Source: Elusimicrobiota bacterium
Lineage (GTDB): Bacteria; Elusimicrobiota; Elusimicrobia; 2-02-FULL-39-32
NCBI GenBank assembly: GCA_016180425.1
Contig: JACPBF010000001.1
Span: 202,744-266,743, forward strand
Reading direction: 5' to 3'
DNA: 64,000 nt
How positions within the stretch are numbered: the stretch's first letter is position 1; the number at the start of each line of letters is the position of its first letter. Shown here piece after piece: positions 1 through 64,000 of the stretch. A program made the translations under genes and the position numbers. Below the pieces are notes generated by a model. It was not told the DNA's origin. It searched no databases and saw nothing but the letters and a program-made list of their open reading frames with translations.

Positions 1-801
1 GACTATACAGAAACAAGACGCGGAGCAGGGGTTCGCATTGGACCAAGATTCTCTGATATTTATACTCTTTTATTTTCCTATTCTTTTACCAGCGTTGGAA
101 TCAATAGAATCAAAGAGGAGTTTAAGAGCCAAATCAAAGAAGAAACCAATACCACCTCCGCTTTTCTAACTGAATTAAGCCGAGATACACGCGACTATTT
201 TTTTGATGCCACCCGGGGAAGTAGAAATTCAATTGCGGGCCAAATAGCTGGAAGCCCTGTTTTTCAAGGAGATGTTCATTTTCTTAAATCCCTATTCAAC
301 ACAAGCTGGTTTTGGACTACTTTTAAATTAGGGAATTATCCCTTTGTATTTTCTGTAAATGGCCGTTTTGGAGCGGTTCAAGAATTTAAACCTTCTGACA
401 CAGTCCCAATTTTTGAACGTTTTTTTGTAGGCGGGTCAGATTCAATAAGGGGGTATCAAGCCCGGGGAGAAATTGGCCCAATTGAAGGAGGCAGAGTTTA
501 TACTTTAATGAACGCAGAATATAAAATTCCGCTCTATGTGGAAAACAAAAGAAGGATACTGCAATTAGTGCTTTTTGCTGATATAGGAGGAGCTTGGAGA
601 AGTTCACAAGAAATGTATCTGGATGTTGGCTCAAGCCCAATTGAAAGTGAAAATGGAAGATTCTTAAAATCCTCTATTGGCTTTGGAATGAGGATTACTA
701 CGCCAGTATTCCCAATTCGGCTGGATTGGGGTTATGGTTTAAACCACAGAGCTGGAGAAGAGGTAAGTCAAATTCATTTTACTTTAGGAAATCTCTTTTA
801 A
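1..801 (+). CDS. bamA: BamA/Omp85 family outer membrane assembly protein, C-terminal part
   Basis: The open frame runs in from the left edge and stops at 799-801, so only the C-terminal beta-barrel is present (about 266 residues). It carries the loop-6 motif of Omp85 proteins as GGSDSIRGYQ near residues 144-153. It has alternating strand patterns such as RLDWGYGLN and ends in phenylalanine after LGN, the terminal aromatic expected for substrates of the BAM machinery. BamA inserts beta-barrels into the outer membrane. It lies one base upstream of a Skp-like chaperone gene and the lipid A genes, a classical bamA-skp-lpxD order. The POTRA domains lie outside the window. TamA or another Omp85 member is less likely given the neighbours. 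Confidence 0.88.
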   Translation, partial: DYTETRRGAGVRIGPRFSDIYTLLFSYSFTSVGINRIKEEFKSQIKEETNTTSAFLTELSRDTRDYFFDATRGSRNSIAGQIAGSPVFQGDVHFLKSLFNTSWFWTTFKLGNYPFVFSVNGRFGAVQEFKPSDTVPIFERFFVGGSDSIRGYQARGEIGPIEGGRVYTLMNAEYKIPLYVENKRRILQLVLFADIGGAWRSSQEMYLDVGSSPIESENGRFLKSSIGFGMRITTPVFPIRLDWGYGLNHRAGEEVSQIHFTLGNLF

Positions 802-802
802 G

Positions 803-1534
803 ATGAGAAATAAAATCCCTGGAAGCGATATTGGATTGTGGAAGAGAAGGAAAAAATTAAGTTTTTTTCTTACATTTATTGGGTTCCTCCCAATAGCTCT
901 TCAACTCCATGCAATTGAAATCCCTTTGGATGGCATAGACGGCAAAACTAAGGTTGCGTATGTGAACATGCACAAGATTTTTGAAACCTTCTCTGAAACA
1001 GAAAAAGCCAGGATCGAACTCTATAAAACGATTGAAGAAAAGAGAAATTTAATCACAGAAAAAAAAGAAGAGGTTACAAAATTAAAAGGGGAAATCGAGG
1101 CTTTAAAAAAACAAATTTCTATGCAAACTTCTACGGTTTCTGTGCAAAGTTCAACATCTCCTTTGATAAAAAGCGATGAAACGCTTAAAAAATCTTCAGA
1201 TAGTTTATCTGCTAGTTCCCAGCCCTTAAATCTTTCAACAGCCACAGTTCAAATTTCAACAACAGCAAAAATTTCTGAATTATTCATGCAGGAAAAAGAA
1301 GCTCTCTTGATTCGTAAAGAAGGAGAACTTGAAACTTTTATTGGTTTAGCAGAGCAAGAAATCCGGGATATGGAAGAAGGTAAATCCATGGTTCTTTTAG
1401 CAAAAATATATAAAACCATACAAGAAATTGCGCTTAAATATGGTTATTCTATTGTGATTGATAAAGAGAATACGGTCTATGGCGAAAAGGTCGCGGATAT
1501 TACTCAAAAAGTGCTGGACAAATTAGGCTCTTAA
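803..1534 (+). CDS. OmpH/Skp-like periplasmic chaperone
   Basis: This 243-residue protein has a basic N-terminus and a hydrophobic stretch (residues 19-36) ending in LHA, so it should be exported. The mature start KTKVAYVNMHKIFETF is the usual OmpH/Skp opening. A long charged coiled coil follows (about 65-105 and 165-205), and the end IVIDKENTVYGEKVADITQKVLDKL is typical of the family. Skp holds unfolded outer membrane proteins in the periplasm. A Ser/Thr-rich insert at about 105-165 makes it longer than E. coli Skp (about 160). The ATG lies one base after the bamA stop, so the two are almost certainly co-transcribed and translationally coupled. Confidence 0.85.
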   Translation: MRNKIPGSDIGLWKRRKKLSFFLTFIGFLPIALQLHAIEIPLDGIDGKTKVAYVNMHKIFETFSETEKARIELYKTIEEKRNLITEKKEEVTKLKGEIEALKKQISMQTSTVSVQSSTSPLIKSDETLKKSSDSLSASSQPLNLSTATVQISTTAKISELFMQEKEALLIRKEGELETFIGLAEQEIRDMEEGKSMVLLAKIYKTIQEIALKYGYSIVIDKENTVYGEKVADITQKVLDKLGS

Positions 1535-1549
1535 AAAAAATAAAATAAA

Positions 1550-2587
1550 ATGAAATTAACTGCTAAAGAGATATCTGAAAGGGTGGGCGGGGAACTGATT
1601 GGAAATTCAGAATGCGCCATTACGCAAGTAGCTCCATTTGAAGAAGCCACATTCAATGATCTTTCTTTTGTCAACCAAAATGAATATTTAAAAAATCTCT
1701 CATCTTCTAAAGCAGGGATCCTCTTGGCGCCAAAGGGAACTCCTGTAGAAAATCGAACAGCCATTTTAGTAGAACAACCCCAGATCGCTTTTTTAAAAAT
1801 TTTAGAAATATTTGCTAAAGAAAAAAAATTTAATTCTGAAAAAGGAATCCACCCCACAGCCTTTATTGGCAAAGGAGCAGAGATTGACCCTCAAGTTTCC
1901 ATTGGCCCTTATTGCGTTATAGAAGCTGGCGCGCGCATAGGAGAAGGAACAGAAATTAATGCCTTCTCATATGTGGGTCAAAAAGCTATTGTGGGTAAAG
2001 ATTGTAAAATTTACCCTCATGTAACGCTGAGAGAAGAGGTGCTTTTACATGATCGGGTCATTATCCATTCTGGAACTGTGATTGGTTCAGATGGTTTTGG
2101 CTATGTGACCTTGAATGGGGCTCACCATAAAATTCCTCAAATAGGAATTGTAGAGATTGAAGATGACGTAGAAATAGGCTCAAATGTGACGATTGATAGG
2201 GCTACCATGGGAAAAACAAAAATAGGACAGGGCACTAAAATTGATAACCTGGTCCAAATCGCTCATAATGTCCAAATTGGACAGGGTTGTATCATCGTAG
2301 GACAGGTTGGCATTGCAGGCTCTTCTAAACTGGGGAATTTTGTAACGCTCGCGGGCCAAGTGGGTGTGGGAGATCATGTCAATATTGGAGACGGAGCGAT
2401 TGTTGCTGCCCAGTCTGGGATTCCCAATGATGTTCCTAAAGGTTCGATTGTTTTTGGATCACCTGCAAGGCCCATCCTCCAGGAAAGACGCATTCAAGTC
2501 ATTATTGGCAAATTGCCTCAAATTTACGATGAATTTAGAAAAATAAAAAAAATCTTGAATCCAAACAAAAATGATTCAACATCCTAA
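1550..2587 (+). CDS. lpxD: UDP-3-O-(3-hydroxyacyl)glucosamine N-acyltransferase
   Basis: LpxD adds the N-linked 3-hydroxyacyl chain from acyl-ACP to UDP-3-O-acylglucosamine, the third step of lipid A synthesis in the cytoplasm. The 345-residue protein has the N-terminal uridine-binding domain (about 1-100). It then has a long run of left-handed beta-helix hexapeptide repeats (about 100-300, for example [19 protein letters not shown]) and a C-terminal helical tail. The catalytic histidine lies in IAHNVQIG near residue 240. Length is normal for the family. No Shine-Dalgarno sequence is visible before the ATG. Its end overlaps lpxC by 17 bases. Confidence 0.95.
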
Positions 2588-3431
2588 TCAAAAAACCATT
2601 AAAAAAGAGGTAAGTTTTGCAGGGATTGGCCTGCATACGGGAAATAGTTCTTGCCTAAAATTTATTCCAGCGCCAGTCAATACTGGTGTAATTTTTATTC
2701 GCAAAGATTTGCCCGGAAAACCCAATATTCCAGCGACCATTGATCATGTTGTTGGAGTGGTGCGAGGCACAACCTTAGGAATCAACGGGGCTCAAATTCA
2801 TACAGTAGAACATATCTGTTCAGCTCTCTTAGGTTTAGGCATTGACAACCTTTTGATTGAAGTGGATGCTAATGAACCTCCAGTAGCAGATGGCTCTGCC
2901 AAACCTTTTGTAGAAGTCTTGCTTTCTAGCGGTCTTTTAGAACAGAATCAGCCAAAGAAAACATTAGAACTCATAGAGCCGGTTATTTACAAAGCAAATG
3001 AAACTGAAATTCGCATAGAGCCTGCTAGAAACTTTTCCATTCATTGCCAGCTTATTTTTAATCATCCTTTGATAGGAAAACAAGAAAAATTTTTCCAAAT
3101 TGACACAGAAACTTATATACGAGAAATTGCGCCTGCCAGAACTTTTTGTTTTGACTATGAGGTGGAAGCGCTAAAAAGGAAAGGGCTTGCCCGCGGAGGG
3201 AGCTTAGATAACGCGGTGGTGGTTGGACTGGACAGAATTTACAATAAAGAAAAAAAACTTCGTTTTGAGGATGAATTTGTAAGGCATAAAATACTAGATT
3301 TTATGGGAGATTTTTTTCTTTTAGGCAAAACTGTTTTAGGAAAAATTGATGCCATAAAAGTAGGGCATGGTCATAACATTAATTTTGTTAAGGAACTTAA
3401 CAAAGTAGGAGAATTAGCCCATGGAAAATAA
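2571..3431 (+). CDS. lpxC: UDP-3-O-acyl-N-acetylglucosamine deacetylase
   Basis: LpxC is the zinc deacetylase that commits UDP-acyl-GlcNAc to lipid A. The 286-residue protein opens with [13 protein letters not shown], the family start. The HTVEH motif gives Glu80 and zinc ligand His81. HKILDFMGD gives His239 and Asp243, the other metal ligands, and VGHGHN near 265-269 supplies the catalytic histidine. Both halves of the LpxC fold are present at the usual length (about 300). The start lies inside lpxD and the end overlaps fabZ by 11 bases, so translation is coupled. In some phyla lpxC and fabZ are one fused gene; here they are separate. Confidence 0.96.
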
Positions 3432-3900
3432 TGAAATTAAAAGCGCAAATTCAGAAGAAAAACCAGTGAGGATTTTAGACATCAACGACATTCAAAAAGC
3501 GATTCCGCACCGATATCCGTTCCTTCTTATAGATAAAGTTAAGGTGATGGTGGAATCTAAAAAAGCGGTTGGAATTAAACTTGTTTCCATGAATGAATGG
3601 TATTTTCAAGGACACTTTCCTGGAAAACCGATTATGCCCGGCGTCTTAATTGTAGAAGCTTTAGCTCAAACCGCGTGCGCTCTATTTTTATCCAAGCCTG
3701 AATTTTCTAATAAGCTGGCATTCTTTATGGGAATTGATGCCACAAAATTTAGAAGAGCTGTTGTTCCCGGAGATAGATTAGAATTAAATATTGATGTTTT
3801 AAAAATAGGGAGCAGGGCTGGAAAAATTAGAGGGGAAGCTAGGGTAGAACAGGAGCTTGCGGCTGAAAGTGAATTTACCTTTGCTCTGGTGGACCGGTAA
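3421..3900 (+). CDS. fabZ: 3-hydroxyacyl-ACP dehydratase FabZ
   Basis: FabZ removes water from 3-hydroxyacyl-ACP in fatty acid elongation, using the same substrate pool that LpxA and LpxD draw on. The hot-dog fold is 159 residues long. The active-site histidine is in GHFPGKPIMPG (His65) and the glutamate is Glu79 in GVLIVEALAQ. A short acidic N-terminal extension of about 17 residues precedes the conserved DINDIQKAIPHRYPFLLID. It starts within the lpxC end, and placement between lpxC and lpxA is the common arrangement. The rest of the fatty acid genes lie at 53716-59095. Confidence 0.95.
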   Translation: MENNEIKSANSEEKPVRILDINDIQKAIPHRYPFLLIDKVKVMVESKKAVGIKLVSMNEWYFQGHFPGKPIMPGVLIVEALAQTACALFLSKPEFSNKLAFFMGIDATKFRRAVVPGDRLELNIDVLKIGSRAGKIRGEARVEQELAAESEFTFALVDR

Positions 3901-3903
3901 AAA

Positions 3904-4758
3904 ATGACTGAGCTCACACTCCATCAAAACCTTCCTGAAGAACCGGAAAAATATAAAATACATCCTACGGCAGTGATCCATCCTCATGCCCAGATTGGAG
4001 AATCTGTAGAAATAGGCCCCTATGCTGTGATTGGAGAAGATGTAAAGATCGGATCCCAAACCCGCATCGGACCCCATGCAGTGATTGAATTTGCCGAAAT
4101 AGGATCCAGCTGTCAAATCCATGCGCATGCATTTATTGGCACTGCGCCCCAAGATTTAAAATACAGGGGAGAAAAAACTAAAGTTACAATTGGCGATGGC
4201 ACCATTGTAAGGGAATGCGCTACTTTAAACCGAGGCACAGCGCAGTCGGGTGAAACGAAAATTGGCAAACGTTGTCTTTTTATGGCCTATTCCCATGTAG
4301 CCCATGACTGCGTAATTGAAGATGAGGTGATTCTGGCAAATGGGGTTGCGATTGCAGGTCACGTGCAGCTTGGGATGGGAACTATTATCGGCGGTTTAAG
4401 CGGGGTTCATCAGTTTGTAAAAATCGGAAGACTTGCCATGATAGGAGCAGGCGCTATGGTGCCCTTAGATGTTCCTCCGTTTTGCACGGTATGGGGAGAT
4501 CGTGCAAAAATTGTAGGATTAAATTTAGAGGGCTTAAAAAGACGCCATTTTTCTAAAACTGAAATTGAAGCGATCAAAAAGATTTATCGCTCGATTTTCT
4601 TTTCTAAAAAACCATTAAAATTAACTCTTCTTCAGATTCAAAAAGAAAAAATTGAATCTCCTGTGATTAAAGAATTCCTGGATTTTGTGGCAAATTCAGC
4701 TCGCGGCGTATGCCGTCCCAGATTAAAAGCTGAAAGCAGCGCTTCTCAAACCTGGTAA
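3904..4758 (+). CDS. lpxA: UDP-N-acetylglucosamine acyltransferase
   Basis: LpxA transfers a 3-hydroxyacyl chain from ACP to UDP-GlcNAc, the first lipid A step. The 284-residue protein consists of left-handed beta-helix hexad repeats from about residue 18 (IHPTAVIHPHAQIGESVEIG) to 200. A C-terminal helical domain contains VGLNLEGLKRR. The catalytic histidine is His134 in HVAHDCVIED. The N-terminus is about 9-17 residues longer than the E. coli enzyme. Because an oxidoreductase of the family that includes GnnA sits downstream, the sugar acceptor could be an unusual 3-amino sugar, but that is only an inference. Confidence 0.95.
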   Translation: MTELTLHQNLPEEPEKYKIHPTAVIHPHAQIGESVEIGPYAVIGEDVKIGSQTRIGPHAVIEFAEIGSSCQIHAHAFIGTAPQDLKYRGEKTKVTIGDGTIVRECATLNRGTAQSGETKIGKRCLFMAYSHVAHDCVIEDEVILANGVAIAGHVQLGMGTIIGGLSGVHQFVKIGRLAMIGAGAMVPLDVPPFCTVWGDRAKIVGLNLEGLKRRHFSKTEIEAIKKIYRSIFFSKKPLKLTLLQIQKEKIESPVIKEFLDFVANSARGVCRPRLKAESSASQTW

Positions 4759-4761
4759 AAA

Positions 4762-5574
4762 GTGAACCCTCCAGTTGGTCTGATCGCAGGAAAAGGTAAG
4801 TTCCCGCTTATTTTTGCTCAAGAAGCAAAAAAAAATCAAAAAGAACTAATTGTCATTGCTTTAAAGGAAGAAATGAATGAAGATCTTTCTCCCTATGCAA
4901 AGACGATTCACTCAATTTCTGTGGCTAAACTGAACACCATTATAGAGACCTTGCAAAAAGAAGGGGTCAAAGAAGCAGTGATGGCAGGTCGCGTTGAACA
5001 TACCAAACTTTTTTCAGAACTGATCCCGGATTTTAGAACCGCGCAACTTTTGTTAAAAATAAAAGATCGCAGAGCTGACAGCATTCTGAATGCTGTGGCT
5101 TGTGAACTAAAAAAAGAAGGGATAACTCTTTTGCCTTCCACAACTTTTTTAAGCCACTTGCTTGCCAGAGCTGGAACTTTAACCAAAAGAAAACTGAATG
5201 ACTCAGAAATGAAAAATGTGGAGTTTGGAATCCAAATGGCCAAAGGGCTAACCAGCCTAGATATTGGCCAGACCGTAGTTGTAAAAAGAAGAACGGTTTT
5301 AGCTGTGGAAGCGATTGAGGGCACGGATGAATGTATTAAAAGAGCAGCGCTTTGGGGCGGTGAAAACATTATTGTGGTTAAAAGCGCAAAACCTAATCAG
5401 GATATGCGCTTTGATGTGCCCATTATTGGAATCGCTACAATCCAGCTGCTAAAAGAGGTAAAATCAAAAGTACTCGCGATCCAAGCTGGTAAAACGCTCA
5501 TCTTAGACAAAGAAAAATGTATCGCCATGGCAGAAGAACAAAATTGTTCTATCTATGGATGGGAAAACCCTTAA
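4762..5574 (+). CDS. lpxI: UDP-2,3-diacylglucosamine pyrophosphatase, LpxI type
   Basis: LpxI (DUF1009) cleaves UDP-2,3-diacylglucosamine to lipid X and UMP, replacing LpxH of E. coli. The 270-residue protein begins VGLIAGKGKFPLIFAQEAKK and carries the conserved stretches VMAGRVEHTKLF, RRADSILNAVACEL and VKSAKPNQDMRFDVP. Length agrees with the family (about 270). The start codon is GTG at 4762, three bases after the lpxA stop; no ATG lies near the conserved N-terminus, so GTG is the sensible choice. It sits in the expected place between lpxA and lpxB. Confidence 0.93.
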   Translation: MNPPVGLIAGKGKFPLIFAQEAKKNQKELIVIALKEEMNEDLSPYAKTIHSISVAKLNTIIETLQKEGVKEAVMAGRVEHTKLFSELIPDFRTAQLLLKIKDRRADSILNAVACELKKEGITLLPSTTFLSHLLARAGTLTKRKLNDSEMKNVEFGIQMAKGLTSLDIGQTVVVKRRTVLAVEAIEGTDECIKRAALWGGENIIVVKSAKPNQDMRFDVPIIGIATIQLLKEVKSKVLAIQAGKTLILDKEKCIAMAEEQNCSIYGWENP

Positions 5575-6507
5575 ATGCTTCCAATTGCAGTTATCGGCGT
5601 AGGTCATCTCGGCCAACATCACGCAAGACTCCTATCTCAAATTAAAAACAGCGCTCTTTTAGGTGTCGTGGATATTGATGAAAAAAGAGCTCAAAAAATT
5701 GCAAAATCCATTCAAACCCAGGCTTATAGAGAAATTGATCCTATCTTAAATACAATTAAAGCTGCTGTGATTTCTGTTCCCACACCCCTGCATTACGAGC
5801 TTGGTAAAAAATGTCTGGAGAATGGGATCCATTGTTTATTAGAAAAACCTCTCTGCCAGAGTGTGGAAGAAGCTGAAAAATTGATTAAAATTGCAGTTCA
5901 AAAAAATTTAGTCCTGCAGGTTGGGCATGTGGAAAGATTTAATCCAGCGGTCTTGGCAGCTCAAAAATTTATACAAACGCCTAAATTCATAGAGGTCAAT
6001 CGTCTAGGGACCTATGATCCAAGGGTTTCGCACATTGGAGTTGTTTTAGATTTGATGATCCATGATTTAGATATTGTTCTTTCTCTTGTTCAATCGGAAG
6101 TAAAAAATCTGGAAGCTTTTGGAGCAAAAGTTTTAACAGAACATGAGGATATCGTAAAATGCCGTTTAAGATTTGAAAATGGCTGCATTGTGGATTTATC
6201 CGCATCCAGAATTTCTCTGGAACAATATAGAAAAATAAGAATCTTTCAACCCGACTCCTATATCTCTATTGATTATGCCCACAAGGATTTAAAAGTCTAT
6301 AGAAAAAAAACTCCCATTGTAAAAAATTTTAGCGACATTGAAATACTAAAACCATCCCTTACAAAAGAAGAACCTCTAAAATTAGAATTGGAGCATTTCC
6401 TAGAATGTATCCAAGAAGGCAAAAAACCTCTTGTTTCAGGAGAACATGGAAGAGATGCCTTAGAGCTGGGACTGGAAATTTTAGAGCAGCTTCACCTGCA
6501 TGAATGA
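5575..6507 (+). CDS. Gfo/Idh/MocA family NAD(P)-dependent oxidoreductase
   Basis: The 310-residue protein starts with a Rossmann motif (IAVIGVGHLGQHHARLL) and has the family EKPL motif at about residue 93 (CLLEKPLCQS). The second half (about 125-310) is the alpha/beta substrate domain with VGHVERFNP and HDLDIVLSL. Members oxidise or reduce sugar hydroxyls. Its ATG follows the lpxI stop directly and its end overlaps lpxB by four bases, so it belongs to the lipid A operon. GnnA, which with the aminotransferase GnnB makes 3-amino UDP sugars for lipid A, is in this family. No GnnB is seen in the window, so the substrate stays open. Confidence 0.85.
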   Translation: MLPIAVIGVGHLGQHHARLLSQIKNSALLGVVDIDEKRAQKIAKSIQTQAYREIDPILNTIKAAVISVPTPLHYELGKKCLENGIHCLLEKPLCQSVEEAEKLIKIAVQKNLVLQVGHVERFNPAVLAAQKFIQTPKFIEVNRLGTYDPRVSHIGVVLDLMIHDLDIVLSLVQSEVKNLEAFGAKVLTEHEDIVKCRLRFENGCIVDLSASRISLEQYRKIRIFQPDSYISIDYAHKDLKVYRKKTPIVKNFSDIEILKPSLTKEEPLKLELEHFLECIQEGKKPLVSGEHGRDALELGLEILEQLHLHE

Positions 6508-7628
6508 GTAGGATCCTGATATCTACAGGGGACTATTCGGCTGATCTGCATGGCCAGTTTCTTATTCAAGAACTGCAAAAATGTGATCCAGCTCTTTTTG
6601 TAATGGCTTTAGGAGGAATTAAATTAAAAAGCGTTTCCAATCTATTTTTAAAGGATCTAGTAGAATTAGATGTTTCCGGCTTTTCCCAACCCCTTAAACA
6701 ATTTTTTAATTTAAAGAATATCCTGCAAAAAATTGTTTTTCCCCAAATTGATAAAAATAAAATTGATGCGGTTATTTTAATAGATTATTATGGATTCAAC
6801 ATCCATGTAGCTGAAAAAGCAACAAAAGAAAATATCCCTGTTTTTTATTTTGTGAGTCCTCAGGTTTGGGCAAGCCGCAAATGGAGGATTCAAAAATTAA
6901 AAAAAAATGTCACGAAAATGCTTGTTATTTTTCCTTTTGAAGAAGAGCTCTATAAAAAAAATAACGTTCCTGTGGAGTTTGTTGGTCATCCATTAATAGA
7001 ACTTCTGCCTCAAAATCTAGAGACCCTAAAAACAGATGGAAAAATTCGCTTAGGGCTTTTGCCTGGATCAAGAGAAAGAGAGATTGTCCGTCATATCCCA
7101 TTGCTGATTGAAGCCTATAAAAAACTAAAGTCAAAAATTCCCCAGATAGAGGGTACTCTTTTTGAAGTTGATTCAATTCCTAACCAGATTTATGAAACCC
7201 TCATCCAAAAGGCCGGTAAGGAAGGTTTGCAAGACTTAAAAAGGGTGAGAGAAACAGATTATAAAATTCGTTCCAGTCTCACCTTGGCTCTTACAGCTTC
7301 TGGAACAGCCACATTAGAAAATGCGCTTCTTGGCATCCCCATGGTTGTCCTATACCAAACCTCTATTTTAACCTATTGGATCGCTAAAAAAATTATTCAA
7401 GTCCCATTTATCTCCATGCCTAATATCCTAATGAAAAAAATGGTTGTGCCTGAACTCATTCAAAATTGCGCGAATCCAGAAGCAATTGTTCAAGCAGCTG
7501 AAAATTTACTTGCAAACCCTAAGATTCTTGCAGCTACGCGTAAGGAACTGATACAATTAAGATTAAGTTTAGGGCCCCCAGGGGCATATAAACGAGCAGC
7601 CCAAATCATCTACAAGGCGACCTCATGA
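6504..7628 (+). CDS. lpxB: lipid-A-disaccharide synthase
   Basis: LpxB (GT19) joins lipid X and UDP-diacylglucosamine into the lipid A disaccharide at the inner membrane. The 374-residue protein opens with ISTGDYSADLHG, a variant of the usual GExSGDxHG. It has FYFVSPQVWASRKWR, FPFEEELYKK, GHPLIE and the nucleotide-binding LGLLPGSREREI. The C-terminal half has LTASGTATLENALLGIPMVVLYQ. Length is normal. It overlaps the preceding gene through ATGA and the next by four bases. LpxK and WaaA, needed for later steps, are not in the window. Confidence 0.95.
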   Translation: MSRILISTGDYSADLHGQFLIQELQKCDPALFVMALGGIKLKSVSNLFLKDLVELDVSGFSQPLKQFFNLKNILQKIVFPQIDKNKIDAVILIDYYGFNIHVAEKATKENIPVFYFVSPQVWASRKWRIQKLKKNVTKMLVIFPFEEELYKKNNVPVEFVGHPLIELLPQNLETLKTDGKIRLGLLPGSREREIVRHIPLLIEAYKKLKSKIPQIEGTLFEVDSIPNQIYETLIQKAGKEGLQDLKRVRETDYKIRSSLTLALTASGTATLENALLGIPMVVLYQTSILTYWIAKKIIQVPFISMPNILMKKMVVPELIQNCANPEAIVQAAENLLANPKILAATRKELIQLRLSLGPPGAYKRAAQIIYKATS

Positions 7629-9367
7629 ATCTTTATAAACGTTTCTCCCAATATTTAAAACCCTATCTGCCGCGCTTTATACAAGCAGGTTTAGCCATGA
7701 CGGCAGTGGCTCTTTTAACAACAGCCACTATTTGGCTGATCCGAACCGTGGTGGACCAGGTTTTAATTGCTAAAAATTTAAACAAACTCTTTTTTGTAGC
7801 AGCCATTATTCCTCTCATTTATCTAGCTAAAGGAATATTTTCTTATATTCAAAACTATTTAATGAACTATATCAGCCATTCAGTGATTCGGGATATGCGC
7901 TCTGAACTATATTCCCATCTGCAAAATTGTTCTCTTGATTTTTTCCATCAAAATTCTACAGGCCAGCTGATGAGCCGTCTGACTCACGATACCACTACTT
8001 TGCAAAATTCCATCGCTTATGTTCCAGTTCAAGTTATTCGAGATGGGCTTACGGTTTTGTGTTTGCTTTTCACCATCCTTTATCTTAACTGGAAATTCGC
8101 TTTAATTACATTATTCCTTTTGCCAATCGCAATGATTCCAGTAGCTGTGCTTGGCTCTAAAATGAGAAAAACAGGCAGGCTTATCCAAAAACGCATGGCT
8201 GACCTTTTTATGCTGATCCAAGAAGGGATTACTGGAAATTGCGTTACAAAAGTTTTTTCTAAAGAAAAAAATGAAATTGAAAGATTTAATAAAGAGAATC
8301 AAAACTATTATGCAAGCCTTATGCGCTGGGTTAGGGCAGATGTGTTAGGAGCTCCAATCATGGAATTTGTTGGATCCTTTGCCGCAGTATTTCTTTTATG
8401 GTATGGGGGAAAAGATGTGATTAATGGAGCATGGAGCACAGGGAGTTTTTTTTCTTTTTTAGGGGCTTCTATCTCAGCCTATAAACCTATTAAAGAATTT
8501 ACTGGAGTGAATGCAAGAATTCAGCAAGGACTCTCTGCTTTAGAAAGGGTCTTTGAGCTCTTGGATCAAAAACCAACTGTAACAGAAAAAAAAGACTGCT
8601 TTAATCTTCCTCCATTTAGCCAGATGATTCAATATCAAAATGTAGGTTTTTCTTATGAAACAAATAGCCGCGCAATTCTTAAAAATATTACATTAGACGT
8701 TCATCCAGGAGAAATCGTAGCGATTGTAGGACCTTCCGGAGCGGGAAAAACAACTTTAATCCAACTACTTCCCAGACTCTTTGATCCAACTCAAGGTTCA
8801 ATTTTAATTGATGGAACGGATATAAAAAATGTGACTTTTAAATCTTTAAGAGGTCAAATAGGCATGGTCACTCAAGATACCATTCTCTTTAATGAAACTG
8901 TACGATATAACCTTGCTTATGGAAGCAATGAGGATGAAAATCTTGATTCTATAAATCTAGCTCAATTAGAAGAGGCAGCTTCAATCGCGAACGCGCATCC
9001 ATTCATTCAAGATCTCCCTGAAGGATATGACACTCAAATCGGTGAAAAAGGGGTGCGCCTTTCCGGCGGACAAAGACAGCGCTTAGCGATTGCCAGAGCC
9101 ATACTTAAAAATCCTCCAATTCTGATTCTGGATGAAGCCACATCCTCATTGGACAGCGAATCTGAAAAACTAGTGCAGGAGGCTTTAGAAAGATTAATGA
9201 AACATCGCACGGTTTTAGTTGTGGCTCACCGCTTATCCACCATTCGCAAAGCGGACAGAATTATTGTTTTAGAAAATGGAGAAATTATAGAAGAGGGCAG
9301 GCATGAAACTCTATTGGAAAAAAATGGTTTATATAAAAAACTCTATGAAACACAATATTCTTCTTGA
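7625..9367 (+). CDS. msbA: lipid A export ABC transporter, MsbA type
   Basis: This 580-residue half transporter has an N-terminal six-helix membrane domain (about 15-310) fused to an ATPase domain. It shows Walker A GPSGAGKTT, the Q-loop TQDTILFNE, signature LSGGQRQRLAIARA, Walker B ILILDEATSSLD and the H-loop VVAHRLST. MsbA flips core lipid A across the inner membrane. Location at the end of the lpx operon, with a four-base overlap to lpxB, supports this role over a general multidrug exporter, although sequence alone does not separate the two well. Confidence 0.9.
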   Translation: MNLYKRFSQYLKPYLPRFIQAGLAMTAVALLTTATIWLIRTVVDQVLIAKNLNKLFFVAAIIPLIYLAKGIFSYIQNYLMNYISHSVIRDMRSELYSHLQNCSLDFFHQNSTGQLMSRLTHDTTTLQNSIAYVPVQVIRDGLTVLCLLFTILYLNWKFALITLFLLPIAMIPVAVLGSKMRKTGRLIQKRMADLFMLIQEGITGNCVTKVFSKEKNEIERFNKENQNYYASLMRWVRADVLGAPIMEFVGSFAAVFLLWYGGKDVINGAWSTGSFFSFLGASISAYKPIKEFTGVNARIQQGLSALERVFELLDQKPTVTEKKDCFNLPPFSQMIQYQNVGFSYETNSRAILKNITLDVHPGEIVAIVGPSGAGKTTLIQLLPRLFDPTQGSILIDGTDIKNVTFKSLRGQIGMVTQDTILFNETVRYNLAYGSNEDENLDSINLAQLEEAASIANAHPFIQDLPEGYDTQIGEKGVRLSGGQRQRLAIARAILKNPPILILDEATSSLDSESEKLVQEALERLMKHRTVLVVAHRLSTIRKADRIIVLENGEIIEEGRHETLLEKNGLYKKLYETQYSS

Positions 9368-9450
9368 AGCCGCAATTCTAACATTTGATTTAAGGAAAAT
9401 GATATTGCTTCTGTGATTAAACCTAAAATAACGCATTATATATCTTACTC

Positions 9451-9490
9451 CAGAATCGTCATTGAATTCCGCAATCCAATGACGATTCTG
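9451..9490. repeat. perfect 14-bp inverted repeat between msbA and the ZIP gene
   Basis: CAGAATCGTCATTG at 9451-9464 is mirrored exactly by CAATGACGATTCTG at 9477-9490 with a 12-base loop. It lies 83 bases after msbA and 17 bases before the ZIP transporter ATG. No T-run follows, so it is not a clear intrinsic terminator. It could stop lipid A operon transcripts, be a regulator site for the metal transporter, or be a member of a dispersed palindromic repeat family. Confidence 0.6.
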
Positions 9491-9507
9491 CGATATTAAC
9501 AATCGCT

Positions 9508-10221
9508 ATGTCTCTTGCTTATTATTGGTCTTTTTTTGCTTTCTGTTCTACTCTGCTTGGAGCAGGAATTCTTTTTATAAAAAGAGAATGGACCAAAATC
9601 CATATCTGGAGAATTTTAGCTTTTGTTTCCGGCATCCTATTGGGAAGCGCTTTTATTAAAATTCTTCCTGAGGCTAATTCGCTCTCTCCGCAATATGCGG
9701 GTCTGGGAGCTATTTTTTCTTTTTTGCTCATTTTTGCCCTGGAAGGTTTTACCATGATGCATAGTTGTCTGGAATATACCGAACCCTGTGAAATTCACTA
9801 TGTCAGCTGGGTCGCTTTTGTTTCTTTAGCTCTGCATTCTATTTTTGACGGCTTGGCTATTTCCATTGCTTTTCAAAAAAATATTGAGTTGGGAATGGTT
9901 GTGGCCTCGGCTATTTTAATTCATAAAATAACAGATGGTTTAACCTTAACAGGCCTATTACTTAAAGCAAATTATTCAAACAAAAAATCTCTACTGGTTG
10001 TTATTTTAGTGGCATGCGCCACGCCTCTAGGAACTCTCTTCTTTAATCCTTTTTCATCATTTTTCTCCAATCAGGCAATGGGCTGGTGGTTGGGTTTTAC
10101 TGCCGGCACTTTTTTCTATATAGGAGCAGCAGACATATTGCCTCGTTTACACAAAGTGAAAGATATTTATTGTTTAGGTTCCTTTGTATTTGGAATCGCA
10201 GTGGGGGGATTTCCTTTTTAA
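9508..10221 (+). CDS. ZIP family metal transporter
   Basis: This 237-residue membrane protein has about seven or eight hydrophobic segments. The two metal-site helices of ZIP transporters are recognisable: HSIFDGLAISIAF (about 111-123) and HKITDGLTLTG (about 140-150), with the spaced His and Asp residues. The family takes up zinc, iron or manganese into the cytoplasm. A short cytoplasmic loop follows the third segment, and the last helix contains GTFFYIGAADILPRLH. The gene stands alone after the lpx operon. The exact metal cannot be told. The palindrome just upstream could be a regulatory site. Confidence 0.82.
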   Translation: MSLAYYWSFFAFCSTLLGAGILFIKREWTKIHIWRILAFVSGILLGSAFIKILPEANSLSPQYAGLGAIFSFLLIFALEGFTMMHSCLEYTEPCEIHYVSWVAFVSLALHSIFDGLAISIAFQKNIELGMVVASAILIHKITDGLTLTGLLLKANYSNKKSLLVVILVACATPLGTLFFNPFSSFFSNQAMGWWLGFTAGTFFYIGAADILPRLHKVKDIYCLGSFVFGIAVGGFPF

Positions 10222-10326
10222 AATGAACTTCCGCACCCTTGAAAAGAACGATGCGGGTTCCGATCATAACCAGAAGGACAGAGTGCCTTAAGGACTTGCC
10301 CATGGGTGTCTATAAAGTAAACCACT

Positions 10327-10527
10327 ATGAAAATTAAATTGAATGGAAAAGAGACTGATTTGGAAAAACCTTTAACCATGCAAGAACTCCTTAAAAAAAT
10401 GCAAATCAAACCTGAGATGGTTGCTTGTGAAGTTAATTTAAAAATTATAAAACGATCCGAATTTAATCAGTTCACAATATCTGAAGGCGACCATATTGAA
10501 ATTCTTCAGATGATTGGTGGAGGCTAA
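10327..10527 (+). CDS. thiS: sulfur carrier protein ThiS
   Basis: This 66-residue ubiquitin-fold protein begins MKIKLNGKETDLEK and ends in the Gly-Gly tail (IGGG), which is adenylated and thiocarboxylated to carry sulfur for the thiazole ring of thiamine. It lies 113 bases upstream of thiG, its partner. ThiF, ThiH/ThiO and ThiE are not present in the window. The 105 bases upstream (10222-10326) show a short hairpin (CCGCA/TGCGG) but none of the conserved TPP riboswitch motifs. Confidence 0.9.
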   Translation: MKIKLNGKETDLEKPLTMQELLKKMQIKPEMVACEVNLKIIKRSEFNQFTISEGDHIEILQMIGGG

Positions 10528-10640
10528 AAAAATAATATTGATCGTCCAAAAAAATTCAATTGGTTTAAAAAACCAAGATAAACAATTCAGAAAAATGTTT
10601 CAGGTTAATCTCTTCCCTTAATAAAAATGGAGAAACAAAA

Positions 10641-11435
10641 ATGACAGAAACAAAAATAAAAAATTTAAAAGATAAACCTTTTAGCCTTGCTGGAAAAGAA
10701 TATTGTTCCCGTCTAATTTTAGGAAGCGGCAAATATCCAACTCTCTCTATTATGAAAGAGGCTTTAATCAGCTCTGGAGCGGAAATCGTCACTGTAGCTT
10801 TAAGAAGAGTAGACTTAAAAGATAAATCGCCGCAATCTTTTTATGAAGCGATCCCTAAAGGGATGACAATTCTGCCAAATACCGCAGGCTGTTATAATGT
10901 TGAAGATGCGATAAAAGTTGCGCATCTGGCAAGAGAAATTCTTGAGACCGATCATCCCCTGCTTAAACTTGAAATTATTGGGGATCCCCAAACACTGCTT
11001 CCTGACACCATAGGACTTCTGGAAGCTACAAAAATTTTAGTAAAAGAAGGATTTAAAGTTTTACCCTACACCAATGATGATCCTATTCTTGCTAAAAAAT
11101 TAGAGGAAGCTGGAGCCAAAGCAGTCATGCCTCTTGCCTCTCCTATTGGCAGCGGTCAGGGTATCTTAAACCCAAATAATATTCGCTGGATTATTGAACG
11201 CATTAAAAGTGTTCCTGTGATTGTAGATGCAGGGGTTGGAACAGCTTCAGATGCAACAGAAGCTATGGAATTAGGCGCAGATGGTATTTTAATGAATACA
11301 GCAATTGCTGAAGCAAAAAATCCTATATTAATGGCACAAGCAATGAAAATGGGCGTAGAGGCTGGCAGGATCGCGTATTTAAGCGGCAGAATGGCAAAAC
11401 GGGAGTTCGCCTCTGCATCGAGTCCTCCAGTTTAA
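10641..11435 (+). CDS. thiG: thiazole synthase ThiG
   Basis: ThiG condenses deoxyxylulose 5-phosphate, dehydroglycine and ThiS-thiocarboxylate into the thiazole phosphate. The 264-residue TIM barrel shows SRLILGSGKYP, the family motif VTVALRRVD, LPNTAGCYN, KLEIIGDP, PYTNDDP, MPLASPIGSGQG and VIVDAGVGTASDA, followed by the phosphate-binding DGILMNTAIAEA. An AGGAG-poor but purine-rich leader (ATGGAGAAAC) precedes the ATG. It is separated from thiS by 113 bases that contain only a 7-bp hairpin (10560-10576). Confidence 0.95.
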   Translation: MTETKIKNLKDKPFSLAGKEYCSRLILGSGKYPTLSIMKEALISSGAEIVTVALRRVDLKDKSPQSFYEAIPKGMTILPNTAGCYNVEDAIKVAHLAREILETDHPLLKLEIIGDPQTLLPDTIGLLEATKILVKEGFKVLPYTNDDPILAKKLEEAGAKAVMPLASPIGSGQGILNPNNIRWIIERIKSVPVIVDAGVGTASDATEAMELGADGILMNTAIAEAKNPILMAQAMKMGVEAGRIAYLSGRMAKREFASASSPPV

Positions 11436-11458
11436 ACGCCAGAACAAACAAAAGTTTG

Positions 11459-12967
11459 ATGGATAAGCTTAAAACTAGTTTTGACTCTATCCTAGAAAAG
11501 GTTCATTCTTATCTGCCGGATCAAAATCTTGAAATCTTAGAAAAAGCTTATCAATTTTCCTTAAAAGCTCATCGAGATCAATCCCGCGCAGGCGGGGATC
11601 CCTACATTACCCATCCTTTAGCAGTAACAAAAATCTTAAGCGAGCTGCAGCTAGATATTGCTACTTTATGCGCGGGTCTGTTGCACGATGTTTTGGAAGA
11701 TACCCAAGTCTCAAACTCTCTCTTAAAAAATGAGTTTGGCGAAGAGATTACAACTCTTGTAGAAGGCGTCACAAAAATAGATTCATTAGAACATCTTTCA
11801 TCTAATCCTGAAAACCTGCCTTTTTTCACCTCTAATCCTGAACTTTTAAAACAAGCAGAATATTGGCGCAAAATGATCATTGCCACAGCAAAAGATATTC
11901 GGGTGATTCTTTTAAAATTAGCGGATCGTAAACATAATATGGAGACATTAGAATTCTTAATATCCGATAAACAAAAAAAAATTGCGGAGGAAACTCTAAC
12001 CCTTTACGCTCCTTTAGCTCAAAGGTTGGGCATGTATAAACTAAAATCAGACATGGAAGATCTCTGCTTAAAATATTTAGATCCAGAAAAATATGTAATT
12101 CTTAAGCAAAAAATTGACCAAAGAGAAATTCAAAGGGAAGAATGGATAAAAAAATGCGTGGAAAAAATTAAATCAATTTTGTCTCTTCACCCATTTCCTT
12201 ACAGAAGTTCCTCCAGGCCCAAAAACCTCTATTCAATCTATAGAAAAATGTTAAAGCAAAACAAACCTTTTGAAGAAATTCAAGATCTTGTAGGGATTCG
12301 CCTGGTTACAGATACAGTGGAACACTGCTACGCTCTCTTAGGCGTTATCCATACTCACTTTTCTCCGGTTCCAGGCTCCTTTACAGATTATATTTCAGTT
12401 CCCAAAAACAACATGTATCAATCTTTACACACAACCATTGCCTTTAACAAAGATGAAATTGTTGAGATCCAAATTCGCACTGAACAGATGAACCAGGTTT
12501 GTGAATATGGAATAGCCGCTCATTGGAGATATAAACAGGGGGCCGCTGCTCAAACGCTCTCAGCAGATGAAAAACCTGATGTGGGTGAGGATAAACTGGA
12601 CTGGATCAAGCAAATTTTGGAATGGCAGCAGGATGCGAAAAATCCCAAAGAATTTTTAGATTGGTTAAAATTAGATCTTAATTTTGATCAGGTGTTTGTC
12701 TTTACCCCAAAAGGAGAGGTTAAAAAACTTCCTCAAGGTTCAACCCCAATTGATTTTGCCTATTGCGTTCATACTGAACTTGGCCACCAATGCATAGGAG
12801 CAAAAGTGAATAATAAAATGGTTAGATTAGATACAATTTTAAAATCTGGGGATAGGTGTGAAATTATCACAAGAAAAGGACAAAAACCGCACAAGGACTG
12901 GCTAGAGCTAGTTAAAACCCCAAGAGCAAAATCAAAAATAAGAAAATTTTTAAGAGAAGTTCCTTAA
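11459..12967 (+). CDS. RelA/SpoT family (p)ppGpp synthetase/hydrolase, short form lacking the C-terminal regulatory domains
   Basis: The enzyme makes and breaks the alarmone (p)ppGpp. The HD hydrolase domain (about 30-180) keeps HRDQSRAGGDPYITHP and LLHDVLEDT. The synthetase domain (about 230-345) keeps RPKNLYSIYRKM, DLVGIRLV and YISVPKNNMYQSLHT, so both activities look intact. A TGS domain (about 400-465) is present. The protein then stops at about 502 residues, whereas full-length RelA/SpoT proteins have about 700-750 with helical, zinc-finger and ACT domains. The ATG at 11459 is preferred over the in-frame TTG one codon upstream. Confidence 0.9.
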   Translation: MDKLKTSFDSILEKVHSYLPDQNLEILEKAYQFSLKAHRDQSRAGGDPYITHPLAVTKILSELQLDIATLCAGLLHDVLEDTQVSNSLLKNEFGEEITTLVEGVTKIDSLEHLSSNPENLPFFTSNPELLKQAEYWRKMIIATAKDIRVILLKLADRKHNMETLEFLISDKQKKIAEETLTLYAPLAQRLGMYKLKSDMEDLCLKYLDPEKYVILKQKIDQREIQREEWIKKCVEKIKSILSLHPFPYRSSSRPKNLYSIYRKMLKQNKPFEEIQDLVGIRLVTDTVEHCYALLGVIHTHFSPVPGSFTDYISVPKNNMYQSLHTTIAFNKDEIVEIQIRTEQMNQVCEYGIAAHWRYKQGAAAQTLSADEKPDVGEDKLDWIKQILEWQQDAKNPKEFLDWLKLDLNFDQVFVFTPKGEVKKLPQGSTPIDFAYCVHTELGHQCIGAKVNNKMVRLDTILKSGDRCEIITRKGQKPHKDWLELVKTPRAKSKIRKFLREVP

Positions 12968-12968
12968 T

Positions 12969-13160
12969 TTAGGAAGCTTTTTTTACTTTACCTGATTTTA
13001 AACAGGAAGTGCAAACATAAATGCGGCGAACAGTTCCAGAAAGATTAACTTTTACTTTCTGTAAATTAGGCAGGAACCTACGGTTAGTTGCTCTATGAGA
13101 ATGGCTAACGGTTTTTCCAGCTGAAGGGCCTTTATCGCAAACATCACATCGAAATGACAT
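12969..13160 (-). CDS. rpmB: 50S ribosomal protein L28, zinc-binding form
   Basis: The 63-residue protein reads [20 protein letters not shown] and ends with [12 protein letters not shown], giving two CxxC pairs expected of the zinc-binding (C+) form of L28. The basic middle [16 protein letters not shown] is the rRNA-binding part. Its stop lies one base from that of the RelA/SpoT gene on the opposite strand, so the two genes converge with no room for a separate terminator. A consensus promoter directly abuts the ATG, which suggests a leaderless mRNA. Confidence 0.95.
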
Positions 13161-13167
13161 AAAAATA

Positions 13168-13196
13168 ATTATATGATCCTAAGAAGAAAAAGTCAA
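13168..13196 (-). promoter_or_regulatory. rpmB promoter (TTGACT-17-TATAAT)
   Basis: On the minus strand TTGACT (13196-13191) and TATAAT (13173-13168) are 17 bases apart. Only seven bases separate the -10 box from the rpmB ATG at 13160, so transcription should start at or within one or two bases of the start codon. No ribosome-binding site can fit. Confidence 0.75.
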
Positions 13197-13235
13197 ACCT
13201 TTATAATCCCGGATTTTGCATTAGGACGTTGGATT

Positions 13236-13311
13236 CGACGAATGATGGCGGACTTTTTTGTCCTCAAAAAGTTCGACCGTAGGCAACGCTACGCTCTCAC
13301 TTTTTTCGTCG
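13236..13311. repeat. compound hairpin region upstream of recG
   Basis: An outer inverted pair CGACGAA (13236-13242) and TTCGTCG (13305-13311) encloses two smaller hairpins: ACTTTTT/AAAAAGT (13252-13258 and 13266-13272) and CGTAG/CTACG (13278-13282 and 13289-13293). It lies in the gap between the divergent rpmB and recG genes. The pieces are short, so this could be a structured leader of recG mRNA, a decayed palindromic element, or chance. Confidence 0.35.
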
Positions 13312-13372
13312 GAACATTTTGAAAAAATTGTTCTTCGAGGAATATGGTTCACTCGCAACTTTCATTATTCAA

Positions 13373-15475
13373 ATGATTGAAAAATCACAATCTACAACCT
13401 ATCAGCTAAGTACTCCGGTTCAATACTTAAAGGGAGTAGGTCCAAAACTTTCAGAAAAATTAAAAGGTTTAGGGCTCGGCACTATTGAGGATTTATTACA
13501 TTATTATCCACGAGCTTGGGAAGATAGAAGACAATTACATTCTATAAGCGAGCTCCAGCCAGAACTAGTAATGACTTTTAAAGGAACGATTCGGTCTGTC
13601 CATTTTCTAGAAACTAAAACTAAAATTGGAATTGTAAGCGCAGCCATTGAAGATGGAACAGGCGCGCTCCTTTGCAAATGGATTAGAAAACTTTCTTACC
13701 GCTATGATGTTTTTTATTCCTTTAAAAAAGATTTAAAACCTGGAATTTCTATTCTTGTAAACGGCAAAATTATAAAAGATTTTGCGGGCGCCACGATGAT
13801 GGTCAACGAATATGAAGTCCTTGCCCAGTCTGAAGAAAATTTAATCCATATTGGCAGAATTGTTCCTCTTTACCCTGGAACTGAAGGGATCACATCAAAA
13901 TTCCTAAGAACCATCGTCTATAGAGCGCTTTTATGCGTTCAGGTAACTGATCCAACGCCAAAAATAATACAAGGACATTATTATCTTATGCCTCTAGACT
14001 CAGCTTTTAGAAAAATCCATTTTCCGAAAAATTTTGAGGAAAAAGAAGAGGCAAGGAAACGTCTGGCATTCCAAGAATTTTTTTATTTTCAAACTGTCAT
14101 GAACTTAGTAAAACAAAAAAGAAAAATTTCAAAAAGCAGCTCTTATATCATAAAGAAGCATCTGCTCACTCCTTTTAAAGAAAAATGCGGTTTTGAATTT
14201 ACTCCCTCTCAAAAAAAGGTAATTAGAGAAATTTTTAATGATCTTTTGTCAGACAGACCTATGAACCGGCTTTTGCAAGGCGATGTGGGCAGCGGCAAAA
14301 CCATTGTTGCTCTTTCTGCAATTTTATTAGCTTGTGAAAACAAATTGCAGGCTGCTCTCATGGCGCCTACGGAAATCCTGGCGGAGCAACACACTATTAC
14401 GATTAAACATTTTTTAAAGTCTTTGCCGGTCAACCTTGGGCTTTTAACCAGCTCCACTAAAAAATCAAAGCGCGAAAAACTGCTAAAAGAATGCGCGGAA
14501 GGCAGTCTTGATCTAGTGATTGGCACCCATGCTTTGCTTGAAAAGGAAGTTCAATTCAAAAAATGCGGACTTGTAGTCATTGATGAACAACACCGTTTTG
14601 GAGTAAAACATCGGCTTTTACTTTCTAAAAAAAATCCAATCCCTGATGTTTTAGTCATGACAGCTACCCCCATTCCCCGCACCTTGGCCCAATGCCTTTA
14701 TGGAGATTTGGATGTTTCCTTAATTAACGAACTCCCTCCTGGAAGGCAAAAAATTGAAACCTTGTGGAAAAAAGAGCAAGAGGCTTATGAAATTGTAAAA
14801 GCTCACATACGAAAAAATAATCAAGCATATATTGTTTATCCTTTAGTAGATGAATCTGACAAAATTGAATTAAAATCTGCCATAAAGGAATTCCAAAAAT
14901 TAAAAAATGAAACATTTAAAGGAATCTCTCTTGGTCTTTTACACGGTCAAATGAAGGGAAGTCAAAAAGAAAGCGTAATGAAAGATTTTTATTCTGGAAA
15001 ATTTTCAATCTTGGTGACAACCACGATTATAGAGGTAGGGATAGATGTTCCTAATGCCACAGTCATGGTGATTGAAAACGCGGAGAGATTTGGTCTGGCC
15101 ACGCTCCATCAATTACGAGGACGCATCGGCAGGGGGAAAAACGCCTCTGTTTGCATTGTGATCGCAAACCCGCAGTCCGAAGAATCCAAAAAAAGAATTG
15201 AAATTTTCTTAAAAAATCAAAATGGATTTCAGCTGGCTGAAGCAGATTTAGCGATTCGAGGCCCGGGAGAAATCTTTGGGACTTCTCAACATGGTTATCC
15301 AAATTTCAAAATTGCTGATTTTTCATTAGATCAGGAACTCCTTGTTCCCGCTCAAAAAGCTGCCAGAGAAATCCTAGAGAAAGATCCAAGTCTTCTCAAG
15401 AAAGAACATTCGGTTTTAAGAGAGGAATTAAGGAAAATTTTTTCTAAAACATGGATCTGGGCAACCATCGCCTAA
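13373..15475 (+). CDS. recG: ATP-dependent DNA helicase RecG
   Basis: RecG regresses stalled replication forks and branch-migrates Holliday junctions. The N-terminal wedge domain (about 1-200, opening with YLKGVGPKLSEKLK) precedes the helicase core. The core has Walker A QGDVGSGKTIVAL, the DEQHRFGVKHR box, TATPIPRTLA, LLHGQMKG, TTIIEVGIDVPNA and HQLRGRIGRG. The frame is open from a TTG at 13319, but the ATG at 13373 gives about 700 residues, the usual length, and removes an 18-residue stretch with no family resemblance. The frame stays intact to 15475. Confidence 0.94.
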   Translation: MIEKSQSTTYQLSTPVQYLKGVGPKLSEKLKGLGLGTIEDLLHYYPRAWEDRRQLHSISELQPELVMTFKGTIRSVHFLETKTKIGIVSAAIEDGTGALLCKWIRKLSYRYDVFYSFKKDLKPGISILVNGKIIKDFAGATMMVNEYEVLAQSEENLIHIGRIVPLYPGTEGITSKFLRTIVYRALLCVQVTDPTPKIIQGHYYLMPLDSAFRKIHFPKNFEEKEEARKRLAFQEFFYFQTVMNLVKQKRKISKSSSYIIKKHLLTPFKEKCGFEFTPSQKKVIREIFNDLLSDRPMNRLLQGDVGSGKTIVALSAILLACENKLQAALMAPTEILAEQHTITIKHFLKSLPVNLGLLTSSTKKSKREKLLKECAEGSLDLVIGTHALLEKEVQFKKCGLVVIDEQHRFGVKHRLLLSKKNPIPDVLVMTATPIPRTLAQCLYGDLDVSLINELPPGRQKIETLWKKEQEAYEIVKAHIRKNNQAYIVYPLVDESDKIELKSAIKEFQKLKNETFKGISLGLLHGQMKGSQKESVMKDFYSGKFSILVTTTIIEVGIDVPNATVMVIENAERFGLATLHQLRGRIGRGKNASVCIVIANPQSEESKKRIEIFLKNQNGFQLAEADLAIRGPGEIFGTSQHGYPNFKIADFSLDQELLVPAQKAAREILEKDPSLLKKEHSVLREELRKIFSKTWIWATIA

Positions 15476-15541
15476 AATTTTCCGATTCAAACAATTATAA
15501 AATTTTGCCTTAAAAACTGATTGCTTATGCGATTCGTTTTC

Positions 15542-15570
15542 TTGACCAAATAAGTAAAAGTTTGTATCTT
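15542..15570 (+). promoter_or_regulatory. coaD promoter (TTGACC-17-TATCTT)
   Basis: TTGACC at 15542-15547 and TATCTT at 15565-15570 are 17 bases apart. The coaD ATG begins at 15578, seven bases after the -10 box, so the transcript should begin at or one base before the ATG. This is a second leaderless-type arrangement in the window. Confidence 0.6.
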
Positions 15571-15577
15571 TTTCCTA

Positions 15578-16102
15578 ATGAATGAAAAAATTGCGATTTA
15601 CCCTGGCAGTTTTGATCCACTCACTAACGGCCATCTGGATATTTTAGCCAGAGCTTTAAAAATTTTTGATAAAATTATCGTTGCTGTGGCTGCCACTGAA
15701 CTAAAAAAACCGCTATTTTCCATAGCTGAAAGATTGAAGATGATTAAAACCGCTACTTTAAACTTAAAAAATGTGGAAGCGGAAAGTTTTAGCGGCCTCT
15801 TGGTTGACTATGCTCTTCAGAAAAAAGCGAATGCGCTCATCCGCGGGTTAAGGGCTGTTTCTGATTTTGAGTATGAATTTCAAATGGCTCTAATGAACCG
15901 TCACCTGGCCAAACACTCCAAAAACCAAAACCATGTTGAAACTGTTTATTTAATGCCGGATGAAAAATATACCTATCTTTCTTCCACGTTAGTTAAAGAA
16001 GTGGTTCGACTGGGCGGAGACGCAAAGAATTTTGTGCCAAAATTCATTGAGCTCGCTTTAATAAAAAAATTTAAATCATCCCATGCCAAAATTTATTTAT
16101 AA
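15578..16102 (+). CDS. coaD: phosphopantetheine adenylyltransferase
   Basis: CoaD transfers AMP from ATP to 4'-phosphopantetheine, giving dephospho-CoA, the penultimate step of CoA synthesis. The 174-residue nucleotidyltransferase has YPGSFDPLTNGHLDIL with the HxGH-like TNGH site, LIRGLRAVSDFEYEFQMALM and the ISSTxxxR-like YLSSTLVKEV. The C-terminus is slightly longer than in E. coli (159 residues). The last 20 bases overlap pilC in another frame, so the two genes are probably co-transcribed although functionally unrelated. Confidence 0.94.
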   Translation: MNEKIAIYPGSFDPLTNGHLDILARALKIFDKIIVAVAATELKKPLFSIAERLKMIKTATLNLKNVEAESFSGLLVDYALQKKANALIRGLRAVSDFEYEFQMALMNRHLAKHSKNQNHVETVYLMPDEKYTYLSSTLVKEVVRLGGDAKNFVPKFIELALIKKFKSSHAKIYL

Positions 16103-17294
16103 AGGTAAATCTTTAGCTGGAGGCACGGCAGATGGTTTCATTATTGCCCCAGACCTAAACACTGCCCGCGCTCTTTTAAGAGCGCAAAAATTAACTATTA
16201 CAGAACTTACTGAAAAAACTGAAAGTCCGCTAGATAAAATAAAATCTCTTTTTGCTCCAAAAATTACCTCCAAAGATCTGGTGCTTTTTTCCCGACAGCT
16301 CTCGACTCTTGTAGGAGCAGGAGTCCCTTTAGTTCAAGGCCTCAATATCCTAGAAGATCAAATTGAAAACCCACCCTTTAAAAAAGTAGTCACAAGCCTG
16401 CGTTTGGATATTGAAGCAGGGATGGGAATTGCTGACTCCATGAAAAAATACCCTGAAGCTTTTGACAATCTTTATATCTCTATGATTCGAGCTGGCGAGC
16501 TTGGGGGTATCTTAGATATTATTCTTGACCGCCTCTCAGGATACTTAGAGGATGCAGAAGAACTTAAAGCAAAAGTTAAGTCTGCCATGATGTATCCAAT
16601 TGTTGTTTTAAGCATTGCCATAGGAATCACTTGGTTTCTTTTAGTTTTTATTATTCCTAAATTTGAAGAGATGTTTTCTTCCTTTGGACAGGAACTACCT
16701 CTTCCTACAAAACTACTACTGGGGACTTCCAGATTTCTCATTCACTATTGGTATATGTATGTGCCTATTCCTTTTATAATGATTTTTATCTTTAAGACAC
16801 TTTTAAAAAAAAGAAATTTTGCAAAAAAATATGATCAAATCCTGCTTAAAGTCCCGATCTTTGGAATGATTTTAAAAAAAGTGTCAGTTGCAAAATTCAC
16901 CAGAACCTTTTCCACTCTCATTAAGGCCGGAGTGCCTATTCTGCAAGCCCTAGACACTGTGGCGCAAACCGCAGGGAACATCATTGTTGAAGAAGCTATT
17001 CTTACTGCTAAGACCTCAATCAGAGAAGGAGAAAGAATCGCAAAACCTTTAGCTGCTAGCAAAGTTTTTCCTACCATGGTTGTTTCCATGATTTCTATTG
17101 GCGAAGAGACCGGAAATTTAGATACCATGCTTGCTAAAATAGCTGATTTCTATGAAAATGAGGTGAACGCGGCTGTGGAAGGGTTAACCAGCATGATAGA
17201 ACCTCTTGTCATTGTATTTATGGGAGCAGTGATTGGTACGATTGTAGTGGCCATGTTTTTACCCATGTTCAACATGTCTGGGGCAGTAGGTTAA
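16083..17294 (+). CDS. pilC: type IV pilus inner membrane platform protein PilC (GspF family)
   Basis: PilC is the inner membrane protein around which the pilus motor ATPases assemble or disassemble pilin. The 403-residue protein has two T2SSF repeats: one around 68-190 with FSRQLSTLVGAGVPLVQGL and one around 270-395 with FTRTFSTLIKAGVPILQALD. Three hydrophobic segments lie near 165-190, 220-235 and 370-395. Both repeats contain the conserved MIRAGELGG/SIGEETGNLD motif. It heads the pilus locus, but the ATPases PilB and PilT are not encoded in this window. Confidence 0.93.
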   Translation: MPKFIYKGKSLAGGTADGFIIAPDLNTARALLRAQKLTITELTEKTESPLDKIKSLFAPKITSKDLVLFSRQLSTLVGAGVPLVQGLNILEDQIENPPFKKVVTSLRLDIEAGMGIADSMKKYPEAFDNLYISMIRAGELGGILDIILDRLSGYLEDAEELKAKVKSAMMYPIVVLSIAIGITWFLLVFIIPKFEEMFSSFGQELPLPTKLLLGTSRFLIHYWYMYVPIPFIMIFIFKTLLKKRNFAKKYDQILLKVPIFGMILKKVSVAKFTRTFSTLIKAGVPILQALDTVAQTAGNIIVEEAILTAKTSIREGERIAKPLAASKVFPTMVVSMISIGEETGNLDTMLAKIADFYENEVNAAVEGLTSMIEPLVIVFMGAVIGTIVVAMFLPMFNMSGAVG

Positions 17295-17332
17295 TCATAA
17301 GTAAACGTTTACAAAAAACTTATTTCTATCTA

Positions 17333-17361
17333 TTGACAAAATAACAAATAGATGTTATTTT
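17333..17361 (+). promoter_or_regulatory. major pilin promoter (TTGACA-17-TATTTT)
   Basis: TTGACA at 17333-17338 is followed after 17 bases by TATTTT at 17356-17361, in the 127-base gap between pilC and the pilin. A separate promoter fits the need for many pilin copies. No sigma-54 site (GG-N10-GC) of the kind used for pilA in Pseudomonas is visible. Confidence 0.65.
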
Positions 17362-17365
17362 ATAT

Positions 17366-17388
17366 TTATTCCCTATTTTTGGGAATAA
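17366..17388 (+). promoter_or_regulatory. 8-bp hairpin in the pilin 5' leader
   Basis: TTATTCCC (17366-17373) and GGGAATAA (17381-17388) form a perfect 8-bp stem with a seven-base loop. It falls at the expected 5' end of the pilin mRNA, 33 bases before the ATG and upstream of the GGGGTGAT ribosome-binding site. A 5' hairpin can protect an abundant mRNA from decay; a regulator site is also possible. Confidence 0.45.
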
Positions 17389-17421
17389 CATGCTGGTCCT
17401 TGAAAATAAAGGGGTGATTAT

Positions 17422-17895
17422 ATGATAAAGTCGACAGAATCTAAAGCTCAACGCGGTTTCACGCTGATTGAACTTATGATTGTCGTTGCCATTATTGGTA
17501 TATTAGCAGCTGTAGCGATTCCAAAATTTGCGGATATGTTGCGTAAATCTAAGGAAGGGGCTACAAAAGGTTCTCTCACAAACTTAAGATCCGCGTTGAC
17601 CATTTATATCTCAGACAATGAAGGTTTAGTACCACAAACCTATAGTGCAGCAGGTGACTATACCTCCGGTTCTTTAGTTACTATTCTGGCACCAAAGTAT
17701 ATGGAAGTAATCCCAACAGTAAAATTGGGAACTTATCATAATGACTCTGGCACTATAAGAATGGTAGGTCCTTCTAACCGTTCTTCAGGTCAAAATGATG
17801 GAGCTGGTTGGTGTTATTCTAGTGCAGATGGTGGCGGGTGGTATGTAAATTGTTCCCATACTGATACCAAAAACGTATATATGACAAGCTGGTAA
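17422..17895 (+). CDS. pilA: type IV major pilin
   Basis: The 157-residue protein carries a class III signal [20 protein letters not shown]: prepilin peptidase should cut after Gly12, leaving Phe13 as N-methylated first residue and Glu17 at +5. The hydrophobic helix (13-36) is followed by a globular domain with two cysteines near the end (WCYSS and VNCSH), the usual disulfide-bounded loop. A GGGGTGAT ribosome-binding site, its own promoter and a strong terminator mark it as a highly expressed single gene. A type II secretion pseudopilin is possible, but pilMNOQ nearby favour a pilin. The C-terminal region is rich in Gly, Ser and Asn and may be glycosylated. Confidence 0.92.
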
Positions 17896-17941
17896 GGTAT
17901 AAAATCTTACAGTTACTGTTATAACCAATACGTATAGTTTA

Positions 17942-17985
17942 AAAAGAGGAGAAGACAAAGTTGTCTTCTCCTCTTTTGATTTTTA
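17942..17985 (+). terminator. intrinsic terminator after the pilin gene
   Basis: AAAAGAGGAGAAGACAA (17942-17958) pairs exactly with 17961-17977, giving a 16-17 bp stem with a tiny loop, followed by GATTTTTAAT. It isolates the pilin transcript from the prepilin peptidase gene, whose ATG is at 17989. Confidence 0.88.
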
Positions 17986-17988
17986 ATA

Positions 17989-18750
17989 ATGAACTTCTTT
18001 ATTATTTTCTGCTACGGTTTAATTTTTGGCTCCTTTGCCAATGTTTATTTTTATAGAATTCCAAAACAGTTATCCCTTTGGAGTCCAAAATCATTCTGTC
18101 CTACCTGTAGTCATCCTATTCCATGGCGCGATAATATTCCTCTTTTATCCTATATTTTTCTTAAAGGTCATTGCCTGTTCTGCAAACAAAAAATTTCTAT
18201 TATCTATCCATTGATAGAATTAAGTTGTGGGATTTTATTTCTACTTGTCAGTTTAAAATTTCAAACAGCCCCTAAATCAATGATTATTCTTTATCTAATC
18301 TATTCATTTATCCTTTTTTTGATTAGCGGAATTGATCTTATAACTTATTTTCAGAACAATAAAGAATATGGAATCATTCCCAATGATTTAATCATTATTT
18401 TAGCTGCTGGAGGGCTTTTATTCTCCTTATCTCAACAGGGAGGAATAGCGCAGATCTGGCAAAATTTATTGGGAGGCTTTTATGGCTTAACCCTCATGAT
18501 TCTTGTGCGCTGGTCAGGAGAAAAAATATTTAAAAAAGAAGCTTTGGGTTTAGGAGATATAAAACTGATGGGAGCTGTTGGATGTTGGCTGGGTTGGCAA
18601 GGAACAACTCTTGCCTTGATCTTAGCCTGTATCTCAGGAACGCTTTTTATACTGCCTTTTCTAATTTCAAAAAAACTAGAATCTAATTCCAGTATCCCTT
18701 TTGGACCTTTTTTGTCCCTAGGTTCCTTTAGTGCCCTTTTTATTATTTAA
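17989..18750 (+). CDS. pilD: prepilin peptidase (leader peptidase/N-methyltransferase)
   Basis: This membrane aspartyl protease cuts the leader of type IV prepilins and methylates the new N-terminus. The 253-residue protein has two CxxC pairs (Cys37/Cys40 and Cys62/Cys65) in the cytoplasmic N-terminal domain with the motif HPIPWRDNIPLLSY. The catalytic aspartates are Asp116 in SGIDLITY and Asp190 in GLGDIKLMG. About seven hydrophobic segments are present. It could process the pilin at 17422 and perhaps the internal Flp-like sites of the giant protein at 42070-49785. The end overlaps the next gene by 20 bases. Confidence 0.94.
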   Translation: MNFFIIFCYGLIFGSFANVYFYRIPKQLSLWSPKSFCPTCSHPIPWRDNIPLLSYIFLKGHCLFCKQKISIIYPLIELSCGILFLLVSLKFQTAPKSMIILYLIYSFILFLISGIDLITYFQNNKEYGIIPNDLIIILAAGGLLFSLSQQGGIAQIWQNLLGGFYGLTLMILVRWSGEKIFKKEALGLGDIKLMGAVGCWLGWQGTTLALILACISGTLFILPFLISKKLESNSSIPFGPFLSLGSFSALFII

Positions 18751-20611
18751 TCGTCCTCAAAACTATTTTTTTGTCTCCTTTATCCTCCTCTATTTATTTA
18801 AAGGGGGGAGGGAAATAACTGGTTTAACCATCTATCATATAAGCTCCATTTTTCTTTTTTTGCGTTTCAATCCAAAATTTGAATTTAAGAAAACCGCCAT
18901 TGACTTTCCTTTATTTACATTCATATGCGCATGCGCTTTTGCAACACTCTATTCCATGTTCGCTCAATCCCGTGGACTCATTCATTTTGCGACTCTTTTC
19001 ATACATCTCTTAAATTTCCAGCTCTTATTAAAAATGAATATTGAGAATTTTCAGGAAAAATTCTTTGATTTAATTATCTGGATATGTTCCCTTTCCAGCG
19101 TTTTAATCATGGTGCAAAATTTCTTAAAAATTGCACCTTATTTTTTTCTACCCAATGAAAATCTATTTTCCTATTTTTTAAACATTGGAATACTTTCAGT
19201 CATTTCCAAAATAGTTTTCTCTGGAAAAAATAAAAATATCAAGGATAATCTAAAATCGTCCGGTTTGGTCATTCCCCTTTTACTCATGCTTCATGTACAG
19301 CTTGAATTTTTATCGCGAGGAGCTTTTTTAAGCCTTTTTTTCTCTCTGGCAATTTTACTAATAGGCCATTTCAAAAAATTTATTTTTCCTATTTTTTTAA
19401 CCTGCTTACTTTTCTTTAGCATGCTTCTGATCACTCAAAATAAAACAGAAGCGCTGCTTACTAAATTTATCAATCCAGAGGAATATTCAAGGATAACCCT
19501 ATGGCAAAGTTCCCTAGATGCGTTTTATTCCAAACCTTTTTTTGGTTGGGGACTGGGGAGTTTTGGTCAGGTGTACCAATTAAAAAAGCGTCCTATAGAA
19601 TATGACATAGCACGATATGAAAAAACCACTCGGTTTGCGCACAATGAATTTATTCAAATTGCCGTAGAAATGGGGATCATTGGATTATTATCTTATGTCT
19701 GGTTAATTTTTTCTATTTTAAAATACGGCTTTATTCCCATTAAAAAAGAAGACGATCTAAACTGGGAAAGACCTGCTGCTTTTGCTTCATTTTTTAGTCT
19801 CCTGGCCCAAAGCCTATTTGATTTTAATTTACACTTACCGATTCTTGCTTTACTTTTTATATTTTTCACGATCGTTTTTTTACCTTTAAAATATCCAGAG
19901 AATCAATTTAACCCTAATATTGCATTAAAAAATGAAATATTAGGGTTAAATATTAATTCTATTTATAAAAAAATTTATTTAAAAACACTGCTAATTACCT
20001 GGTTAGTGATTGGAATTACTATTCTTATTTCCCAAACTTTATTTAATCTTGGGTATCTTTTAGAGACTAAAGGCAAAAAGGAAATAACCATTTCTATCTA
20101 TAAATTGGCATCTGCCTTAAATCCATTTAATTCAGAAATTCTAAAAGCAAGGAATTCAATCGTTGAAAACAAATCAGTAAAATTATTAAAACAAGCGATA
20201 CTTTTTAATTCCAAAGATGACAACCTGCATGCAGAACTAGCGCGAAAATATGTAGTAAATGGAAATTATTTAGAAGCTATCCAATCTTATGAAAAAGCGA
20301 TAAAACTCAATCCTAAAAATTGCTTTTATTATTCAGAACTGGCAGAAACCTATCTTTTAATGAAGGAGATAAAACCTGCCTTTAGCCTTTATCAAAAATC
20401 AATACAAATTGAACCATTCTATATTTTAGCTCATGTTAGATTAGGGGATTGTTATCTTTTAAAAGGGGATAAAAACTCCGCATTAAAATTTTTAAAAAAT
20501 GCGTTGCAAATAGCGAGCGCTGATATAAAGCCCTCTAGCCCCTATTCAAAAAGACTGCTTGAATTTAACATGGAGATAATAAAAAATAAAATCAGTGATA
20601 TAAAAAACTAA
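18731..20611 (+). CDS. O-antigen ligase/polymerase-like membrane protein with C-terminal TPR repeats
   Basis: The 626-residue protein has about ten to twelve hydrophobic segments (1-445). It has the Wzy_C/O-antigen ligase signature: WQSSLDAFYSKPFFGWGLGS and, in the following periplasmic loop, FAHNEFIQIAVEMGIIGLL. The C-terminus (about 485-605) has three TPR-like units such as YVVNGNYLEAIQSYEKAIKL. These enzymes transfer or polymerise lipid-linked glycans in the periplasm. The GTG start lies inside pilD, so translation is coupled. Position next to pilin and prepilin peptidase suggests a pilin O-oligosaccharyltransferase (PglL/TfpO type), an inference from context. Confidence 0.8.
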   Translation: MPFLLFNRPQNYFFVSFILLYLFKGGREITGLTIYHISSIFLFLRFNPKFEFKKTAIDFPLFTFICACAFATLYSMFAQSRGLIHFATLFIHLLNFQLLLKMNIENFQEKFFDLIIWICSLSSVLIMVQNFLKIAPYFFLPNENLFSYFLNIGILSVISKIVFSGKNKNIKDNLKSSGLVIPLLLMLHVQLEFLSRGAFLSLFFSLAILLIGHFKKFIFPIFLTCLLFFSMLLITQNKTEALLTKFINPEEYSRITLWQSSLDAFYSKPFFGWGLGSFGQVYQLKKRPIEYDIARYEKTTRFAHNEFIQIAVEMGIIGLLSYVWLIFSILKYGFIPIKKEDDLNWERPAAFASFFSLLAQSLFDFNLHLPILALLFIFFTIVFLPLKYPENQFNPNIALKNEILGLNINSIYKKIYLKTLLITWLVIGITILISQTLFNLGYLLETKGKKEITISIYKLASALNPFNSEILKARNSIVENKSVKLLKQAILFNSKDDNLHAELARKYVVNGNYLEAIQSYEKAIKLNPKNCFYYSELAETYLLMKEIKPAFSLYQKSIQIEPFYILAHVRLGDCYLLKGDKNSALKFLKNALQIASADIKPSSPYSKRLLEFNMEIIKNKISDIKN

Positions 20612-20615
20612 AAAT

Positions 20616-22136
20616 ATGCTTTATTTAATCAGTTCCATCATCTTTTGCAGCTCTGTCTTTTGGATGAAAGATACTGTGGACTATTTTAGTTGGACGATTT
20701 TTGAAATGTCAGCCACCCTTCTATTGATTCACTTAATACTCAAGAAAAAAATTTTATTGCCAGAAAAAAAGCAATTTTTACCCATTCTTCTCTTTATTCT
20801 CTGGTCAGCTTGTTCTCTTTTTTGGACCCAAAATTTTCATGCCACTCTTACTGCTCTTTACAAAATATTCTTTTCATTGTTCATTCTCATTTTATTTATC
20901 AATGAAAACCTGAAATGGGAAAGTTCCTTAAGACGAACGATCATCTTTATAAGCATTTTAGTCACACTATTTTATTTTTTAAATTCAATCTATTCCTTAT
21001 CCGATTTTTTCCTCATGTCTCACCCTAATTTGTTTTCTTCTTTCCTGGCTTCTGGAGCAGTTTTAGTCACCAATCAGATTTTTAAAACTAAAGGCTGGAA
21101 ACAATGGCTCTATTTAAGCTTCTCAATATTAATGCCTATGACTATTTTACTCATAGGATCTTTAGGCCCGCTCCTAGTTTGGGGGTTCGGAACCATTGCG
21201 CTTTTCCTCCTTCTATACCGAAAAAAAATTTATATTTTAGGGATAGGACTTTGTCTCATATTTTTGCTCTCCATCTTACAAAATTCATTTAGCACACTCT
21301 GGAAAAGAAAAATGACTGATCCTTATACTCAAGAAAGGGCTCAAATCTGGAAAGATGGTTTAAGCTATCTTATCTATTACCCCTTAAAAGGGTCTGGTCT
21401 GGGCACTTTCCGAGATCATTACCCCCAATTTAAACAAATCGAGGGTTTTAGAAACGCTCCTTATGCCCACAATGAGCTTTTAAATTTTTTATGTGAGTTA
21501 GGGACCGTTGGATTCATCATTTTACTTTTAATTATAAAAAGCTTGATGTCCCCTTTAAAAGGGACGCGCGAGCTTTTTCAAAATCAGGAAGAATGGTTAG
21601 CGATCTTAATAGGATTAGGGATTCAATCTCTTTTTGATTTTAATTTACATTATCCACCGCTTTTACTCATCATGATTTTCTCAATTTCAAAAATATTTAA
21701 AACTCGAGAAGCGCAAATCAACAATAGGAGCACTAAAATATTTTGCATCAGCGGCATATCCATCCTAGGCATATTATTTTCTCTCCCAGGAATCGCTGAT
21801 TTTATCTTTAGGAAAGCCTATCCTAATCTAGAAGAAAGAAAAAAAGCAGCTGCATTCGCGTTAAAAATTGACCCTTTTAACGCTTTATACCGATCTGAAA
21901 CAGGGCTTGCCCGAGATCTCTTGATAGCCATAGACCTAGAACCAAGAAACGTTTGGTACCATAGAAAAGCTGCTGCCTTCTTTTTTCAGGAATGGCAAAA
22001 AACAAAAAATAAACTTTATTACCAAGCAGCTGTTGAAGAGTATAAAATCATCTTTCATCTAGCGCCAAATGTCTTAAAATTTAAAATTGAAGCGGAACAG
22101 TTTTTCTCTCTCAAAATCGAGAATATTAGGGATTGA
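20616..22136 (+). CDS. second O-antigen ligase/polymerase-like membrane protein
   Basis: This 506-residue polytopic protein starts five bases after the first ligase-like gene. It shares that gene's signature: RAQIWKDGLSYLIYYPLKGSGLGTFRDHY and APYAHNELLNFLCELGTVGFI around residues 240-300. Ten or so hydrophobic segments fill residues 1-390. The C-terminal soluble tail (about 400-500, AAAFALKIDPFNALYR) has one or two degenerate TPR-like helices. It is probably a paralogue of the upstream gene. The TGA stop overlaps the -35 box of the next promoter. Confidence 0.78.
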   Translation: MLYLISSIIFCSSVFWMKDTVDYFSWTIFEMSATLLLIHLILKKKILLPEKKQFLPILLFILWSACSLFWTQNFHATLTALYKIFFSLFILILFINENLKWESSLRRTIIFISILVTLFYFLNSIYSLSDFFLMSHPNLFSSFLASGAVLVTNQIFKTKGWKQWLYLSFSILMPMTILLIGSLGPLLVWGFGTIALFLLLYRKKIYILGIGLCLIFLLSILQNSFSTLWKRKMTDPYTQERAQIWKDGLSYLIYYPLKGSGLGTFRDHYPQFKQIEGFRNAPYAHNELLNFLCELGTVGFIILLLIIKSLMSPLKGTRELFQNQEEWLAILIGLGIQSLFDFNLHYPPLLLIMIFSISKIFKTREAQINNRSTKIFCISGISILGILFSLPGIADFIFRKAYPNLEERKKAAAFALKIDPFNALYRSETGLARDLLIAIDLEPRNVWYHRKAAAFFFQEWQKTKNKLYYQAAVEEYKIIFHLAPNVLKFKIEAEQFFSLKIENIRD

Positions 22137-22161
22137 CAAAGGAATAATCTTCTGCTATATT
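22133..22161 (+). promoter_or_regulatory. pilMNOPQ promoter (TTGACA-17-TGC-TATATT)
   Basis: TTGACA at 22133-22138 and TATATT at 22156-22161 are spaced by 17 bases, with an extended -10 TGC directly before the -10 box. It lies between the ligase-like gene and pilM and should drive the secretin alignment complex operon. The leader to the pilM ATG is about 50 bases. Confidence 0.78.
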
Positions 22162-22219
22162 CAAATCACAAAACTCTTTTCTTTATTTTTACAGAATGGA
22201 GTAGTTCTTTAATTTATAA

Positions 22220-23365
22220 ATGACATTAGATCTAACAGAACTAATAGATAAGCTCCCGCCTCTTAAGATACCCTATTTACATTCCAATGAGACAATTGGA
22301 ATTGATTTGGGTTCATCTTCCATTAAAATCGTTCAGTTAAAAAAAACAAAAAAAGGAAATTTAGAATTGGTTCGATGGGCGATCCTACCCCTTTCCCAGC
22401 CAGGAGAAGGTGAAAAAGTTGAGCTAAACCCGGAAGAAAAAAAGGCCTTTGCTATTCAAAGTTTAAAAAGTTACAGGGGAAGCGGGAAAAAAATTCCTAA
22501 AAGCGCATGTACTTCTGTAGCTGGAACCTCTATCATTGTCAGATATGTTAAATTCCCAAAAATCGTCCCTAAAGAATTCATAAAAAATATAAAAAAAGAA
22601 GCTGAGTCCTATATTCCCTTTAATATCGAAGAGGTTTATCTTACTTATTTTCCTTTAAGAAATATCCAGGAGGATGGCAAAGAACTTACAGAAACAGTCT
22701 TGGTGGCGGCAAAGAAAGATTTCATCAATCAAAAAATAGAAATCTTAGAAAATTCAGGCTTTAAAGCATCTGTGGTTGACATAGATGCTTTTGCTTTAGA
22801 AGCGATTTACACGCTCACCCAAGATAAAACTCCAATTGAAGAAATCGCGCTAGTCTCTAATATCGGTCATCAAAAAACAAATTTTGTAATCATTGAAAAA
22901 GGGGTTTCTGTGGTTGTAAAAGATAGTCCCATTTCTGGAAACTCAATAGAAAAACTAATCATGAAAAATTTATTGGTGGATTCGAAAGCTGCGGAAAAAC
23001 TAAAACTTGCCTATGGACTTCTACTGAATACGGAAGAAAAAGAAGCTGCCGGCAAGGAAGGCCAAACAGTCTCAGATGCGATTCTTATGACCATGAAAGA
23101 CTTTATTTCAGAAACAAAAAAAATCATTCAATATTATGCCACACAGGCGAAAGATAAAAAAATCAATCGTCTTTTAATAGCAGGGGGCACGAGCAACATC
23201 AAAAATTTAGCAAATTATTTGAGCTCTGAATTAAATCTGCCGGTTGAAAAACTAAACCCCTTAAAAATGATTTCAGGAGCTCAAGCAGTACCTGAGGATG
23301 CTCAAACTACGCTTGCCATCGCTTTGGGACTTGCCTTAAGAAAATCAGGAGATATTAAACTATAA
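22220..23365 (+). CDS. pilM: type IV pilus assembly protein PilM
   Basis: PilM is a cytoplasmic actin-like ATPase-fold protein that binds the PilN N-terminus and links motor and envelope complexes. The 381-residue protein has the actin-like phosphate motifs GIDLGSSSIKIVQLK (about 28-42) and LLIAGGTSNIKNLANYLSSEL (about 318-338), with SYIPFNIEEVYLTYFPL in between. It is first of five co-oriented genes pilM-N-O-P-Q. No Shine-Dalgarno sequence is seen before the ATG (TTTAATTTATAA). Confidence 0.92.
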   Translation: MTLDLTELIDKLPPLKIPYLHSNETIGIDLGSSSIKIVQLKKTKKGNLELVRWAILPLSQPGEGEKVELNPEEKKAFAIQSLKSYRGSGKKIPKSACTSVAGTSIIVRYVKFPKIVPKEFIKNIKKEAESYIPFNIEEVYLTYFPLRNIQEDGKELTETVLVAAKKDFINQKIEILENSGFKASVVDIDAFALEAIYTLTQDKTPIEEIALVSNIGHQKTNFVIIEKGVSVVVKDSPISGNSIEKLIMKNLLVDSKAAEKLKLAYGLLLNTEEKEAAGKEGQTVSDAILMTMKDFISETKKIIQYYATQAKDKKINRLLIAGGTSNIKNLANYLSSELNLPVEKLNPLKMISGAQAVPEDAQTTLAIALGLALRKSGDIKL

Positions 23366-23378
23366 AGCAAAAAAATTT

Positions 23379-23954
23379 ATGATAAAAATTAACCTTCTTC
23401 CCAAAGAGCTGCAAGAAAAGGATAAGGGATTAGATTGGGTAATCTTAGGGTACGCAATTATAGGGATACTGATCATTGCCGGAACTTCTATTTATTTTAT
23501 TCAAATAAATGACTATAAGAAAGAGCTTAAGAAAAAAGAAAGATGGTCATCCCAGCTGGCGGGGATCAAAGCAAAAGTAGCTCAAGTTGAACAATTAGAC
23601 GCTCAAAAAAATATTCTCAATGCTAAAAAAAATACTGTGGTTGAATTAGTAAAAGCCCGTCTCCTCTATCCAAAATTTATGGAAACATTGTATCAAACCC
23701 TTCCAGGGGACATCTGGCTGGATGCGCTCTCTTTAAGTGAGGATGGACAAAAAAACTTGCAAACAATCTTGGTTTCAAATTCTCTTACTACAGATTCTAT
23801 TGCGGATTGGCTGCAAAGCATGGAATCAAACACAAAACTATTTTCAAATATATCTCTCAGCGCGATAGAGGTGAATGAAGCTTCTTTGCCCGGAACATCC
23901 TACTTTAAATTTACTCTAAATTTTACTTATCAACCGCCGGCAGCTCAAAATTAA
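23379..23954 (+). CDS. pilN: type IV pilus assembly protein PilN
   Basis: The 191-residue protein begins MIKINLLPKELQEK, the PilN motif that docks in PilM. One membrane helix follows (about 22-44), then a coiled coil (45-85) and a periplasmic ferredoxin-like domain with TLPGDIWLDALSLSEDG. PilN and PilO form the inner membrane alignment subcomplex. Spacing to pilO is one base, so the two are co-translated. Confidence 0.9.
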   Translation: MIKINLLPKELQEKDKGLDWVILGYAIIGILIIAGTSIYFIQINDYKKELKKKERWSSQLAGIKAKVAQVEQLDAQKNILNAKKNTVVELVKARLLYPKFMETLYQTLPGDIWLDALSLSEDGQKNLQTILVSNSLTTDSIADWLQSMESNTKLFSNISLSAIEVNEASLPGTSYFKFTLNFTYQPPAAQN

Positions 23955-23955
23955 A

Positions 23956-24504
23956 ATGGATAAAAAACAACTGCAATTTTTAATCATCCTTATACCGATT
24001 CTAATCATAGGCATAAATTTCGGTTTTTATAAATATCTTTTTAATCCACTCTCTGAAAGAAAAAAAATCTTAAAAGGCGAGCTGGAGCAGATTAAAAAAG
24101 AATATCAGGAATCCGTAGGTCGTACGGCAAGGCTGCCAAAACTACAGGAAGAAATTGCTGTTTTGAATCAGGAAATTTTGGAAGTTGAAAAAAAATTACC
24201 CAAAGATAAAGATGTTCCTTCTTTAATACGTCTGCTTTCAAAAAAAATGGATTCTCACAGCGTTAGCTGGACAAGGCTCGCTCCGGGAAATCAAACAAGC
24301 AAAGATTATTATATAGAACATACTTATACGATTCCCTTTTCCGCTTCCTATCACAATCTGGCTACCTTCCTAACTGAAATCGGTCAACTAGAAAGGATAT
24401 TCTCAAGTAGATTTTCTAAATTATCATCCGCCATTAACTCAAAAACTGGAGAAAATGAGGTGAGCGGTGAATTAACTTTTCTTATTTATACCTCTAAAGG
24501 ATAA
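23956..24504 (+). CDS. pilO: type IV pilus assembly protein PilO
   Basis: The 182-residue protein has a short cytoplasmic start, one membrane helix (about 7-29), a coiled coil (about 35-85, rich in Glu/Lys) and a compact periplasmic domain. The typical phrase VPSLIRLLSKKMDSHSVSWTRLAPG marks the start of the PilO fold, and YHNLATFLTEIGQLERIF is also typical. It partners PilN in the ring between PilM and the secretin. The order pilM-N-O is conserved. Confidence 0.88.
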   Translation: MDKKQLQFLIILIPILIIGINFGFYKYLFNPLSERKKILKGELEQIKKEYQESVGRTARLPKLQEEIAVLNQEILEVEKKLPKDKDVPSLIRLLSKKMDSHSVSWTRLAPGNQTSKDYYIEHTYTIPFSASYHNLATFLTEIGQLERIFSSRFSKLSSAINSKTGENEVSGELTFLIYTSKG

Positions 24505-24515
24505 ATGTTTTTAAA

Positions 24516-25016
24516 ATGATAAAAATTCTTTATTTATTATTTATGTCTTTAACTTTAAGTTCCTGTTCAAAAAAAAATGTAGAAGAAAACTTGAATATAC
24601 TCTACCCAGAAACACAAATTGCTGTTCAAAAAAAAATTGTCCCGCAACTTGAAAGCGCTAAAAAGGAACCTATCCCGCGTTTTATTTATGGCGCAAATTC
24701 AGGAAGAGATCCATTTCTTCCTTTGATTGGGGATTCTTCCAGCTCCAAAGGAGTAAAATCTCAAACTAGGAGAGACCCGCAAAGAAGCGCTGAAAATTTT
24801 TCCCAGCTGGAATTAAAGGGGATTTTAAAAGATAAAGATGGTAAAATAGCTTTGATTATTTCCAGAGACGGGGAGTCCTTTACCCTTAAATCAGGGAAAC
24901 TGTATGATAAGAGGAGTCAAACCATTCAAAACATAACCGGCATTATAAAAGAAACGAGCGTTGTTCTTTATGGAAAAAATAAAACGATTAAAGAATTGCA
25001 TGTCATTAAAAAATAA
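24516..25016 (+). CDS. pilP: PilP-like pilus assembly lipoprotein
   Basis: The 166-residue protein has a short lipoprotein signal ending in the lipobox LSSC (Cys17), which should be acylated. A flexible region follows, then RDPFLPL and a small beta domain LELKGILKDKDGKIALIISRDG, the fold used by PilP to bind the secretin N0/B domains. Sequence is weakly conserved, so the call leans on position between pilO and pilQ. The gene is 11 bases after pilO. Confidence 0.78.
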   Translation: MIKILYLLFMSLTLSSCSKKNVEENLNILYPETQIAVQKKIVPQLESAKKEPIPRFIYGANSGRDPFLPLIGDSSSSKGVKSQTRRDPQRSAENFSQLELKGILKDKDGKIALIISRDGESFTLKSGKLYDKRSQTIQNITGIIKETSVVLYGKNKTIKELHVIKK

Positions 25017-25069
25017 GTCATTAGGGAAATAAAATTAAATCAGATTTAATAACGGGGGAAATTTAAAAT

Positions 25070-27055
25070 ATGATAAACTCTTTTAAAATGGTAAAAAAGT
25101 TCCTTACCTTTTTAATATTATTCGTCTCTACCCTAATTTTTTTAAACATTCACGCTCTCCATAGCGTGAATGTGGACATGACGGATTCAGAGTCATCTCA
25201 CAGTAAATTTTCAATATTAAAAGAAGTTCAGCTCAAAGACAATATGGTTTCGATCACTTTAGATAAATTAGCCCCATTTAATATTTTTAAAGTAGGCTCT
25301 CCACCCAGATTAGTTGTAGAACTTATCCAAACTGAAAATGACTGGAAAACAAAAGTGATCAGCCCTGAAAAAAATTCTATTTTTACCAGGATTCGTTCAG
25401 GACAATTCCAAAATGAACCGGTCAAAATTGCCCGCGTGGTTATGGAACTAAAAGCGCCTGTGGAATTTGAAACTAAAACTGAAGGGCAAACCATATGGGT
25501 CATCCCTAAAAAAATGGAAAAAAATGCGGCTGAACCAATGCTCACGACGATTACAAATTCTCAAAGCTCTTATACTCCACCTTCATCTGAAGAAACAAGT
25601 TCAATAAAACATTCGACTCCACTACCTCTATCTTCTCCTTTTGTTTCTCCAACATCTTCTCCGGTTTTACCAAAAACCTCTACACAGGAAACATCACAAG
25701 TGACCCCAAATCAACCTTTGAACAATGAGCCTATCCTCAAAGAAAACCTGCATGATCCATCTGACCCCACTACCTTTTTTGGCAGACAACTAGTGACATT
25801 AGATTTTTTTGATATTGAAATTAAAGACCTGTTTAAAATATTAGGAGATAAAGCTGGGGTGAATGTGGTATTTGGCAATAATGTTTCTGGGACAGTTTCA
25901 ATCCAATTAAAGGATGTTCCTTTTAAAGATGCGGTTAGCACCATTTTAACCTTAAAAAACTTAAAAATTATCTCTTTAGGTAAAAATATTTTACAAGTAA
26001 TGACTGCGGAAGAATTTGATCAATACAAAACTAAAGCGATCTCAGTAACTAAAATGTTTCAAGTCAATTATGCTAAAGCAAGTGATGTAAACACCCAATT
26101 AACCTCTATTTTAGCTACACTCTCCGGTAAAGGAAAAACATTGGTGGATGACAGGACAAATTCCATTATTGTGACAGACACGCCTGAAGGCATTGAACTA
26201 GTCAATAAATTAATTAGCGATTTAGATAAACCCACCCCTCAGGTAATGATTGAAGCGAAAATTGTGCAGGTGACTCTTGGTAAAAGTTTAGATTTAGGGA
26301 TTACATGGGGGGCTGCTTATACAGATAGATCAGGCAACCAAATGATCACCATTGGCGCGGCAAAAGCATCCAAAGCCGCGAGCAGCGCTGATTCAGAAAC
26401 TCCAGGATCTGGAAGCATTGGTCTTATGACTAGAACTCCTCTTAATCCATCAGGTGGTTCAGATTTAGAAGCCACTGGAGCAGGTTTTACACCAGCTCAA
26501 GGGTTGGGCCTTTCTTTTGGCTTTGTTAAAGATGTGGTGCGGCTGAATGCCGCATTAAGCGCGCTTGCGCAAAAAAATAAATCTAAACTCCTATCTAATC
26601 CAAAAGTTGCCACGCTTAATAATAAACCCGCATCCATCAAATCTGAAATCTCAGAACCTTATATTACAACTGAAACACAACTAACCAATGCTGGAACTCT
26701 AACTTCTCAAAAAGTGAATACAGCTAAATCTGGCATTACTCTTACGGTTACACCAACCATTAATGCGGATGGAAGAATTACGCTTAAAATTGTGCCAGAT
26801 ATTACTTCTTCTCAACCTACCTCAATAGGTGTTCCAAAAACCACCAGCCAGCAAGCTGATACCACTGTGATTGTAAAAGATGGGGAAACCTTTGTGATTG
26901 GAGGATTAATCTCAGAACTTGAATCAGATCAAAAAGCTTATATACCCATCTTAGGCAGAATCCCGATTCTTGGACACCTCTTTAAAAAAACTGGCACTTC
27001 AAAAACCAGAGCAGAGCTGCTTGTCTTTGTAACGCCTAAAATTATTCCTTATTAA
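25070..27055 (+). CDS. pilQ: type IV pilus secretin PilQ
   Basis: PilQ forms the outer membrane gate for the pilus. The 661-residue protein has a signal peptide (about 1-28), an AMIN domain (about 50-145, LDKLAPFNIFKVGSPPRLVVEL), and a Ser/Thr/Pro linker (about 160-225). An STN/N0 domain (about 240-315), an N1 domain (about 322-390, IVTDTPEGIELVNKLISDLD) and the secretin barrel follow. The barrel has LSNPKVATLNNKPA and the C-terminal GETFVIGGL and IPILGRIPILGHLF. It closes the pilMNOPQ operon. An 11-bp hairpin lies in the signal-peptide coding region. Confidence 0.95.
   Translation: MINSFKMVKKFLTFLILFVSTLIFLNIHALHSVNVDMTDSESSHSKFSILKEVQLKDNMVSITLDKLAPFNIFKVGSPPRLVVELIQTENDWKTKVISPEKNSIFTRIRSGQFQNEPVKIARVVMELKAPVEFETKTEGQTIWVIPKKMEKNAAEPMLTTITNSQSSYTPPSSEETSSIKHSTPLPLSSPFVSPTSSPVLPKTSTQETSQVTPNQPLNNEPILKENLHDPSDPTTFFGRQLVTLDFFDIEIKDLFKILGDKAGVNVVFGNNVSGTVSIQLKDVPFKDAVSTILTLKNLKIISLGKNILQVMTAEEFDQYKTKAISVTKMFQVNYAKASDVNTQLTSILATLSGKGKTLVDDRTNSIIVTDTPEGIELVNKLISDLDKPTPQVMIEAKIVQVTLGKSLDLGITWGAAYTDRSGNQMITIGAAKASKAASSADSETPGSGSIGLMTRTPLNPSGGSDLEATGAGFTPAQGLGLSFGFVKDVVRLNAALSALAQKNKSKLLSNPKVATLNNKPASIKSEISEPYITTETQLTNAGTLTSQKVNTAKSGITLTVTPTINADGRITLKIVPDITSSQPTSIGVPKTTSQQADTTVIVKDGETFVIGGLISELESDQKAYIPILGRIPILGHLFKKTGTSKTRAELLVFVTPKIIPY
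25146..25173 (+). promoter_or_regulatory. perfect 11-bp hairpin within the start of pilQ
   Basis: ACATTCACGCT (25146-25156) and AGCGTGAATGT (25163-25173) pair perfectly around a six-base loop. It lies in codons about 26-35, just after the signal peptide. It might slow translation during export or tune operon mRNA stability. Function is unknown. Confidence 0.4.
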
Positions 27056-27130
27056 TTTTTCTCTGATTCTCCTTTTTTCTACCAAAAAATTAGATTAGGA
27101 AATGAGAAAAGAGATAAATTCCGTTTTCTA

Positions 27131-28588
27131 ATGCAATTTTTTCGTTCTCTACTAAAAAAATCAGTTCTCTTTATTCTAGGGATTATTATTGTCTTACTGC
27201 CATTTCTTAGATTTTTATGGGATGCTTGGTCAGTTCATCTGATTTTTATTCTGGTTCTAATAATCTATTTCTTATTATGTTTAATAACCCTCCTAGAAAA
27301 AAACTACACTTTTCCTGACCTGCCTCTAAGTTTTCTTTTATTTCTTATTTTCTTTGTAGGTTCTATGATACTCTCGCCTTTTAAAGAAGAAGCCAGGAAT
27401 AATGCACTTTTAATCTTTAACACCTTTTCTTTATATTTCATAGTTAAAAAATATAATAAAATTAATAAAATTAGATTACAAAAAATGATTCTCATTATGA
27501 CTGCTCTATTTTTATTATTTTCCTTACTGATAGAAATCTACCCCTCAACACCTTATCCCAAAGAAGAATTTTTTCTTAAATCTAACTTTATCGGTTCATT
27601 ATCCATTCTAGGGTTATTTTTCTCTCTTTCTTTTTATAATGACATAAAAATATTTTCCTTAATTATTTTATGCTTTGCCTTGACTGCTTTCTACTTCACA
27701 GAATCTTTTGCGGGACTTCTAGGGATATCTGCTGGGCTGATATATTTGACTCGAAACATTAATAAAAATGAAAAAAATCAACGAACCCTATTTTTATTTT
27801 TAACTCTATGCTTAATGGCGGGGATACTTTTCTTTTTAAGCCACTGGCGTATGAGTTCGGTCAATGATAGGGTCAGGTGGTGGAAAGCAGCATTTGAAAT
27901 TTCAATCCAACACCCATTTTTTGGAACAGGACCAGGATCATTTGAAAAAGCTTCTACAATCTATTTGGAACCCGGATTAAAATCCCTCTATGTACATAAT
28001 TTTTTTTTACAAAATATATGCGAAATAGGAAGTTTTGCGACAATTTTTTTATTTTATTTTATTTTCAAAGAATTAAAAAACAGCTCTAATCTAATTCTAA
28101 AAATTGGTCTGATTGCAATTTTTACGCAATGTCTTTTAGATTACTCTCTAAATGTTCCTGGTTTCTTTCTTCTATTTTTTCTGATTCTTGCTTCCATAAG
28201 CGAACCTATTGAAGATAGGTTTACTCAACGAAAAAAGAATTTAATCATAATCTTTCATTCAATTCTTCTTCCCTTTATTTTATTCTTTGGCTGGGAATTA
28301 GGCATCAAACCTTTAGTATCATTCAATTATTCTTTAAAAGCAAAAGAATCTTATGAAAAAGAAGACTTACCTTCCGCTGAAAAATTCTTACGCTCCGCTC
28401 TTAAATGGGATGGCATTCCTCTTCAACATTATTTATCTCTTTCTCATATTCTTGAAATTCAATATAATGAAAATCCAAAGAGGTCGAATCTTTTAAAAGA
28501 GAGGCAAAATCTAAAAAAAATAATTTTAGATAGGAATCCTTATATTTTCTATAAAAATCAGGAAAAAATAAATGGACAAAAGAGATAA
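27131..28588 (+). CDS. third O-antigen ligase/polymerase-like membrane protein
   Basis: The 485-residue protein has about eleven hydrophobic segments. It has the Wzy_C signature RWWKAAFEISIQHPFFGTGPGS followed by SLYVHNFFLQNICEIGSFATI (about 250-305). The soluble C-terminus (about 395-485) has a TPR-like helix pair with AKESYEKEDLPSAEKFLRSALK. It starts 75 bases after pilQ and its end overlaps the next gene by 17 bases, so it links the pilus and glycan regions. It resembles the genes at 18731 and 20616 in layout and is probably paralogous. Confidence 0.76.
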   Translation: MQFFRSLLKKSVLFILGIIIVLLPFLRFLWDAWSVHLIFILVLIIYFLLCLITLLEKNYTFPDLPLSFLLFLIFFVGSMILSPFKEEARNNALLIFNTFSLYFIVKKYNKINKIRLQKMILIMTALFLLFSLLIEIYPSTPYPKEEFFLKSNFIGSLSILGLFFSLSFYNDIKIFSLIILCFALTAFYFTESFAGLLGISAGLIYLTRNINKNEKNQRTLFLFLTLCLMAGILFFLSHWRMSSVNDRVRWWKAAFEISIQHPFFGTGPGSFEKASTIYLEPGLKSLYVHNFFLQNICEIGSFATIFLFYFIFKELKNSSNLILKIGLIAIFTQCLLDYSLNVPGFFLLFFLILASISEPIEDRFTQRKKNLIIIFHSILLPFILFFGWELGIKPLVSFNYSLKAKESYEKEDLPSAEKFLRSALKWDGIPLQHYLSLSHILEIQYNENPKRSNLLKERQNLKKIILDRNPYIFYKNQEKINGQKR

Positions 28589-30626
28589 AATCTCTATTCT
28601 TTTACTGATTTTCTTGCCAATTTTTTTTCTCTCTGGAACCCTGACTTCTTCACGCACTTTTTTTATGAGGGATCTCACCTACCTTTTCCATCCTTGGAGA
28701 TCTTTAAGCGCGCAAATGATTCAGGCGGGACTTGTTCCCTTATGGAACCCCTACGAAATGGGAGGCATGCCATTTTTAGCGAACTGTCAATCTGCCATCT
28801 TATACCCTTGTAGTATTGTTTTTTGGATTTTTCATTTTGTTTTAGGGCTCAAATGTTTTCATTTTCTTCACTACACTCTAGCCTCCGTAGGATTTTTTCT
28901 TTTTGCAAGAAAATGTGGGTTTTCTAAAATGGTCAGTTTTTCAGGGAGTGTTCTTTTTGCCTATAATGGCTATTCATTGACTCGACATGAATTTTTAAGC
29001 GTTTTAGGAAGTTTGATCTGGCTGCCATGGCTCTTGATATTCTCTATTCAAAAAATCAATAAAAAAAATATTTCCTCACTCTTTTTTTGCAGTCTGTCAC
29101 TTACCTTTTCTTTCTTAGCTGGATTCCCGCAAATTCTACTATTACAGATAATTTTCGCATTTCTATTCTCTTTTATTTTTACTTCCTTTAAGTCGAACAT
29201 TGCATTAGATAATGGAAAATTTGGGTTCAAACAAAATATCTTGGATTGGCTAAAAATCCTAATTCTCTTTCTTTTAATCAGCGCCCCACAATGGATGCCT
29301 ACTTTAGAGCTTTTGCAGAACTCAATTCGCGGAGGTCATGGGATTTCCTTTTCAGAAGCTGTAACCTATTCCTTTCCTTTAGATAGTCTGCTTGGTTTAA
29401 TTTACCCTTTTAGAATTTTACACCATTCAGATCGTTTTACGGGAGAAAAATTCTTTTGGATTTGGAGCGCTTGGTGGGGTTTTACCGCATCCTTTCTAAT
29501 ACTTTTCTCAATAAGATCAAAATATAAAAAATTAATAACGCTGGGGATATCTTTAAGCGTTATTGGAATTCTTTGGTCCATGGGAGAATACTGTCCTTTT
29601 TTTGAATTTTTCTATGAAAAAATTTCTTTTCTTCATCTTTTCCGATATCCTCCTGTGGCCCTTTACTTAACAACCTCTTCAATCGCGCTTCTAATGCTTG
29701 CTGGTTTTCATTCGATTCAAACGGCAAAGCTAAATGAAAATTTTAGAAAACTGATCCTATTACTTTTAACCCTTTCTCTCTCCTTAGAACTTTGGTTTTA
29801 TTCCAAAAATATTACCCCAACCATTATTCCTGAATACTACCATGTCACTTTTAATGCGATAAAATCCATATTAAAAGATAGTCCTGGAACTGTTCTTCTT
29901 TCTAACAAAGTGAACTCTCAAAGAAGATTGGCAGGAATGTCTTCTCAAGAAGCCCAAATGAGATTTAGAGCCTATCTATTTGACCTCACAAACCTACCCT
30001 ATAGAATTAAAACCATTAATCCATCTGGAGAACCTTTAGCCCTCAACTCCTTTCAAGAGCTTTATCAAACCCTTGCCTCATCACCCTCTATTGAAGAAGC
30101 TAAACCTCTTATCAATTTTTGGAATATTACGCACTTTCTAGTGGAAGATTCTTTGGGATATGGTTGGAAACTAATTAGTCAGGATAAGGATTTAAAAATT
30201 TATAGAAATCCAGAAGCATTGGGATTTGTATTTGGTTTAGAAAAAAAAGAAACTTTACCAAACCTTGAGAGAGAGAGATTTGAATTCTTTGTACCCAAAC
30301 TTTTAAAAATGGGAAGGGATAAAATAATCTGTCAACTGTTCTATAGATTAAAACACATGGTTATCTTTACAACGCCTTTTTATCCTGGATGGGAACTCTA
30401 TTGTTCAACCTGTAATCTAAAAACAAAGAAAAAAATATCCACCTTTATATTTAAGAACTATTTTACTGGAGCTGATCTCAAAGAAGGGGATCATATGCTT
30501 TATTTAATTTACCGGCCTCTTTCTTGGAAAATAGGAACGATTCTCTTTATACTTACTATTTCAATTTTTATTCTATTGGCAGTAGGAATGCATGTGAGAT
30601 GCCTCGCTCAACCCTTAAGATATTAA
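28572..30626 (+). CDS. YfhO-like polytopic membrane protein (GT-C fold)
   Basis: The 684-residue protein has about twelve membrane segments and a large C-terminal soluble part (about 430-650). The first loop contains FMRDLTYLFHPWR and the family phrase LVPLWNPYEMGGMPFLANCQSAILYP (about 55-80). YfhO proteins are GT-C type enzymes thought to transfer sugars from polyprenyl phosphate on the outer face of the membrane. It is followed by a paralogue with the same signature. Substrate and acceptor are unknown. Confidence 0.72.
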   Translation: MDKRDKISILLLIFLPIFFLSGTLTSSRTFFMRDLTYLFHPWRSLSAQMIQAGLVPLWNPYEMGGMPFLANCQSAILYPCSIVFWIFHFVLGLKCFHFLHYTLASVGFFLFARKCGFSKMVSFSGSVLFAYNGYSLTRHEFLSVLGSLIWLPWLLIFSIQKINKKNISSLFFCSLSLTFSFLAGFPQILLLQIIFAFLFSFIFTSFKSNIALDNGKFGFKQNILDWLKILILFLLISAPQWMPTLELLQNSIRGGHGISFSEAVTYSFPLDSLLGLIYPFRILHHSDRFTGEKFFWIWSAWWGFTASFLILFSIRSKYKKLITLGISLSVIGILWSMGEYCPFFEFFYEKISFLHLFRYPPVALYLTTSSIALLMLAGFHSIQTAKLNENFRKLILLLLTLSLSLELWFYSKNITPTIIPEYYHVTFNAIKSILKDSPGTVLLSNKVNSQRRLAGMSSQEAQMRFRAYLFDLTNLPYRIKTINPSGEPLALNSFQELYQTLASSPSIEEAKPLINFWNITHFLVEDSLGYGWKLISQDKDLKIYRNPEALGFVFGLEKKETLPNLERERFEFFVPKLLKMGRDKIICQLFYRLKHMVIFTTPFYPGWELYCSTCNLKTKKKISTFIFKNYFTGADLKEGDHMLYLIYRPLSWKIGTILFILTISIFILLAVGMHVRCLAQPLRY

Positions 30627-32728
30627 TTTTTTTTACTCTGGTTTTTTGTTTTCCATTGATCTGGACCCAGGGAATTGTTGGAAACTTTGGTGATGTTTAT
30701 CAATATGCTGCGCCCTATAGAAACTTCTCTAAAATAAATTTGCAGCAAGGCTCTTTTCCCCTTTGGAACCCCTATATCTTTGCTGGGACTCCTTTTCTTG
30801 CTTCTCCCCAATCTGCTCTTTTTTTTCCTGCATCCATGCTCTTTTATTTTTTACCCCTAAACATTTCCTTTAATCTCTTTGCCATTTTACATATTTTTAT
30901 TAATAGCTTAGGCATGTGTTTGCTACTCACTAGTTTAGGCAGAACCCGCACTGCCAGTCTTTTTGGCGGGTTATTATGGTCCTATTCGTTTTTCTTTCTT
31001 TCCAAACTAGCCTCAGGCCATCTAATCCACCTGTCTGGATATTCTCTTTTTCCTTTTGTAACACTATTTTTCTTGCAAACAATTTATTCTAACTATGATA
31101 AAAAAAGGTGGAACATTTTTAATTTTGTGATCAGCTTGAGTCTCCAATTTTTCTCAGGACACAGCCAAGTATGGTTTCATACTATTTTTCTAGTTTCTCT
31201 TCTCTTTATTCAAAAACTGTGGTTTTCTTCTAAGACAGAAAAAAATAAACTGGTTCAAACAGGTTGCACAAGTATCCTCTTATTTTTTCTCCTTTCAGCA
31301 ATTCAATTTTTACCTACCTTTAACTATTATCTTTATTCTAGCCGCTCTCACATTAGAGAATCGTCCAATATTCAAACCTCTTATCAATTCGCAACCTCTT
31401 ATTCCATGCGTTGGCATGATTTAATCACTCTGATTTTTCCAAAAAAATTTGGCAGTCCTTTAGATCATTCTTATCAAGACCCAGAACACCCTTCTGTTTA
31501 TTTTGAAACCAATGCGCTTTACTTTGGCATACTACCTCTACTCTTTGCTTTAGCTGGCATATGTTTACTTATAAAAAAGAAAAAATTCCTTCTTCCAATT
31601 TTAGCTTTCCTTTTTCTCATGCTCGCAATGGGAAAAAACAGCCCAGGCTATTCTTTCATTTGGAAAGCTTTTGAATTTTTAAGGGTTCCAGCGAGATTTT
31701 ACTTTCTATTATTTTTTATTTTTACGTTAAGCGGAAGTTTTTTTTGGGAAAACTTCTTTAAAAATAAAAAGACATTCGTAAAAATTATATTTTTAAGTTT
31801 AATCTTCCTAGATCTATTTTCAAATGGAAAAAATTTTATTTGGTCAGAAAATTCACAAGAAAAACTGGGTAAATCGCAGGCACTTGAATGGCTAAGCAAT
31901 CAAAATGCTAAATCAATTCATAATGACCCATATCAAAATAGAATCTTTACTAATTCCAGCGTGCCCAATCCCAATAAAGCAATTTTTTTTCAACTGCTCA
32001 ATGTCAATGGTTATGAAGCAATCTTACAAAGATCTCTTTTAAACTATTTCTTTTTTAGCCAAGGACCCAATTCAATTTATACAACTGGGGTTGACCTAAT
32101 CAATCCTAATAAAAATTCTTTTAATCTTTTTGGAACTAAATTTTTAATTTCAGTCTATCCTTTTAACTCCAACTGGCCTTTAAAATATAATGAAAATAAT
32201 CTTTTCATTTATGAAAACCCCAACCCTGAATCCAGCGTAAGGATCTATTACAAATTGAGTAAGTTCTCTGATTTAAATTCCCTTATTTCAACCCTTGATT
32301 CACCCTCTTTTAATCCAAATACTGAAATCCTTCAATACCATTCTTCCTTAAATGAAAATGCTCATGAAAGCTTACCTAAAAAAAATATAAAATGTTTTTC
32401 CTTTAAAAGGACATCTGCTAAAAGTTTTGAGATTGGATTAAAAACCAATGAAAAATCCAGTTGTTGGCTTTTTCTCTCTGAGGCATTCTTCCCTGGGTGG
32501 AAAGTATGGGGTGAATCTGGGGAGCAATTTTTGCCATTTCAAATTTTTGGATATTTTCAGGGAATTAAATTTAATCAAAATAAATTGCCGGTTGAAAAAA
32601 TATTCTGGCTTTACCAACCTAAAGAATTCTTTTTAGGCGCTATCTTAAGCGTACTTTGCCTAATCTTTTCAATTTATTTTCTATGTTCTACAATTAAAAT
32701 TGGTATATTGCGCTTATATCATAAATAG
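30599..32728 (+). CDS. second YfhO-like polytopic membrane protein
   Basis: The protein has about 709 residues from the ATG at 30599, with about twelve membrane segments. It repeats the signature as FPLWNPYIFAGTPFLASPQSALFFP, so it is a tandem paralogue of the preceding gene. The frame is open from 30524, but that start would put about 100 bases inside the upstream gene. The ATG at 30599 gives a hydrophobic N-terminus and a 28-base overlap. The C-terminal part has KSSCWLFLSEAFFPGWKVWGE, the beta-domain phrase of this family. The TAG stop abuts a MITE-like element. Confidence 0.7.
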   Translation: MPRSTLKILIFFTLVFCFPLIWTQGIVGNFGDVYQYAAPYRNFSKINLQQGSFPLWNPYIFAGTPFLASPQSALFFPASMLFYFLPLNISFNLFAILHIFINSLGMCLLLTSLGRTRTASLFGGLLWSYSFFFLSKLASGHLIHLSGYSLFPFVTLFFLQTIYSNYDKKRWNIFNFVISLSLQFFSGHSQVWFHTIFLVSLLFIQKLWFSSKTEKNKLVQTGCTSILLFFLLSAIQFLPTFNYYLYSSRSHIRESSNIQTSYQFATSYSMRWHDLITLIFPKKFGSPLDHSYQDPEHPSVYFETNALYFGILPLLFALAGICLLIKKKKFLLPILAFLFLMLAMGKNSPGYSFIWKAFEFLRVPARFYFLLFFIFTLSGSFFWENFFKNKKTFVKIIFLSLIFLDLFSNGKNFIWSENSQEKLGKSQALEWLSNQNAKSIHNDPYQNRIFTNSSVPNPNKAIFFQLLNVNGYEAILQRSLLNYFFFSQGPNSIYTTGVDLINPNKNSFNLFGTKFLISVYPFNSNWPLKYNENNLFIYENPNPESSVRIYYKLSKFSDLNSLISTLDSPSFNPNTEILQYHSSLNENAHESLPKKNIKCFSFKRTSAKSFEIGLKTNEKSSCWLFLSEAFFPGWKVWGESGEQFLPFQIFGYFQGIKFNQNKLPVEKIFWLYQPKEFFLGAILSVLCLIFSIYFLCSTIKIGILRLYHK

Positions 32729-32889
32729 TTTCTGCACTGAAAGTGCTTTCGTCACGAGATTTTTGATTTTGAGACTTTTTCTTTACAAAATTTTTTTAGC
32801 ATACTCGACTAGGGGTATGGTAAAAAAATTTTGTAAAGAAAAAGGCCAAAAGCAAAAATCGTAGTAGAAATGACTTTCAGTGCAGAAAC
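32728..32889. mobile_element. MITE-like element with 16-bp terminal inverted repeats
   Basis: The ends GTTTCTGCACTGAAAG (32728-32743) and CTTTCAGTGCAGAAAC (32874-32889) are perfect mirror images. The flanks carry TAAATA on both sides (32722-32727 and 32890-32895), as expected for a target duplication. Inside, a perfect 23-bp palindromic arm (32776-32798 with 32821-32843) and a matching but imperfect middle make the whole 162 bp one long hairpin. It has no coding capacity, so it would need a transposase elsewhere. Confidence 0.72.
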
Positions 32890-32956
32890 TAAATAGCAGG
32901 ATAAAAACTTGATGGCGACATATAATATTTGGATTAAAATAAAAGTAAGTTAAAAT

Positions 32957-33718
32957 ATGGAAACAAAAAATAAAAGCAAAATATTGATTGTAATGCCTGC
33001 CTATCATGCAGCTAAAACCATTGAAGCCACCTTTAATTCAATCCCTAAAGAGCTTGATTTTGAAACGCTCGTAGTGGATGATGCTTCCAAAGATGAAACT
33101 GTTAAAATTGCAAAAAATTTGGGGTTGAAAGTTCTTGAACATGAAGTCAATAGGGGATATGGGGCCAATCAAAAAACATGCTATGACCATGCTTTAAAGA
33201 CAGACGCGAATATTATTGTGATGATCCACCCGGATTATCAATATGATGCCCGGGTTATCCCAGCATTGATTTTGCCGCTTGAACTTGATATTTGTGATAT
33301 TATGTTAGGCAATCGTATCCGATCGCGAAAGGAAGCCTTAAAAGGGGGCATGCCTCTTTACAAATACATTGCCAATCGTTTTTTAACAATATTAGAAAAT
33401 TTTATTCTTGGTCAAAATTTAGGTGAATTTCATTCAGGACTAAGAGCTTACAAAAGAAAAGTTTTAAAGGAAATCCCTTGGAGAATAAATTCTAATCAGT
33501 TTGTCTTTGATCAACAATTTTTGATACAATCAGCTTTCTTAAATTTACGAATAGGGGATGTGCCTGTCCCGTCTAAATATTTTAAGGATGCTTCTAGCAT
33601 TAATTTCTTTAAAAGCGTGCGTTACGGGTTAGAAACCCTTTGGACCCTTCTTTTATATATCCTGGCAAAATGGTTTAAAATTAAAATATGCCTCTTCTCG
33701 CAGATACCTCCAGCATAA
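32957..33718 (+). CDS. family 2 glycosyltransferase (polyprenyl-phosphate type)
   Basis: The 253-residue GT-A protein opens with [22 protein letters not shown] and has the nucleotide-sugar acid motif [11 protein letters not shown], then [16 protein letters not shown] and IHPDYQYD. A hydrophobic C-terminal stretch (about 215-240) suggests loose membrane contact. Similar proteins use dolichyl or undecaprenyl phosphate as acceptor. The gene starts a glycan cluster with the WecA-like and FAD genes, overlapping the former by 31 bases. The exact sugar is not predictable. Confidence 0.82.
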
Positions 33719-34749
33719 TCACCAACCAATTTTCTCTTTTTTTTATTGCGTTTCTATTAGCAACGACTTTTTCCTTTTTGCTTGCACCGGTTTTTAGATG
33801 GATCGCTCTTCGCTATAATATTTTGGATCATCCAAGCACAAATATTAAAACTCACCAACAATCCACTCCTTATCTGGGTGGTTGCGCGATCGCATTAGCT
33901 TTTGTATTGAGTTTAACGATTAGCCGCTATTTATCCAATTATCCTCCGGGTCTATTACGTCCAATTCAAGGGATCTTTTTCGGAGGCTTCTTAGTGTTTT
34001 TACTTGGCTTAGTAGATGATATTGTTCTGGGGGGATTGTCTTACAAAAAAAAATTCCTGATTCAAATTGCAGCAAGCTCAATATTGCTTTTTTATGGAAT
34101 TTACATTCAATTTGTTCATCCGCGCTGGTTAGCATTTATTCTAACCATTATATGGATTACAGGAATAATGAATGCTGTAAATATTATTGATATTATGGAT
34201 GGGCTTGCCGGCGGAACAGCCCTAATCGCTGCATTAGCTTTTTTATTTATATCCTTACCTACAGAACAGTTCTATGTTAATTTAACAGCTGGGGCTCTTG
34301 CAGGTGCCTGTTTTGGCTTTCTTCCCTACAACTTCTCAAAAAATCAAAAAATGTTCATGGGAGATACCGGCAGCCTTTTTATTGGCTTTATTTTAGCCTC
34401 CCTTTCACTGGGGACATCTTATACGACCTTTCATAATGCAGGAGTGCTTGCTCCTATCTTAATTTTAGGCGTGCCTATTTACGATACATTTTTTGTCATG
34501 TACTTACGCTATAAAAAAGGAATGTCTCCTTTTTTAGGCAGCAAAGATCATTTCGCCCTGCGTCTTGAAAAAATGGGGCTGGACAGGGCTTACATTGTTT
34601 CCCTTGCCATCTATACAACTCTTTTTTTAAGCACTTGCGCCTGGCTAACCACCATCATCTGGTTTTGGTGGGCAATAACCATTTATGCCGTGATTCTGAT
34701 CCTGGCAATTTCTATAAGCTATTGGCTTTCTAAAGTAAAAATTGACTGA
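33688..34749 (+). CDS. WecA/TagO/MraY family glycosyl-1-phosphate transferase
   Basis: This 353-residue integral membrane enzyme moves a sugar-1-phosphate from a UDP-sugar to undecaprenyl phosphate, starting lipid-linked glycan synthesis. About ten helices are visible. The catalytic motifs are present: [32 protein letters not shown] and [12 protein letters not shown]. The last cytoplasmic loop has [13 protein letters not shown], the HxxxR-like sugar-selecting region, which resembles WecA/TagO more than MraY. It probably initiates the glycan that the ligase-like proteins transfer. Confidence 0.85.
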
Positions 34750-36058
34750 AAAAAAAATTGTTATTTTAGGGGCAGGCCTCGCAGGAATTTCCACCGCTTA
34801 TCATCTTCAAAATAAAGCAAAAACAACTACTATTGAAAAAAGCAATTGTTTAGGCGGGACAGCCAGAAGCTTTCAAATTAATGGATTTACCTTTGACATT
34901 ACCGGCCATCTTCTCCACCTTCATCACCTCTATACAAAAAATTTAATTCAAAAACTTCTTAAAAATAATCTTTATTCCTGCGAAAGGAAAGCTGCAATTT
35001 ATTCTCATGGAGTCTTAACCCCATACCCCTTTCAAGTAAACACCTATGGTCTTCCTCAAAAGATAGTTCAGGAATGCGTGTATGGTTTTAAAAAAGCTGT
35101 TAACAATTATTCCAAAGATGAAAAAAGATCCACATCCCTGCCTTTTAATCTATGGAGTTTAAGAACTTTTGGCTCAGGAATCCATAAACATTTTATGAAA
35201 AGTTATAATGAAAAATTATGGGGAATTCCTTTAAAAGATATGACAGCGGAATGGTGCGGGATGTTTGTTCCTCAACCAAAACTAGAGGATGTGATCCGGG
35301 GATCAAAAAAAAGTTTTGATAAATCTTTTGGATATAATGTGACCTTTCTCTATCCTAAAAAGGGAGGAATTCAGGTTTTATCGGAAAAGCTTGGGTCTCG
35401 AATTCCTGTAAAATTAAACACCAGTGTCGAGAAAATAAATTGGAAAGAAAAACTTGTGAAATTTGAAGGCAAAGAATGGGTTCCTTATGACTTCTTAGTC
35501 TCAACCCTGCCGTTGGTAGAACTGCTAAAAAAAATGACTGATCTTCCAAAAACTATTCAAAACCTCATACCTACTTTAAAATGGACATCTGTCTTGAATA
35601 TTAACCTTGGAATTAATAGGCCGAATATTTCAGATAAAACCTGGATTTATTTCCCTGAAAAAAAATTTATTTTTTATAGAGTAGGATTCCCCATGAATTT
35701 TACTCCTCATGTGGTTCCAAAAGGCTGTTCTTCTATGTATATAGAAGTTTCTTACCCTCCTGAAAAAAAAATTGACTTTCAAGATCCAAAATTCCTTAAA
35801 AAAGTGAGAGCTGATCTTGAAAAATGCGGAATTTTGCAAAAGTCGGATAAAATTTTAGTTACGAACTTCATACCCATTCGTTATGCTTACGTGCTTTACA
35901 CAAAAGATAGAAAAAAAGTAACTCAAAAAATATTTGATTTTTTAAATACAAATCAAATCTTTAGCATTGGAAGGTATGGGGAATGGAAATATTCATTTAT
36001 GGAAGAAGCGATCCTGGATGGAAAAAAAACCGCAGAGAAAATCTTAAGTTTATCTTAA
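34742..36058 (+). CDS. FAD-dependent amine oxidase/UDP-galactopyranose mutase-like protein
   Basis: The 438-residue protein begins with the dinucleotide-binding motif VILGAGLAGISTAYHL, then NCLGGTARSFQINGFTFDITGHLLH, typical of the protoporphyrinogen oxidase and UDP-galactopyranose mutase superfamily. The C-terminal motif is FSIGRYGEWKYSFMEEAILDG, which closes over FAD. The start is TTG at 34742, overlapping the upstream stop by eight bases; no ATG precedes the Rossmann motif. In a glycan cluster it may isomerise or oxidise a sugar, but the substrate is uncertain. Confidence 0.75.
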   Translation: MTEKKIVILGAGLAGISTAYHLQNKAKTTTIEKSNCLGGTARSFQINGFTFDITGHLLHLHHLYTKNLIQKLLKNNLYSCERKAAIYSHGVLTPYPFQVNTYGLPQKIVQECVYGFKKAVNNYSKDEKRSTSLPFNLWSLRTFGSGIHKHFMKSYNEKLWGIPLKDMTAEWCGMFVPQPKLEDVIRGSKKSFDKSFGYNVTFLYPKKGGIQVLSEKLGSRIPVKLNTSVEKINWKEKLVKFEGKEWVPYDFLVSTLPLVELLKKMTDLPKTIQNLIPTLKWTSVLNINLGINRPNISDKTWIYFPEKKFIFYRVGFPMNFTPHVVPKGCSSMYIEVSYPPEKKIDFQDPKFLKKVRADLEKCGILQKSDKILVTNFIPIRYAYVLYTKDRKKVTQKIFDFLNTNQIFSIGRYGEWKYSFMEEAILDGKKTAEKILSLS

Positions 36059-36080
36059 AAACCTACTTTTTAACTCTCAG

Positions 36081-36214
36081 TTTGAGAATACCCAATAATT
36101 GTTTCTTGAGAGGCTCACCGGGTTTGGCGCTTGCATTTTTTTGCCAAACCCGGTGGATAGCGAGCGCGCAGGCGCGAGCGACCTCTCAAGAAACAATTAT
36201 TGGGTATTCTCAAA
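36081..36214. repeat. large compound palindrome between convergent genes
   Basis: A perfect 33-bp inverted repeat (36081-36113 with 36182-36214) encloses two inner hairpins. One has a 13-bp perfect stem CACCGGGTTTGGC (36116-36128 with 36143-36155); the other is a small GC stem CGCG at about 36164-36175. The folded form is a three-way cross. It covers the 3' end of the minus-strand gene that stops at 36210 and follows the gene ending at 36058, so it may act as a two-way terminator. Its length and GC-rich core look more like a dispersed palindromic element. Confidence 0.75.
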
Positions 36215-37262
36215 ACTTAGAATCTAAACTCAATTTGGAATTTAAAAGTTCTAAAAGATATTGAGCGCGGTGTTTGTCCGTATGATATTTTAAAAGATGT
36301 TTTTGACCTTCTTCTGCTATAGACTGCGCTTCCTTTTCATTTAAAAGATAATAATCAATCAAATTAGTTAAATCAGAAAGATCATTTTTACAAAAAAGTG
36401 CGTGCTCTCCATGAATGAAATTATTGGGGATTTGAATGGTAGATTTTTCAGAGATTAAAAGTGAACCGCAAGCAGGAATTTCCCAATATCTGAGCGTATC
36501 AAAACCCTCGCCTCTAAAACTTAAAGCGATTTTTGATTGATTTAAGGACTGAAAATAATGATTTCCTTTAAAATTATAATCTTTAAATTTCTGTCCTGAA
36601 ATTGAGCCATTCATTTTACAGTCATACCTATCCTTAAGAAGTTCAAAAACTTTTTTTCTAGTCAAGGAAGATTCTACGGCCCAAAAAACTACATTCCAAA
36701 CCTTTTGGGAAACGCACTTTAAAATAGGAACTTGAGATGATACTGAGAAAGGCAGTGGAAAGAGCTTCTCTAAATTTTTATTAATAGGAACTTCTCTTTT
36801 AAAGATCGCTGCTGGCGGGATTTTATTACAAAGAGAAAGAAAACAATTAAAATTCTCTTCCCCGCCAGTTCTTTTAAAGTCACCGCCTACTTCCTGCCAA
36901 TCCCCGCCATCAATAAATATCCAAGGGACTCGCACTAGATCTGAAAGCTGATGAAATGTCCGCAATGCATCTGGTTTAGCCGCGCCAAGAATAACTAACC
37001 TAAAATGATTTTTTCTTAAAAGCTCTTTGATCTGTACAAGTCCCTTAGAGTGATTGCAGGATGATTTTAATTCTTTTTCAGGTACAAATCCTAAATTTTT
37101 TGGATAGCAATTTTTCGAAGACCAGATAAACCTTTTTTCTTGATGATACTGCCAATGAAAAGGAAAATCCACAATAGATTCTTTGCCTAAAATTTGCGCT
37201 AAGCCAGAATAAGTTAAATCCTGGAGATAATCAGTTTCTTGACTAGCAATAAAAAGGATCAT
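36210..37262 (-). CDS. CgeB-like/family 1 glycosyltransferase
   Basis: The 350-residue protein is weakly conserved at the N-terminus (MILFIASQETDYLQDLTYSG). It ends with a recognisable GT-B donor half: KIALSFRGEGFDTLRYWEIPACGSLLISE (about 250-280), LFCKNDLSDLTNLIDYYL and an exit helix. This pattern is typical of CgeB/Glyco_trans_1_2 proteins found in surface glycan clusters. It is the only minus-strand gene in the glycan region and diverges from the GT4 gene at 37472. Its stop lies inside the right arm of the large palindrome. Confidence 0.7.
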   Translation of the reverse strand: MILFIASQETDYLQDLTYSGLAQILGKESIVDFPFHWQYHQEKRFIWSSKNCYPKNLGFVPEKELKSSCNHSKGLVQIKELLRKNHFRLVILGAAKPDALRTFHQLSDLVRVPWIFIDGGDWQEVGGDFKRTGGEENFNCFLSLCNKIPPAAIFKREVPINKNLEKLFPLPFSVSSQVPILKCVSQKVWNVVFWAVESSLTRKKVFELLKDRYDCKMNGSISGQKFKDYNFKGNHYFQSLNQSKIALSFRGEGFDTLRYWEIPACGSLLISEKSTIQIPNNFIHGEHALFCKNDLSDLTNLIDYYLLNEKEAQSIAEEGQKHLLKYHTDKHRAQYLLELLNSKLSLDSKF

Positions 37263-37471
37263 AGTGAATTTAAATTTTATCCCTTCTCACCTTATTTTTC
37301 AATTAAATTCATAGGAAAATTACCTAAAAGTTATTTTTTGAGGGGTATTATCCTTTCGATACACTTTTTCTTTTCCCGAGGAATACCTAACCCTAGCCTC
37401 TTTTATGCGAGCTCCTTCAATGAAAAGAATCTTAAGGGTAATCTGATTAATAAATTTGATATGATAAATTC

Positions 37472-38629
37472 GTGAAAAAAATTAAAGTATTTCATGTGGT
37501 AACCCTTTTGGAGCTGGGTGGAGCGCAGCAGAACACTCTTTTTACAGTGTCCCATCTAAATAGAGAAAAATTTGAAGTTGGGTTGATTTGCGGGTTAGGC
37601 GGATATTTAGATGAAGAAGCAAAAAAAATCCCTCAACTTAAAGTTTATTTTGTCAATAAACTGGTGCGGCCCATCCACCCTCTCTATGATTTTATCGCCT
37701 TAATTAAGATCTATAAAATCTTAAAAAAAGAGGGTCCTCAAGTTGTGCATACGCATTCATCCAAAGCAGGGATTATTGGCAGAATTGCCGCTCAGCTTGC
37801 AGGCGTGCCCTGTATCATCCATTCCATTCATGGATTTGGTTTTAATCCCTTTCAAAAAATTTGGGTCAGAAAATTTTTTATATTTTTAGAAAAATGGATT
37901 GGAAAATTCACTCATCAATTGATCGCAGTAACTAAAGAAAATATTCAAGAGGGATTAAGCCTTGGGATTGGAAAAGCTGAACAATATACTCTAATTCGCA
38001 GCGGGGTGGATATTATAAAAATAAAAAAAGAAGCTGGGAATTCCAACCCTGACCTTTTGCGCAAAGAACTAGGAATATCGCCTCAATCAAAAATTATCTT
38101 AAATGTAGCGCCATTTAAAATTCAAAAAGATCCTGTTACTTTTATTAAAATGGCGGGGCTAGTTTTACAAGCTGTTCCTGAAATTCAATTTCTTATGGTA
38201 GGGGATGGGGAACTGCGAACAGATATTGAAAAAGAAATCAAAAAACAAGGCATTGAAAAAAATATTCAACTTTTAGGATGGCGGAGGGACATTCCACAAA
38301 TCCTTCAAATTTCAGACCTGTTTGTGCTTACTTCTCTTTGGGAAGGGCTTCCCCGAGCAGCTCTAGAAGCTCTGATTGCAGGAAATCCTGTAATTGCTTT
38401 TGCAGTGGATGGCCTAAAAGAAATCGTTAAAAACAATCAAAATGGTTTTCTCATCCCTCCTGACCATGTTGATGAAATGGCAGAAAAAATTGTTCAAATT
38501 TTGCAAGACCAATCTCTCCTTCAATCTCTTAAAAAAAATGCCATTCAAACCATTGATGACTCTTTTGATATCTATAACATGGTTTTTAAACAAGAAGAAC
38601 TATATCAAAAATTTAAAAGCCAATTCTAG
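37472..38629 (+). CDS. family 4 glycosyltransferase
   Basis: The 385-residue GT-B enzyme has an acceptor half opening with HVVTLLELGGAQQNTLFTV and VVHTHSSKAGIIGRIAAQLAG. The donor half contains LNVAPFKIQKDPVTFIKMAG, FLMVGDGELR and the EX7E-containing TSLWEGLPRAALEALIAGNPVIAF. The start is GTG; no ATG precedes the conserved part. It transfers a sugar from a nucleotide donor at the cytoplasmic face. Fragments closely resembling two parts of this gene occur at 41279-41315 and 41980-42000, pointing to a decayed second copy. Confidence 0.88.
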   Translation: MKKIKVFHVVTLLELGGAQQNTLFTVSHLNREKFEVGLICGLGGYLDEEAKKIPQLKVYFVNKLVRPIHPLYDFIALIKIYKILKKEGPQVVHTHSSKAGIIGRIAAQLAGVPCIIHSIHGFGFNPFQKIWVRKFFIFLEKWIGKFTHQLIAVTKENIQEGLSLGIGKAEQYTLIRSGVDIIKIKKEAGNSNPDLLRKELGISPQSKIILNVAPFKIQKDPVTFIKMAGLVLQAVPEIQFLMVGDGELRTDIEKEIKKQGIEKNIQLLGWRRDIPQILQISDLFVLTSLWEGLPRAALEALIAGNPVIAFAVDGLKEIVKNNQNGFLIPPDHVDEMAEKIVQILQDQSLLQSLKKNAIQTIDDSFDIYNMVFKQEELYQKFKSQF

Positions 38630-38644
38630 CTAAAGTAGTTCTTT

Positions 38645-40003
38645 ATGGAAAAAAATTTAGATAAAACCAATCCGCCGTATTCCCCTCTTTACTATTTTTT
38701 ACAAATCTCTCTTTTTAGCGCTCTCTTATTTTTAATTGTTTTTCATATCTTTTACCTTAGAAAATTATTTATTACCTTTGATGATTGTCAGGTAATTTAT
38801 CTTAAAGAGATCTTTCAAAATATAAATTTATTTTTTCAAGGGTACCGAGGAGGATATTTTAAAACTATTTTAGGTTACTCTATTTTTTTTACACTGGCCT
38901 GTTTCTTTTTATCTTTTGGAAATATCTTAAGCTCCATTATTTTAAAAGGAACTATCCTAGAGAAAAAAATTGGCTTTCTTGAAAGACGATCTATTGACTA
39001 TCTTTTGGGATCCGTCTTTGCAAGCCTACTTTGGCTAATAATTGGTTATTTTGGTTTCGTAAAATATCAGACGGCAGTGATTTTGAGCGGAATTGGAATT
39101 CTCTTGACATTTCTCCTTTTATTTTCCAAAAGCGCTCTAAATTTTTCTTTACCCAAACTAATAAATACAAAATTTTTCTCTTACATAAAACAGCTGACCC
39201 TTCTTGAAAAATGCGCAGCATTGCTTATTTTTTCCGCGCTTATATTAACTTCAACCCTCTCCATAAGATTGCAAACTTATTCAGACACCTATCAAATTCA
39301 TATGGCTCTACCTTCTTTTTATATTCAAGAAGGCAGATTGCTCCAACAGCCTTATTGTATTTATAGCTATTTAACACAAAATTTGGAGATGCTTATCCTC
39401 TGGGCTTTATTATTAAAATCAGAAATTGCTGCGGCTCTTTTGATCTGGGGATTTTACGCATCCTTGGTCTTTTTAATTTTCTCCTTTTTTAAGAGACACA
39501 CATCTATCTCTGCAGCATTGTGCGCAACGCTCCTTTTGATCTCTTGCTCCTCTTTACTGAGATTTTCAACAGCTATTAAAAATGATTTGCCTGCCGCCAT
39601 CTTTCTTATAGCGCATTATCTCTATTTAATTGAAACTATCAACTCTTATCATAAGGATCCTCAATCTTCAAAAAAATGGGCCGTCCTTTCTGGAATTTTT
39701 TGCGGCGGAAGTATAGGATTTAAATATTCCATGCTCATTCCAACTCCTCTTTCATTTTTTACTCTTCTTGGATTCGATTTATACTCTAGTTATAAAACAA
39801 AAGAAAATGTAAGGTGCGCATCCCTATTTTGGCTGCTTGGATGTTTTGCAACCACCTTCCCTTGGCTGCTCAGAAACACTTTGGAAACAGGCAGTCCAAT
39901 TTATCCTTATCTAAACAATATTTTCCATGCCTCTTTAATTAAAAATTGGCATGTAGCTCCAAACATTCCCGCCTCCTTTACTACAGAGGGATGGGGGGAT
40001 TAA
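38645..40003 (+). CDS. GT-C type glycosyltransferase, N-terminal part (broken by a frameshift)
   Basis: The frame encodes 452 residues with about ten membrane helices. It has SDTYQIHMALPSFYIQEGRLL and NLEMLILWALLLKSEIAAALL, the loop-1 style of ArnT/PMT-like enzymes, and reaches FPWLLRNTLETGSPIYPYLNN before stopping soon after a run of six G (39993-39998). The next gene continues the same protein in another frame. One extra G would join them without a gap (EGW-GGLIKYFQDLVG). It is either a pseudogene, a phase-variable gene or a sequencing error in a homopolymer. Confidence 0.72.
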   Translation: MEKNLDKTNPPYSPLYYFLQISLFSALLFLIVFHIFYLRKLFITFDDCQVIYLKEIFQNINLFFQGYRGGYFKTILGYSIFFTLACFFLSFGNILSSIILKGTILEKKIGFLERRSIDYLLGSVFASLLWLIIGYFGFVKYQTAVILSGIGILLTFLLLFSKSALNFSLPKLINTKFFSYIKQLTLLEKCAALLIFSALILTSTLSIRLQTYSDTYQIHMALPSFYIQEGRLLQQPYCIYSYLTQNLEMLILWALLLKSEIAAALLIWGFYASLVFLIFSFFKRHTSISAALCATLLLISCSSLLRFSTAIKNDLPAAIFLIAHYLYLIETINSYHKDPQSSKKWAVLSGIFCGGSIGFKYSMLIPTPLSFFTLLGFDLYSSYKTKENVRCASLFWLLGCFATTFPWLLRNTLETGSPIYPYLNNIFHASLIKNWHVAPNIPASFTTEGWGD

Positions 40004-41274
40004 TAAAATATTTTCAGGATTTAGTTGGTTTCTATGACTTTAAAAGGAAAACAATCCTACCCCCTGAATGGGGCTCTGGCGCCCTTTTTTGTCTCTTAGC
40101 TCCACTGATCTTTAAAAGAAAAAACTTTTCTTCTGGAAGCAAGTTAATCTTAACATTAAGTCTTGTAAGTTTAGGGGCTCATTTATTTTATTCTTATGAT
40201 ATCAGATACCACTTAGGATACGTTATAATTTTAGTTCTCTTTAGCTTTGCTTTAAATTTAGATTTCATTCTCCAAAAGAAAGGAAAAATCCAAAACATTT
40301 TAAAACAGGCTTCTTTCTTAATTCTCATAATCTCAACCATTCAAACTTTTTTCCTTTCACGAATAGGAGTGATGGTCCAAGATTATGGTCTCATGTTTTT
40401 AGGAGGCATCCCTCCTGGAAATTTCTATAATTTATATGCGGATTCAACCATGCACAATATGCGCTGGCTGGCTCATCTCATGAATAAAACAATAGAAAAA
40501 AATGAAGCTGTTCTTTTTGCTGGCTTTAACTATGGGTATGCGGCTTTGGATAGAAAATTTTTCTATTCTGTAGATCCGGACAAACAAATACTGCAGGAAC
40601 TTGCAGAAGAATCTGAAGACGAGACAGCTTTAAAAAAACAATTACTGGATAAAGGAATCCGACACCTGTTGGTGAGCAGCGATATCTTTGAATATATGAG
40701 CGGGACAGGTTTCAGAAAAGAATTTCGCATTCAGGAGAAAGAAATTGAAAAAATAAGATCCCTTTTTAAAAAATATATGTTTATAAAACTTTCAACTCCT
40801 GACAATCATTTTCACTGGTATTGTTTTAATGAAGACAAAGAAAGATATCCACCCCTAAATTCCCTTAACAAGGAGGATGCAACAGAATTTCCACTGATCT
40901 TTAGAGCCTATGCGAAAAGCGCTTTAAATAACGGGGATTTAGAAATAGCAAAAAAATGTTGTGAGATCGCCTTATCTGCGCCCATAGCCTCATGGAACAA
41001 AGCTGCTTTACAAGTTTCTTTGGCACATCTTTATGAACGAAAAGGGGATATGGAAAAAACTCAAGAATCTTTAGACAATGCTATTGCAGCTTCTCCAATG
41101 GACCCAAGAACCTATCTCCACTTGGCAATTTTCTACAAAAATAGCGCACAAAAAAATAAAAAACAAAGCCTCCATGAAGCCATCCAAAAAGCAATAGCAT
41201 TAAGCAACAAACAGTATATTCGCACAATGGTAGAAAATGTTCCAGAATTATTAGAACTCAAGGATAAATTTTAA
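39991..41274 (+). CDS. GT-C type glycosyltransferase, C-terminal part with TPR-like tail (continuation of the preceding frame)
   Basis: This frame supplies the remaining membrane helices (LFCLLAPLIF, LGYVIILVLFSFAL, ASFLILIISTIQTFFLS). A soluble domain follows with GYAALDRKFFYSVDPDKQ and then two or three TPR-like units (SWNKAALQVSLAHLYERKGDMEKTQESLDNAIAAS). It begins within the last codons of the preceding frame. The ATG at 39991 lies at the G run itself; an earlier in-frame ATG at 39946 is also open, but no ribosome-binding site supports either. Joined, the two parts give a protein of about 877 residues. Confidence 0.65.
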   Translation: MGGLIKYFQDLVGFYDFKRKTILPPEWGSGALFCLLAPLIFKRKNFSSGSKLILTLSLVSLGAHLFYSYDIRYHLGYVIILVLFSFALNLDFILQKKGKIQNILKQASFLILIISTIQTFFLSRIGVMVQDYGLMFLGGIPPGNFYNLYADSTMHNMRWLAHLMNKTIEKNEAVLFAGFNYGYAALDRKFFYSVDPDKQILQELAEESEDETALKKQLLDKGIRHLLVSSDIFEYMSGTGFRKEFRIQEKEIEKIRSLFKKYMFIKLSTPDNHFHWYCFNEDKERYPPLNSLNKEDATEFPLIFRAYAKSALNNGDLEIAKKCCEIALSAPIASWNKAALQVSLAHLYERKGDMEKTQESLDNAIAASPMDPRTYLHLAIFYKNSAQKNKKQSLHEAIQKAIALSNKQYIRTMVENVPELLELKDKF

Positions 41275-41336
41275 AATCATCCAAATATTCCTCAAGTTCA
41301 ATTTCTTATGGTCGGCATAAGATTTTTGTAACTTTT

Positions 41337-41366
41337 TTGACATTTTAACGTTTCGATGTTATAATG
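41337..41366 (+). promoter_or_regulatory. consensus promoter with overlapping palindrome for the toxin-antitoxin operon
   Basis: TTGACA (41337-41342) and TATAAT (41360-41365) match the full consensus with a 17-base gap and an extended TGT before the -10 box. The imperfect palindrome CATTTTAAC (41341-41349) / GTTATAATG (41358-41366) matches at eight of nine positions and covers the promoter, so it is a likely operator for the antitoxin. The mRNA should begin just before the AGGAGG ribosome-binding site, giving a leader of only about 13 bases. Confidence 0.75.
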
Positions 41367-41384
41367 CTATCAGGAGGTGAGATT

Positions 41385-41612
41385 ATGTCATTCACTAGAA
41401 CAACCATTTATCTTAACCCTAAGCTTTACAGAGCTGCTAAAGTTAAGTCTGCTCTTACGGAAAAAAGTCTCTCGAACATTGTAAACGATGCTTTGACTTT
41501 TTCACTCCGTGAAGATAAGGCAGATTTAGATGCCTTCCACAAAAGGAGTAAGGAACCCGTTAGACCTTTCGAAACCCTACTCAAAAATCTTAAACGAGAT
41601 GGCATCCTATAA
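41385..41612 (+). CDS. ribbon-helix-helix antitoxin
   Basis: The 75-residue protein starts at the ATG preceded by AGGAGGTGAGATT; a frame extension to 41364 would begin upstream of this ribosome-binding site and partly inside the promoter. The N-terminal half FTRTTIYLNPKLYRAAKVKSAL reads as a beta strand plus two helices, the ribbon-helix-helix DNA-binding fold. The charged C-terminal half should wrap the toxin. It overlaps the toxin gene by 14 bases, so the products are made in a fixed ratio. It likely represses its own promoter. Confidence 0.8.
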   Translation: MSFTRTTIYLNPKLYRAAKVKSALTEKSLSNIVNDALTFSLREDKADLDAFHKRSKEPVRPFETLLKNLKRDGIL

Positions 41613-41859
41613 GGTTTTCATTAAAAGGAGCGCTGAAAAGGAATTAAGACTGATTCCAAAGATAGACTTAACAAGAATTGTTAGTAAAGTTCAATCACTT
41701 TCTATAGAGCCAAGACCACATGGGTGTGAAAAACTTTCCGGAGAAGAAAAATACCGCATTCGGCAAGGGGATTGGCGTATCGTTTATTCAATAAACGATA
41801 CCAGCCAAACCATAGAAATAGTAAAGGTAGGACATCGGCGAGAAATATACCGAGTTTGA
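41599..41859 (+). CDS. RelE/ParE superfamily toxin
   Basis: The 86-residue protein MASYKVFIKRSAEKELRLIPK has the RelE-type opening, the middle EPRPHGCEKLSGEEKYRIRQGDWRIVYSI and the C-terminal VGHRREIYR, the most typical tail of RelE mRNA interferases. RelE toxins cut mRNA in the ribosomal A site; a ParE-type gyrase toxin is less likely because of the tail. The start at 41599 lies inside the antitoxin end; the longer open frame from 41530 has no family resemblance in its first 23 residues. Confidence 0.87.
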   Translation: MASYKVFIKRSAEKELRLIPKIDLTRIVSKVQSLSIEPRPHGCEKLSGEEKYRIRQGDWRIVYSINDTSQTIEIVKVGHRREIYRV

Positions 41860-41996
41860 TTGATATGAGAGCATCTTGAATTTACCCCAGTCTTTCGCAA
41901 AATTGCCTCAATTTAGAATTAAAAATTAAAACCGCATTGATAAATCAAGGTATCGAATTTTTTTCTGGGACACTGAAAGTCAGGAAGAACTATACC

Positions 41997-42041
41997 AAAA
42001 GTTAACCCGAATAATCAGGTAAGATTTATTCGGGTTAACTT
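41997..42041 (-). terminator. terminator of the giant gene
   Basis: A perfect 15-bp inverted repeat (41999-42013 with 42027-42041, core GTTAACCCGAATA) with a 13-base loop lies about 29 bases past the stop of the minus-strand giant gene. On the minus strand it is followed by TTTT, as in an intrinsic terminator. Confidence 0.7.
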
Positions 42042-42069
42042 GAACTAAAAAGAGTGTTGCGGTCAAAAA

Positions 42070-45000
42070 TTATGCGTTGATCTTTAGGAATCTCTCGTGA
42101 GCGAATTCGTCTGAGAGTTCTTTGAGTTTAAGCACTGGTTTTAGAAATGCAGCTTCCAAAAGATAATAAATATCAATATTTTTATTCTCATTTGTCTCCC
42201 AATCCCAGTTGTCCAGATTGGCAGTGATGACCTTCACTCCTAAACCAGCGAGCTTCATTCCATCCAACTCCTTAAAAAGCTCATCTAAACTCATCTTTTC
42301 TCCCTGTTGCGCTTGGAGATAAAGGATGTTAGTAAGATCTACGCCTGCTAATTCTTTAGTTTGATGTAAGTTCTGCTCAATGGTTTCAGAACTATAGCCT
42401 TTTGCCTGAAGCGCAAACTTCTCTCCTGACTCTGCCAATTTCTTGATAGCAAGAGATGTTTTTGCCTTCTCTTCTTCAGTGCCATTCATAAGAGGAGTGG
42501 CATCTATCACTTTAAAACCTTTCCCAAGTTTAGTAATGGACATTAAAACCTGTTGTACCATTTTCTTAGCCCAACTTAAGAGAATCACACCTCTATTATA
42601 GGCTGCTTCAAAAGCTCTTGCATTCTCCTGATTCAATTTCAATCCACCTAATATCCATTGCGCCTTTACATAATCTTCCTTATGAGCTCTTTTAGCTCTA
42701 ACATCAAAATATTGAAGCAATTCTTTGGTTGGAACTACCTCTTGTTCCTTAAAAATTTTCTGAAGAAGTTCAACATCTCCTCCGCTTGCAGAAATCGCAA
42801 ATAAAATTTGTTGTATCTTCTCTGTTACTACTCTTTCATCTTCTACCCTATCCTCATAGGTACTAATCTTAGCCAATGATTCTTCAATATATCTTTTTAG
42901 CTCTGCCTTTGTAGCAGAATCAAGATCATTAGCGCTGCCTTTCAAAGCAATTGCAATGATTTTCTCATCCAGCTTCCCTACCTCTACATCTTTCGCTTCC
43001 TCAATCTTTTTAGAGATTTCAGCATTCACTTTTGCCTTTTTATCTTGAATAGTCCTGAAAACTCGAGCCACAAAATGCGAAGCTACTACAGCTCCTAAAA
43101 TGGTCAATCCAATGGGAGGATTTATAATCGCAAGCACTGCAGCTAAAGCTATAATCAAGCCATATTCGCTCATCGCTTTACCGTCATTTTCTTTAATCAA
43201 TTCATTAATCTTTTGCATGGGAGATGGCTCAGGTTTTGGAGATACTGAAAAGGTTGCTTCATTCTCTGCTGCCATGGCTGGCAAATCACCAGTAAATCCT
43301 GCGATAAAATCTTTTGCTAAGTCTAATAGTGAGGTTCTAGCAGAACCTAATGGCAATGTCTCTGTCTGTTCAGTTGTTCCATAAGGATATGTATAAGATG
43401 TAGATCCACTGGGATTTTTCTCAGGTATGATCGCTGTATATTTCACCACAATCGCATCATTGCTGACCGTAAAGTCCCTGATGATCATCTTCTCATTACC
43501 CTTTCCAAAAAATTCAAATACTACATCTCCATTTCTGTCTAAAACAATCAGAGTAGAGGTAATAGATTCATCATCCCGCTTCATAACTAAATATCTGCTG
43601 TCAGGACTGAATCTTACGTCCCAAACACTGGTTCTATACTCATCATAACTATGTGTAAAAATTACTCTTTCTAATCCAGTCTCTAAATTCTTCAGAATCA
43701 AACTATGCCTTTTTTCAACATTGTCATTATTCACATAGACCTCTAATTTCTGGTCATCACTTTGAGAAAACAGATAATGACTCTGCTCATTTTTCACAAA
43801 ATCTCCAAATTTAGCATCTATTACCCCTTTTATCTCCTCCTCTGAACTAAGATAAGGAATAGAAAGTGTCTCATCCAATCCCATCACTTTAAATCCTCTG
43901 TCATATCCATTATCCATCCCTACCCTGACCACCTGGTAAGTAAATAAAATATTAGTATCATCTATTACTACATCTTTAATCGCAGCATTCACCTGACGAT
44001 CATAACGATAATTTTTATCCTGAACAGGAAACTGTAAAATCTTGTTCCCATTTAAATCAAAAAGTTCGTAATAGTGAGTCTCTACACCCTTGATCCGATT
44101 ATATGTATTAAACTGCACACCAACAGTTTTGCCATTTGGACTTATATGAACTTTTAAAGGATATCCCCTTGTGTAATCAACCCAAAAAGAATGTTTATAT
44201 TTCATAGTCCCCGGCTCTGTTAAAATAAGTTTAAAACCAGGTCCACCTGATATATGTGGGCCATAATAACTAAAACCTATGGCATCAGCTCTTAAATGCT
44301 CATTCTCTGCGCTGGCTAATAAATTCTGTCTAACATGAGTAACAGGATTATTTGGATTCTGCTCAAAAAGAGGATACTTGTGAGGATAATTACCGGCATA
44401 CTCTACCACTATAGAATCAGTAGCGATGTTTTGAGGAGTTTGCGATGGTTGAGGAGTTGTTATAACAGCAGCTGTTTCTGTAGGTTGAGGAGTCGTCGCA
44501 GGAGTAGGTGATACCACAGCGCTTGCTGTTGCACCAGAGGCTTGAGCCACTGTAGGAGTTGGCGTTGTAGCAGGAATTAAATTTGGCAACCCGATCGCGG
44601 CACAGGCTGTGTTGAACAAAAGTACAACCCCAGCCAAAGGAGCATAAAAGGAGAAAAGTCTTCCTCCTGGCACTTTCCAATCATCAGAAATATTTCTACC
44701 AAGTGGCAGAGAATCATACTTCCAAGCTAAAAAGAGAACCAGTCCAGCTACAAACCCTATAAACACAATAGATTCAAGACCTCCAGAATTCATTCCATGA
44801 GCGATCCATCCTAATATAGAACCATCCAAGATAGAGGAAGAGGTAGCTGCAGAAGTTGTTACAGAGGCTGTTGCATTTTGCGAAAGTAAAACTGCTGCCT
44901 GAGCCGGGGGGCAAGCATTCAATAAAATAAGAGCAACAGCTGCAAAGATAGCAAGAATCAGACTATACTCTACGTTCGCTTGTCCACCTTCATCTTTTAA

Positions 45001-48000
45001 AATATCTCTTAATGAATCCGAGTCAACTTTTAATCTATTATTATTACTGTCCATAACCCACAGATTTCCATCAGTATCAAATTCTATGCTTCTAGGAAAA
45101 GTAAACTCACCAATCTCTGTTCCTACATTTTCCACCACACTCCATTCTCCTGTATCTTTATTCCATATTTGTAGCCTGTTGCTATCGGTCTCAACAACCC
45201 AGAGATTCCCTTCTGAATCAAACATAATATCGTGAGGATAACTAAACTCGCTCGACTCTGTTCCTTGCGTTTCCACCACCGCAATGCTCTTAAATTCTTC
45301 TTCACTTTTACCAGGGACAGGTTTACTCAGCTCTCTACTTATAAATTGATCCGATAAAGATAAAACAAGTAGATTATAGACTGAAATACTGAAGGCCTCT
45401 ATAAGATAAGCGAATGTGAGAGACATGAATAAAGAAAAGGGTGCGGAATAAAGAGAAGAAACCATTGGCAGAGCAAGAGCAAATGAAAAAACAAAAATGG
45501 CTCCTCTAATGGGAAGTACCAAGATACCTTCTATAAGCATACTAATGTGACGAGGAATCCCATTGTGAATCGAAAAAAACGTAACGTTAACAGCAACTCC
45601 CATCGACGCTACAATCGAAAAACCAATGGTTCCAAACTCTAATCCAAAAAATATAACTGCAATCGTTAGAGGAATAAATTGAAATAAAGCAGATTCTATC
45701 CATGGAGCAGCGATAAGTTTATCAAATTGGTATTTTGCAATTTTTTTAGAAAGAATAGCTGCGGGAGAATCTTCATTTCTAGCTTCAATATCTTTATGCC
45801 TCATATAAGCTAATAATATTATTATTGCAGGCGCCAAAAGAATTAAGAAAAACAGTAGTTGACTCTCTCTATGACCAGAGGTAGGCTTTGATGAATCAAT
45901 TTTCTGCTTTCCCATGACTACTACTTCTCCTCGCATCATTTCAGATATATACCTATCCCCAACAGAATAATCCGCTCTTGGCCTTGGAGATTGCTTTACA
46001 TATACAGGAGACCCTTTCTCTTTAGCTTCTGTAGGAATCCCTACAAACCCAAGAAAGAAATCACGCGCTCCATTGATCACATGATCGCTTAAGGAAAGCG
46101 TATGGTTAGCATTTTCAGTAAACATGTTGGTTGGATCAGTAAAAAGTTTGGAATAATCACCAAAACCTCGTACTCTAAAAGTACCTTGGCTATGAGGACT
46201 ATTAGCATAAATGTTGATTTCTCTAACCCTCATCTGACCTAAAGTAGTGTCAGCTAGGCGTAAATCTGGGGAGAGAATTCCTGTCCTCCATTTACCCTTT
46301 TCTAATTTTCTAAGAGAGAATCCATGACTCCTAAGTTTATCATCCTTAATTTCCAAAATAATCTCCTGGTCTTTATCCCCATCTACTGAAAAATAGTATG
46401 GTTTATTGATTACAATGCCTTTCTCCCCGCCAACCCGGTGCCATACCCCGCTTGCAATAAACTCACGCTCTACATGTGTTTCAGGCGAATATTTGACAAT
46501 AGTAATGGGATTCCCTTTTTCGTCTTTATCATAAAAAATCGCTACTCCGCGTCTTTTTGTGGCAGTAATTCCCATATTATCTCTTCCAACCAACGGTAAA
46601 GATATAGTATTTGCTTCTACTGCACTTAGAGCTTTGCCAGTCACAATATCTATCTCTTGTCCAGGCGAGGCTCCTGCTTGAAGCTGAGAAAGTGTTTCTA
46701 CGTTAGTTACTAATATGAAACCGCCATTTTTATTCAATTTATAGATTGTGCTTTGCCCCTGCTGATTGCGAATAATGACATAATCTCCATCCTCTTTTTT
46801 TTCTAATACCATGGGCATTGCATTTAATAAGGGCTGATTGTTAAAAAAGATGTTGGAACCACCCATATGCATACCATCTCTAAGCCTGCGTACATGTAAG
46901 GATGATCTCCCTTGATCATCCTCATGAATCACAACATATTCTTGATCAGAACTAAATTCATAATTTTTAATATTTTTATATCTCTTTTTCTCATAAGTAA
47001 TAATATATTCTTCGTCACCTTCAAGCGCAGCATAAGTTTTAATAAATACCCTTGGACCATATCCATCATTCTTATCTTTTTCAAAAGGTTCATCCTTTAC
47101 TAAAAGTACTAGTCTCCTGCCAACAAACTGAGGATTTTCTATGCTCCCTCTAATTGTTGTTTTCTTTTTTCTACCAGTTACATGATCTGTTATTATCAGT
47201 TCACCTTGTCCATACATTAATCGGCTAGATATATCTTTCACAAATCTGGCGGTAAACCTTCCATCTGAACTTTTAATTTCCCAATAATTTTTTCCTGTTA
47301 CATCTCCCTTGTTAAAATTAATATCCACATTGTTTTCTATATTTACATTCGCCTCTGCTTTAACATCTACCAACGGCGCATTCATATTGATATTAAAAGC
47401 ATTGCCGCAGGCAGCGGCAAGCAGCGCATAAACAATCATGAATCCTTGACGTACTTTACTCTTAACTTTAGGGGGAATAGAAAAGGGTTTTACCTGTGCT
47501 AAAAAGCTCGGTTTTTCAAGCGCGAGGACTCTTTTTGAACCATCTTTAAAATCAATTGACTCTGTCTCTTTAATTTTGTTTTTCTGTTTTTTCAATAGCT
47601 CCTGAATAGCCTCATTATTCTTAGCCAATGTTTTATAAAAACGATAGCTCCTCTGGCCATCTCGGACATTAACAATAGTAACGCCTTGCTCTGACTTTTC
47701 TTCTTTGATCTGAACATTCGCAGCTTCTGCAATTTTGTCCTTAATTCCATTGGATGAGCTCTCAGCTGGCGTTAAAATCTTAAAAGTTCTACCAACAATG
47801 CTGGCAAGTTTGTCATCTCGGTTAAGTTTAACTGCTCCCTCTAAGGCTTGGGGGGGATTAATGGTGAGCTTCTCTGGATAAAACATCTTTTCTAAAGGAA
47901 GCGCATCTCTTTTAAATGCGTTTAAAGGATGATAATCCTCTTTAAGGTCAGAGGTTTCCATATTGGGACGAATCACAATGTAGGAAATATCCTTTTTCTT

Positions 48001-49785
48001 TAATAGTTCTTCTAAACCGCGGGTGTGATAGCCTCCAGCTACCAGCGCTGAAATTCGTGACCCAGAATTCAAATCTTCTGTTTTGGAATTTTTGGAATTC
48101 AGGTTTCTAGACTCTAATTTAGAAATTAGTTTTTGAACAAAAATCTGATTTCTTTCATGAGACAATTCATTAAATCGCGAGACATTCTTTAATGCTTCCT
48201 GGACCGGTTGGGTTTGAGGATTCAAAACTTGAATCCCAATTTTTTCAATCTCCCCTTTCCTTTGATTGAACTCTTTCCACTCCTCAGGACTCAATTTAAA
48301 ATCAAGCGCTTTAGTTAAGAGCCTATAATCCTGATCCATCTGAACCAAAGATCGAATATTGGCAGAAGCTCCTTTCATGAGATATCCAACTACTTGATCT
48401 TCTAATTTCTTTACTTCCTCAAAAAGTTTCTCCCGATCAATTCCATCTACAAGGACCACATATTTCATGTATTTATCTAATTCAGGAGCAATGAAAAGTT
48501 TTGCTTTCTCACAACGATCTTTAAGCGCAGCATAAAACTCAACATAGCTGATTTTCCCTAAACGATAAGCTAAACTTTCCTCAAGCAGCTCAACTAACTG
48601 ATTTTTGGTTAATTTTTGCGAGAGCTGCTCCAATATTTTCTTTTGTTCAGCGCTAACTTCTTTAAAATTAATTGTTTTTTCTAATTCATAAGCTTTTGCG
48701 TATTTGCTTAAATTAAAAGTTAAAATCTTTGAATCTCTCTTAGATAGCCCTTGAATCCATTCTCCAAGTTTTAACTCTCCTTTCTCATATAAATCCCTGT
48801 TTTTATCCAGTTGTTTAAGTTCAAGACTATAGATTCTCCCTTTAGAAGACTCAATTGCAGTTTTAGTCTTTTCAAGCCAGCTAGATACCTCTCTGTTTCC
48901 AACGATTGTATCCGTAAAGCTCTTGACCTGTTCCAAATAGTTATCTTTCTCTTCCACTCCATAAAATTCTACGCCACTAGATACAAGATGATTCTTAAGG
49001 CATGTGTCATGAACTTTATTTTCACACAATTTTCCATGCTTCAAATAATTGGAAGAAATTGGAGAACTGGCTAAACCTGCAACTTCCACTCCACTTAACA
49101 GCCCTTTTTCCAATAAATAGTTTGCCACCTTCATTAAACTCGCTTTATCCGGATAATTTCTCCATTGATAGACCCCAGTCATCTCTCCAGAAGCGCCCTC
49201 TACACCGACCAACCTCACTCCAAAATTGTTTAACCCTTTTATCAGCTCTGATATATTCTTTTGCACCCCATAAATTCCATGAGCATCCTGAATAAGAATC
49301 ACTAAAGATTTAGAGTTAGGGGTCGTTGAATTAGGATTTATAAGTTGAAGAATAGGCGAGTTCAGAGAATTAGAAAGCTTTAGAGTTTGAGAATTGGCAA
49401 GATAGAGCCTTTCAACTTCTCCATAAGTCTCAACCTGGTTCACAAATGCTTGAGGAAGATCTAAATGAATCTTGGATGAATGCTGAATTCTCCCGCTTCT
49501 TACCTTATTTAATAGCTCCTGCATTGCGCCATGACTTACCAGAGTTTCAGGAGTAGGTAGGGCAATGCTGTTTCCAACCATTGTTTCATAGGAAGGGAGC
49601 CCTGTAGCTGAAGCAAGCTCCATAGGCTCTTTTTTTAAGTCTTCAACTGCTTTGCGCCGTTCATTCCATAAATTTGCTGAAGCAAAAGGAGCGCTGACTG
49701 TGGTAAAGAAAAAACTGGTCGCCACCAATCCTCCAGTGAGTTTCAACCAGCTCCTATTTTTTTGTCCAACCCAAAACTGAATCAT
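42070..49785 (-). CDS. giant multi-domain exported/membrane protein with internal prepilin-like segments
   Basis: The frame is open for 2571 codons and starts at an ATG preceded by GGAGGTGATTTAA. Visible parts: signal peptide (about 14-38, ending ASA); a domain at about 150-600 with LIQDAHGIYGVQKNI (Asp167, His169), VGVEGASGEM and LVAGGYHTRGL (His587), resembling the ChaN/TraB/TIKI superfamily; a hydrophobic patch ending LLAAAC (Cys793). A beta-propeller-like region spans about 800-1235. A polytopic block covers about 1310-1490, and two NHL-like repeats about 1512-1590. A Flp-prepilin-like segment (Gly1601|QANVEY) follows. Then come another lipobox-like NTAC (Cys1728), a Pro/Thr linker (about 1735-1788), a second propeller-like region (about 1790-2155), a second Flp-like segment (Gly2202|KAMSEY) and a helical C-terminal region. 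The function is unknown. It is flanked by two toxin-antitoxin modules. Confidence 0.85.
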   Translation of the reverse strand: MIQFWVGQKNRSWLKLTGGLVATSFFFTTVSAPFASANLWNERRKAVEDLKKEPMELASATGLPSYETMVGNSIALPTPETLVSHGAMQELLNKVRSGRIQHSSKIHLDLPQAFVNQVETYGEVERLYLANSQTLKLSNSLNSPILQLINPNSTTPNSKSLVILIQDAHGIYGVQKNISELIKGLNNFGVRLVGVEGASGEMTGVYQWRNYPDKASLMKVANYLLEKGLLSGVEVAGLASSPISSNYLKHGKLCENKVHDTCLKNHLVSSGVEFYGVEEKDNYLEQVKSFTDTIVGNREVSSWLEKTKTAIESSKGRIYSLELKQLDKNRDLYEKGELKLGEWIQGLSKRDSKILTFNLSKYAKAYELEKTINFKEVSAEQKKILEQLSQKLTKNQLVELLEESLAYRLGKISYVEFYAALKDRCEKAKLFIAPELDKYMKYVVLVDGIDREKLFEEVKKLEDQVVGYLMKGASANIRSLVQMDQDYRLLTKALDFKLSPEEWKEFNQRKGEIEKIGIQVLNPQTQPVQEALKNVSRFNELSHERNQIFVQKLISKLESRNLNSKNSKTEDLNSGSRISALVAGGYHTRGLEELLKKKDISYIVIRPNMETSDLKEDYHPLNAFKRDALPLEKMFYPEKLTINPPQALEGAVKLNRDDKLASIVGRTFKILTPAESSSNGIKDKIAEAANVQIKEEKSEQGVTIVNVRDGQRSYRFYKTLAKNNEAIQELLKKQKNKIKETESIDFKDGSKRVLALEKPSFLAQVKPFSIPPKVKSKVRQGFMIVYALLAAACGNAFNINMNAPLVDVKAEANVNIENNVDINFNKGDVTGKNYWEIKSSDGRFTARFVKDISSRLMYGQGELIITDHVTGRKKKTTIRGSIENPQFVGRRLVLLVKDEPFEKDKNDGYGPRVFIKTYAALEGDEEYIITYEKKRYKNIKNYEFSSDQEYVVIHEDDQGRSSLHVRRLRDGMHMGGSNIFFNNQPLLNAMPMVLEKKEDGDYVIIRNQQGQSTIYKLNKNGGFILVTNVETLSQLQAGASPGQEIDIVTGKALSAVEANTISLPLVGRDNMGITATKRRGVAIFYDKDEKGNPITIVKYSPETHVEREFIASGVWHRVGGEKGIVINKPYYFSVDGDKDQEIILEIKDDKLRSHGFSLRKLEKGKWRTGILSPDLRLADTTLGQMRVREINIYANSPHSQGTFRVRGFGDYSKLFTDPTNMFTENANHTLSLSDHVINGARDFFLGFVGIPTEAKEKGSPVYVKQSPRPRADYSVGDRYISEMMRGEVVVMGKQKIDSSKPTSGHRESQLLFFLILLAPAIIILLAYMRHKDIEARNEDSPAAILSKKIAKYQFDKLIAAPWIESALFQFIPLTIAVIFFGLEFGTIGFSIVASMGVAVNVTFFSIHNGIPRHISMLIEGILVLPIRGAIFVFSFALALPMVSSLYSAPFSLFMSLTFAYLIEAFSISVYNLLVLSLSDQFISRELSKPVPGKSEEEFKSIAVVETQGTESSEFSYPHDIMFDSEGNLWVVETDSNRLQIWNKDTGEWSVVENVGTEIGEFTFPRSIEFDTDGNLWVMDSNNNRLKVDSDSLRDILKDEGGQANVEYSLILAIFAAVALILLNACPPAQAAVLLSQNATASVTTSAATSSSILDGSILGWIAHGMNSGGLESIVFIGFVAGLVLFLAWKYDSLPLGRNISDDWKVPGGRLFSFYAPLAGVVLLFNTACAAIGLPNLIPATTPTPTVAQASGATASAVVSPTPATTPQPTETAAVITTPQPSQTPQNIATDSIVVEYAGNYPHKYPLFEQNPNNPVTHVRQNLLASAENEHLRADAIGFSYYGPHISGGPGFKLILTEPGTMKYKHSFWVDYTRGYPLKVHISPNGKTVGVQFNTYNRIKGVETHYYELFDLNGNKILQFPVQDKNYRYDRQVNAAIKDVVIDDTNILFTYQVVRVGMDNGYDRGFKVMGLDETLSIPYLSSEEEIKGVIDAKFGDFVKNEQSHYLFSQSDDQKLEVYVNNDNVEKRHSLILKNLETGLERVIFTHSYDEYRTSVWDVRFSPDSRYLVMKRDDESITSTLIVLDRNGDVVFEFFGKGNEKMIIRDFTVSNDAIVVKYTAIIPEKNPSGSTSYTYPYGTTEQTETLPLGSARTSLLDLAKDFIAGFTGDLPAMAAENEATFSVSPKPEPSPMQKINELIKENDGKAMSEYGLIIALAAVLAIINPPIGLTILGAVVASHFVARVFRTIQDKKAKVNAEISKKIEEAKDVEVGKLDEKIIAIALKGSANDLDSATKAELKRYIEESLAKISTYEDRVEDERVVTEKIQQILFAISASGGDVELLQKIFKEQEVVPTKELLQYFDVRAKRAHKEDYVKAQWILGGLKLNQENARAFEAAYNRGVILLSWAKKMVQQVLMSITKLGKGFKVIDATPLMNGTEEEKAKTSLAIKKLAESGEKFALQAKGYSSETIEQNLHQTKELAGVDLTNILYLQAQQGEKMSLDELFKELDGMKLAGLGVKVITANLDNWDWETNENKNIDIYYLLEAAFLKPVLKLKELSDEFAHERFLKINA
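43066..43182 (-). other. second internal class III prepilin-like segment of the giant protein
   Basis: Residues 2202-2240 read G|KAMSEYGLIIALAAVLAI and more hydrophobic residues. Glycine, four residues, Glu at +5 and Tyr at +6 match the Flp prepilin cleavage motif, and the helix after it is long enough to span a membrane. Whether it is cut is untested. Confidence 0.5.
44911..44988 (-). other. first internal class III prepilin-like segment of the giant protein
   Basis: Residues 1600-1625 read GG|QANVEYSLILAIFAAV and end at LLNAC. Glu1606 lies at +5 from the glycine and Tyr1607 at +6, exactly as in Flp/TadE-type pilins (G|xxxxEY). The cysteine at 1625 also sits in a lipobox-like context. Confidence 0.5.
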
Positions 49786-49832
49786 TTAAATCACCTCCAT
49801 AACTTCATTAAAATTTAAACTACACAAGCATG

Positions 49833-49841
49833 AGTATAACA
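49833..49841 (-). promoter_or_regulatory. extended -10 promoter of the giant gene
   Basis: On the minus strand TGT-TATACT lies about 48 bases before the giant gene ATG. No good -35 hexamer is found at 16-18 bases, so this would rely on the extended -10. It is divergent from the HicAB promoter. Confidence 0.45.
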
Positions 49842-49950
49842 AGTCTCGTAAAACTATTCTTCAACAAATTGTAAACTTTTTGTAACATTTTTGACCCCAC
49901 CTCTAAAATTTATTATACGCGTACTGAAATATAGCCACAAAAAGTGTTCC

Positions 49951-49979
49951 TTGAAAACGCTATTTATTTCTGTTATTAT
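49951..49979 (+). promoter_or_regulatory. hicAB promoter (TTGAAA-17-TATTAT)
   Basis: TTGAAA (49951-49956) and TATTAT (49974-49979) are 17 bases apart with an extended TGT before the -10. Two copies of ATAGCCACA (49931-49939 and 49978-49986) flank the promoter and could be the HicB operator half-sites. Confidence 0.62.
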
Positions 49980-50012
49980 AGCCACAGAGATATGAAAACG
50001 ATCAACTCTTGA

Positions 50013-50207
50013 ATGAAAGTTCGGGACATAATTAAAATGATTGAAGAAGATGGTTGGTTTTCTGTGGGAACAAGAGGCAGTCACCGTCAATATAAACATC
50101 CCACAAAGCCTGGACGTGTAACCATCGCTGGTCATACAAGCCACGACCTTGCTGCCGGCACTCTAAATAGCATTTTGAAACAATCTCAACTGAAGGGGGT
50201 GAAATAA
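50013..50207 (+). CDS. hicA: HicA family mRNA interferase toxin
   Basis: The 64-residue protein has the double-stranded RNA-binding-like HicA fold: VRDIIKMIEEDGWFSVGT, then RGSHRQYKHPTKPGRVTI with catalytic His24 in the normal place, and a C-terminal LNSILKQSQL helix. HicA cleaves mRNA and stops growth until bound by HicB. There is no clear ribosome-binding site before its ATG, whereas hicB has GGGGGTGA, so the antitoxin is probably translated more strongly. It is one base from hicB. Confidence 0.9.
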   Translation: MKVRDIIKMIEEDGWFSVGTRGSHRQYKHPTKPGRVTIAGHTSHDLAAGTLNSILKQSQLKGVK

Positions 50208-50208
50208 A

Positions 50209-50418
50209 ATGTATCGTTTCCTGGTCATTATTGAAAAGGCTAATGGTAATTACTCTGCCTACTCTCCGGATTTGCCTGGTTGCGTGGCAACAGGAGTGAC
50301 AAGCGCAGAAGCGGAAAAAAACATCCATGAAGCAATTGCCATCCATGTGCAAGGACTAAAAGAAGACCACTTGCCGATTCCTGAGCCCTTGTCCTTTGCG
50401 GAATATGTGGCTGTTTAG
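50209..50418 (+). CDS. hicB: HicB family antitoxin
   Basis: The 69-residue protein has the partial RNase H fold of HicB: YRFLVIIEKANGNYSAYSPDLPGCVATG, followed by SAEAEKNIHEAIAIHVQGLKEDHLPIPEP. It is short, ending before the usual C-terminal DNA-binding (HTH or RHH) domain, so it may neutralise HicA without binding DNA itself. It follows hicA by one base with a strong GGGGGTGA site. Together they form the right-hand boundary of the accessory region. Confidence 0.9.
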   Translation: MYRFLVIIEKANGNYSAYSPDLPGCVATGVTSAEAEKNIHEAIAIHVQGLKEDHLPIPEPLSFAEYVAV

Positions 50419-50748
50419 TAGTTCGACCAACAAGCTAAAACAAAGGTAATATCAAATCTTTTGTATAATTTTTTAATAGCCTCAGGCTTTTCTCTCCTTT
50501 TCAAATTCGTTTTTTAGGGTACAATCCCTTACCTCTAAATTTTAGTCAAGTTGAAAAATAAGATTAAAAATTGTAGCATTCTTTATTCAATCTAAAAATT
50601 GTCGCAAGATTTTTAATCGAATTCTATTTCCTAATTCAATTTTTGGATTAAATAAATTTGCATTATAACCGAATATCCCGCTGGAAAATGAAAAGAGGGG
50701 TATAATTTTATTTTCTAAACAGATAGTTTAGGTTGAAGGAGAAAAAAA
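50419..50748 (+). other. AT-rich gene-free stretch before the isocitrate dehydrogenase gene
   Basis: No open frame of note is seen. It holds a direct repeat AAAAATTGT(A/C)GCA (about 50566-50578 and 50594-50606) and a 10-bp inverted repeat GATTAAAAAT / ATTTTTAATC (50562-50571 and 50609-50618). A TATAAT at 50701-50706 lacks a clear -35 partner but is well placed to start the next gene, 43 bases upstream. It looks like the scar between the accessory island and the housekeeping operon. Confidence 0.5.
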
Positions 50749-51846
50749 GTGATTCATAAAGTGACTTTAATTCCAGGGGATGGAACCGGACCAGAAATCA
50801 TGGAAACCGTAAGAAATGTGGTGGACGCCACTGGGGCTCAAATTGAGTGGGAAGTCGAGGAAGCTGGTTGTGATATTATGGCTAAAGTTGGCACACCCCT
50901 GCCAGAAAGCGTACTTCAATCTATTCGAAAAAATAAAGTGGCTATTAAAGGGCCGATTACCACTCCCATTGGAACAGGTTTCCGTTCTGTAAATGTAGCC
51001 TTAAGAAAAGAATTAGATCTTTACGTTTGTTTAAGGCCCTGCATCTCTTACCCAGGGGTTCGTTCCAGATACCAAAATATTGATTTAGTCATCGTGCGTG
51101 AAAATACAGAAGATCTTTATGCAGGCATAGAATGGAGCATGAATACCCCAGAGGCAAAAGAAGTGATTAAACTTTCCAAAAATAAAATCCGGGAAGATTC
51201 AGCGGTTTCCATAAAACCGATCTCAAAAACCGGAACTAGCCGGATTGTAAAATTCGCTTTTGAGTATGCTCTAAAAAATCATAGAAAAAAAGTAACTGCT
51301 GTCACAAAAGCCAATATCATGAAATGCACGGACGGTCTTTTCTTTGAAGTTGCCAGAGAGATCGCTAAAAATTATGAGGGCAAAATTGAATATGAAGAAC
51401 GGCTGATTGACAACATGTGCATGCAGCTGGTGCAAAAACCAGAACTCTATGATGTTTTAGTATTGCCTAACCTTTATGGGGATATTATTTCTGATCTCTG
51501 CGCTGGGTTAGTTGGCGGGTTAGGCGTGGCTCCGGGAGCAAATTTTGGAGACACCCTCGCTGTTTTTGAAGCGATTCATGGCTCTGCCCCAAAATATAAA
51601 GGAATGAATAAAGTCAATCCTTCAGCCTGCATTCTTTCCGCAAAACTGATGCTAGAATATCTTAAAGAAACAGAGGCTGCGAAAAATTTAGATGATGCGA
51701 TTAAAGAAGTCTTTAGAAAAGGCGAATCCGTGACTTATGACATGAAACCTTTTCCCAATGACCCAAGCGCAGTTGGCACTAAAGAGATGGGGGAAGCTAT
51801 TATTAAAGCCATGAAGAACTTAAGCAAAGTGAGCGCTCTAAAGTAA
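50749..51846 (+). CDS. isocitrate/isopropylmalate dehydrogenase family protein, probably NAD-dependent isocitrate dehydrogenase
   Basis: The 365-residue protein starts [18 protein letters not shown] and has [18 protein letters not shown], the [11 protein letters not shown] loop, [33 protein letters not shown] with the metal-binding aspartates, and [13 protein letters not shown]. The substrate loop [13 protein letters not shown] resembles the eukaryote-type NAD-IDH rather than LeuB. It would make 2-oxoglutarate. The start is GTG preceded by GAAGGAGA. Homoisocitrate dehydrogenase is an alternative. No other TCA or leucine genes are nearby. Confidence 0.82.
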
Positions 51847-51905
51847 ATAAAAAAATTAAAAAAACAGATGATAGATTCCAATTCTATTATGCTAACTTTA
51901 TAAAA

Positions 51906-52907
51906 ATGACCATTTCTCAAAAAACTCTAAAAAGATTCTTTACTATTTTCTTCCTTATTATAGCTTTAGGTGAGACTGGGAAAAATTCCTTAACCTATTC
52001 TCAATCTCCAAATACAGACCCTCACTGGGAGGAATTAAAAAGAAAAATCAGATATCAAATTGATCATTTCCCAGGGATTGTGGGAATCTATATTAAAGAT
52101 CTTAACCATGGCTGGACTATTGAAGTTGAGGCAGACAGACTTTTTCCAAGCGCCAGTTTAGTAAAAATCCCAATTATGGCTACTCTTTTTCAGGCAGAGG
52201 AACAAGGTTTAATTTCTTTAGAGGATACCCTTGCTCTGAAAAAAAAATTTAAAACCTCAGGATCAGGCTCTTTAAAATTTAAAAGGGTTGGAACCCGTTA
52301 TACCTTAAGGGCTCTTATTAATAAAATGATCACTCTTTCAGATAATACCGCAACCAACATGCTTACGGATCTTTTAGGGCTCTCCTATTACAATTCTTTT
52401 TTCTCCCAGCTTGGACTTAAAAACACAAATTTCTCCAGAAAAATCATGGATTTAAATAAAAGAGATCAGGGAATTGAAAACTACACCACACCCAAAGACA
52501 TGGGGTTAATCTTAGAGATGATGGTCAACAAAAAATTAAAAAACAGCGAGGAGATGCTGGAAATTTTAAAAGATCAAAAAATCAATGACCGGCTCCCTGT
52601 TTCCATCCCTTCTTATTGGCCCGTGGGCCATAAAACCGGGCTCATGCGAGAGTGCTGCCATGATGTGGGCATTGTATTTGCCCCCAACAACACTTACATT
52701 GTTTGTGTGCTTACACAAGACATTCGAAGAATTAGAAGAGCTAAAAGCTTTATTTCTGAAATAGGGCATCTCACAGCTCTTTATTATGGCAACAACTCGA
52801 TGCAGGGTGATTTAGGGGTATCCGGGTCTAACCAAATGGAAACTGAAATTCCCTCTTTTCAACCCACAGAACTTCCTTCCACGGAAAATTCAAAAACCGG
52901 CGGATAA
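51906..52907 (+). CDS. class A beta-lactamase-fold serine hydrolase lacking the deacylation glutamate (PBP-A-like)
   Basis: The 333-residue protein has a signal peptide (about 10-32) and the class A motifs: SxxK as Ser84-Leu-Val-Lys87, SDN as Ser145-Asp-Asn147 and KTG at Lys243-Thr-Gly245. Aligned through Leu183-Asn184, nine residues before the conserved TT, the position of Glu166 is Ile180. Without that glutamate a true beta-lactamase cannot easily deacylate, so a DD-peptidase like PBP-A of cyanobacteria, also without Glu166, is more likely. A disordered tail (about 300-333) follows. It stands alone between the dehydrogenase and ndk. Confidence 0.78.
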   Translation: MTISQKTLKRFFTIFFLIIALGETGKNSLTYSQSPNTDPHWEELKRKIRYQIDHFPGIVGIYIKDLNHGWTIEVEADRLFPSASLVKIPIMATLFQAEEQGLISLEDTLALKKKFKTSGSGSLKFKRVGTRYTLRALINKMITLSDNTATNMLTDLLGLSYYNSFFSQLGLKNTNFSRKIMDLNKRDQGIENYTTPKDMGLILEMMVNKKLKNSEEMLEILKDQKINDRLPVSIPSYWPVGHKTGLMRECCHDVGIVFAPNNTYIVCVLTQDIRRIRRAKSFISEIGHLTALYYGNNSMQGDLGVSGSNQMETEIPSFQPTELPSTENSKTGG

Positions 52908-52990
52908 TAATCTTTTTAAAAAACTGAAAAACTACTATTAAAAAATGAGAGCTGAAATTTTAAAAAAAGCTATTTTTTTCGAATTTTTTT

Positions 52991-53455
52991 ATGAAACAAC
53001 GCACCTGCGTTTTAATTAAACCAGACGGCATAGAAAAAAAAGTAATAGGCCAAATTTTAACTAGATTTGAAGATCAAGGATTTCAACTGCTGGGCATGAA
53101 AATGGTTCCAGTAAATCAGGAAAAATTAGAAAATTTTTACTCAGAACATAAAGGCAAAACTTTCTATGACCATTTTTTGAATTTTATGCTTTCAGGTCCC
53201 ATTGTCGCCACTGTCTGGGAGGGAGAAGATATTATTCTTCGTTCCCGCCAAATCATAGGCGCAACCAACTCCCAAGAAGCGGAAATTGGATCTTTAAGAA
53301 ATCTCTACGGAACAGATAATAGAAAAAATCTTGTGCATGGTTCTGATTCCTCTATTTCTGCGGAAAGAGAAATTAAAATCATGTTTAAGGAATCAGAACT
53401 CTGCTTAAATAATTCATTAGATTTAAATGAACCAAGACAAACAAAAGTACCCTAA
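52991..53455 (+). CDS. ndk: nucleoside diphosphate kinase
   Basis: Ndk balances nucleoside triphosphates by phosphotransfer through a histidine. The 154-residue protein shows QRTCVLIKPDGIEKKVIG, the FYSEHKGKTFYDHFLNFM stretch, GPIVATVWEG and the active-site NLVHGSDS. The C-terminus (about 140-154) extends a little past the usual end. It precedes rpmF by 30 bases and probably shares its operon. Confidence 0.94.
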   Translation: MKQRTCVLIKPDGIEKKVIGQILTRFEDQGFQLLGMKMVPVNQEKLENFYSEHKGKTFYDHFLNFMLSGPIVATVWEGEDIILRSRQIIGATNSQEAEIGSLRNLYGTDNRKNLVHGSDSSISAEREIKIMFKESELCLNNSLDLNEPRQTKVP

Positions 53456-53485
53456 TTTGGTACATTCTGTTGAAGGAGTAAACTA

Positions 53486-53701
53486 ATGGCAAACCCTAAG
53501 AAAAAACATACCAGAATGAGGAGGGACATGCGCCGGGCCTCTAATTGGAAAATAGAACATCTGCACCTTTCAAAATGTTCTCACTGCGGCGCTGCAAATA
53601 TTTCGCATCGCGTTTGTCCTGAATGCGGCTTTTACAATGGTGAATTAATCCTGCCAAGAAAAATAAAAGAAAAGAAAAAAGAGGGAGAGGGTGGATCTTA
53701 A
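53486..53701 (+). CDS. rpmF: 50S ribosomal protein L32
   Basis: The 71-residue protein begins MANPKKKHTRMRRDMRRASNW and has two CxxC pairs (CSHCGAANISHRVCPECG) that bind zinc. The usual L32 is about 57 residues; here a charged tail EKKKEGEGGS is added. A GAAGGAG ribosome-binding site lies seven bases before the ATG. rpmF leading into plsX-fabH is a widely conserved order that ties ribosome and membrane synthesis. Confidence 0.95.
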   Translation: MANPKKKHTRMRRDMRRASNWKIEHLHLSKCSHCGAANISHRVCPECGFYNGELILPRKIKEKKKEGEGGS

Positions 53702-53715
53702 AAAACTGCCAGCCA

Positions 53716-54807
53716 ATGAAAATTGCAATTGACGCAATGGGGGGAGATTACGCCCCTCAAAAAATTGTGGAAGGCGCTGTCTGGGCCGCAAAAGAACTAA
53801 AAATTCCCATTGTTTTAGTGGGGGACAAAGGAAAAATATCTGAAGAACTAAAAAAGTATAATATAGAAGGGCTCCCGCTTTCTATACATCACGCTTCTCA
53901 AGTGATTGAGATGCATGAATCCCCAAGCAAAGCCAGCCGCTCTAAACAAGATGCAAGCATTGTTGTGGCTACTAAACTCCTTGCGGATGGCAAGGTGGAC
54001 GCGCTTGTTTCCGCGGGTAATTCAGGGGCTGTGATGACCTCTGCCTTAAGATATTTGGGAAGATTACATGGAATTTATAGGCCAGCGATCGCAACCTTAA
54101 TTCCTACTCAAAAAGGGCATTGCGTGGTGGCGGATGCAGGAGCCAACTCTGACTGCAAGCCTGAATATCTTTTTCAATTCGCAATCATGGCAAAAATCGT
54201 AGCTGAAAAAATATTAGCGATTCAGGATCCTAAAGTAGGACTTCTCTCCATTGGCGAAGAAAAAGAAAAAGGCAATCACCTAACCAAACATACTTATCCA
54301 TTGCTAGAATCTTTTAAAAATTTTCAATTTATAGGCAATGTGGAAGGGCGGGATATCCCAAGAGGAAAAGCGGATGTTGTGGTTTGCGATGGTTTTGTAG
54401 GCAATGTGATATTAAAAATAATGGAAGGCACTGGGGATGTAATGGGAAAAATGATAAAAGCGGAGATTGGGGCAAGTCTTTTGGCAAAAATAGGCTATTT
54501 TTTTATTAGCCCCGCATTTAAAAAATTTAGAAAAAAAGTGGATTACGCGGAATATGGAGGAGCTCCTCTTTTAGGAGTAAAAGGGATTTGCATTATAGCC
54601 CATGGCAAATCCAGCGCTAAAGCGATTAAGAATGCGGTCAGAGAAGCGTCTTTATTCGCTTCCAAAAAAGTGAACCTTGAAATCACTCAAAAAATTAAGG
54701 AAGCAAACCTTCACTCCTCATTTCAGCCAGAAGGAAATCAAAATGCCGCCAAATTTGAAAATGAAAATAACCATAACAGCCCCGCCTTCTCTGCAAAAAG
54801 CATATAA
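53716..54807 (+). CDS. plsX: phosphate acyltransferase PlsX
   Basis: PlsX makes acyl-phosphate from acyl-ACP for phospholipid synthesis by PlsY/PlsC. The 363-residue protein has IAIDAMGGDYAPQKIVEGA, SKASRSKQDASI, VSAGNSGAVMTSAL, VADAGANSDCKPEYLFQFA, LLSIGEEKEKGNHLTK and YGGAPLLGVKGICIIAHGKS, all family marks. The C-terminal 30 residues are low-complexity (rich in Asn, Glu and Lys) and extend the usual length of about 335. It lies between rpmF and fabH. Confidence 0.95.
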   Translation: MKIAIDAMGGDYAPQKIVEGAVWAAKELKIPIVLVGDKGKISEELKKYNIEGLPLSIHHASQVIEMHESPSKASRSKQDASIVVATKLLADGKVDALVSAGNSGAVMTSALRYLGRLHGIYRPAIATLIPTQKGHCVVADAGANSDCKPEYLFQFAIMAKIVAEKILAIQDPKVGLLSIGEEKEKGNHLTKHTYPLLESFKNFQFIGNVEGRDIPRGKADVVVCDGFVGNVILKIMEGTGDVMGKMIKAEIGASLLAKIGYFFISPAFKKFRKKVDYAEYGGAPLLGVKGICIIAHGKSSAKAIKNAVREASLFASKKVNLEITQKIKEANLHSSFQPEGNQNAAKFENENNHNSPAFSAKSI

Positions 54808-54842
54808 AGTTCTTCACTCTCATTAACCTTCAATAAAAAATT

Positions 54843-55832
54843 ATGTACCCCAAAAAACGAGCTCGAATCATAGGAACTGGCAAGTGCATGCCTGAAACTG
54901 TTTTAACTAACCAAGATTTGGAAAAAATGGTAAATACAACGGATGAATGGATCAAAAGCAGAACTGGAATAAAAGAAAGAAGAATAGCTGCTAAAGAAGA
55001 ATCCACCTCAGACCTTGCCATTCAAGCGGCAAGAGATGCTCTAGAAAACGCGCATATAAAAGCTGAAGAACTAGACGCTATACTTGTATGCACCTGCACT
55101 CCTGACATGTTCTTTCCCTCTGTAGGCTGCATCCTGCAAGCAGCTCTGGGAGCAAAAAAAGCCTGGGCCATGGATCTATCCGCAGCCTGTTCTGGTTTTA
55201 TTTATGGTCTGGCCACTGCTAAAAGTTTTATAGAATCCGGATCCGCGAATAAAATTTTGTTGATTGGGGTAGATACTCTCTCTAAACTAACTGATTGGCA
55301 AGACCGCTCAACCTGCGTTTTATTTGGGGATGGAGCTGGAGCCTGCGTGCTTTCCAGTGAAACAGGAAAATCTGGCATTCTTTCCGTATTTCTTGGAGCA
55401 GACGGCAGCAATACGGAAATTTTAAAAGTCCCTGCCGGAGGCTCTCGCATGCCCATTGATCAAAATGCGCTAAACCAAAAATTAAACACCATTAAGATGG
55501 ATGGACCTGAGGTCTATAAACTTGCTGTAACAAAAATGGTGGAAGCTGCCAAAGCTGCGTTACGATTAGCGGATAAAAAATCTACAGATCTAAAACTGAT
55601 TATACCGCACCAGGCTAATTTACGCATTATTGAATCTGTGGCGAAAAGGCTTGAGTTAAAAGAAGATGTTGTATTTGTCAATGTTCAAAAATATGGGAAC
55701 ATGTCCGCGGCAACTACTATTGTGGCTTTGGATGAAGCGCAAAAAGAAGGAAGAATTAAACAGGGCGAACTACTTGAACTTGTGGCTTTTGGCGCTGGCC
55801 TTACCTGGGGCGCGGCTGTGATTCAGTGGTAG
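54843..55832 (+). CDS. fabH: 3-oxoacyl-ACP synthase III (FabH)
   Basis: FabH condenses acetyl-CoA with malonyl-ACP to start fatty acid synthesis. The 329-residue thiolase-fold protein has the active Cys116 in DLSAACSGFIYGL, the His in IIPHQANLRI and the Asn in VQKYGNMSAA. The opening ARIIGTGKCMPETVLTN and the loop NTTDEWIKSRTGIKERR are typical. Its stop lies eight bases before the fabD ATG. Confidence 0.95.
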   Translation: MYPKKRARIIGTGKCMPETVLTNQDLEKMVNTTDEWIKSRTGIKERRIAAKEESTSDLAIQAARDALENAHIKAEELDAILVCTCTPDMFFPSVGCILQAALGAKKAWAMDLSAACSGFIYGLATAKSFIESGSANKILLIGVDTLSKLTDWQDRSTCVLFGDGAGACVLSSETGKSGILSVFLGADGSNTEILKVPAGGSRMPIDQNALNQKLNTIKMDGPEVYKLAVTKMVEAAKAALRLADKKSTDLKLIIPHQANLRIIESVAKRLELKEDVVFVNVQKYGNMSAATTIVALDEAQKEGRIKQGELLELVAFGAGLTWGAAVIQW

Positions 55833-55840
55833 AAGAGCAT

Positions 55841-56818
55841 ATGAAAATCGCATTCCTCTTTCCAGGGCAAGGTTCTCAAGTTCCGGGAATGGGGAAATCT
55901 CTCTATGAAGCCTACCCTCAAATTAAAGAGCGCTTTGAAGAAGCGAACCAAATTTTAGGATTTGACATTAAAAGTAAAATATTTTTTGGAACTGAAGCTG
56001 AATTAAAAGAAACCAAAGTAACCCAACCTGCGATTTTCATTGTGAGCTCTGCGATTTTTCAACTTATTTCCATGCTTCATCCCTCTTTGATTAAACAATG
56101 TTGCTATCTGGCAGGACATAGCCTTGGAGAATATTCAGCGCTCTATGCAGCCGGAGCCTTTGATTTTCAAACTGCTTTAAAATTAGTAGAATATCGAAGT
56201 TTATTTATGCAGGAGTCCTGTGAAAAATTTTCCGGAACCATGGCAGCGATCCTTGGCATAGAAAAATCTGAACTGCAAAAATTGTGCGAGGAGTGCCAGG
56301 ATGCGCAAAACCCATGCGAGATGGTTAATTTTAACGCTCCCGGACAAATTGTAGTCGCAGGCGGAAAAAATGCGATTCAAAGCCTGCTAGAAAAAGTAAA
56401 AATGTTTCCAAACGCAAAAGGAATAGGGTTAAATGTCTCCGGCGCTTTTCATTCCAGCTTAATGAATGAAGCTGCTTATAAAATGAAAGAGGTTTTGTCC
56501 AAAAGTCAGATTCAGGATCTTAAAACAGCTGTGATAACAAATTGTGATGCTTTGGCGGCCAGGACAGGGAAAGAGGTAAAAGAAAAACTAGCTCAACAAA
56601 TAAACCATCCGGTTTTATGGCAGGATACAATAGAAAAAATGATTGAGGAAGGGGTAGAACTTTTCATTGAAATTGGTCCGGGTAAAGTGCTAACTGGCCT
56701 ATTGAGAAAAATAAATAGAAAAAAATCTGTTTTAAATGTGGATGATACTCTTAGTTTAAAAAATCTATTAGAAAAACAATGCGCAACATTTTGGGGGAAA
56801 AATGAAACTAAAAGATAA
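55841..56818 (+). CDS. fabD: malonyl-CoA:ACP transacylase
   Basis: FabD loads malonate on ACP. The protein has AFLFPGQGSQVPGMGKSLY, the nucleophile in AGHSLGEYSALYAAGA, the conserved MVNFNAPGQIVVAGG and GVELFIEIGPGKVLTGLL. The frame extends to a GTG at 55826, but that lies within the fabH end and lacks a ribosome-binding site. The ATG at 55841, 15 bases on, starts right at the conserved KIAFLFPGQGSQ, giving 325 residues. Its 3' end overlaps fabG by 17 bases. Confidence 0.94.
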   Translation: MKIAFLFPGQGSQVPGMGKSLYEAYPQIKERFEEANQILGFDIKSKIFFGTEAELKETKVTQPAIFIVSSAIFQLISMLHPSLIKQCCYLAGHSLGEYSALYAAGAFDFQTALKLVEYRSLFMQESCEKFSGTMAAILGIEKSELQKLCEECQDAQNPCEMVNFNAPGQIVVAGGKNAIQSLLEKVKMFPNAKGIGLNVSGAFHSSLMNEAAYKMKEVLSKSQIQDLKTAVITNCDALAARTGKEVKEKLAQQINHPVLWQDTIEKMIEEGVELFIEIGPGKVLTGLLRKINRKKSVLNVDDTLSLKNLLEKQCATFWGKNETKR

Positions 56819-57545
56819 AGTAGCGATTGTGACTGGCGGAGCCCAGGGAATTGGGTATTCAATCTCTAAGATATTGGCGGCAGAAGGCGCGCATCTTGTT
56901 CTCTGCGATGTGGTTGAGGAATTACTAAAAAATAAAACAGAAGAGCTGGCAAACCAATTTAAAGTTGAGGCTCTTGGCATAAAAGTGGATGTCACTAAGA
57001 GTCTGGAATGCGAAGAAATGGTTGCCAAAACTCTTGACAAATTTCAACGAATTGATATATTAGTGAACAATGCTGGAATCACAAAGGACAATTTAGTGAT
57101 TCGCATGTCGGAAACAGAGTGGGACGCAGTGCTGGCTGTAAACTTAAAAGGCGCGTTCAATTGCATAAAAGCAGCAGCCCGTCCCATGATGAAACAAAGA
57201 TCTGGGCGCATTATAAACATCTGCTCCATTGTTGGGTTAATGGGCAATGCCGGCCAAGCAAATTATTCCGCATCTAAAGGCGGCCTGATTGCAATGACAA
57301 AGAGCTGTGCTAGAGAATTTGCATCCAGAAATGTGCTAGTTAACGCAGTTGCCCCAGGTTTTATTAAAACCCGAATGACAGAGGTACTTTCAGAAGAACA
57401 GAAGCAAAAACTCTCTTCCCTTATCCCTCTCACTCGTCTCGGTGAACCTGAAGATGTTGCAAAAAGCGTCTTATTTTTAGCATCAGAGGATTCTTCCTAC
57501 ATTACAGGACAGGTCATTTCTGTAAATGGCGGAATGTACATGTAA
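56802..57545 (+). CDS. fabG: 3-oxoacyl-ACP reductase FabG
   Basis: This 247-residue SDR enzyme reduces 3-oxoacyl-ACP with NADPH. It has VAIVTGGAQGIGYSISKILA, the NNAG motif in DILVNNAGITKD, the catalytic Ser in NICSIVGLMGNAG and YSASKGG, and the typical tail SYITGQVISVNGGMYM. The GGGGGA element before the ATG is a ribosome-binding site. Placement between fabD and acpP is the standard bacterial order. Confidence 0.95.
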   Translation: MKLKDKVAIVTGGAQGIGYSISKILAAEGAHLVLCDVVEELLKNKTEELANQFKVEALGIKVDVTKSLECEEMVAKTLDKFQRIDILVNNAGITKDNLVIRMSETEWDAVLAVNLKGAFNCIKAAARPMMKQRSGRIINICSIVGLMGNAGQANYSASKGGLIAMTKSCAREFASRNVLVNAVAPGFIKTRMTEVLSEEQKQKLSSLIPLTRLGEPEDVAKSVLFLASEDSSYITGQVISVNGGMYM

Positions 57546-57585
57546 GTTGAAAACTCTAAAAGCATGAACAAACAGGAGGTTAATC

Positions 57586-57825
57586 ATGGCTGATGAAATT
57601 GAAGGCAAGGTAAAAGAAATCATTGTGGAGAATCTAGGAGTGGATGCTGGAACCGTAACCCCGCAAGCATCCTTTGTGAATGATTTAGGCGCGGATTCTT
57701 TGGATACCGTAGAGCTGGTCATGGCTTTAGAAGAGGAATTCGACATTGAAATTCCTGATGAAGAGGCTGAAAAAATTCAAACAGTTGGACAGGCCATTGA
57801 CTATATTAAAGCTCACAAAAAATAA
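57586..57825 (+). CDS. acpP: acyl carrier protein
   Basis: The 79-residue acidic helical protein carries the phosphopantetheine site in [19 protein letters not shown]. It feeds every fatty acid and lipid A acyltransferase in the window (FabZ, LpxA, LpxD, PlsX). A strong AGGAGGT lies six bases before the ATG, consistent with high expression. It sits between fabG and fabF. Confidence 0.97.
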
Positions 57826-57850
57826 GTCTTAAGCAGGGTTGTATTTTTGA

Positions 57851-59095
57851 ATGGAAAAAATTGTTATTACAGGTTTAGGCATTGTTAGTCCCATCGGGAT
57901 TGGAATAGAGGCATTTTGGAAGAGTTGTGTAGAAGGTAAGCCCGGAATATCCAAGATCAGCTCCTGGGATGTATCTCAATACCCTTGCAGAATCGCGGGC
58001 GAAATAAAAGATTTTCATCCGGAACAATTCATTGAGAAGAAAAAAATAAAACGGATGGATCGTTTCACTCAATTCGCAATGGCAGCGGCTAAAATGGCGC
58101 TTCAAGATTCTGGCCTAAACTTAAACCAAGAAAATCCAGAAAAAATCGGCGTGATTGTGGGCAGCGGCATTGGCGGGCTGCAAACCATTGAAGAGGAATT
58201 TACTGTTCTCCAAAAAAAAGGAGCCAGACGCGTCTCTCCTTTTCTAATCCCTAAACTCATCTCCAACATGGCTTCGGGTGAAATTTCAATCGCCTATGGA
58301 TTTGCTGGGCCTAATTATGCTGTTTCCTCAGCCTGCGCCACGGCAAATAACGCCATAGGAGAAGCCTTAAGGCATTTACGCTATGGAGATGCGGAAATCA
58401 TGGTCTCTGGCGGCACTGAAGCTGCCATTACCCAGCTTGGGCTTTCCGGATTTTCTCAGGCAGGCGCATTAGCGGAATCTTTTAATGAAAACCCGGAAAA
58501 AGCGAGCAGGCCTTTTGAAAAAAATCGGGAAGGTTTTGTCATGGGAGAAGGAGCAGGGATTGTGATCTTAGAAACAGAATCTCATGCAAAAAAAAGAGGG
58601 GCAAGGATCCTTGCAGAGCTGGCAGGATATGGCCTTACAGATGATGCCTACCATATTACTTCACCCTCGCCTGAAGGAAAATCTCAAACTAAAGCTGTGC
58701 AAAATGCCCTGAAGGACGCTCAGGTATCGCTAGAAGATGTAAACTACATTAATGCTCATGGAACCTCAACCCAGATGAACGACAAAATAGAAACTATCAT
58801 CATAAAATCAGTTTTTGGAGAGAGAGCTAAGAAAATTCCAATCTCCTCTACCAAATCCATGACTGGTCATCTCTTAGGAGCTGCTGGGGGAGTAGAGCTC
58901 ATTGCCTGTGTCTCTTCTATCCTGAATGGCGTGGTTCACCCAACTATTAACTATGAAACCCCGGACCCAGACTGCGATTTAGACTATGTCCCTAACACTG
59001 CCAGGGAATTAAAAGTAACCTGCGCTGTATCAAACTCTTTTGGGTTTGGAGGTCATAACGCTGTTTTAGTTGTAAAAGCCTATAATGGAAAATAG
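57851..59095 (+). CDS. fabF: 3-oxoacyl-ACP synthase II (FabF)
   Basis: FabF elongates acyl-ACP with malonyl-ACP. The 414-residue protein has the active cysteine in VSSACATANNAIGEALR, the two histidines in NAHGTSTQMND and STKSMTGHLLGAAG, and the phenylalanine gate in SNSFGFGGHNAVLV. The opening KIVITGLGIVSPIGIG is typical. It ends overlapping rnc by 11 bases. Confidence 0.96.
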   Translation: MEKIVITGLGIVSPIGIGIEAFWKSCVEGKPGISKISSWDVSQYPCRIAGEIKDFHPEQFIEKKKIKRMDRFTQFAMAAAKMALQDSGLNLNQENPEKIGVIVGSGIGGLQTIEEEFTVLQKKGARRVSPFLIPKLISNMASGEISIAYGFAGPNYAVSSACATANNAIGEALRHLRYGDAEIMVSGGTEAAITQLGLSGFSQAGALAESFNENPEKASRPFEKNREGFVMGEGAGIVILETESHAKKRGARILAELAGYGLTDDAYHITSPSPEGKSQTKAVQNALKDAQVSLEDVNYINAHGTSTQMNDKIETIIIKSVFGERAKKIPISSTKSMTGHLLGAAGGVELIACVSSILNGVVHPTINYETPDPDCDLDYVPNTARELKVTCAVSNSFGFGGHNAVLVVKAYNGK

Positions 59096-59774
59096 CTGCG
59101 ATTTGGAATCTTTAGAAAAAAAAATAAAAATAAAATTCAAAAACAAAAAATTCTTAGAACAAGCTTTAACTCATAAATCATACGGCATGACTCATCCAGG
59201 CATAGATTTTAACGAAAGACTTGAATTTTTAGGGGATAGTGTTTTAAACACGGCTGTCACGGACTTTCTTTATAAAAGGTTCCCAAATGAAGATGAGGGA
59301 AAACTTTCTAAATACAAATCTCTGCTGGTGTCAAAACCTTCGCTCTTTCGCTGGGCTAAAGATTTTAAAATCGGAGCTTATCTAAAACTTTCCGAAAACG
59401 AGCTGCTTACAGGAGGAAGAGAAAGAGAGACGATCCTGGCAGACGCCTTGGAAGCTGTGATTGGCGCGATCTACTTAGACCAAGGGTTTGAAAAGGCAAG
59501 CGCTCTGGTTAAAGAAAAATGCGCGGAAAAAAAAAGAATCATACAAACAGACTATAAGAGTAAGCTCCAAGAAATCATTCAAAAAAAACATAAAATACCG
59601 CCCACCTATTCTCTTTTAAAAGAAACTGGCCCTGATCATGAAAAAATTTTCCAAATTGACGTGCGCATTAAAAAGAAAAAACTCGGGGTTGGCCAAGGCA
59701 GATCTAAAAAAGAAGCGGAACAATCTGCCGCGCATGACGCTTTAAAAAAAATAAAAAATGGGGGAGCCCATTAA
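59085..59774 (+). CDS. rnc: ribonuclease III
   Basis: The 229-residue enzyme cuts double-stranded RNA in rRNA and mRNA processing. The catalytic signature NERLEFLGDSVLNTAVTDFL and the second acidic cluster in ADALEAVIGAIYLDQGF define the endonuclease domain (about 1-150). A double-stranded RNA-binding domain follows (about 155-225, YKSKLQEIIQKKHKIPPTY). Position after fabF is common in bacteria. Confidence 0.95.
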   Translation: MENSCDLESLEKKIKIKFKNKKFLEQALTHKSYGMTHPGIDFNERLEFLGDSVLNTAVTDFLYKRFPNEDEGKLSKYKSLLVSKPSLFRWAKDFKIGAYLKLSENELLTGGRERETILADALEAVIGAIYLDQGFEKASALVKEKCAEKKRIIQTDYKSKLQEIIQKKHKIPPTYSLLKETGPDHEKIFQIDVRIKKKKLGVGQGRSKKEAEQSAAHDALKKIKNGGAH

Positions 59775-59823
59775 AGTTGCGCAAAATTTTTGTAAATGAA
59801 AGTTTGAAGGAGGGAACAAGATT

Positions 59824-61047
59824 GTGAACTATTTTTTAACTGAAGAACAACAAGCGATCGTTGATATTTCCCGGGAGATCGCTCAAAAAAAGATCAAGCC
59901 GGTTCGGGAACATTATGACGTAACTGAAGAATACCCTTGGCCGATTGTGGAAGAATTAAGAAAAGCGGATCTTTTTGGAGTCTATTTTCATCCCAATTAT
60001 GGAGGATTGGGCGGTGGGGGAATGGAACTCTGTTTAGTGATGGAAGAAATATCCAAAGCTTGCGCCGGAATTGCCCTTAGCATTGCATGCACGGCTCTCT
60101 GCGCTTTCCCTATCATCCTTTTTGGAACTCCGGAGCAAAAAAAAAGATACTTGCCGGATCTTGCCTCTGGAAAAAGATTGGGAGCATTTACTATCACAGA
60201 ACCAGAAGCCGGGTCAGACGCTACAGCTACCCGCTGCACTGCTAAAAAAGACGGGGATTTCTATATCCTGAATGGAACAAAAAATTTCTGTTCCAATGGC
60301 AATGCAGCTGAAATTTATACCTTATTCGCTTCTACTAATTTAAAACGGGGAGCAAGAGGAATTTCTGCCTTTATAGTAGAAAAAGGAACTCATGGATTTA
60401 GCATGGGCAAAAAAGAGGTAAAAATGGGGATCCGCGCCAGTCCCACTTATGAACTTAATTTTGACAATTGTAAAATTTCCAAAGATAACCTTTTAGGCGG
60501 AGAAGGACATGGTTTAAGCGTTGCTCAAGGAACTTTTGATATTTCAAGACCTGGAGTCGCAGCTCAAGCCTTAGGGATTGCTCAAGGCGCGCTGGATGAA
60601 ACCTTGGCTTACGCTAAAATGAGAAAACAGTTTGGACAATCCGTATTATCCTTCCAATCTTCCCAGCACATGGCAGCAGACATGGCTACCCAGATTGAGG
60701 CAGCCAGAGCCTTGCTTTATACTGTAACCAAAGCCATGGATCATGAACTCTTGCAAGCTGTGGAGAAAAGCGAAAAATCCGGAAAAGCTGTTTATGATGA
60801 ATTAAAACAGATAGCCTCCCGGCGCTGGACAAAATATTCTGCCATGGTTAAACTCTACTGTTCAGACGTAGCGATGAAAGTGACTACAGACGCTGTTCAG
60901 CTTTGCGGCGGGATTGGGTACATGAGAGATTTTCCTGTGGAAAAATTTATGAGGGACGCTAAAATTACGCAAATTTATGAAGGCACTAACCAAATTCAAA
61001 GAAATGAAATTGGTTATGCTTTGATTAAAGAGCTCTCCCAAAAATAA
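59824..61047 (+). CDS. acyl-CoA dehydrogenase, short-chain/butyryl-CoA type
   Basis: The 407-residue flavoprotein has the family blocks: LTEEQQAIVDISREIA, TEPEAGSDATATRCTA, NGTKNFCSNGN, LAYAKMRKQFGQSVLSFQSSQ and the C-terminal QLCGGIGYMRDFPVEKFMRDAKITQIYEGTNQIQ, with the catalytic glutamate in YEGT. Such enzymes oxidise acyl-CoA or, as part of a bifurcating Bcd-Etf complex, reduce crotonyl-CoA. A GTG start is preceded by AAGGAGG. It is followed by etfB and etfA, so the three probably form one complex. Confidence 0.92.
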   Translation: MNYFLTEEQQAIVDISREIAQKKIKPVREHYDVTEEYPWPIVEELRKADLFGVYFHPNYGGLGGGGMELCLVMEEISKACAGIALSIACTALCAFPIILFGTPEQKKRYLPDLASGKRLGAFTITEPEAGSDATATRCTAKKDGDFYILNGTKNFCSNGNAAEIYTLFASTNLKRGARGISAFIVEKGTHGFSMGKKEVKMGIRASPTYELNFDNCKISKDNLLGGEGHGLSVAQGTFDISRPGVAAQALGIAQGALDETLAYAKMRKQFGQSVLSFQSSQHMAADMATQIEAARALLYTVTKAMDHELLQAVEKSEKSGKAVYDELKQIASRRWTKYSAMVKLYCSDVAMKVTTDAVQLCGGIGYMRDFPVEKFMRDAKITQIYEGTNQIQRNEIGYALIKELSQK

Positions 61048-61052
61048 TCTTT

Positions 61053-61859
61053 ATGCACATTGTTATTTGTATCAAACAAACTCCAGCAACTTCTAACGTA
61101 CAGATAGACCCCAAAACTGGAACGTTAAAAAGAGAGGGAATGGCAGCAGCCATCAATCCCTTTGATGAATACGCGATTGAAGAAGGGGTACGCATCAAAG
61201 AAAGGGTTCCAAATACAACAGTTTCAGTCATTACCATGGGACCTCCGCAAGCAGAAGAAGCATTAAGAGATGCGATTTCCAGAGGCGCTGACCTTGGGTT
61301 TCATCTATGCGATAGAGCCTTTGCTGGAGCAGACACATACGCCACTTCTTATGCTTTGCAAATGGGGATCCGCAAAATAGAAAAAGAAACTGGTAAAAAA
61401 ATTAGTTTAATCATTTGTGGTAAACAAACTAACGATGGAGACACAGGCCATGTAGGGCCTGGAGTTGCAGCTTGGCTGGATTTTCCCAATGTGGCCTATG
61501 TAAAAAAAGTGGAAGAGGTTTCAGAAAATTCCATCCGAGTATGGAGAATGATGGAAGATGGCACGGATATTATTGAAATGCCCCTCCCTGCTCTCATTGC
61601 TGTGGTCAAAGAAATTAATGAGCCAAGGGTCCCTTCTTTAAGAGGGAAAATGGCAGCTAAAAAAGCAGTGATTCCCCGCTGGACAGCTCAAGATATTGAA
61701 GCGGATAAAACTAAAATTGGTTTGGGAGGCTCGCCAACCATTGTGGCTTCCAGTTTTAACCCTCCTCCTAGAACCGGAGGGGTTAAGATTGAGGGAACAA
61801 CCCCTGAAGAAAAAGCGAAAAATTTAGTGGCTAAGCTATTAGAGATGAAATTATTATAA
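61053..61859 (+). CDS. etfB: electron transfer flavoprotein beta subunit
   Basis: The 268-residue protein has HIVICIKQTPATSNVQIDP, NPFDEYAIEEGVRIKE, TVSVITMGPPQAEEALRDA and CGKQTNDGDTGHVGP. The DGDTxxVGP form, in contrast to the DDDxxQTG form of mitochondrial EtfB, is shared with bifurcating EtfB proteins. Its start is six bases after the acyl-CoA dehydrogenase stop and it ends four bases before etfA. Confidence 0.93.
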   Translation: MHIVICIKQTPATSNVQIDPKTGTLKREGMAAAINPFDEYAIEEGVRIKERVPNTTVSVITMGPPQAEEALRDAISRGADLGFHLCDRAFAGADTYATSYALQMGIRKIEKETGKKISLIICGKQTNDGDTGHVGPGVAAWLDFPNVAYVKKVEEVSENSIRVWRMMEDGTDIIEMPLPALIAVVKEINEPRVPSLRGKMAAKKAVIPRWTAQDIEADKTKIGLGGSPTIVASSFNPPPRTGGVKIEGTTPEEKAKNLVAKLLEMKLL

Positions 61860-61863
61860 AACT

Positions 61864-63147
61864 ATGTCTAATGAAATTTTTATATTAAAAGAACGCTGCA
61901 CGGGTTGCGGCTCCTGCGTGAAGGTATGCCCAGTGAACTGTATTTCCATGACAGACAGGCAAAAAGAAGAAAACGTGCGCTGGAAAAAACTAGCGGTGAT
62001 TGACGTCAATAAATGCGTATTCTGCAATGCCTGCGTGGAAGATTGTGACAAGCTTTTTGAAAAAACTAAAGTAAAAGTGCCAAATCCGGACTTTTTCCAT
62101 GCCATTGTCATGAAAAAAGAAGAGGTCAAAGTGCAAATTGACACTGCCTCCTACAAAGGGGTCTGGTGTTTCGCGGAACAAAGGCACAGCCATCTTATGC
62201 CAACCATTTATGAACTTCTTCATGTTGCAAAAAAACTTTCTTTAGATTTAAACGAGGACTTATCTACGGTGATCATCGGGCATAAAGTAACCTCTCACGC
62301 TCAAGATCTAATTGAACATGGAGCGGATAAGGTTTATGTTTTAGATCATCCTGTTTTTGAACACTTTGTAGATGAGGTTTACACATACGCTCTAACAGAA
62401 CTGATTAAAAAAGAAAAACCAAATAAACTGCTCATGCCTGCCTCCATTATTGGCAGATCTTTTTCCAGCCGAGTAGCTATTGCCGCGCAAACCGGCATTA
62501 CAGCGGACTCAACTGAACTTTCGATTAATCCTAAAACTAGAATGCTCCATGCCACGCGGCCTTCTTTTGGCGGAAATTTAATGGCAACCATTCTTTGTGA
62601 AAAACATAGGCCAGAGATGGCGACAGTGCGTCCCATGTCTTTTCCCAGAGCTTTAAAACAGCCTGGCAGAAAAGGGGAAATAATAAATGTGCCTGTAGAT
62701 CCATCCAAATGGAATATCCGCACCAAATTTATTAAATATGTGCCGGAAAAAGATGAAACCATAGATATTACCGGCGCAGAAAAAATTGTATCAGGAGGCA
62801 GAGGCTTAGGCAAACCAGAAGGCTTTAAATTGATTGAAGAATTCGCAAAGGTAGTGGGCGGAGCTGTAGGCGCATCCCGACCCACAGTGGATGCGGGCTG
62901 GATCCCTTACCGTCATCAAGTAGGTCTCACTGGCCGCACTGTTCGTCCTAAACTTTATATTGCCTGCGGAATTTCAGGCCAGATACAGCATTTAGCAGGC
63001 ATGTCTTCAGCTGAAAATATTATTGCCATTAATAAGGATCCTGAGTGCCCAATGTTTAAATTGGCCACCCTCTCTGTAGAGGGGGATCTTTATGAGCTCA
63101 TTCCTTTAATTATCCAGGAAATCAAAAAAGTAAAAGATCACAAATAG
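61864..63147 (+). CDS. etfA: electron transfer flavoprotein alpha subunit with N-terminal two-cluster ferredoxin domain
   Basis: The 427-residue protein begins with a 2[4Fe-4S] domain: CxxCxxCxxxC at Cys12, 15, 18, 22 and again at Cys51, 54, 57, 61. The EtfA part follows (about 100-427), with GRSFSSRVAIAAQTGITADSTEL and the FAD-binding GAVGASRPTVDAGWIPYRHQVGLTGRTVRPKLY. Ferredoxin-bearing EtfA is known from caffeyl-CoA reductase (CarE) and lactate dehydrogenase (LctC) complexes that bifurcate electrons between NADH, an acyl-CoA and ferredoxin. This supports an anaerobic lifestyle. Confidence 0.93.
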   Translation: MSNEIFILKERCTGCGSCVKVCPVNCISMTDRQKEENVRWKKLAVIDVNKCVFCNACVEDCDKLFEKTKVKVPNPDFFHAIVMKKEEVKVQIDTASYKGVWCFAEQRHSHLMPTIYELLHVAKKLSLDLNEDLSTVIIGHKVTSHAQDLIEHGADKVYVLDHPVFEHFVDEVYTYALTELIKKEKPNKLLMPASIIGRSFSSRVAIAAQTGITADSTELSINPKTRMLHATRPSFGGNLMATILCEKHRPEMATVRPMSFPRALKQPGRKGEIINVPVDPSKWNIRTKFIKYVPEKDETIDITGAEKIVSGGRGLGKPEGFKLIEEFAKVVGGAVGASRPTVDAGWIPYRHQVGLTGRTVRPKLYIACGISGQIQHLAGMSSAENIIAINKDPECPMFKLATLSVEGDLYELIPLIIQEIKKVKDHK

Positions 63148-63148
63148 T

Positions 63149-64000
63149 TTAAAGATATTTCAAAATATCTTTGGCTTTATAGAGACGATTTTTTGTTAAG
63201 TTGAAATTCCTTTTTTTTATAACTAGGTCATAAATCGCTTCGTTTGAAAAAATCTGAAAATCAATATTTTCCACCCCATCTACTTCCTGATAGGGCTCCC
63301 TTGAATTAAAAATCTTTTTAACTGGCACAACATCATCTGGTTTAATGATACCTAACTTATTTTCTTCTTCTAAAAAATCCTGCCAAAGCCAGGTTGAAAA
63401 ATAACTTAAAAAAACTAATTCCTCTCCAGTTTTAATCTCTCCTTTAAGCCCAGAGCGAAGATAAGGAATGAATTTTTCTTCTCCTCCTAAATAAGAATAA
63501 GGATAATGAACCCCAACCACTATCAAGTCCGATGGAGAAATCCCATTTTGGGTTAAAAACGGCCTTATAAATTTTCCAGCAAAAAAGGCATTTTTTGTCT
63601 CTTTTTGTCTTATAAACCCAAAAATAGTTGTGCTCACTAACAAAAAAGAGACAATGCAAATTTTCAATTTCAACGAACCTATTTTATGGATCAATTCGCC
63701 TATTCCAATGGCAGAAGTTGCAAAGAAAAATGGCAGAGCTGGCAAATAAATTCTGCCTAATTTCAAAGCTCCTGAAAACTCCATAAAAAGCAGAAAAACT
63801 AAAAAAATAGATGCAAATGCAATTTCCAAAAATTTAACCTTAACCTCTTTTACTCTCTTTAAAATAGAAGCGCACCAAAACAAAAATCCTATGGAACAAA
63901 TTAATAAAAAATAGCTGGATTCTCCCTTGGTCAAAAAATTAAAAAAATAATAAGGATCGCTAAAAAAACTCTTTGCGCTTGATGAGGAATTATTTATTTG
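63149..64000 (-). CDS. GT-C/ArnT-like membrane glycosyltransferase, C-terminal part
   Basis: The minus-strand frame is open to the window edge, so the 5' part is missing; about 283 residues are present, ending at 63149. Four or five hydrophobic helices are followed by a soluble tail. The stretch GRIYLPALPFFFATSAIGIGELI resembles the last helices of ArnT/PMT-like enzymes (RYLLPALPFL type). The C-terminal soluble part carries SDLIVVGVHYPYSYLGG and NEAIYDLVIKK. The family call is moderate because the catalytic first loop is outside the window. Its stop lies one base from the etfA stop. Confidence 0.62.
   Translation of the reverse strand, partial: QINNSSSSAKSFFSDPYYFFNFLTKGESSYFLLICSIGFLFWCASILKRVKEVKVKFLEIAFASIFLVFLLFMEFSGALKLGRIYLPALPFFFATSAIGIGELIHKIGSLKLKICIVSFLLVSTTIFGFIRQKETKNAFFAGKFIRPFLTQNGISPSDLIVVGVHYPYSYLGGEEKFIPYLRSGLKGEIKTGEELVFLSYFSTWLWQDFLEEENKLGIIKPDDVVPVKKIFNSREPYQEVDGVENIDFQIFSNEAIYDLVIKKRNFNLTKNRLYKAKDILKYL
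63151..63172. terminator. possible two-way terminator between etfA and the minus-strand gene
   Basis: AAAGATATTT (63151-63160) pairs exactly with 63163-63172. It lies at the meeting point of the two convergent genes and overlaps the end of the minus-strand one. No long T-run follows on either side, so it is weak as a terminator. Confidence 0.4.

Follow-up and report, generated by a model that had tools for sequence, protein, structure and literature searches.

The window, which is the whole stretch of 64,000 nucleotides analysed here, comes from a 2.6 Mb Elusimicrobiota genome (G000) and holds a cluster of type IVa pilus genes and a giant open reading frame, called W below. The sister genome (G001, Elusimicrobia MAG RIFCSPLOWO2_02_FULL_39_32) carries a full-length orthologue of W on its contig. 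The features are as follows (+, forward strand; -, reverse strand; a slash marks the predicted cleavage point of a signal).

16083..27055 (+): type IVa pilus genes, encoding PilC, major pilin (GFTLIE), PilD, PilM, PilN, PilO, PilP and secretin; native pilin at 17422-17895
17989..18750 (+): PilD-type prepilin peptidase (A24_N and A24; CPTC..CLFC and GLGD present)
42070..49785 (-): giant ORF W, 2571 aa in a single frame, conserved over its full length in G001 (2586 aa)
49675..49785 (-): Sec-type signal peptide of W, M1-A37, FASA/N, read from the sequence
47806..49368 (-): head domain of W, residues about 140-660, with conserved QDAH...GVEG...GGYH
45886..47328 (-): propeller-like region 1 of W, residues about 820-1300, assigned by eye
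45355..45873 (-): multi-helix membrane region of W, residues 1305-1477, from hydropathy
45025..45291 (-): NHL repeats of W, residues 1499-1587 (PF01436, 36 bits)
44881..45021 (-): Flp-type segment 1 of W, leader DSLRDILKDEGG / QANVEYSLILAIFAAVALILL, Gly1601/Gln1602
43306..44418 (-): propeller-like region 2 of W, residues about 1790-2160, with weak Pfam propeller matches
43057..43221 (-): Flp-type segment 2 of W, leader MQKINELIKENDG / KAMSEYGLIIALAAVLAIINPP..., Gly2202/Lys2203
42073..43056 (-): C-terminal helical module of W, residues 2244-2571, with homologues in two further genera of the family

The Sec-type signal peptide of W is common to many sibling giants. The head domain matched about 30 places in each genome of the genus and many across the class; no Pfam match to it was found in W, and no credible PDB match was obtained when a head-domain profile was compared with PDB sequences. 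By eye it resembles TIKI/ChaN. AlphaFold models from two-sequence alignments were too poor for use, with mean pLDDT of 34 for the head and 36 for segment 2 plus the C-terminal module. Comparison with the sister orthologue indicated purifying selection on W (dN/dS of 0.33 overall and 0.16-0.56 in well-aligned parts), with values of 0.16 for the head, 0.20 for the C-terminal module and 0.24 for segment 2.

The first-pass annotation had described two internal Flp-type motifs in W, each followed by a helix, and both were found at the residues it gave. They are G/QANVEY at Gly1601 (codon 44983-44985), behind the Flp-like leader ILKDEGG, and G/KAMSEY at Gly2202 (codon 43180-43182), behind LIKENDG; a hydrophobic helix follows in each case, and that of segment 2 may form a hairpin. 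Both sites thus have the Gly at -1, the Glu at +5, the Tyr at +6 and the hydrophobic helix of a Flp/Fap pilin, but they do not stand near the N-terminus of a short protein after 6-26 leader residues, since they lie at residues 1601 and 2202 of 2571. The expected propeller beside each site was borne out only in part: NHL repeats stand ahead of segment 1, whereas residues 1790-2160, which follow a Pro/Thr-rich linker, gave sub-threshold propeller matches only. Of the pilin profiles, Flp_Fap (PF04964) matched segment 2 only, and weakly (9.9 bits against a cut-off of 32.2), and the TadE-type minor pilin profile PF07811 had no match in W at E <= 1.

In a long protein a short motif could be matched by chance. 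When the residues of W were shuffled window by window with the hydrophobic patches held in place, two or more G-x4-E-[YF] sites with a helix were seen in 3/2000, 0/2000 and 0/2000 trials (block sizes of 8, 12 and 16), in agreement with the earlier view that the two matches are hardly accidental. The profile scores, the restriction to one genus and the retention of the motif in homologues and in masked-profile matches, described below, point the same way. The earlier reading of the segments as genuine Flp-type prepilin signals is therefore well supported, and a chance origin is extremely improbable.

The best Flp_Fap match in the source genome (33.8 bits, the sole one above the cut-off) was found inside a 5918-aa frame, the C6 sibling of W. 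A profile built from seven segments retrieved five more, all within giant frames and all with Gly at -1 and Glu at +5. With the resulting 12 segments as query, 12 Flp-type segments in G000 and 9 in G001 were obtained, all inside frames of 1047-13472 aa. At least a dozen giant proteins of the genus contain prepilin signals, sometimes two or three per chain. Tyr or Phe stood at +6 in 15 of the 21. The search covered 248 genomes of the phylum, two of them from the genus; outside the genus, all 43 matches (in 41 of the 246 other genomes) were stand-alone ORFs of 55-106 aa. At a looser threshold, two of the matches outside the genus fell in longer frames: a weak one in a frame of 839 aa (G044, E 0.0014), probably unrelated, and one in a frame of 171 aa. 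Neither the genus nor the searched genomes of its family, several of them incomplete, yielded a stand-alone Flp. It is nearly certain that giant mosaic proteins took up Flp prepilin signals, which were then multiplied and shuffled within them. The internal leaders are less positive than most stand-alone Flps of the class and similar to those of the KDESG-subtype Flps; leader charge was considered as a case against cutting and set aside, being strong against same-class Flps and weak against the KDESG subtype.

According to the first-pass annotation, loss of Gly and Glu from homologues that keep the helix would speak against its reading. This was mostly not what was seen. The motif of segment 2 is identical in the sister orthologue of W; segment 1 keeps its Gly there, with Glu replaced by Asp and Tyr by Phe; and another genus of the family, searched with a query lacking the motif, yielded a C-terminal-module homologue with DARG/QETTEY before its helix. 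The synonymous divergence between W and its sister was 0.83 over segment 1 and about 0.1 in the flanks, which indicates that segment 1 is a swapped module rather than a point-mutated one. In the sister orthologue the NHL stretch ahead of segment 1 is replaced by an extra, third Flp-type segment, DESGQAKVEFGVIL. A profile masked at the Gly, Glu and Tyr places returned 20 intact segments (Gly in 20/20, Glu in 19/20, Asp in 1/20); because these 20 are in, or near-identical to, the training set, it serves as a search for further decayed copies and not as an independent sample. It did find a decayed one in G001, in which the Gly and the Glu are both Ala and the helix is intact; the G000 orthologue of that segment keeps G/EGLVEY and has lost the helix. 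The modules, their spread, their swapping and the retention of the motif were thus read directly from the sequences.

The giants also contain other kinds of signal. Internal type-IVa-style G-[F]-[T]-x-x-E sites were seen nine times in the giants of G000 against 0.4 expected; such sites, e.g. KSG/FTLLETVGTVAIL, occur in proteins of 6930-10904 aa in G000 and of 10729 aa in G001, and the internal G/FTxxE segments score up to 25 bits with N_methyl (PF07963, cut-off 21.2). Several G/FTxxE plus helix segments are present per giant (L115/L116, L009 and L117/L118; L120/L121 in G001). In L110 and L136, internal Sec-signal-like stretches, e.g. KRRLFLRSLKVLALAAALGAASAQA, occupy the place that the Flp-type helix has in other giants and precede the same C-terminal module. 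Internal lipoprotein boxes of LAAC type were considered as a third class and are not claimed (six were seen where about 2.5 were expected, and shuffles reached six at most).

Among the other contents of the giants are degenerate housekeeping-enzyme relatives (FBPase, GDH, malate synthase and isocitrate lyase; PRODH, PGK and HAD; PP2C), in the frames of L009/L033 (C33, a 6930-aa ORF), L030 (a 4131-aa ORF) and L110 (a 5781-aa ORF); several score far below equivalog cut-offs. A cassette of about 650 aa, consisting of an LAAC-ended helix, a Pro/Thr linker, a propeller-like part and a Flp-type helix, is present in one and absent from the other of the homologues L031 and L137 (G001 C10:62451).

The degenerate enzyme relatives, the decayed Flp segment and the cassette missing from one of two homologues would be expected if the giants were accretion frames that take up gene fragments, with the prepilin signals as passive, decaying relics of fused pilin genes. 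Against this, W is under purifying selection in its head, C-terminal module and segment 2; 20 of the 21 segments show no decay at Gly or +5 although their helices share little identity; and no remaining source pilin gene was found in the genome for the 12 copies. We regard passive accretion as unlikely.

As the first-pass annotation had stated, a prepilin peptidase is encoded in the window; it is PilD-type and intact, lies within the type IVa operon and is the sole A24 peptidase found in G000. Three O-antigen-ligase (Wzy_C) genes lie in or beside the pilus cluster (window positions 18731-22136 and 27131-28588). Each tested genome, including those with RcpC, had a single A24 peptidase, apart from the incomplete G024, in which none was found. 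PilD may accordingly serve both pilin types, and PilD-type enzymes have been described as promiscuous (PMC12075869). Neither G000 nor G001 has the Tad marker RcpC/CpaB, which the tested relatives with stand-alone Flp do carry. PF13629 was tried as a second Tad marker and was uninformative, since it is missing even from RcpC-positive genomes. It has been reported that the prepilin leader is normally N-terminal and of 6-26 residues, that the Gly is critical for processing, and that Glu+5 is dispensable for cutting yet important in assembly (PMC4471445).

The explanation that we prefer as a whole, at a little below even confidence, is that captured modules insert the giants into the membrane and that some are cut by PilD into pieces. 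W is one of a group of giant, modular envelope proteins that begin with the same Sec signal and head domain. The unit of leader, Gly, Glu+5 and helix was taken from small pilin genes and then copied, and the Flp modules were exchanged between giants as interchangeable membrane-insertion units; they still bear the recognition features of a prepilin peptidase. The helix of a module would enter the inner membrane, and at least the sites with a cytoplasmic leader would be cut after the Gly by the one PilD, which the type IVa operon encodes; the giant would then fall into pilin-headed pieces anchored in the membrane. The cutting, the topology and the fate of the pieces are what we infer; putative cutting of the giants into subunits by PilD is possible. 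Among the points in favour of the explanation are the confinement of the genus segments to giant frames, the Gly and acidic +5 residues of the masked-profile segments, the G/QETTEY of the C-terminal-module homologue, the swapped segment 1 that still keeps the Gly and an acidic +5 residue, the excess of type-IVa-style internal sites over their expected number, the single intact PilD and the need of processing for the Gly. Among those against it are the missing RcpC/CpaB in the genus, leaders of hundreds to thousands of residues, without precedent in the literature searched, and the decayed segment with a helix but no Gly or Glu, whose orthologue has G..EY without the helix.

The predicted topology differs between the two sites of W. 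By the positive-inside rule the leader of segment 1 would be cytoplasmic, and cutting there would be allowed. A single outward helix at residues 1715-1733, ahead of the Pro/Thr-rich linker, suggests that the leader of segment 2 lies outside the cell, which would block cutting, so the topology for cutting at segment 2 is doubtful.

The captured Flp signals might instead act only as transmembrane or hairpin anchors that stay uncut, with one chain threaded through the membrane; Gly and Glu would then persist through a need in helix packing or insertion, or by descent. This is a real possibility, nearly as likely as the cutting reading. Several segments have 29-39 hydrophobic residues, a Pro/Gly break and then Lys/Arg, much like a hairpin anchor; one helix persists without Gly or Glu; the Tad marker is absent; and the Glu, which cutting does not need (PMC4471445), is as strongly conserved as the Gly. 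On the other hand, a Glu in an anchor helix that lacks a pilin partner should drift, while 20 of the 21 masked-profile segments keep Gly and an acidic +5 residue and the remainder of the helix varies; the presence of both Flp-type and type-IVa-type sites also counts against simple anchoring. Conservation of Glu+5 is no proof of cutting, because cutting does not require it (PMC4471445). Since the Gly is essential and Glu+5 serves assembly, joint retention of the two fits pilin-like use better than a plain anchor and proves neither.

Separate short prepilins might also be made from within the giant frame by internal translation starts. An ATG does lie 12 codons ahead of the Gly of segment 2, and in the C5 segment ATGs stand at -10 and -8; but in several segments the stretch 5-30 codons ahead of the Gly contains no start codon, and in C14 none occurs within 40. 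No strong Shine-Dalgarno match was found upstream of any segment, a weak test because such matches are rare at the annotated starts of the window. Internal Shine-Dalgarno and start sites were set aside, as no consistent pattern emerged across segments, and this origin is very unlikely.

Returning to PilD processing, its more specific form is that a lineage without the Tad marker or a stand-alone Flp turned Flp signals, together with type-IVa ones, into internal processing sites of giant polyproteins, which its housekeeping PilD would cut into several pilin-headed envelope subunits. We offer this only tentatively, as possible but on the less likely side. If the sites are cut, they would constitute a polyprotein system run by a prepilin peptidase; the literature searched offered no precedent for one.

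Prepilin signals are known as N-terminal leaders of short pilins. The 21 internal ones, confined to giants of one genus, are clear evidence that signals were captured and modules shuffled, and they offer a testable entry to otherwise unexplained Elusimicrobiota giants. Huge, poorly characterised proteins are known to abound in Elusimicrobiota (PMC11573180). The giants resemble the huge proteins reported in Elusimicrobiota and Omnitrophota (PMC11573180, PMC10066038) in being very long and mostly unannotated, and those of Omnitrophota in being multi-helix; no mention of internal prepilin sites was found in either paper. With Flp/Fap pilins (PF04964; the type IVc/Tad major pilins) they share a leader ending in Gly, G/QAxxEY and a hydrophobic helix, and one sibling segment exceeds the Pfam cut-off. 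They differ in that the signal is internal, behind hundreds to thousands of residues, and in that no short pilin protein is involved and RcpC/CpaB is missing from the genus. The G/FTxxE segments of sibling giants resemble type IVa prepilins (PF07963), with N_methyl scores that reach above the cut-off, but are internal and several per chain, in proteins of 7000-11000 aa, and W has none. The large minor pilins of Tad tips, of TadG/KilN type, also join a prepilin signal to large extra domains (PMC12075869); theirs leads the protein, whereas that of the giants is internal and sometimes occurs two or three times in one chain.
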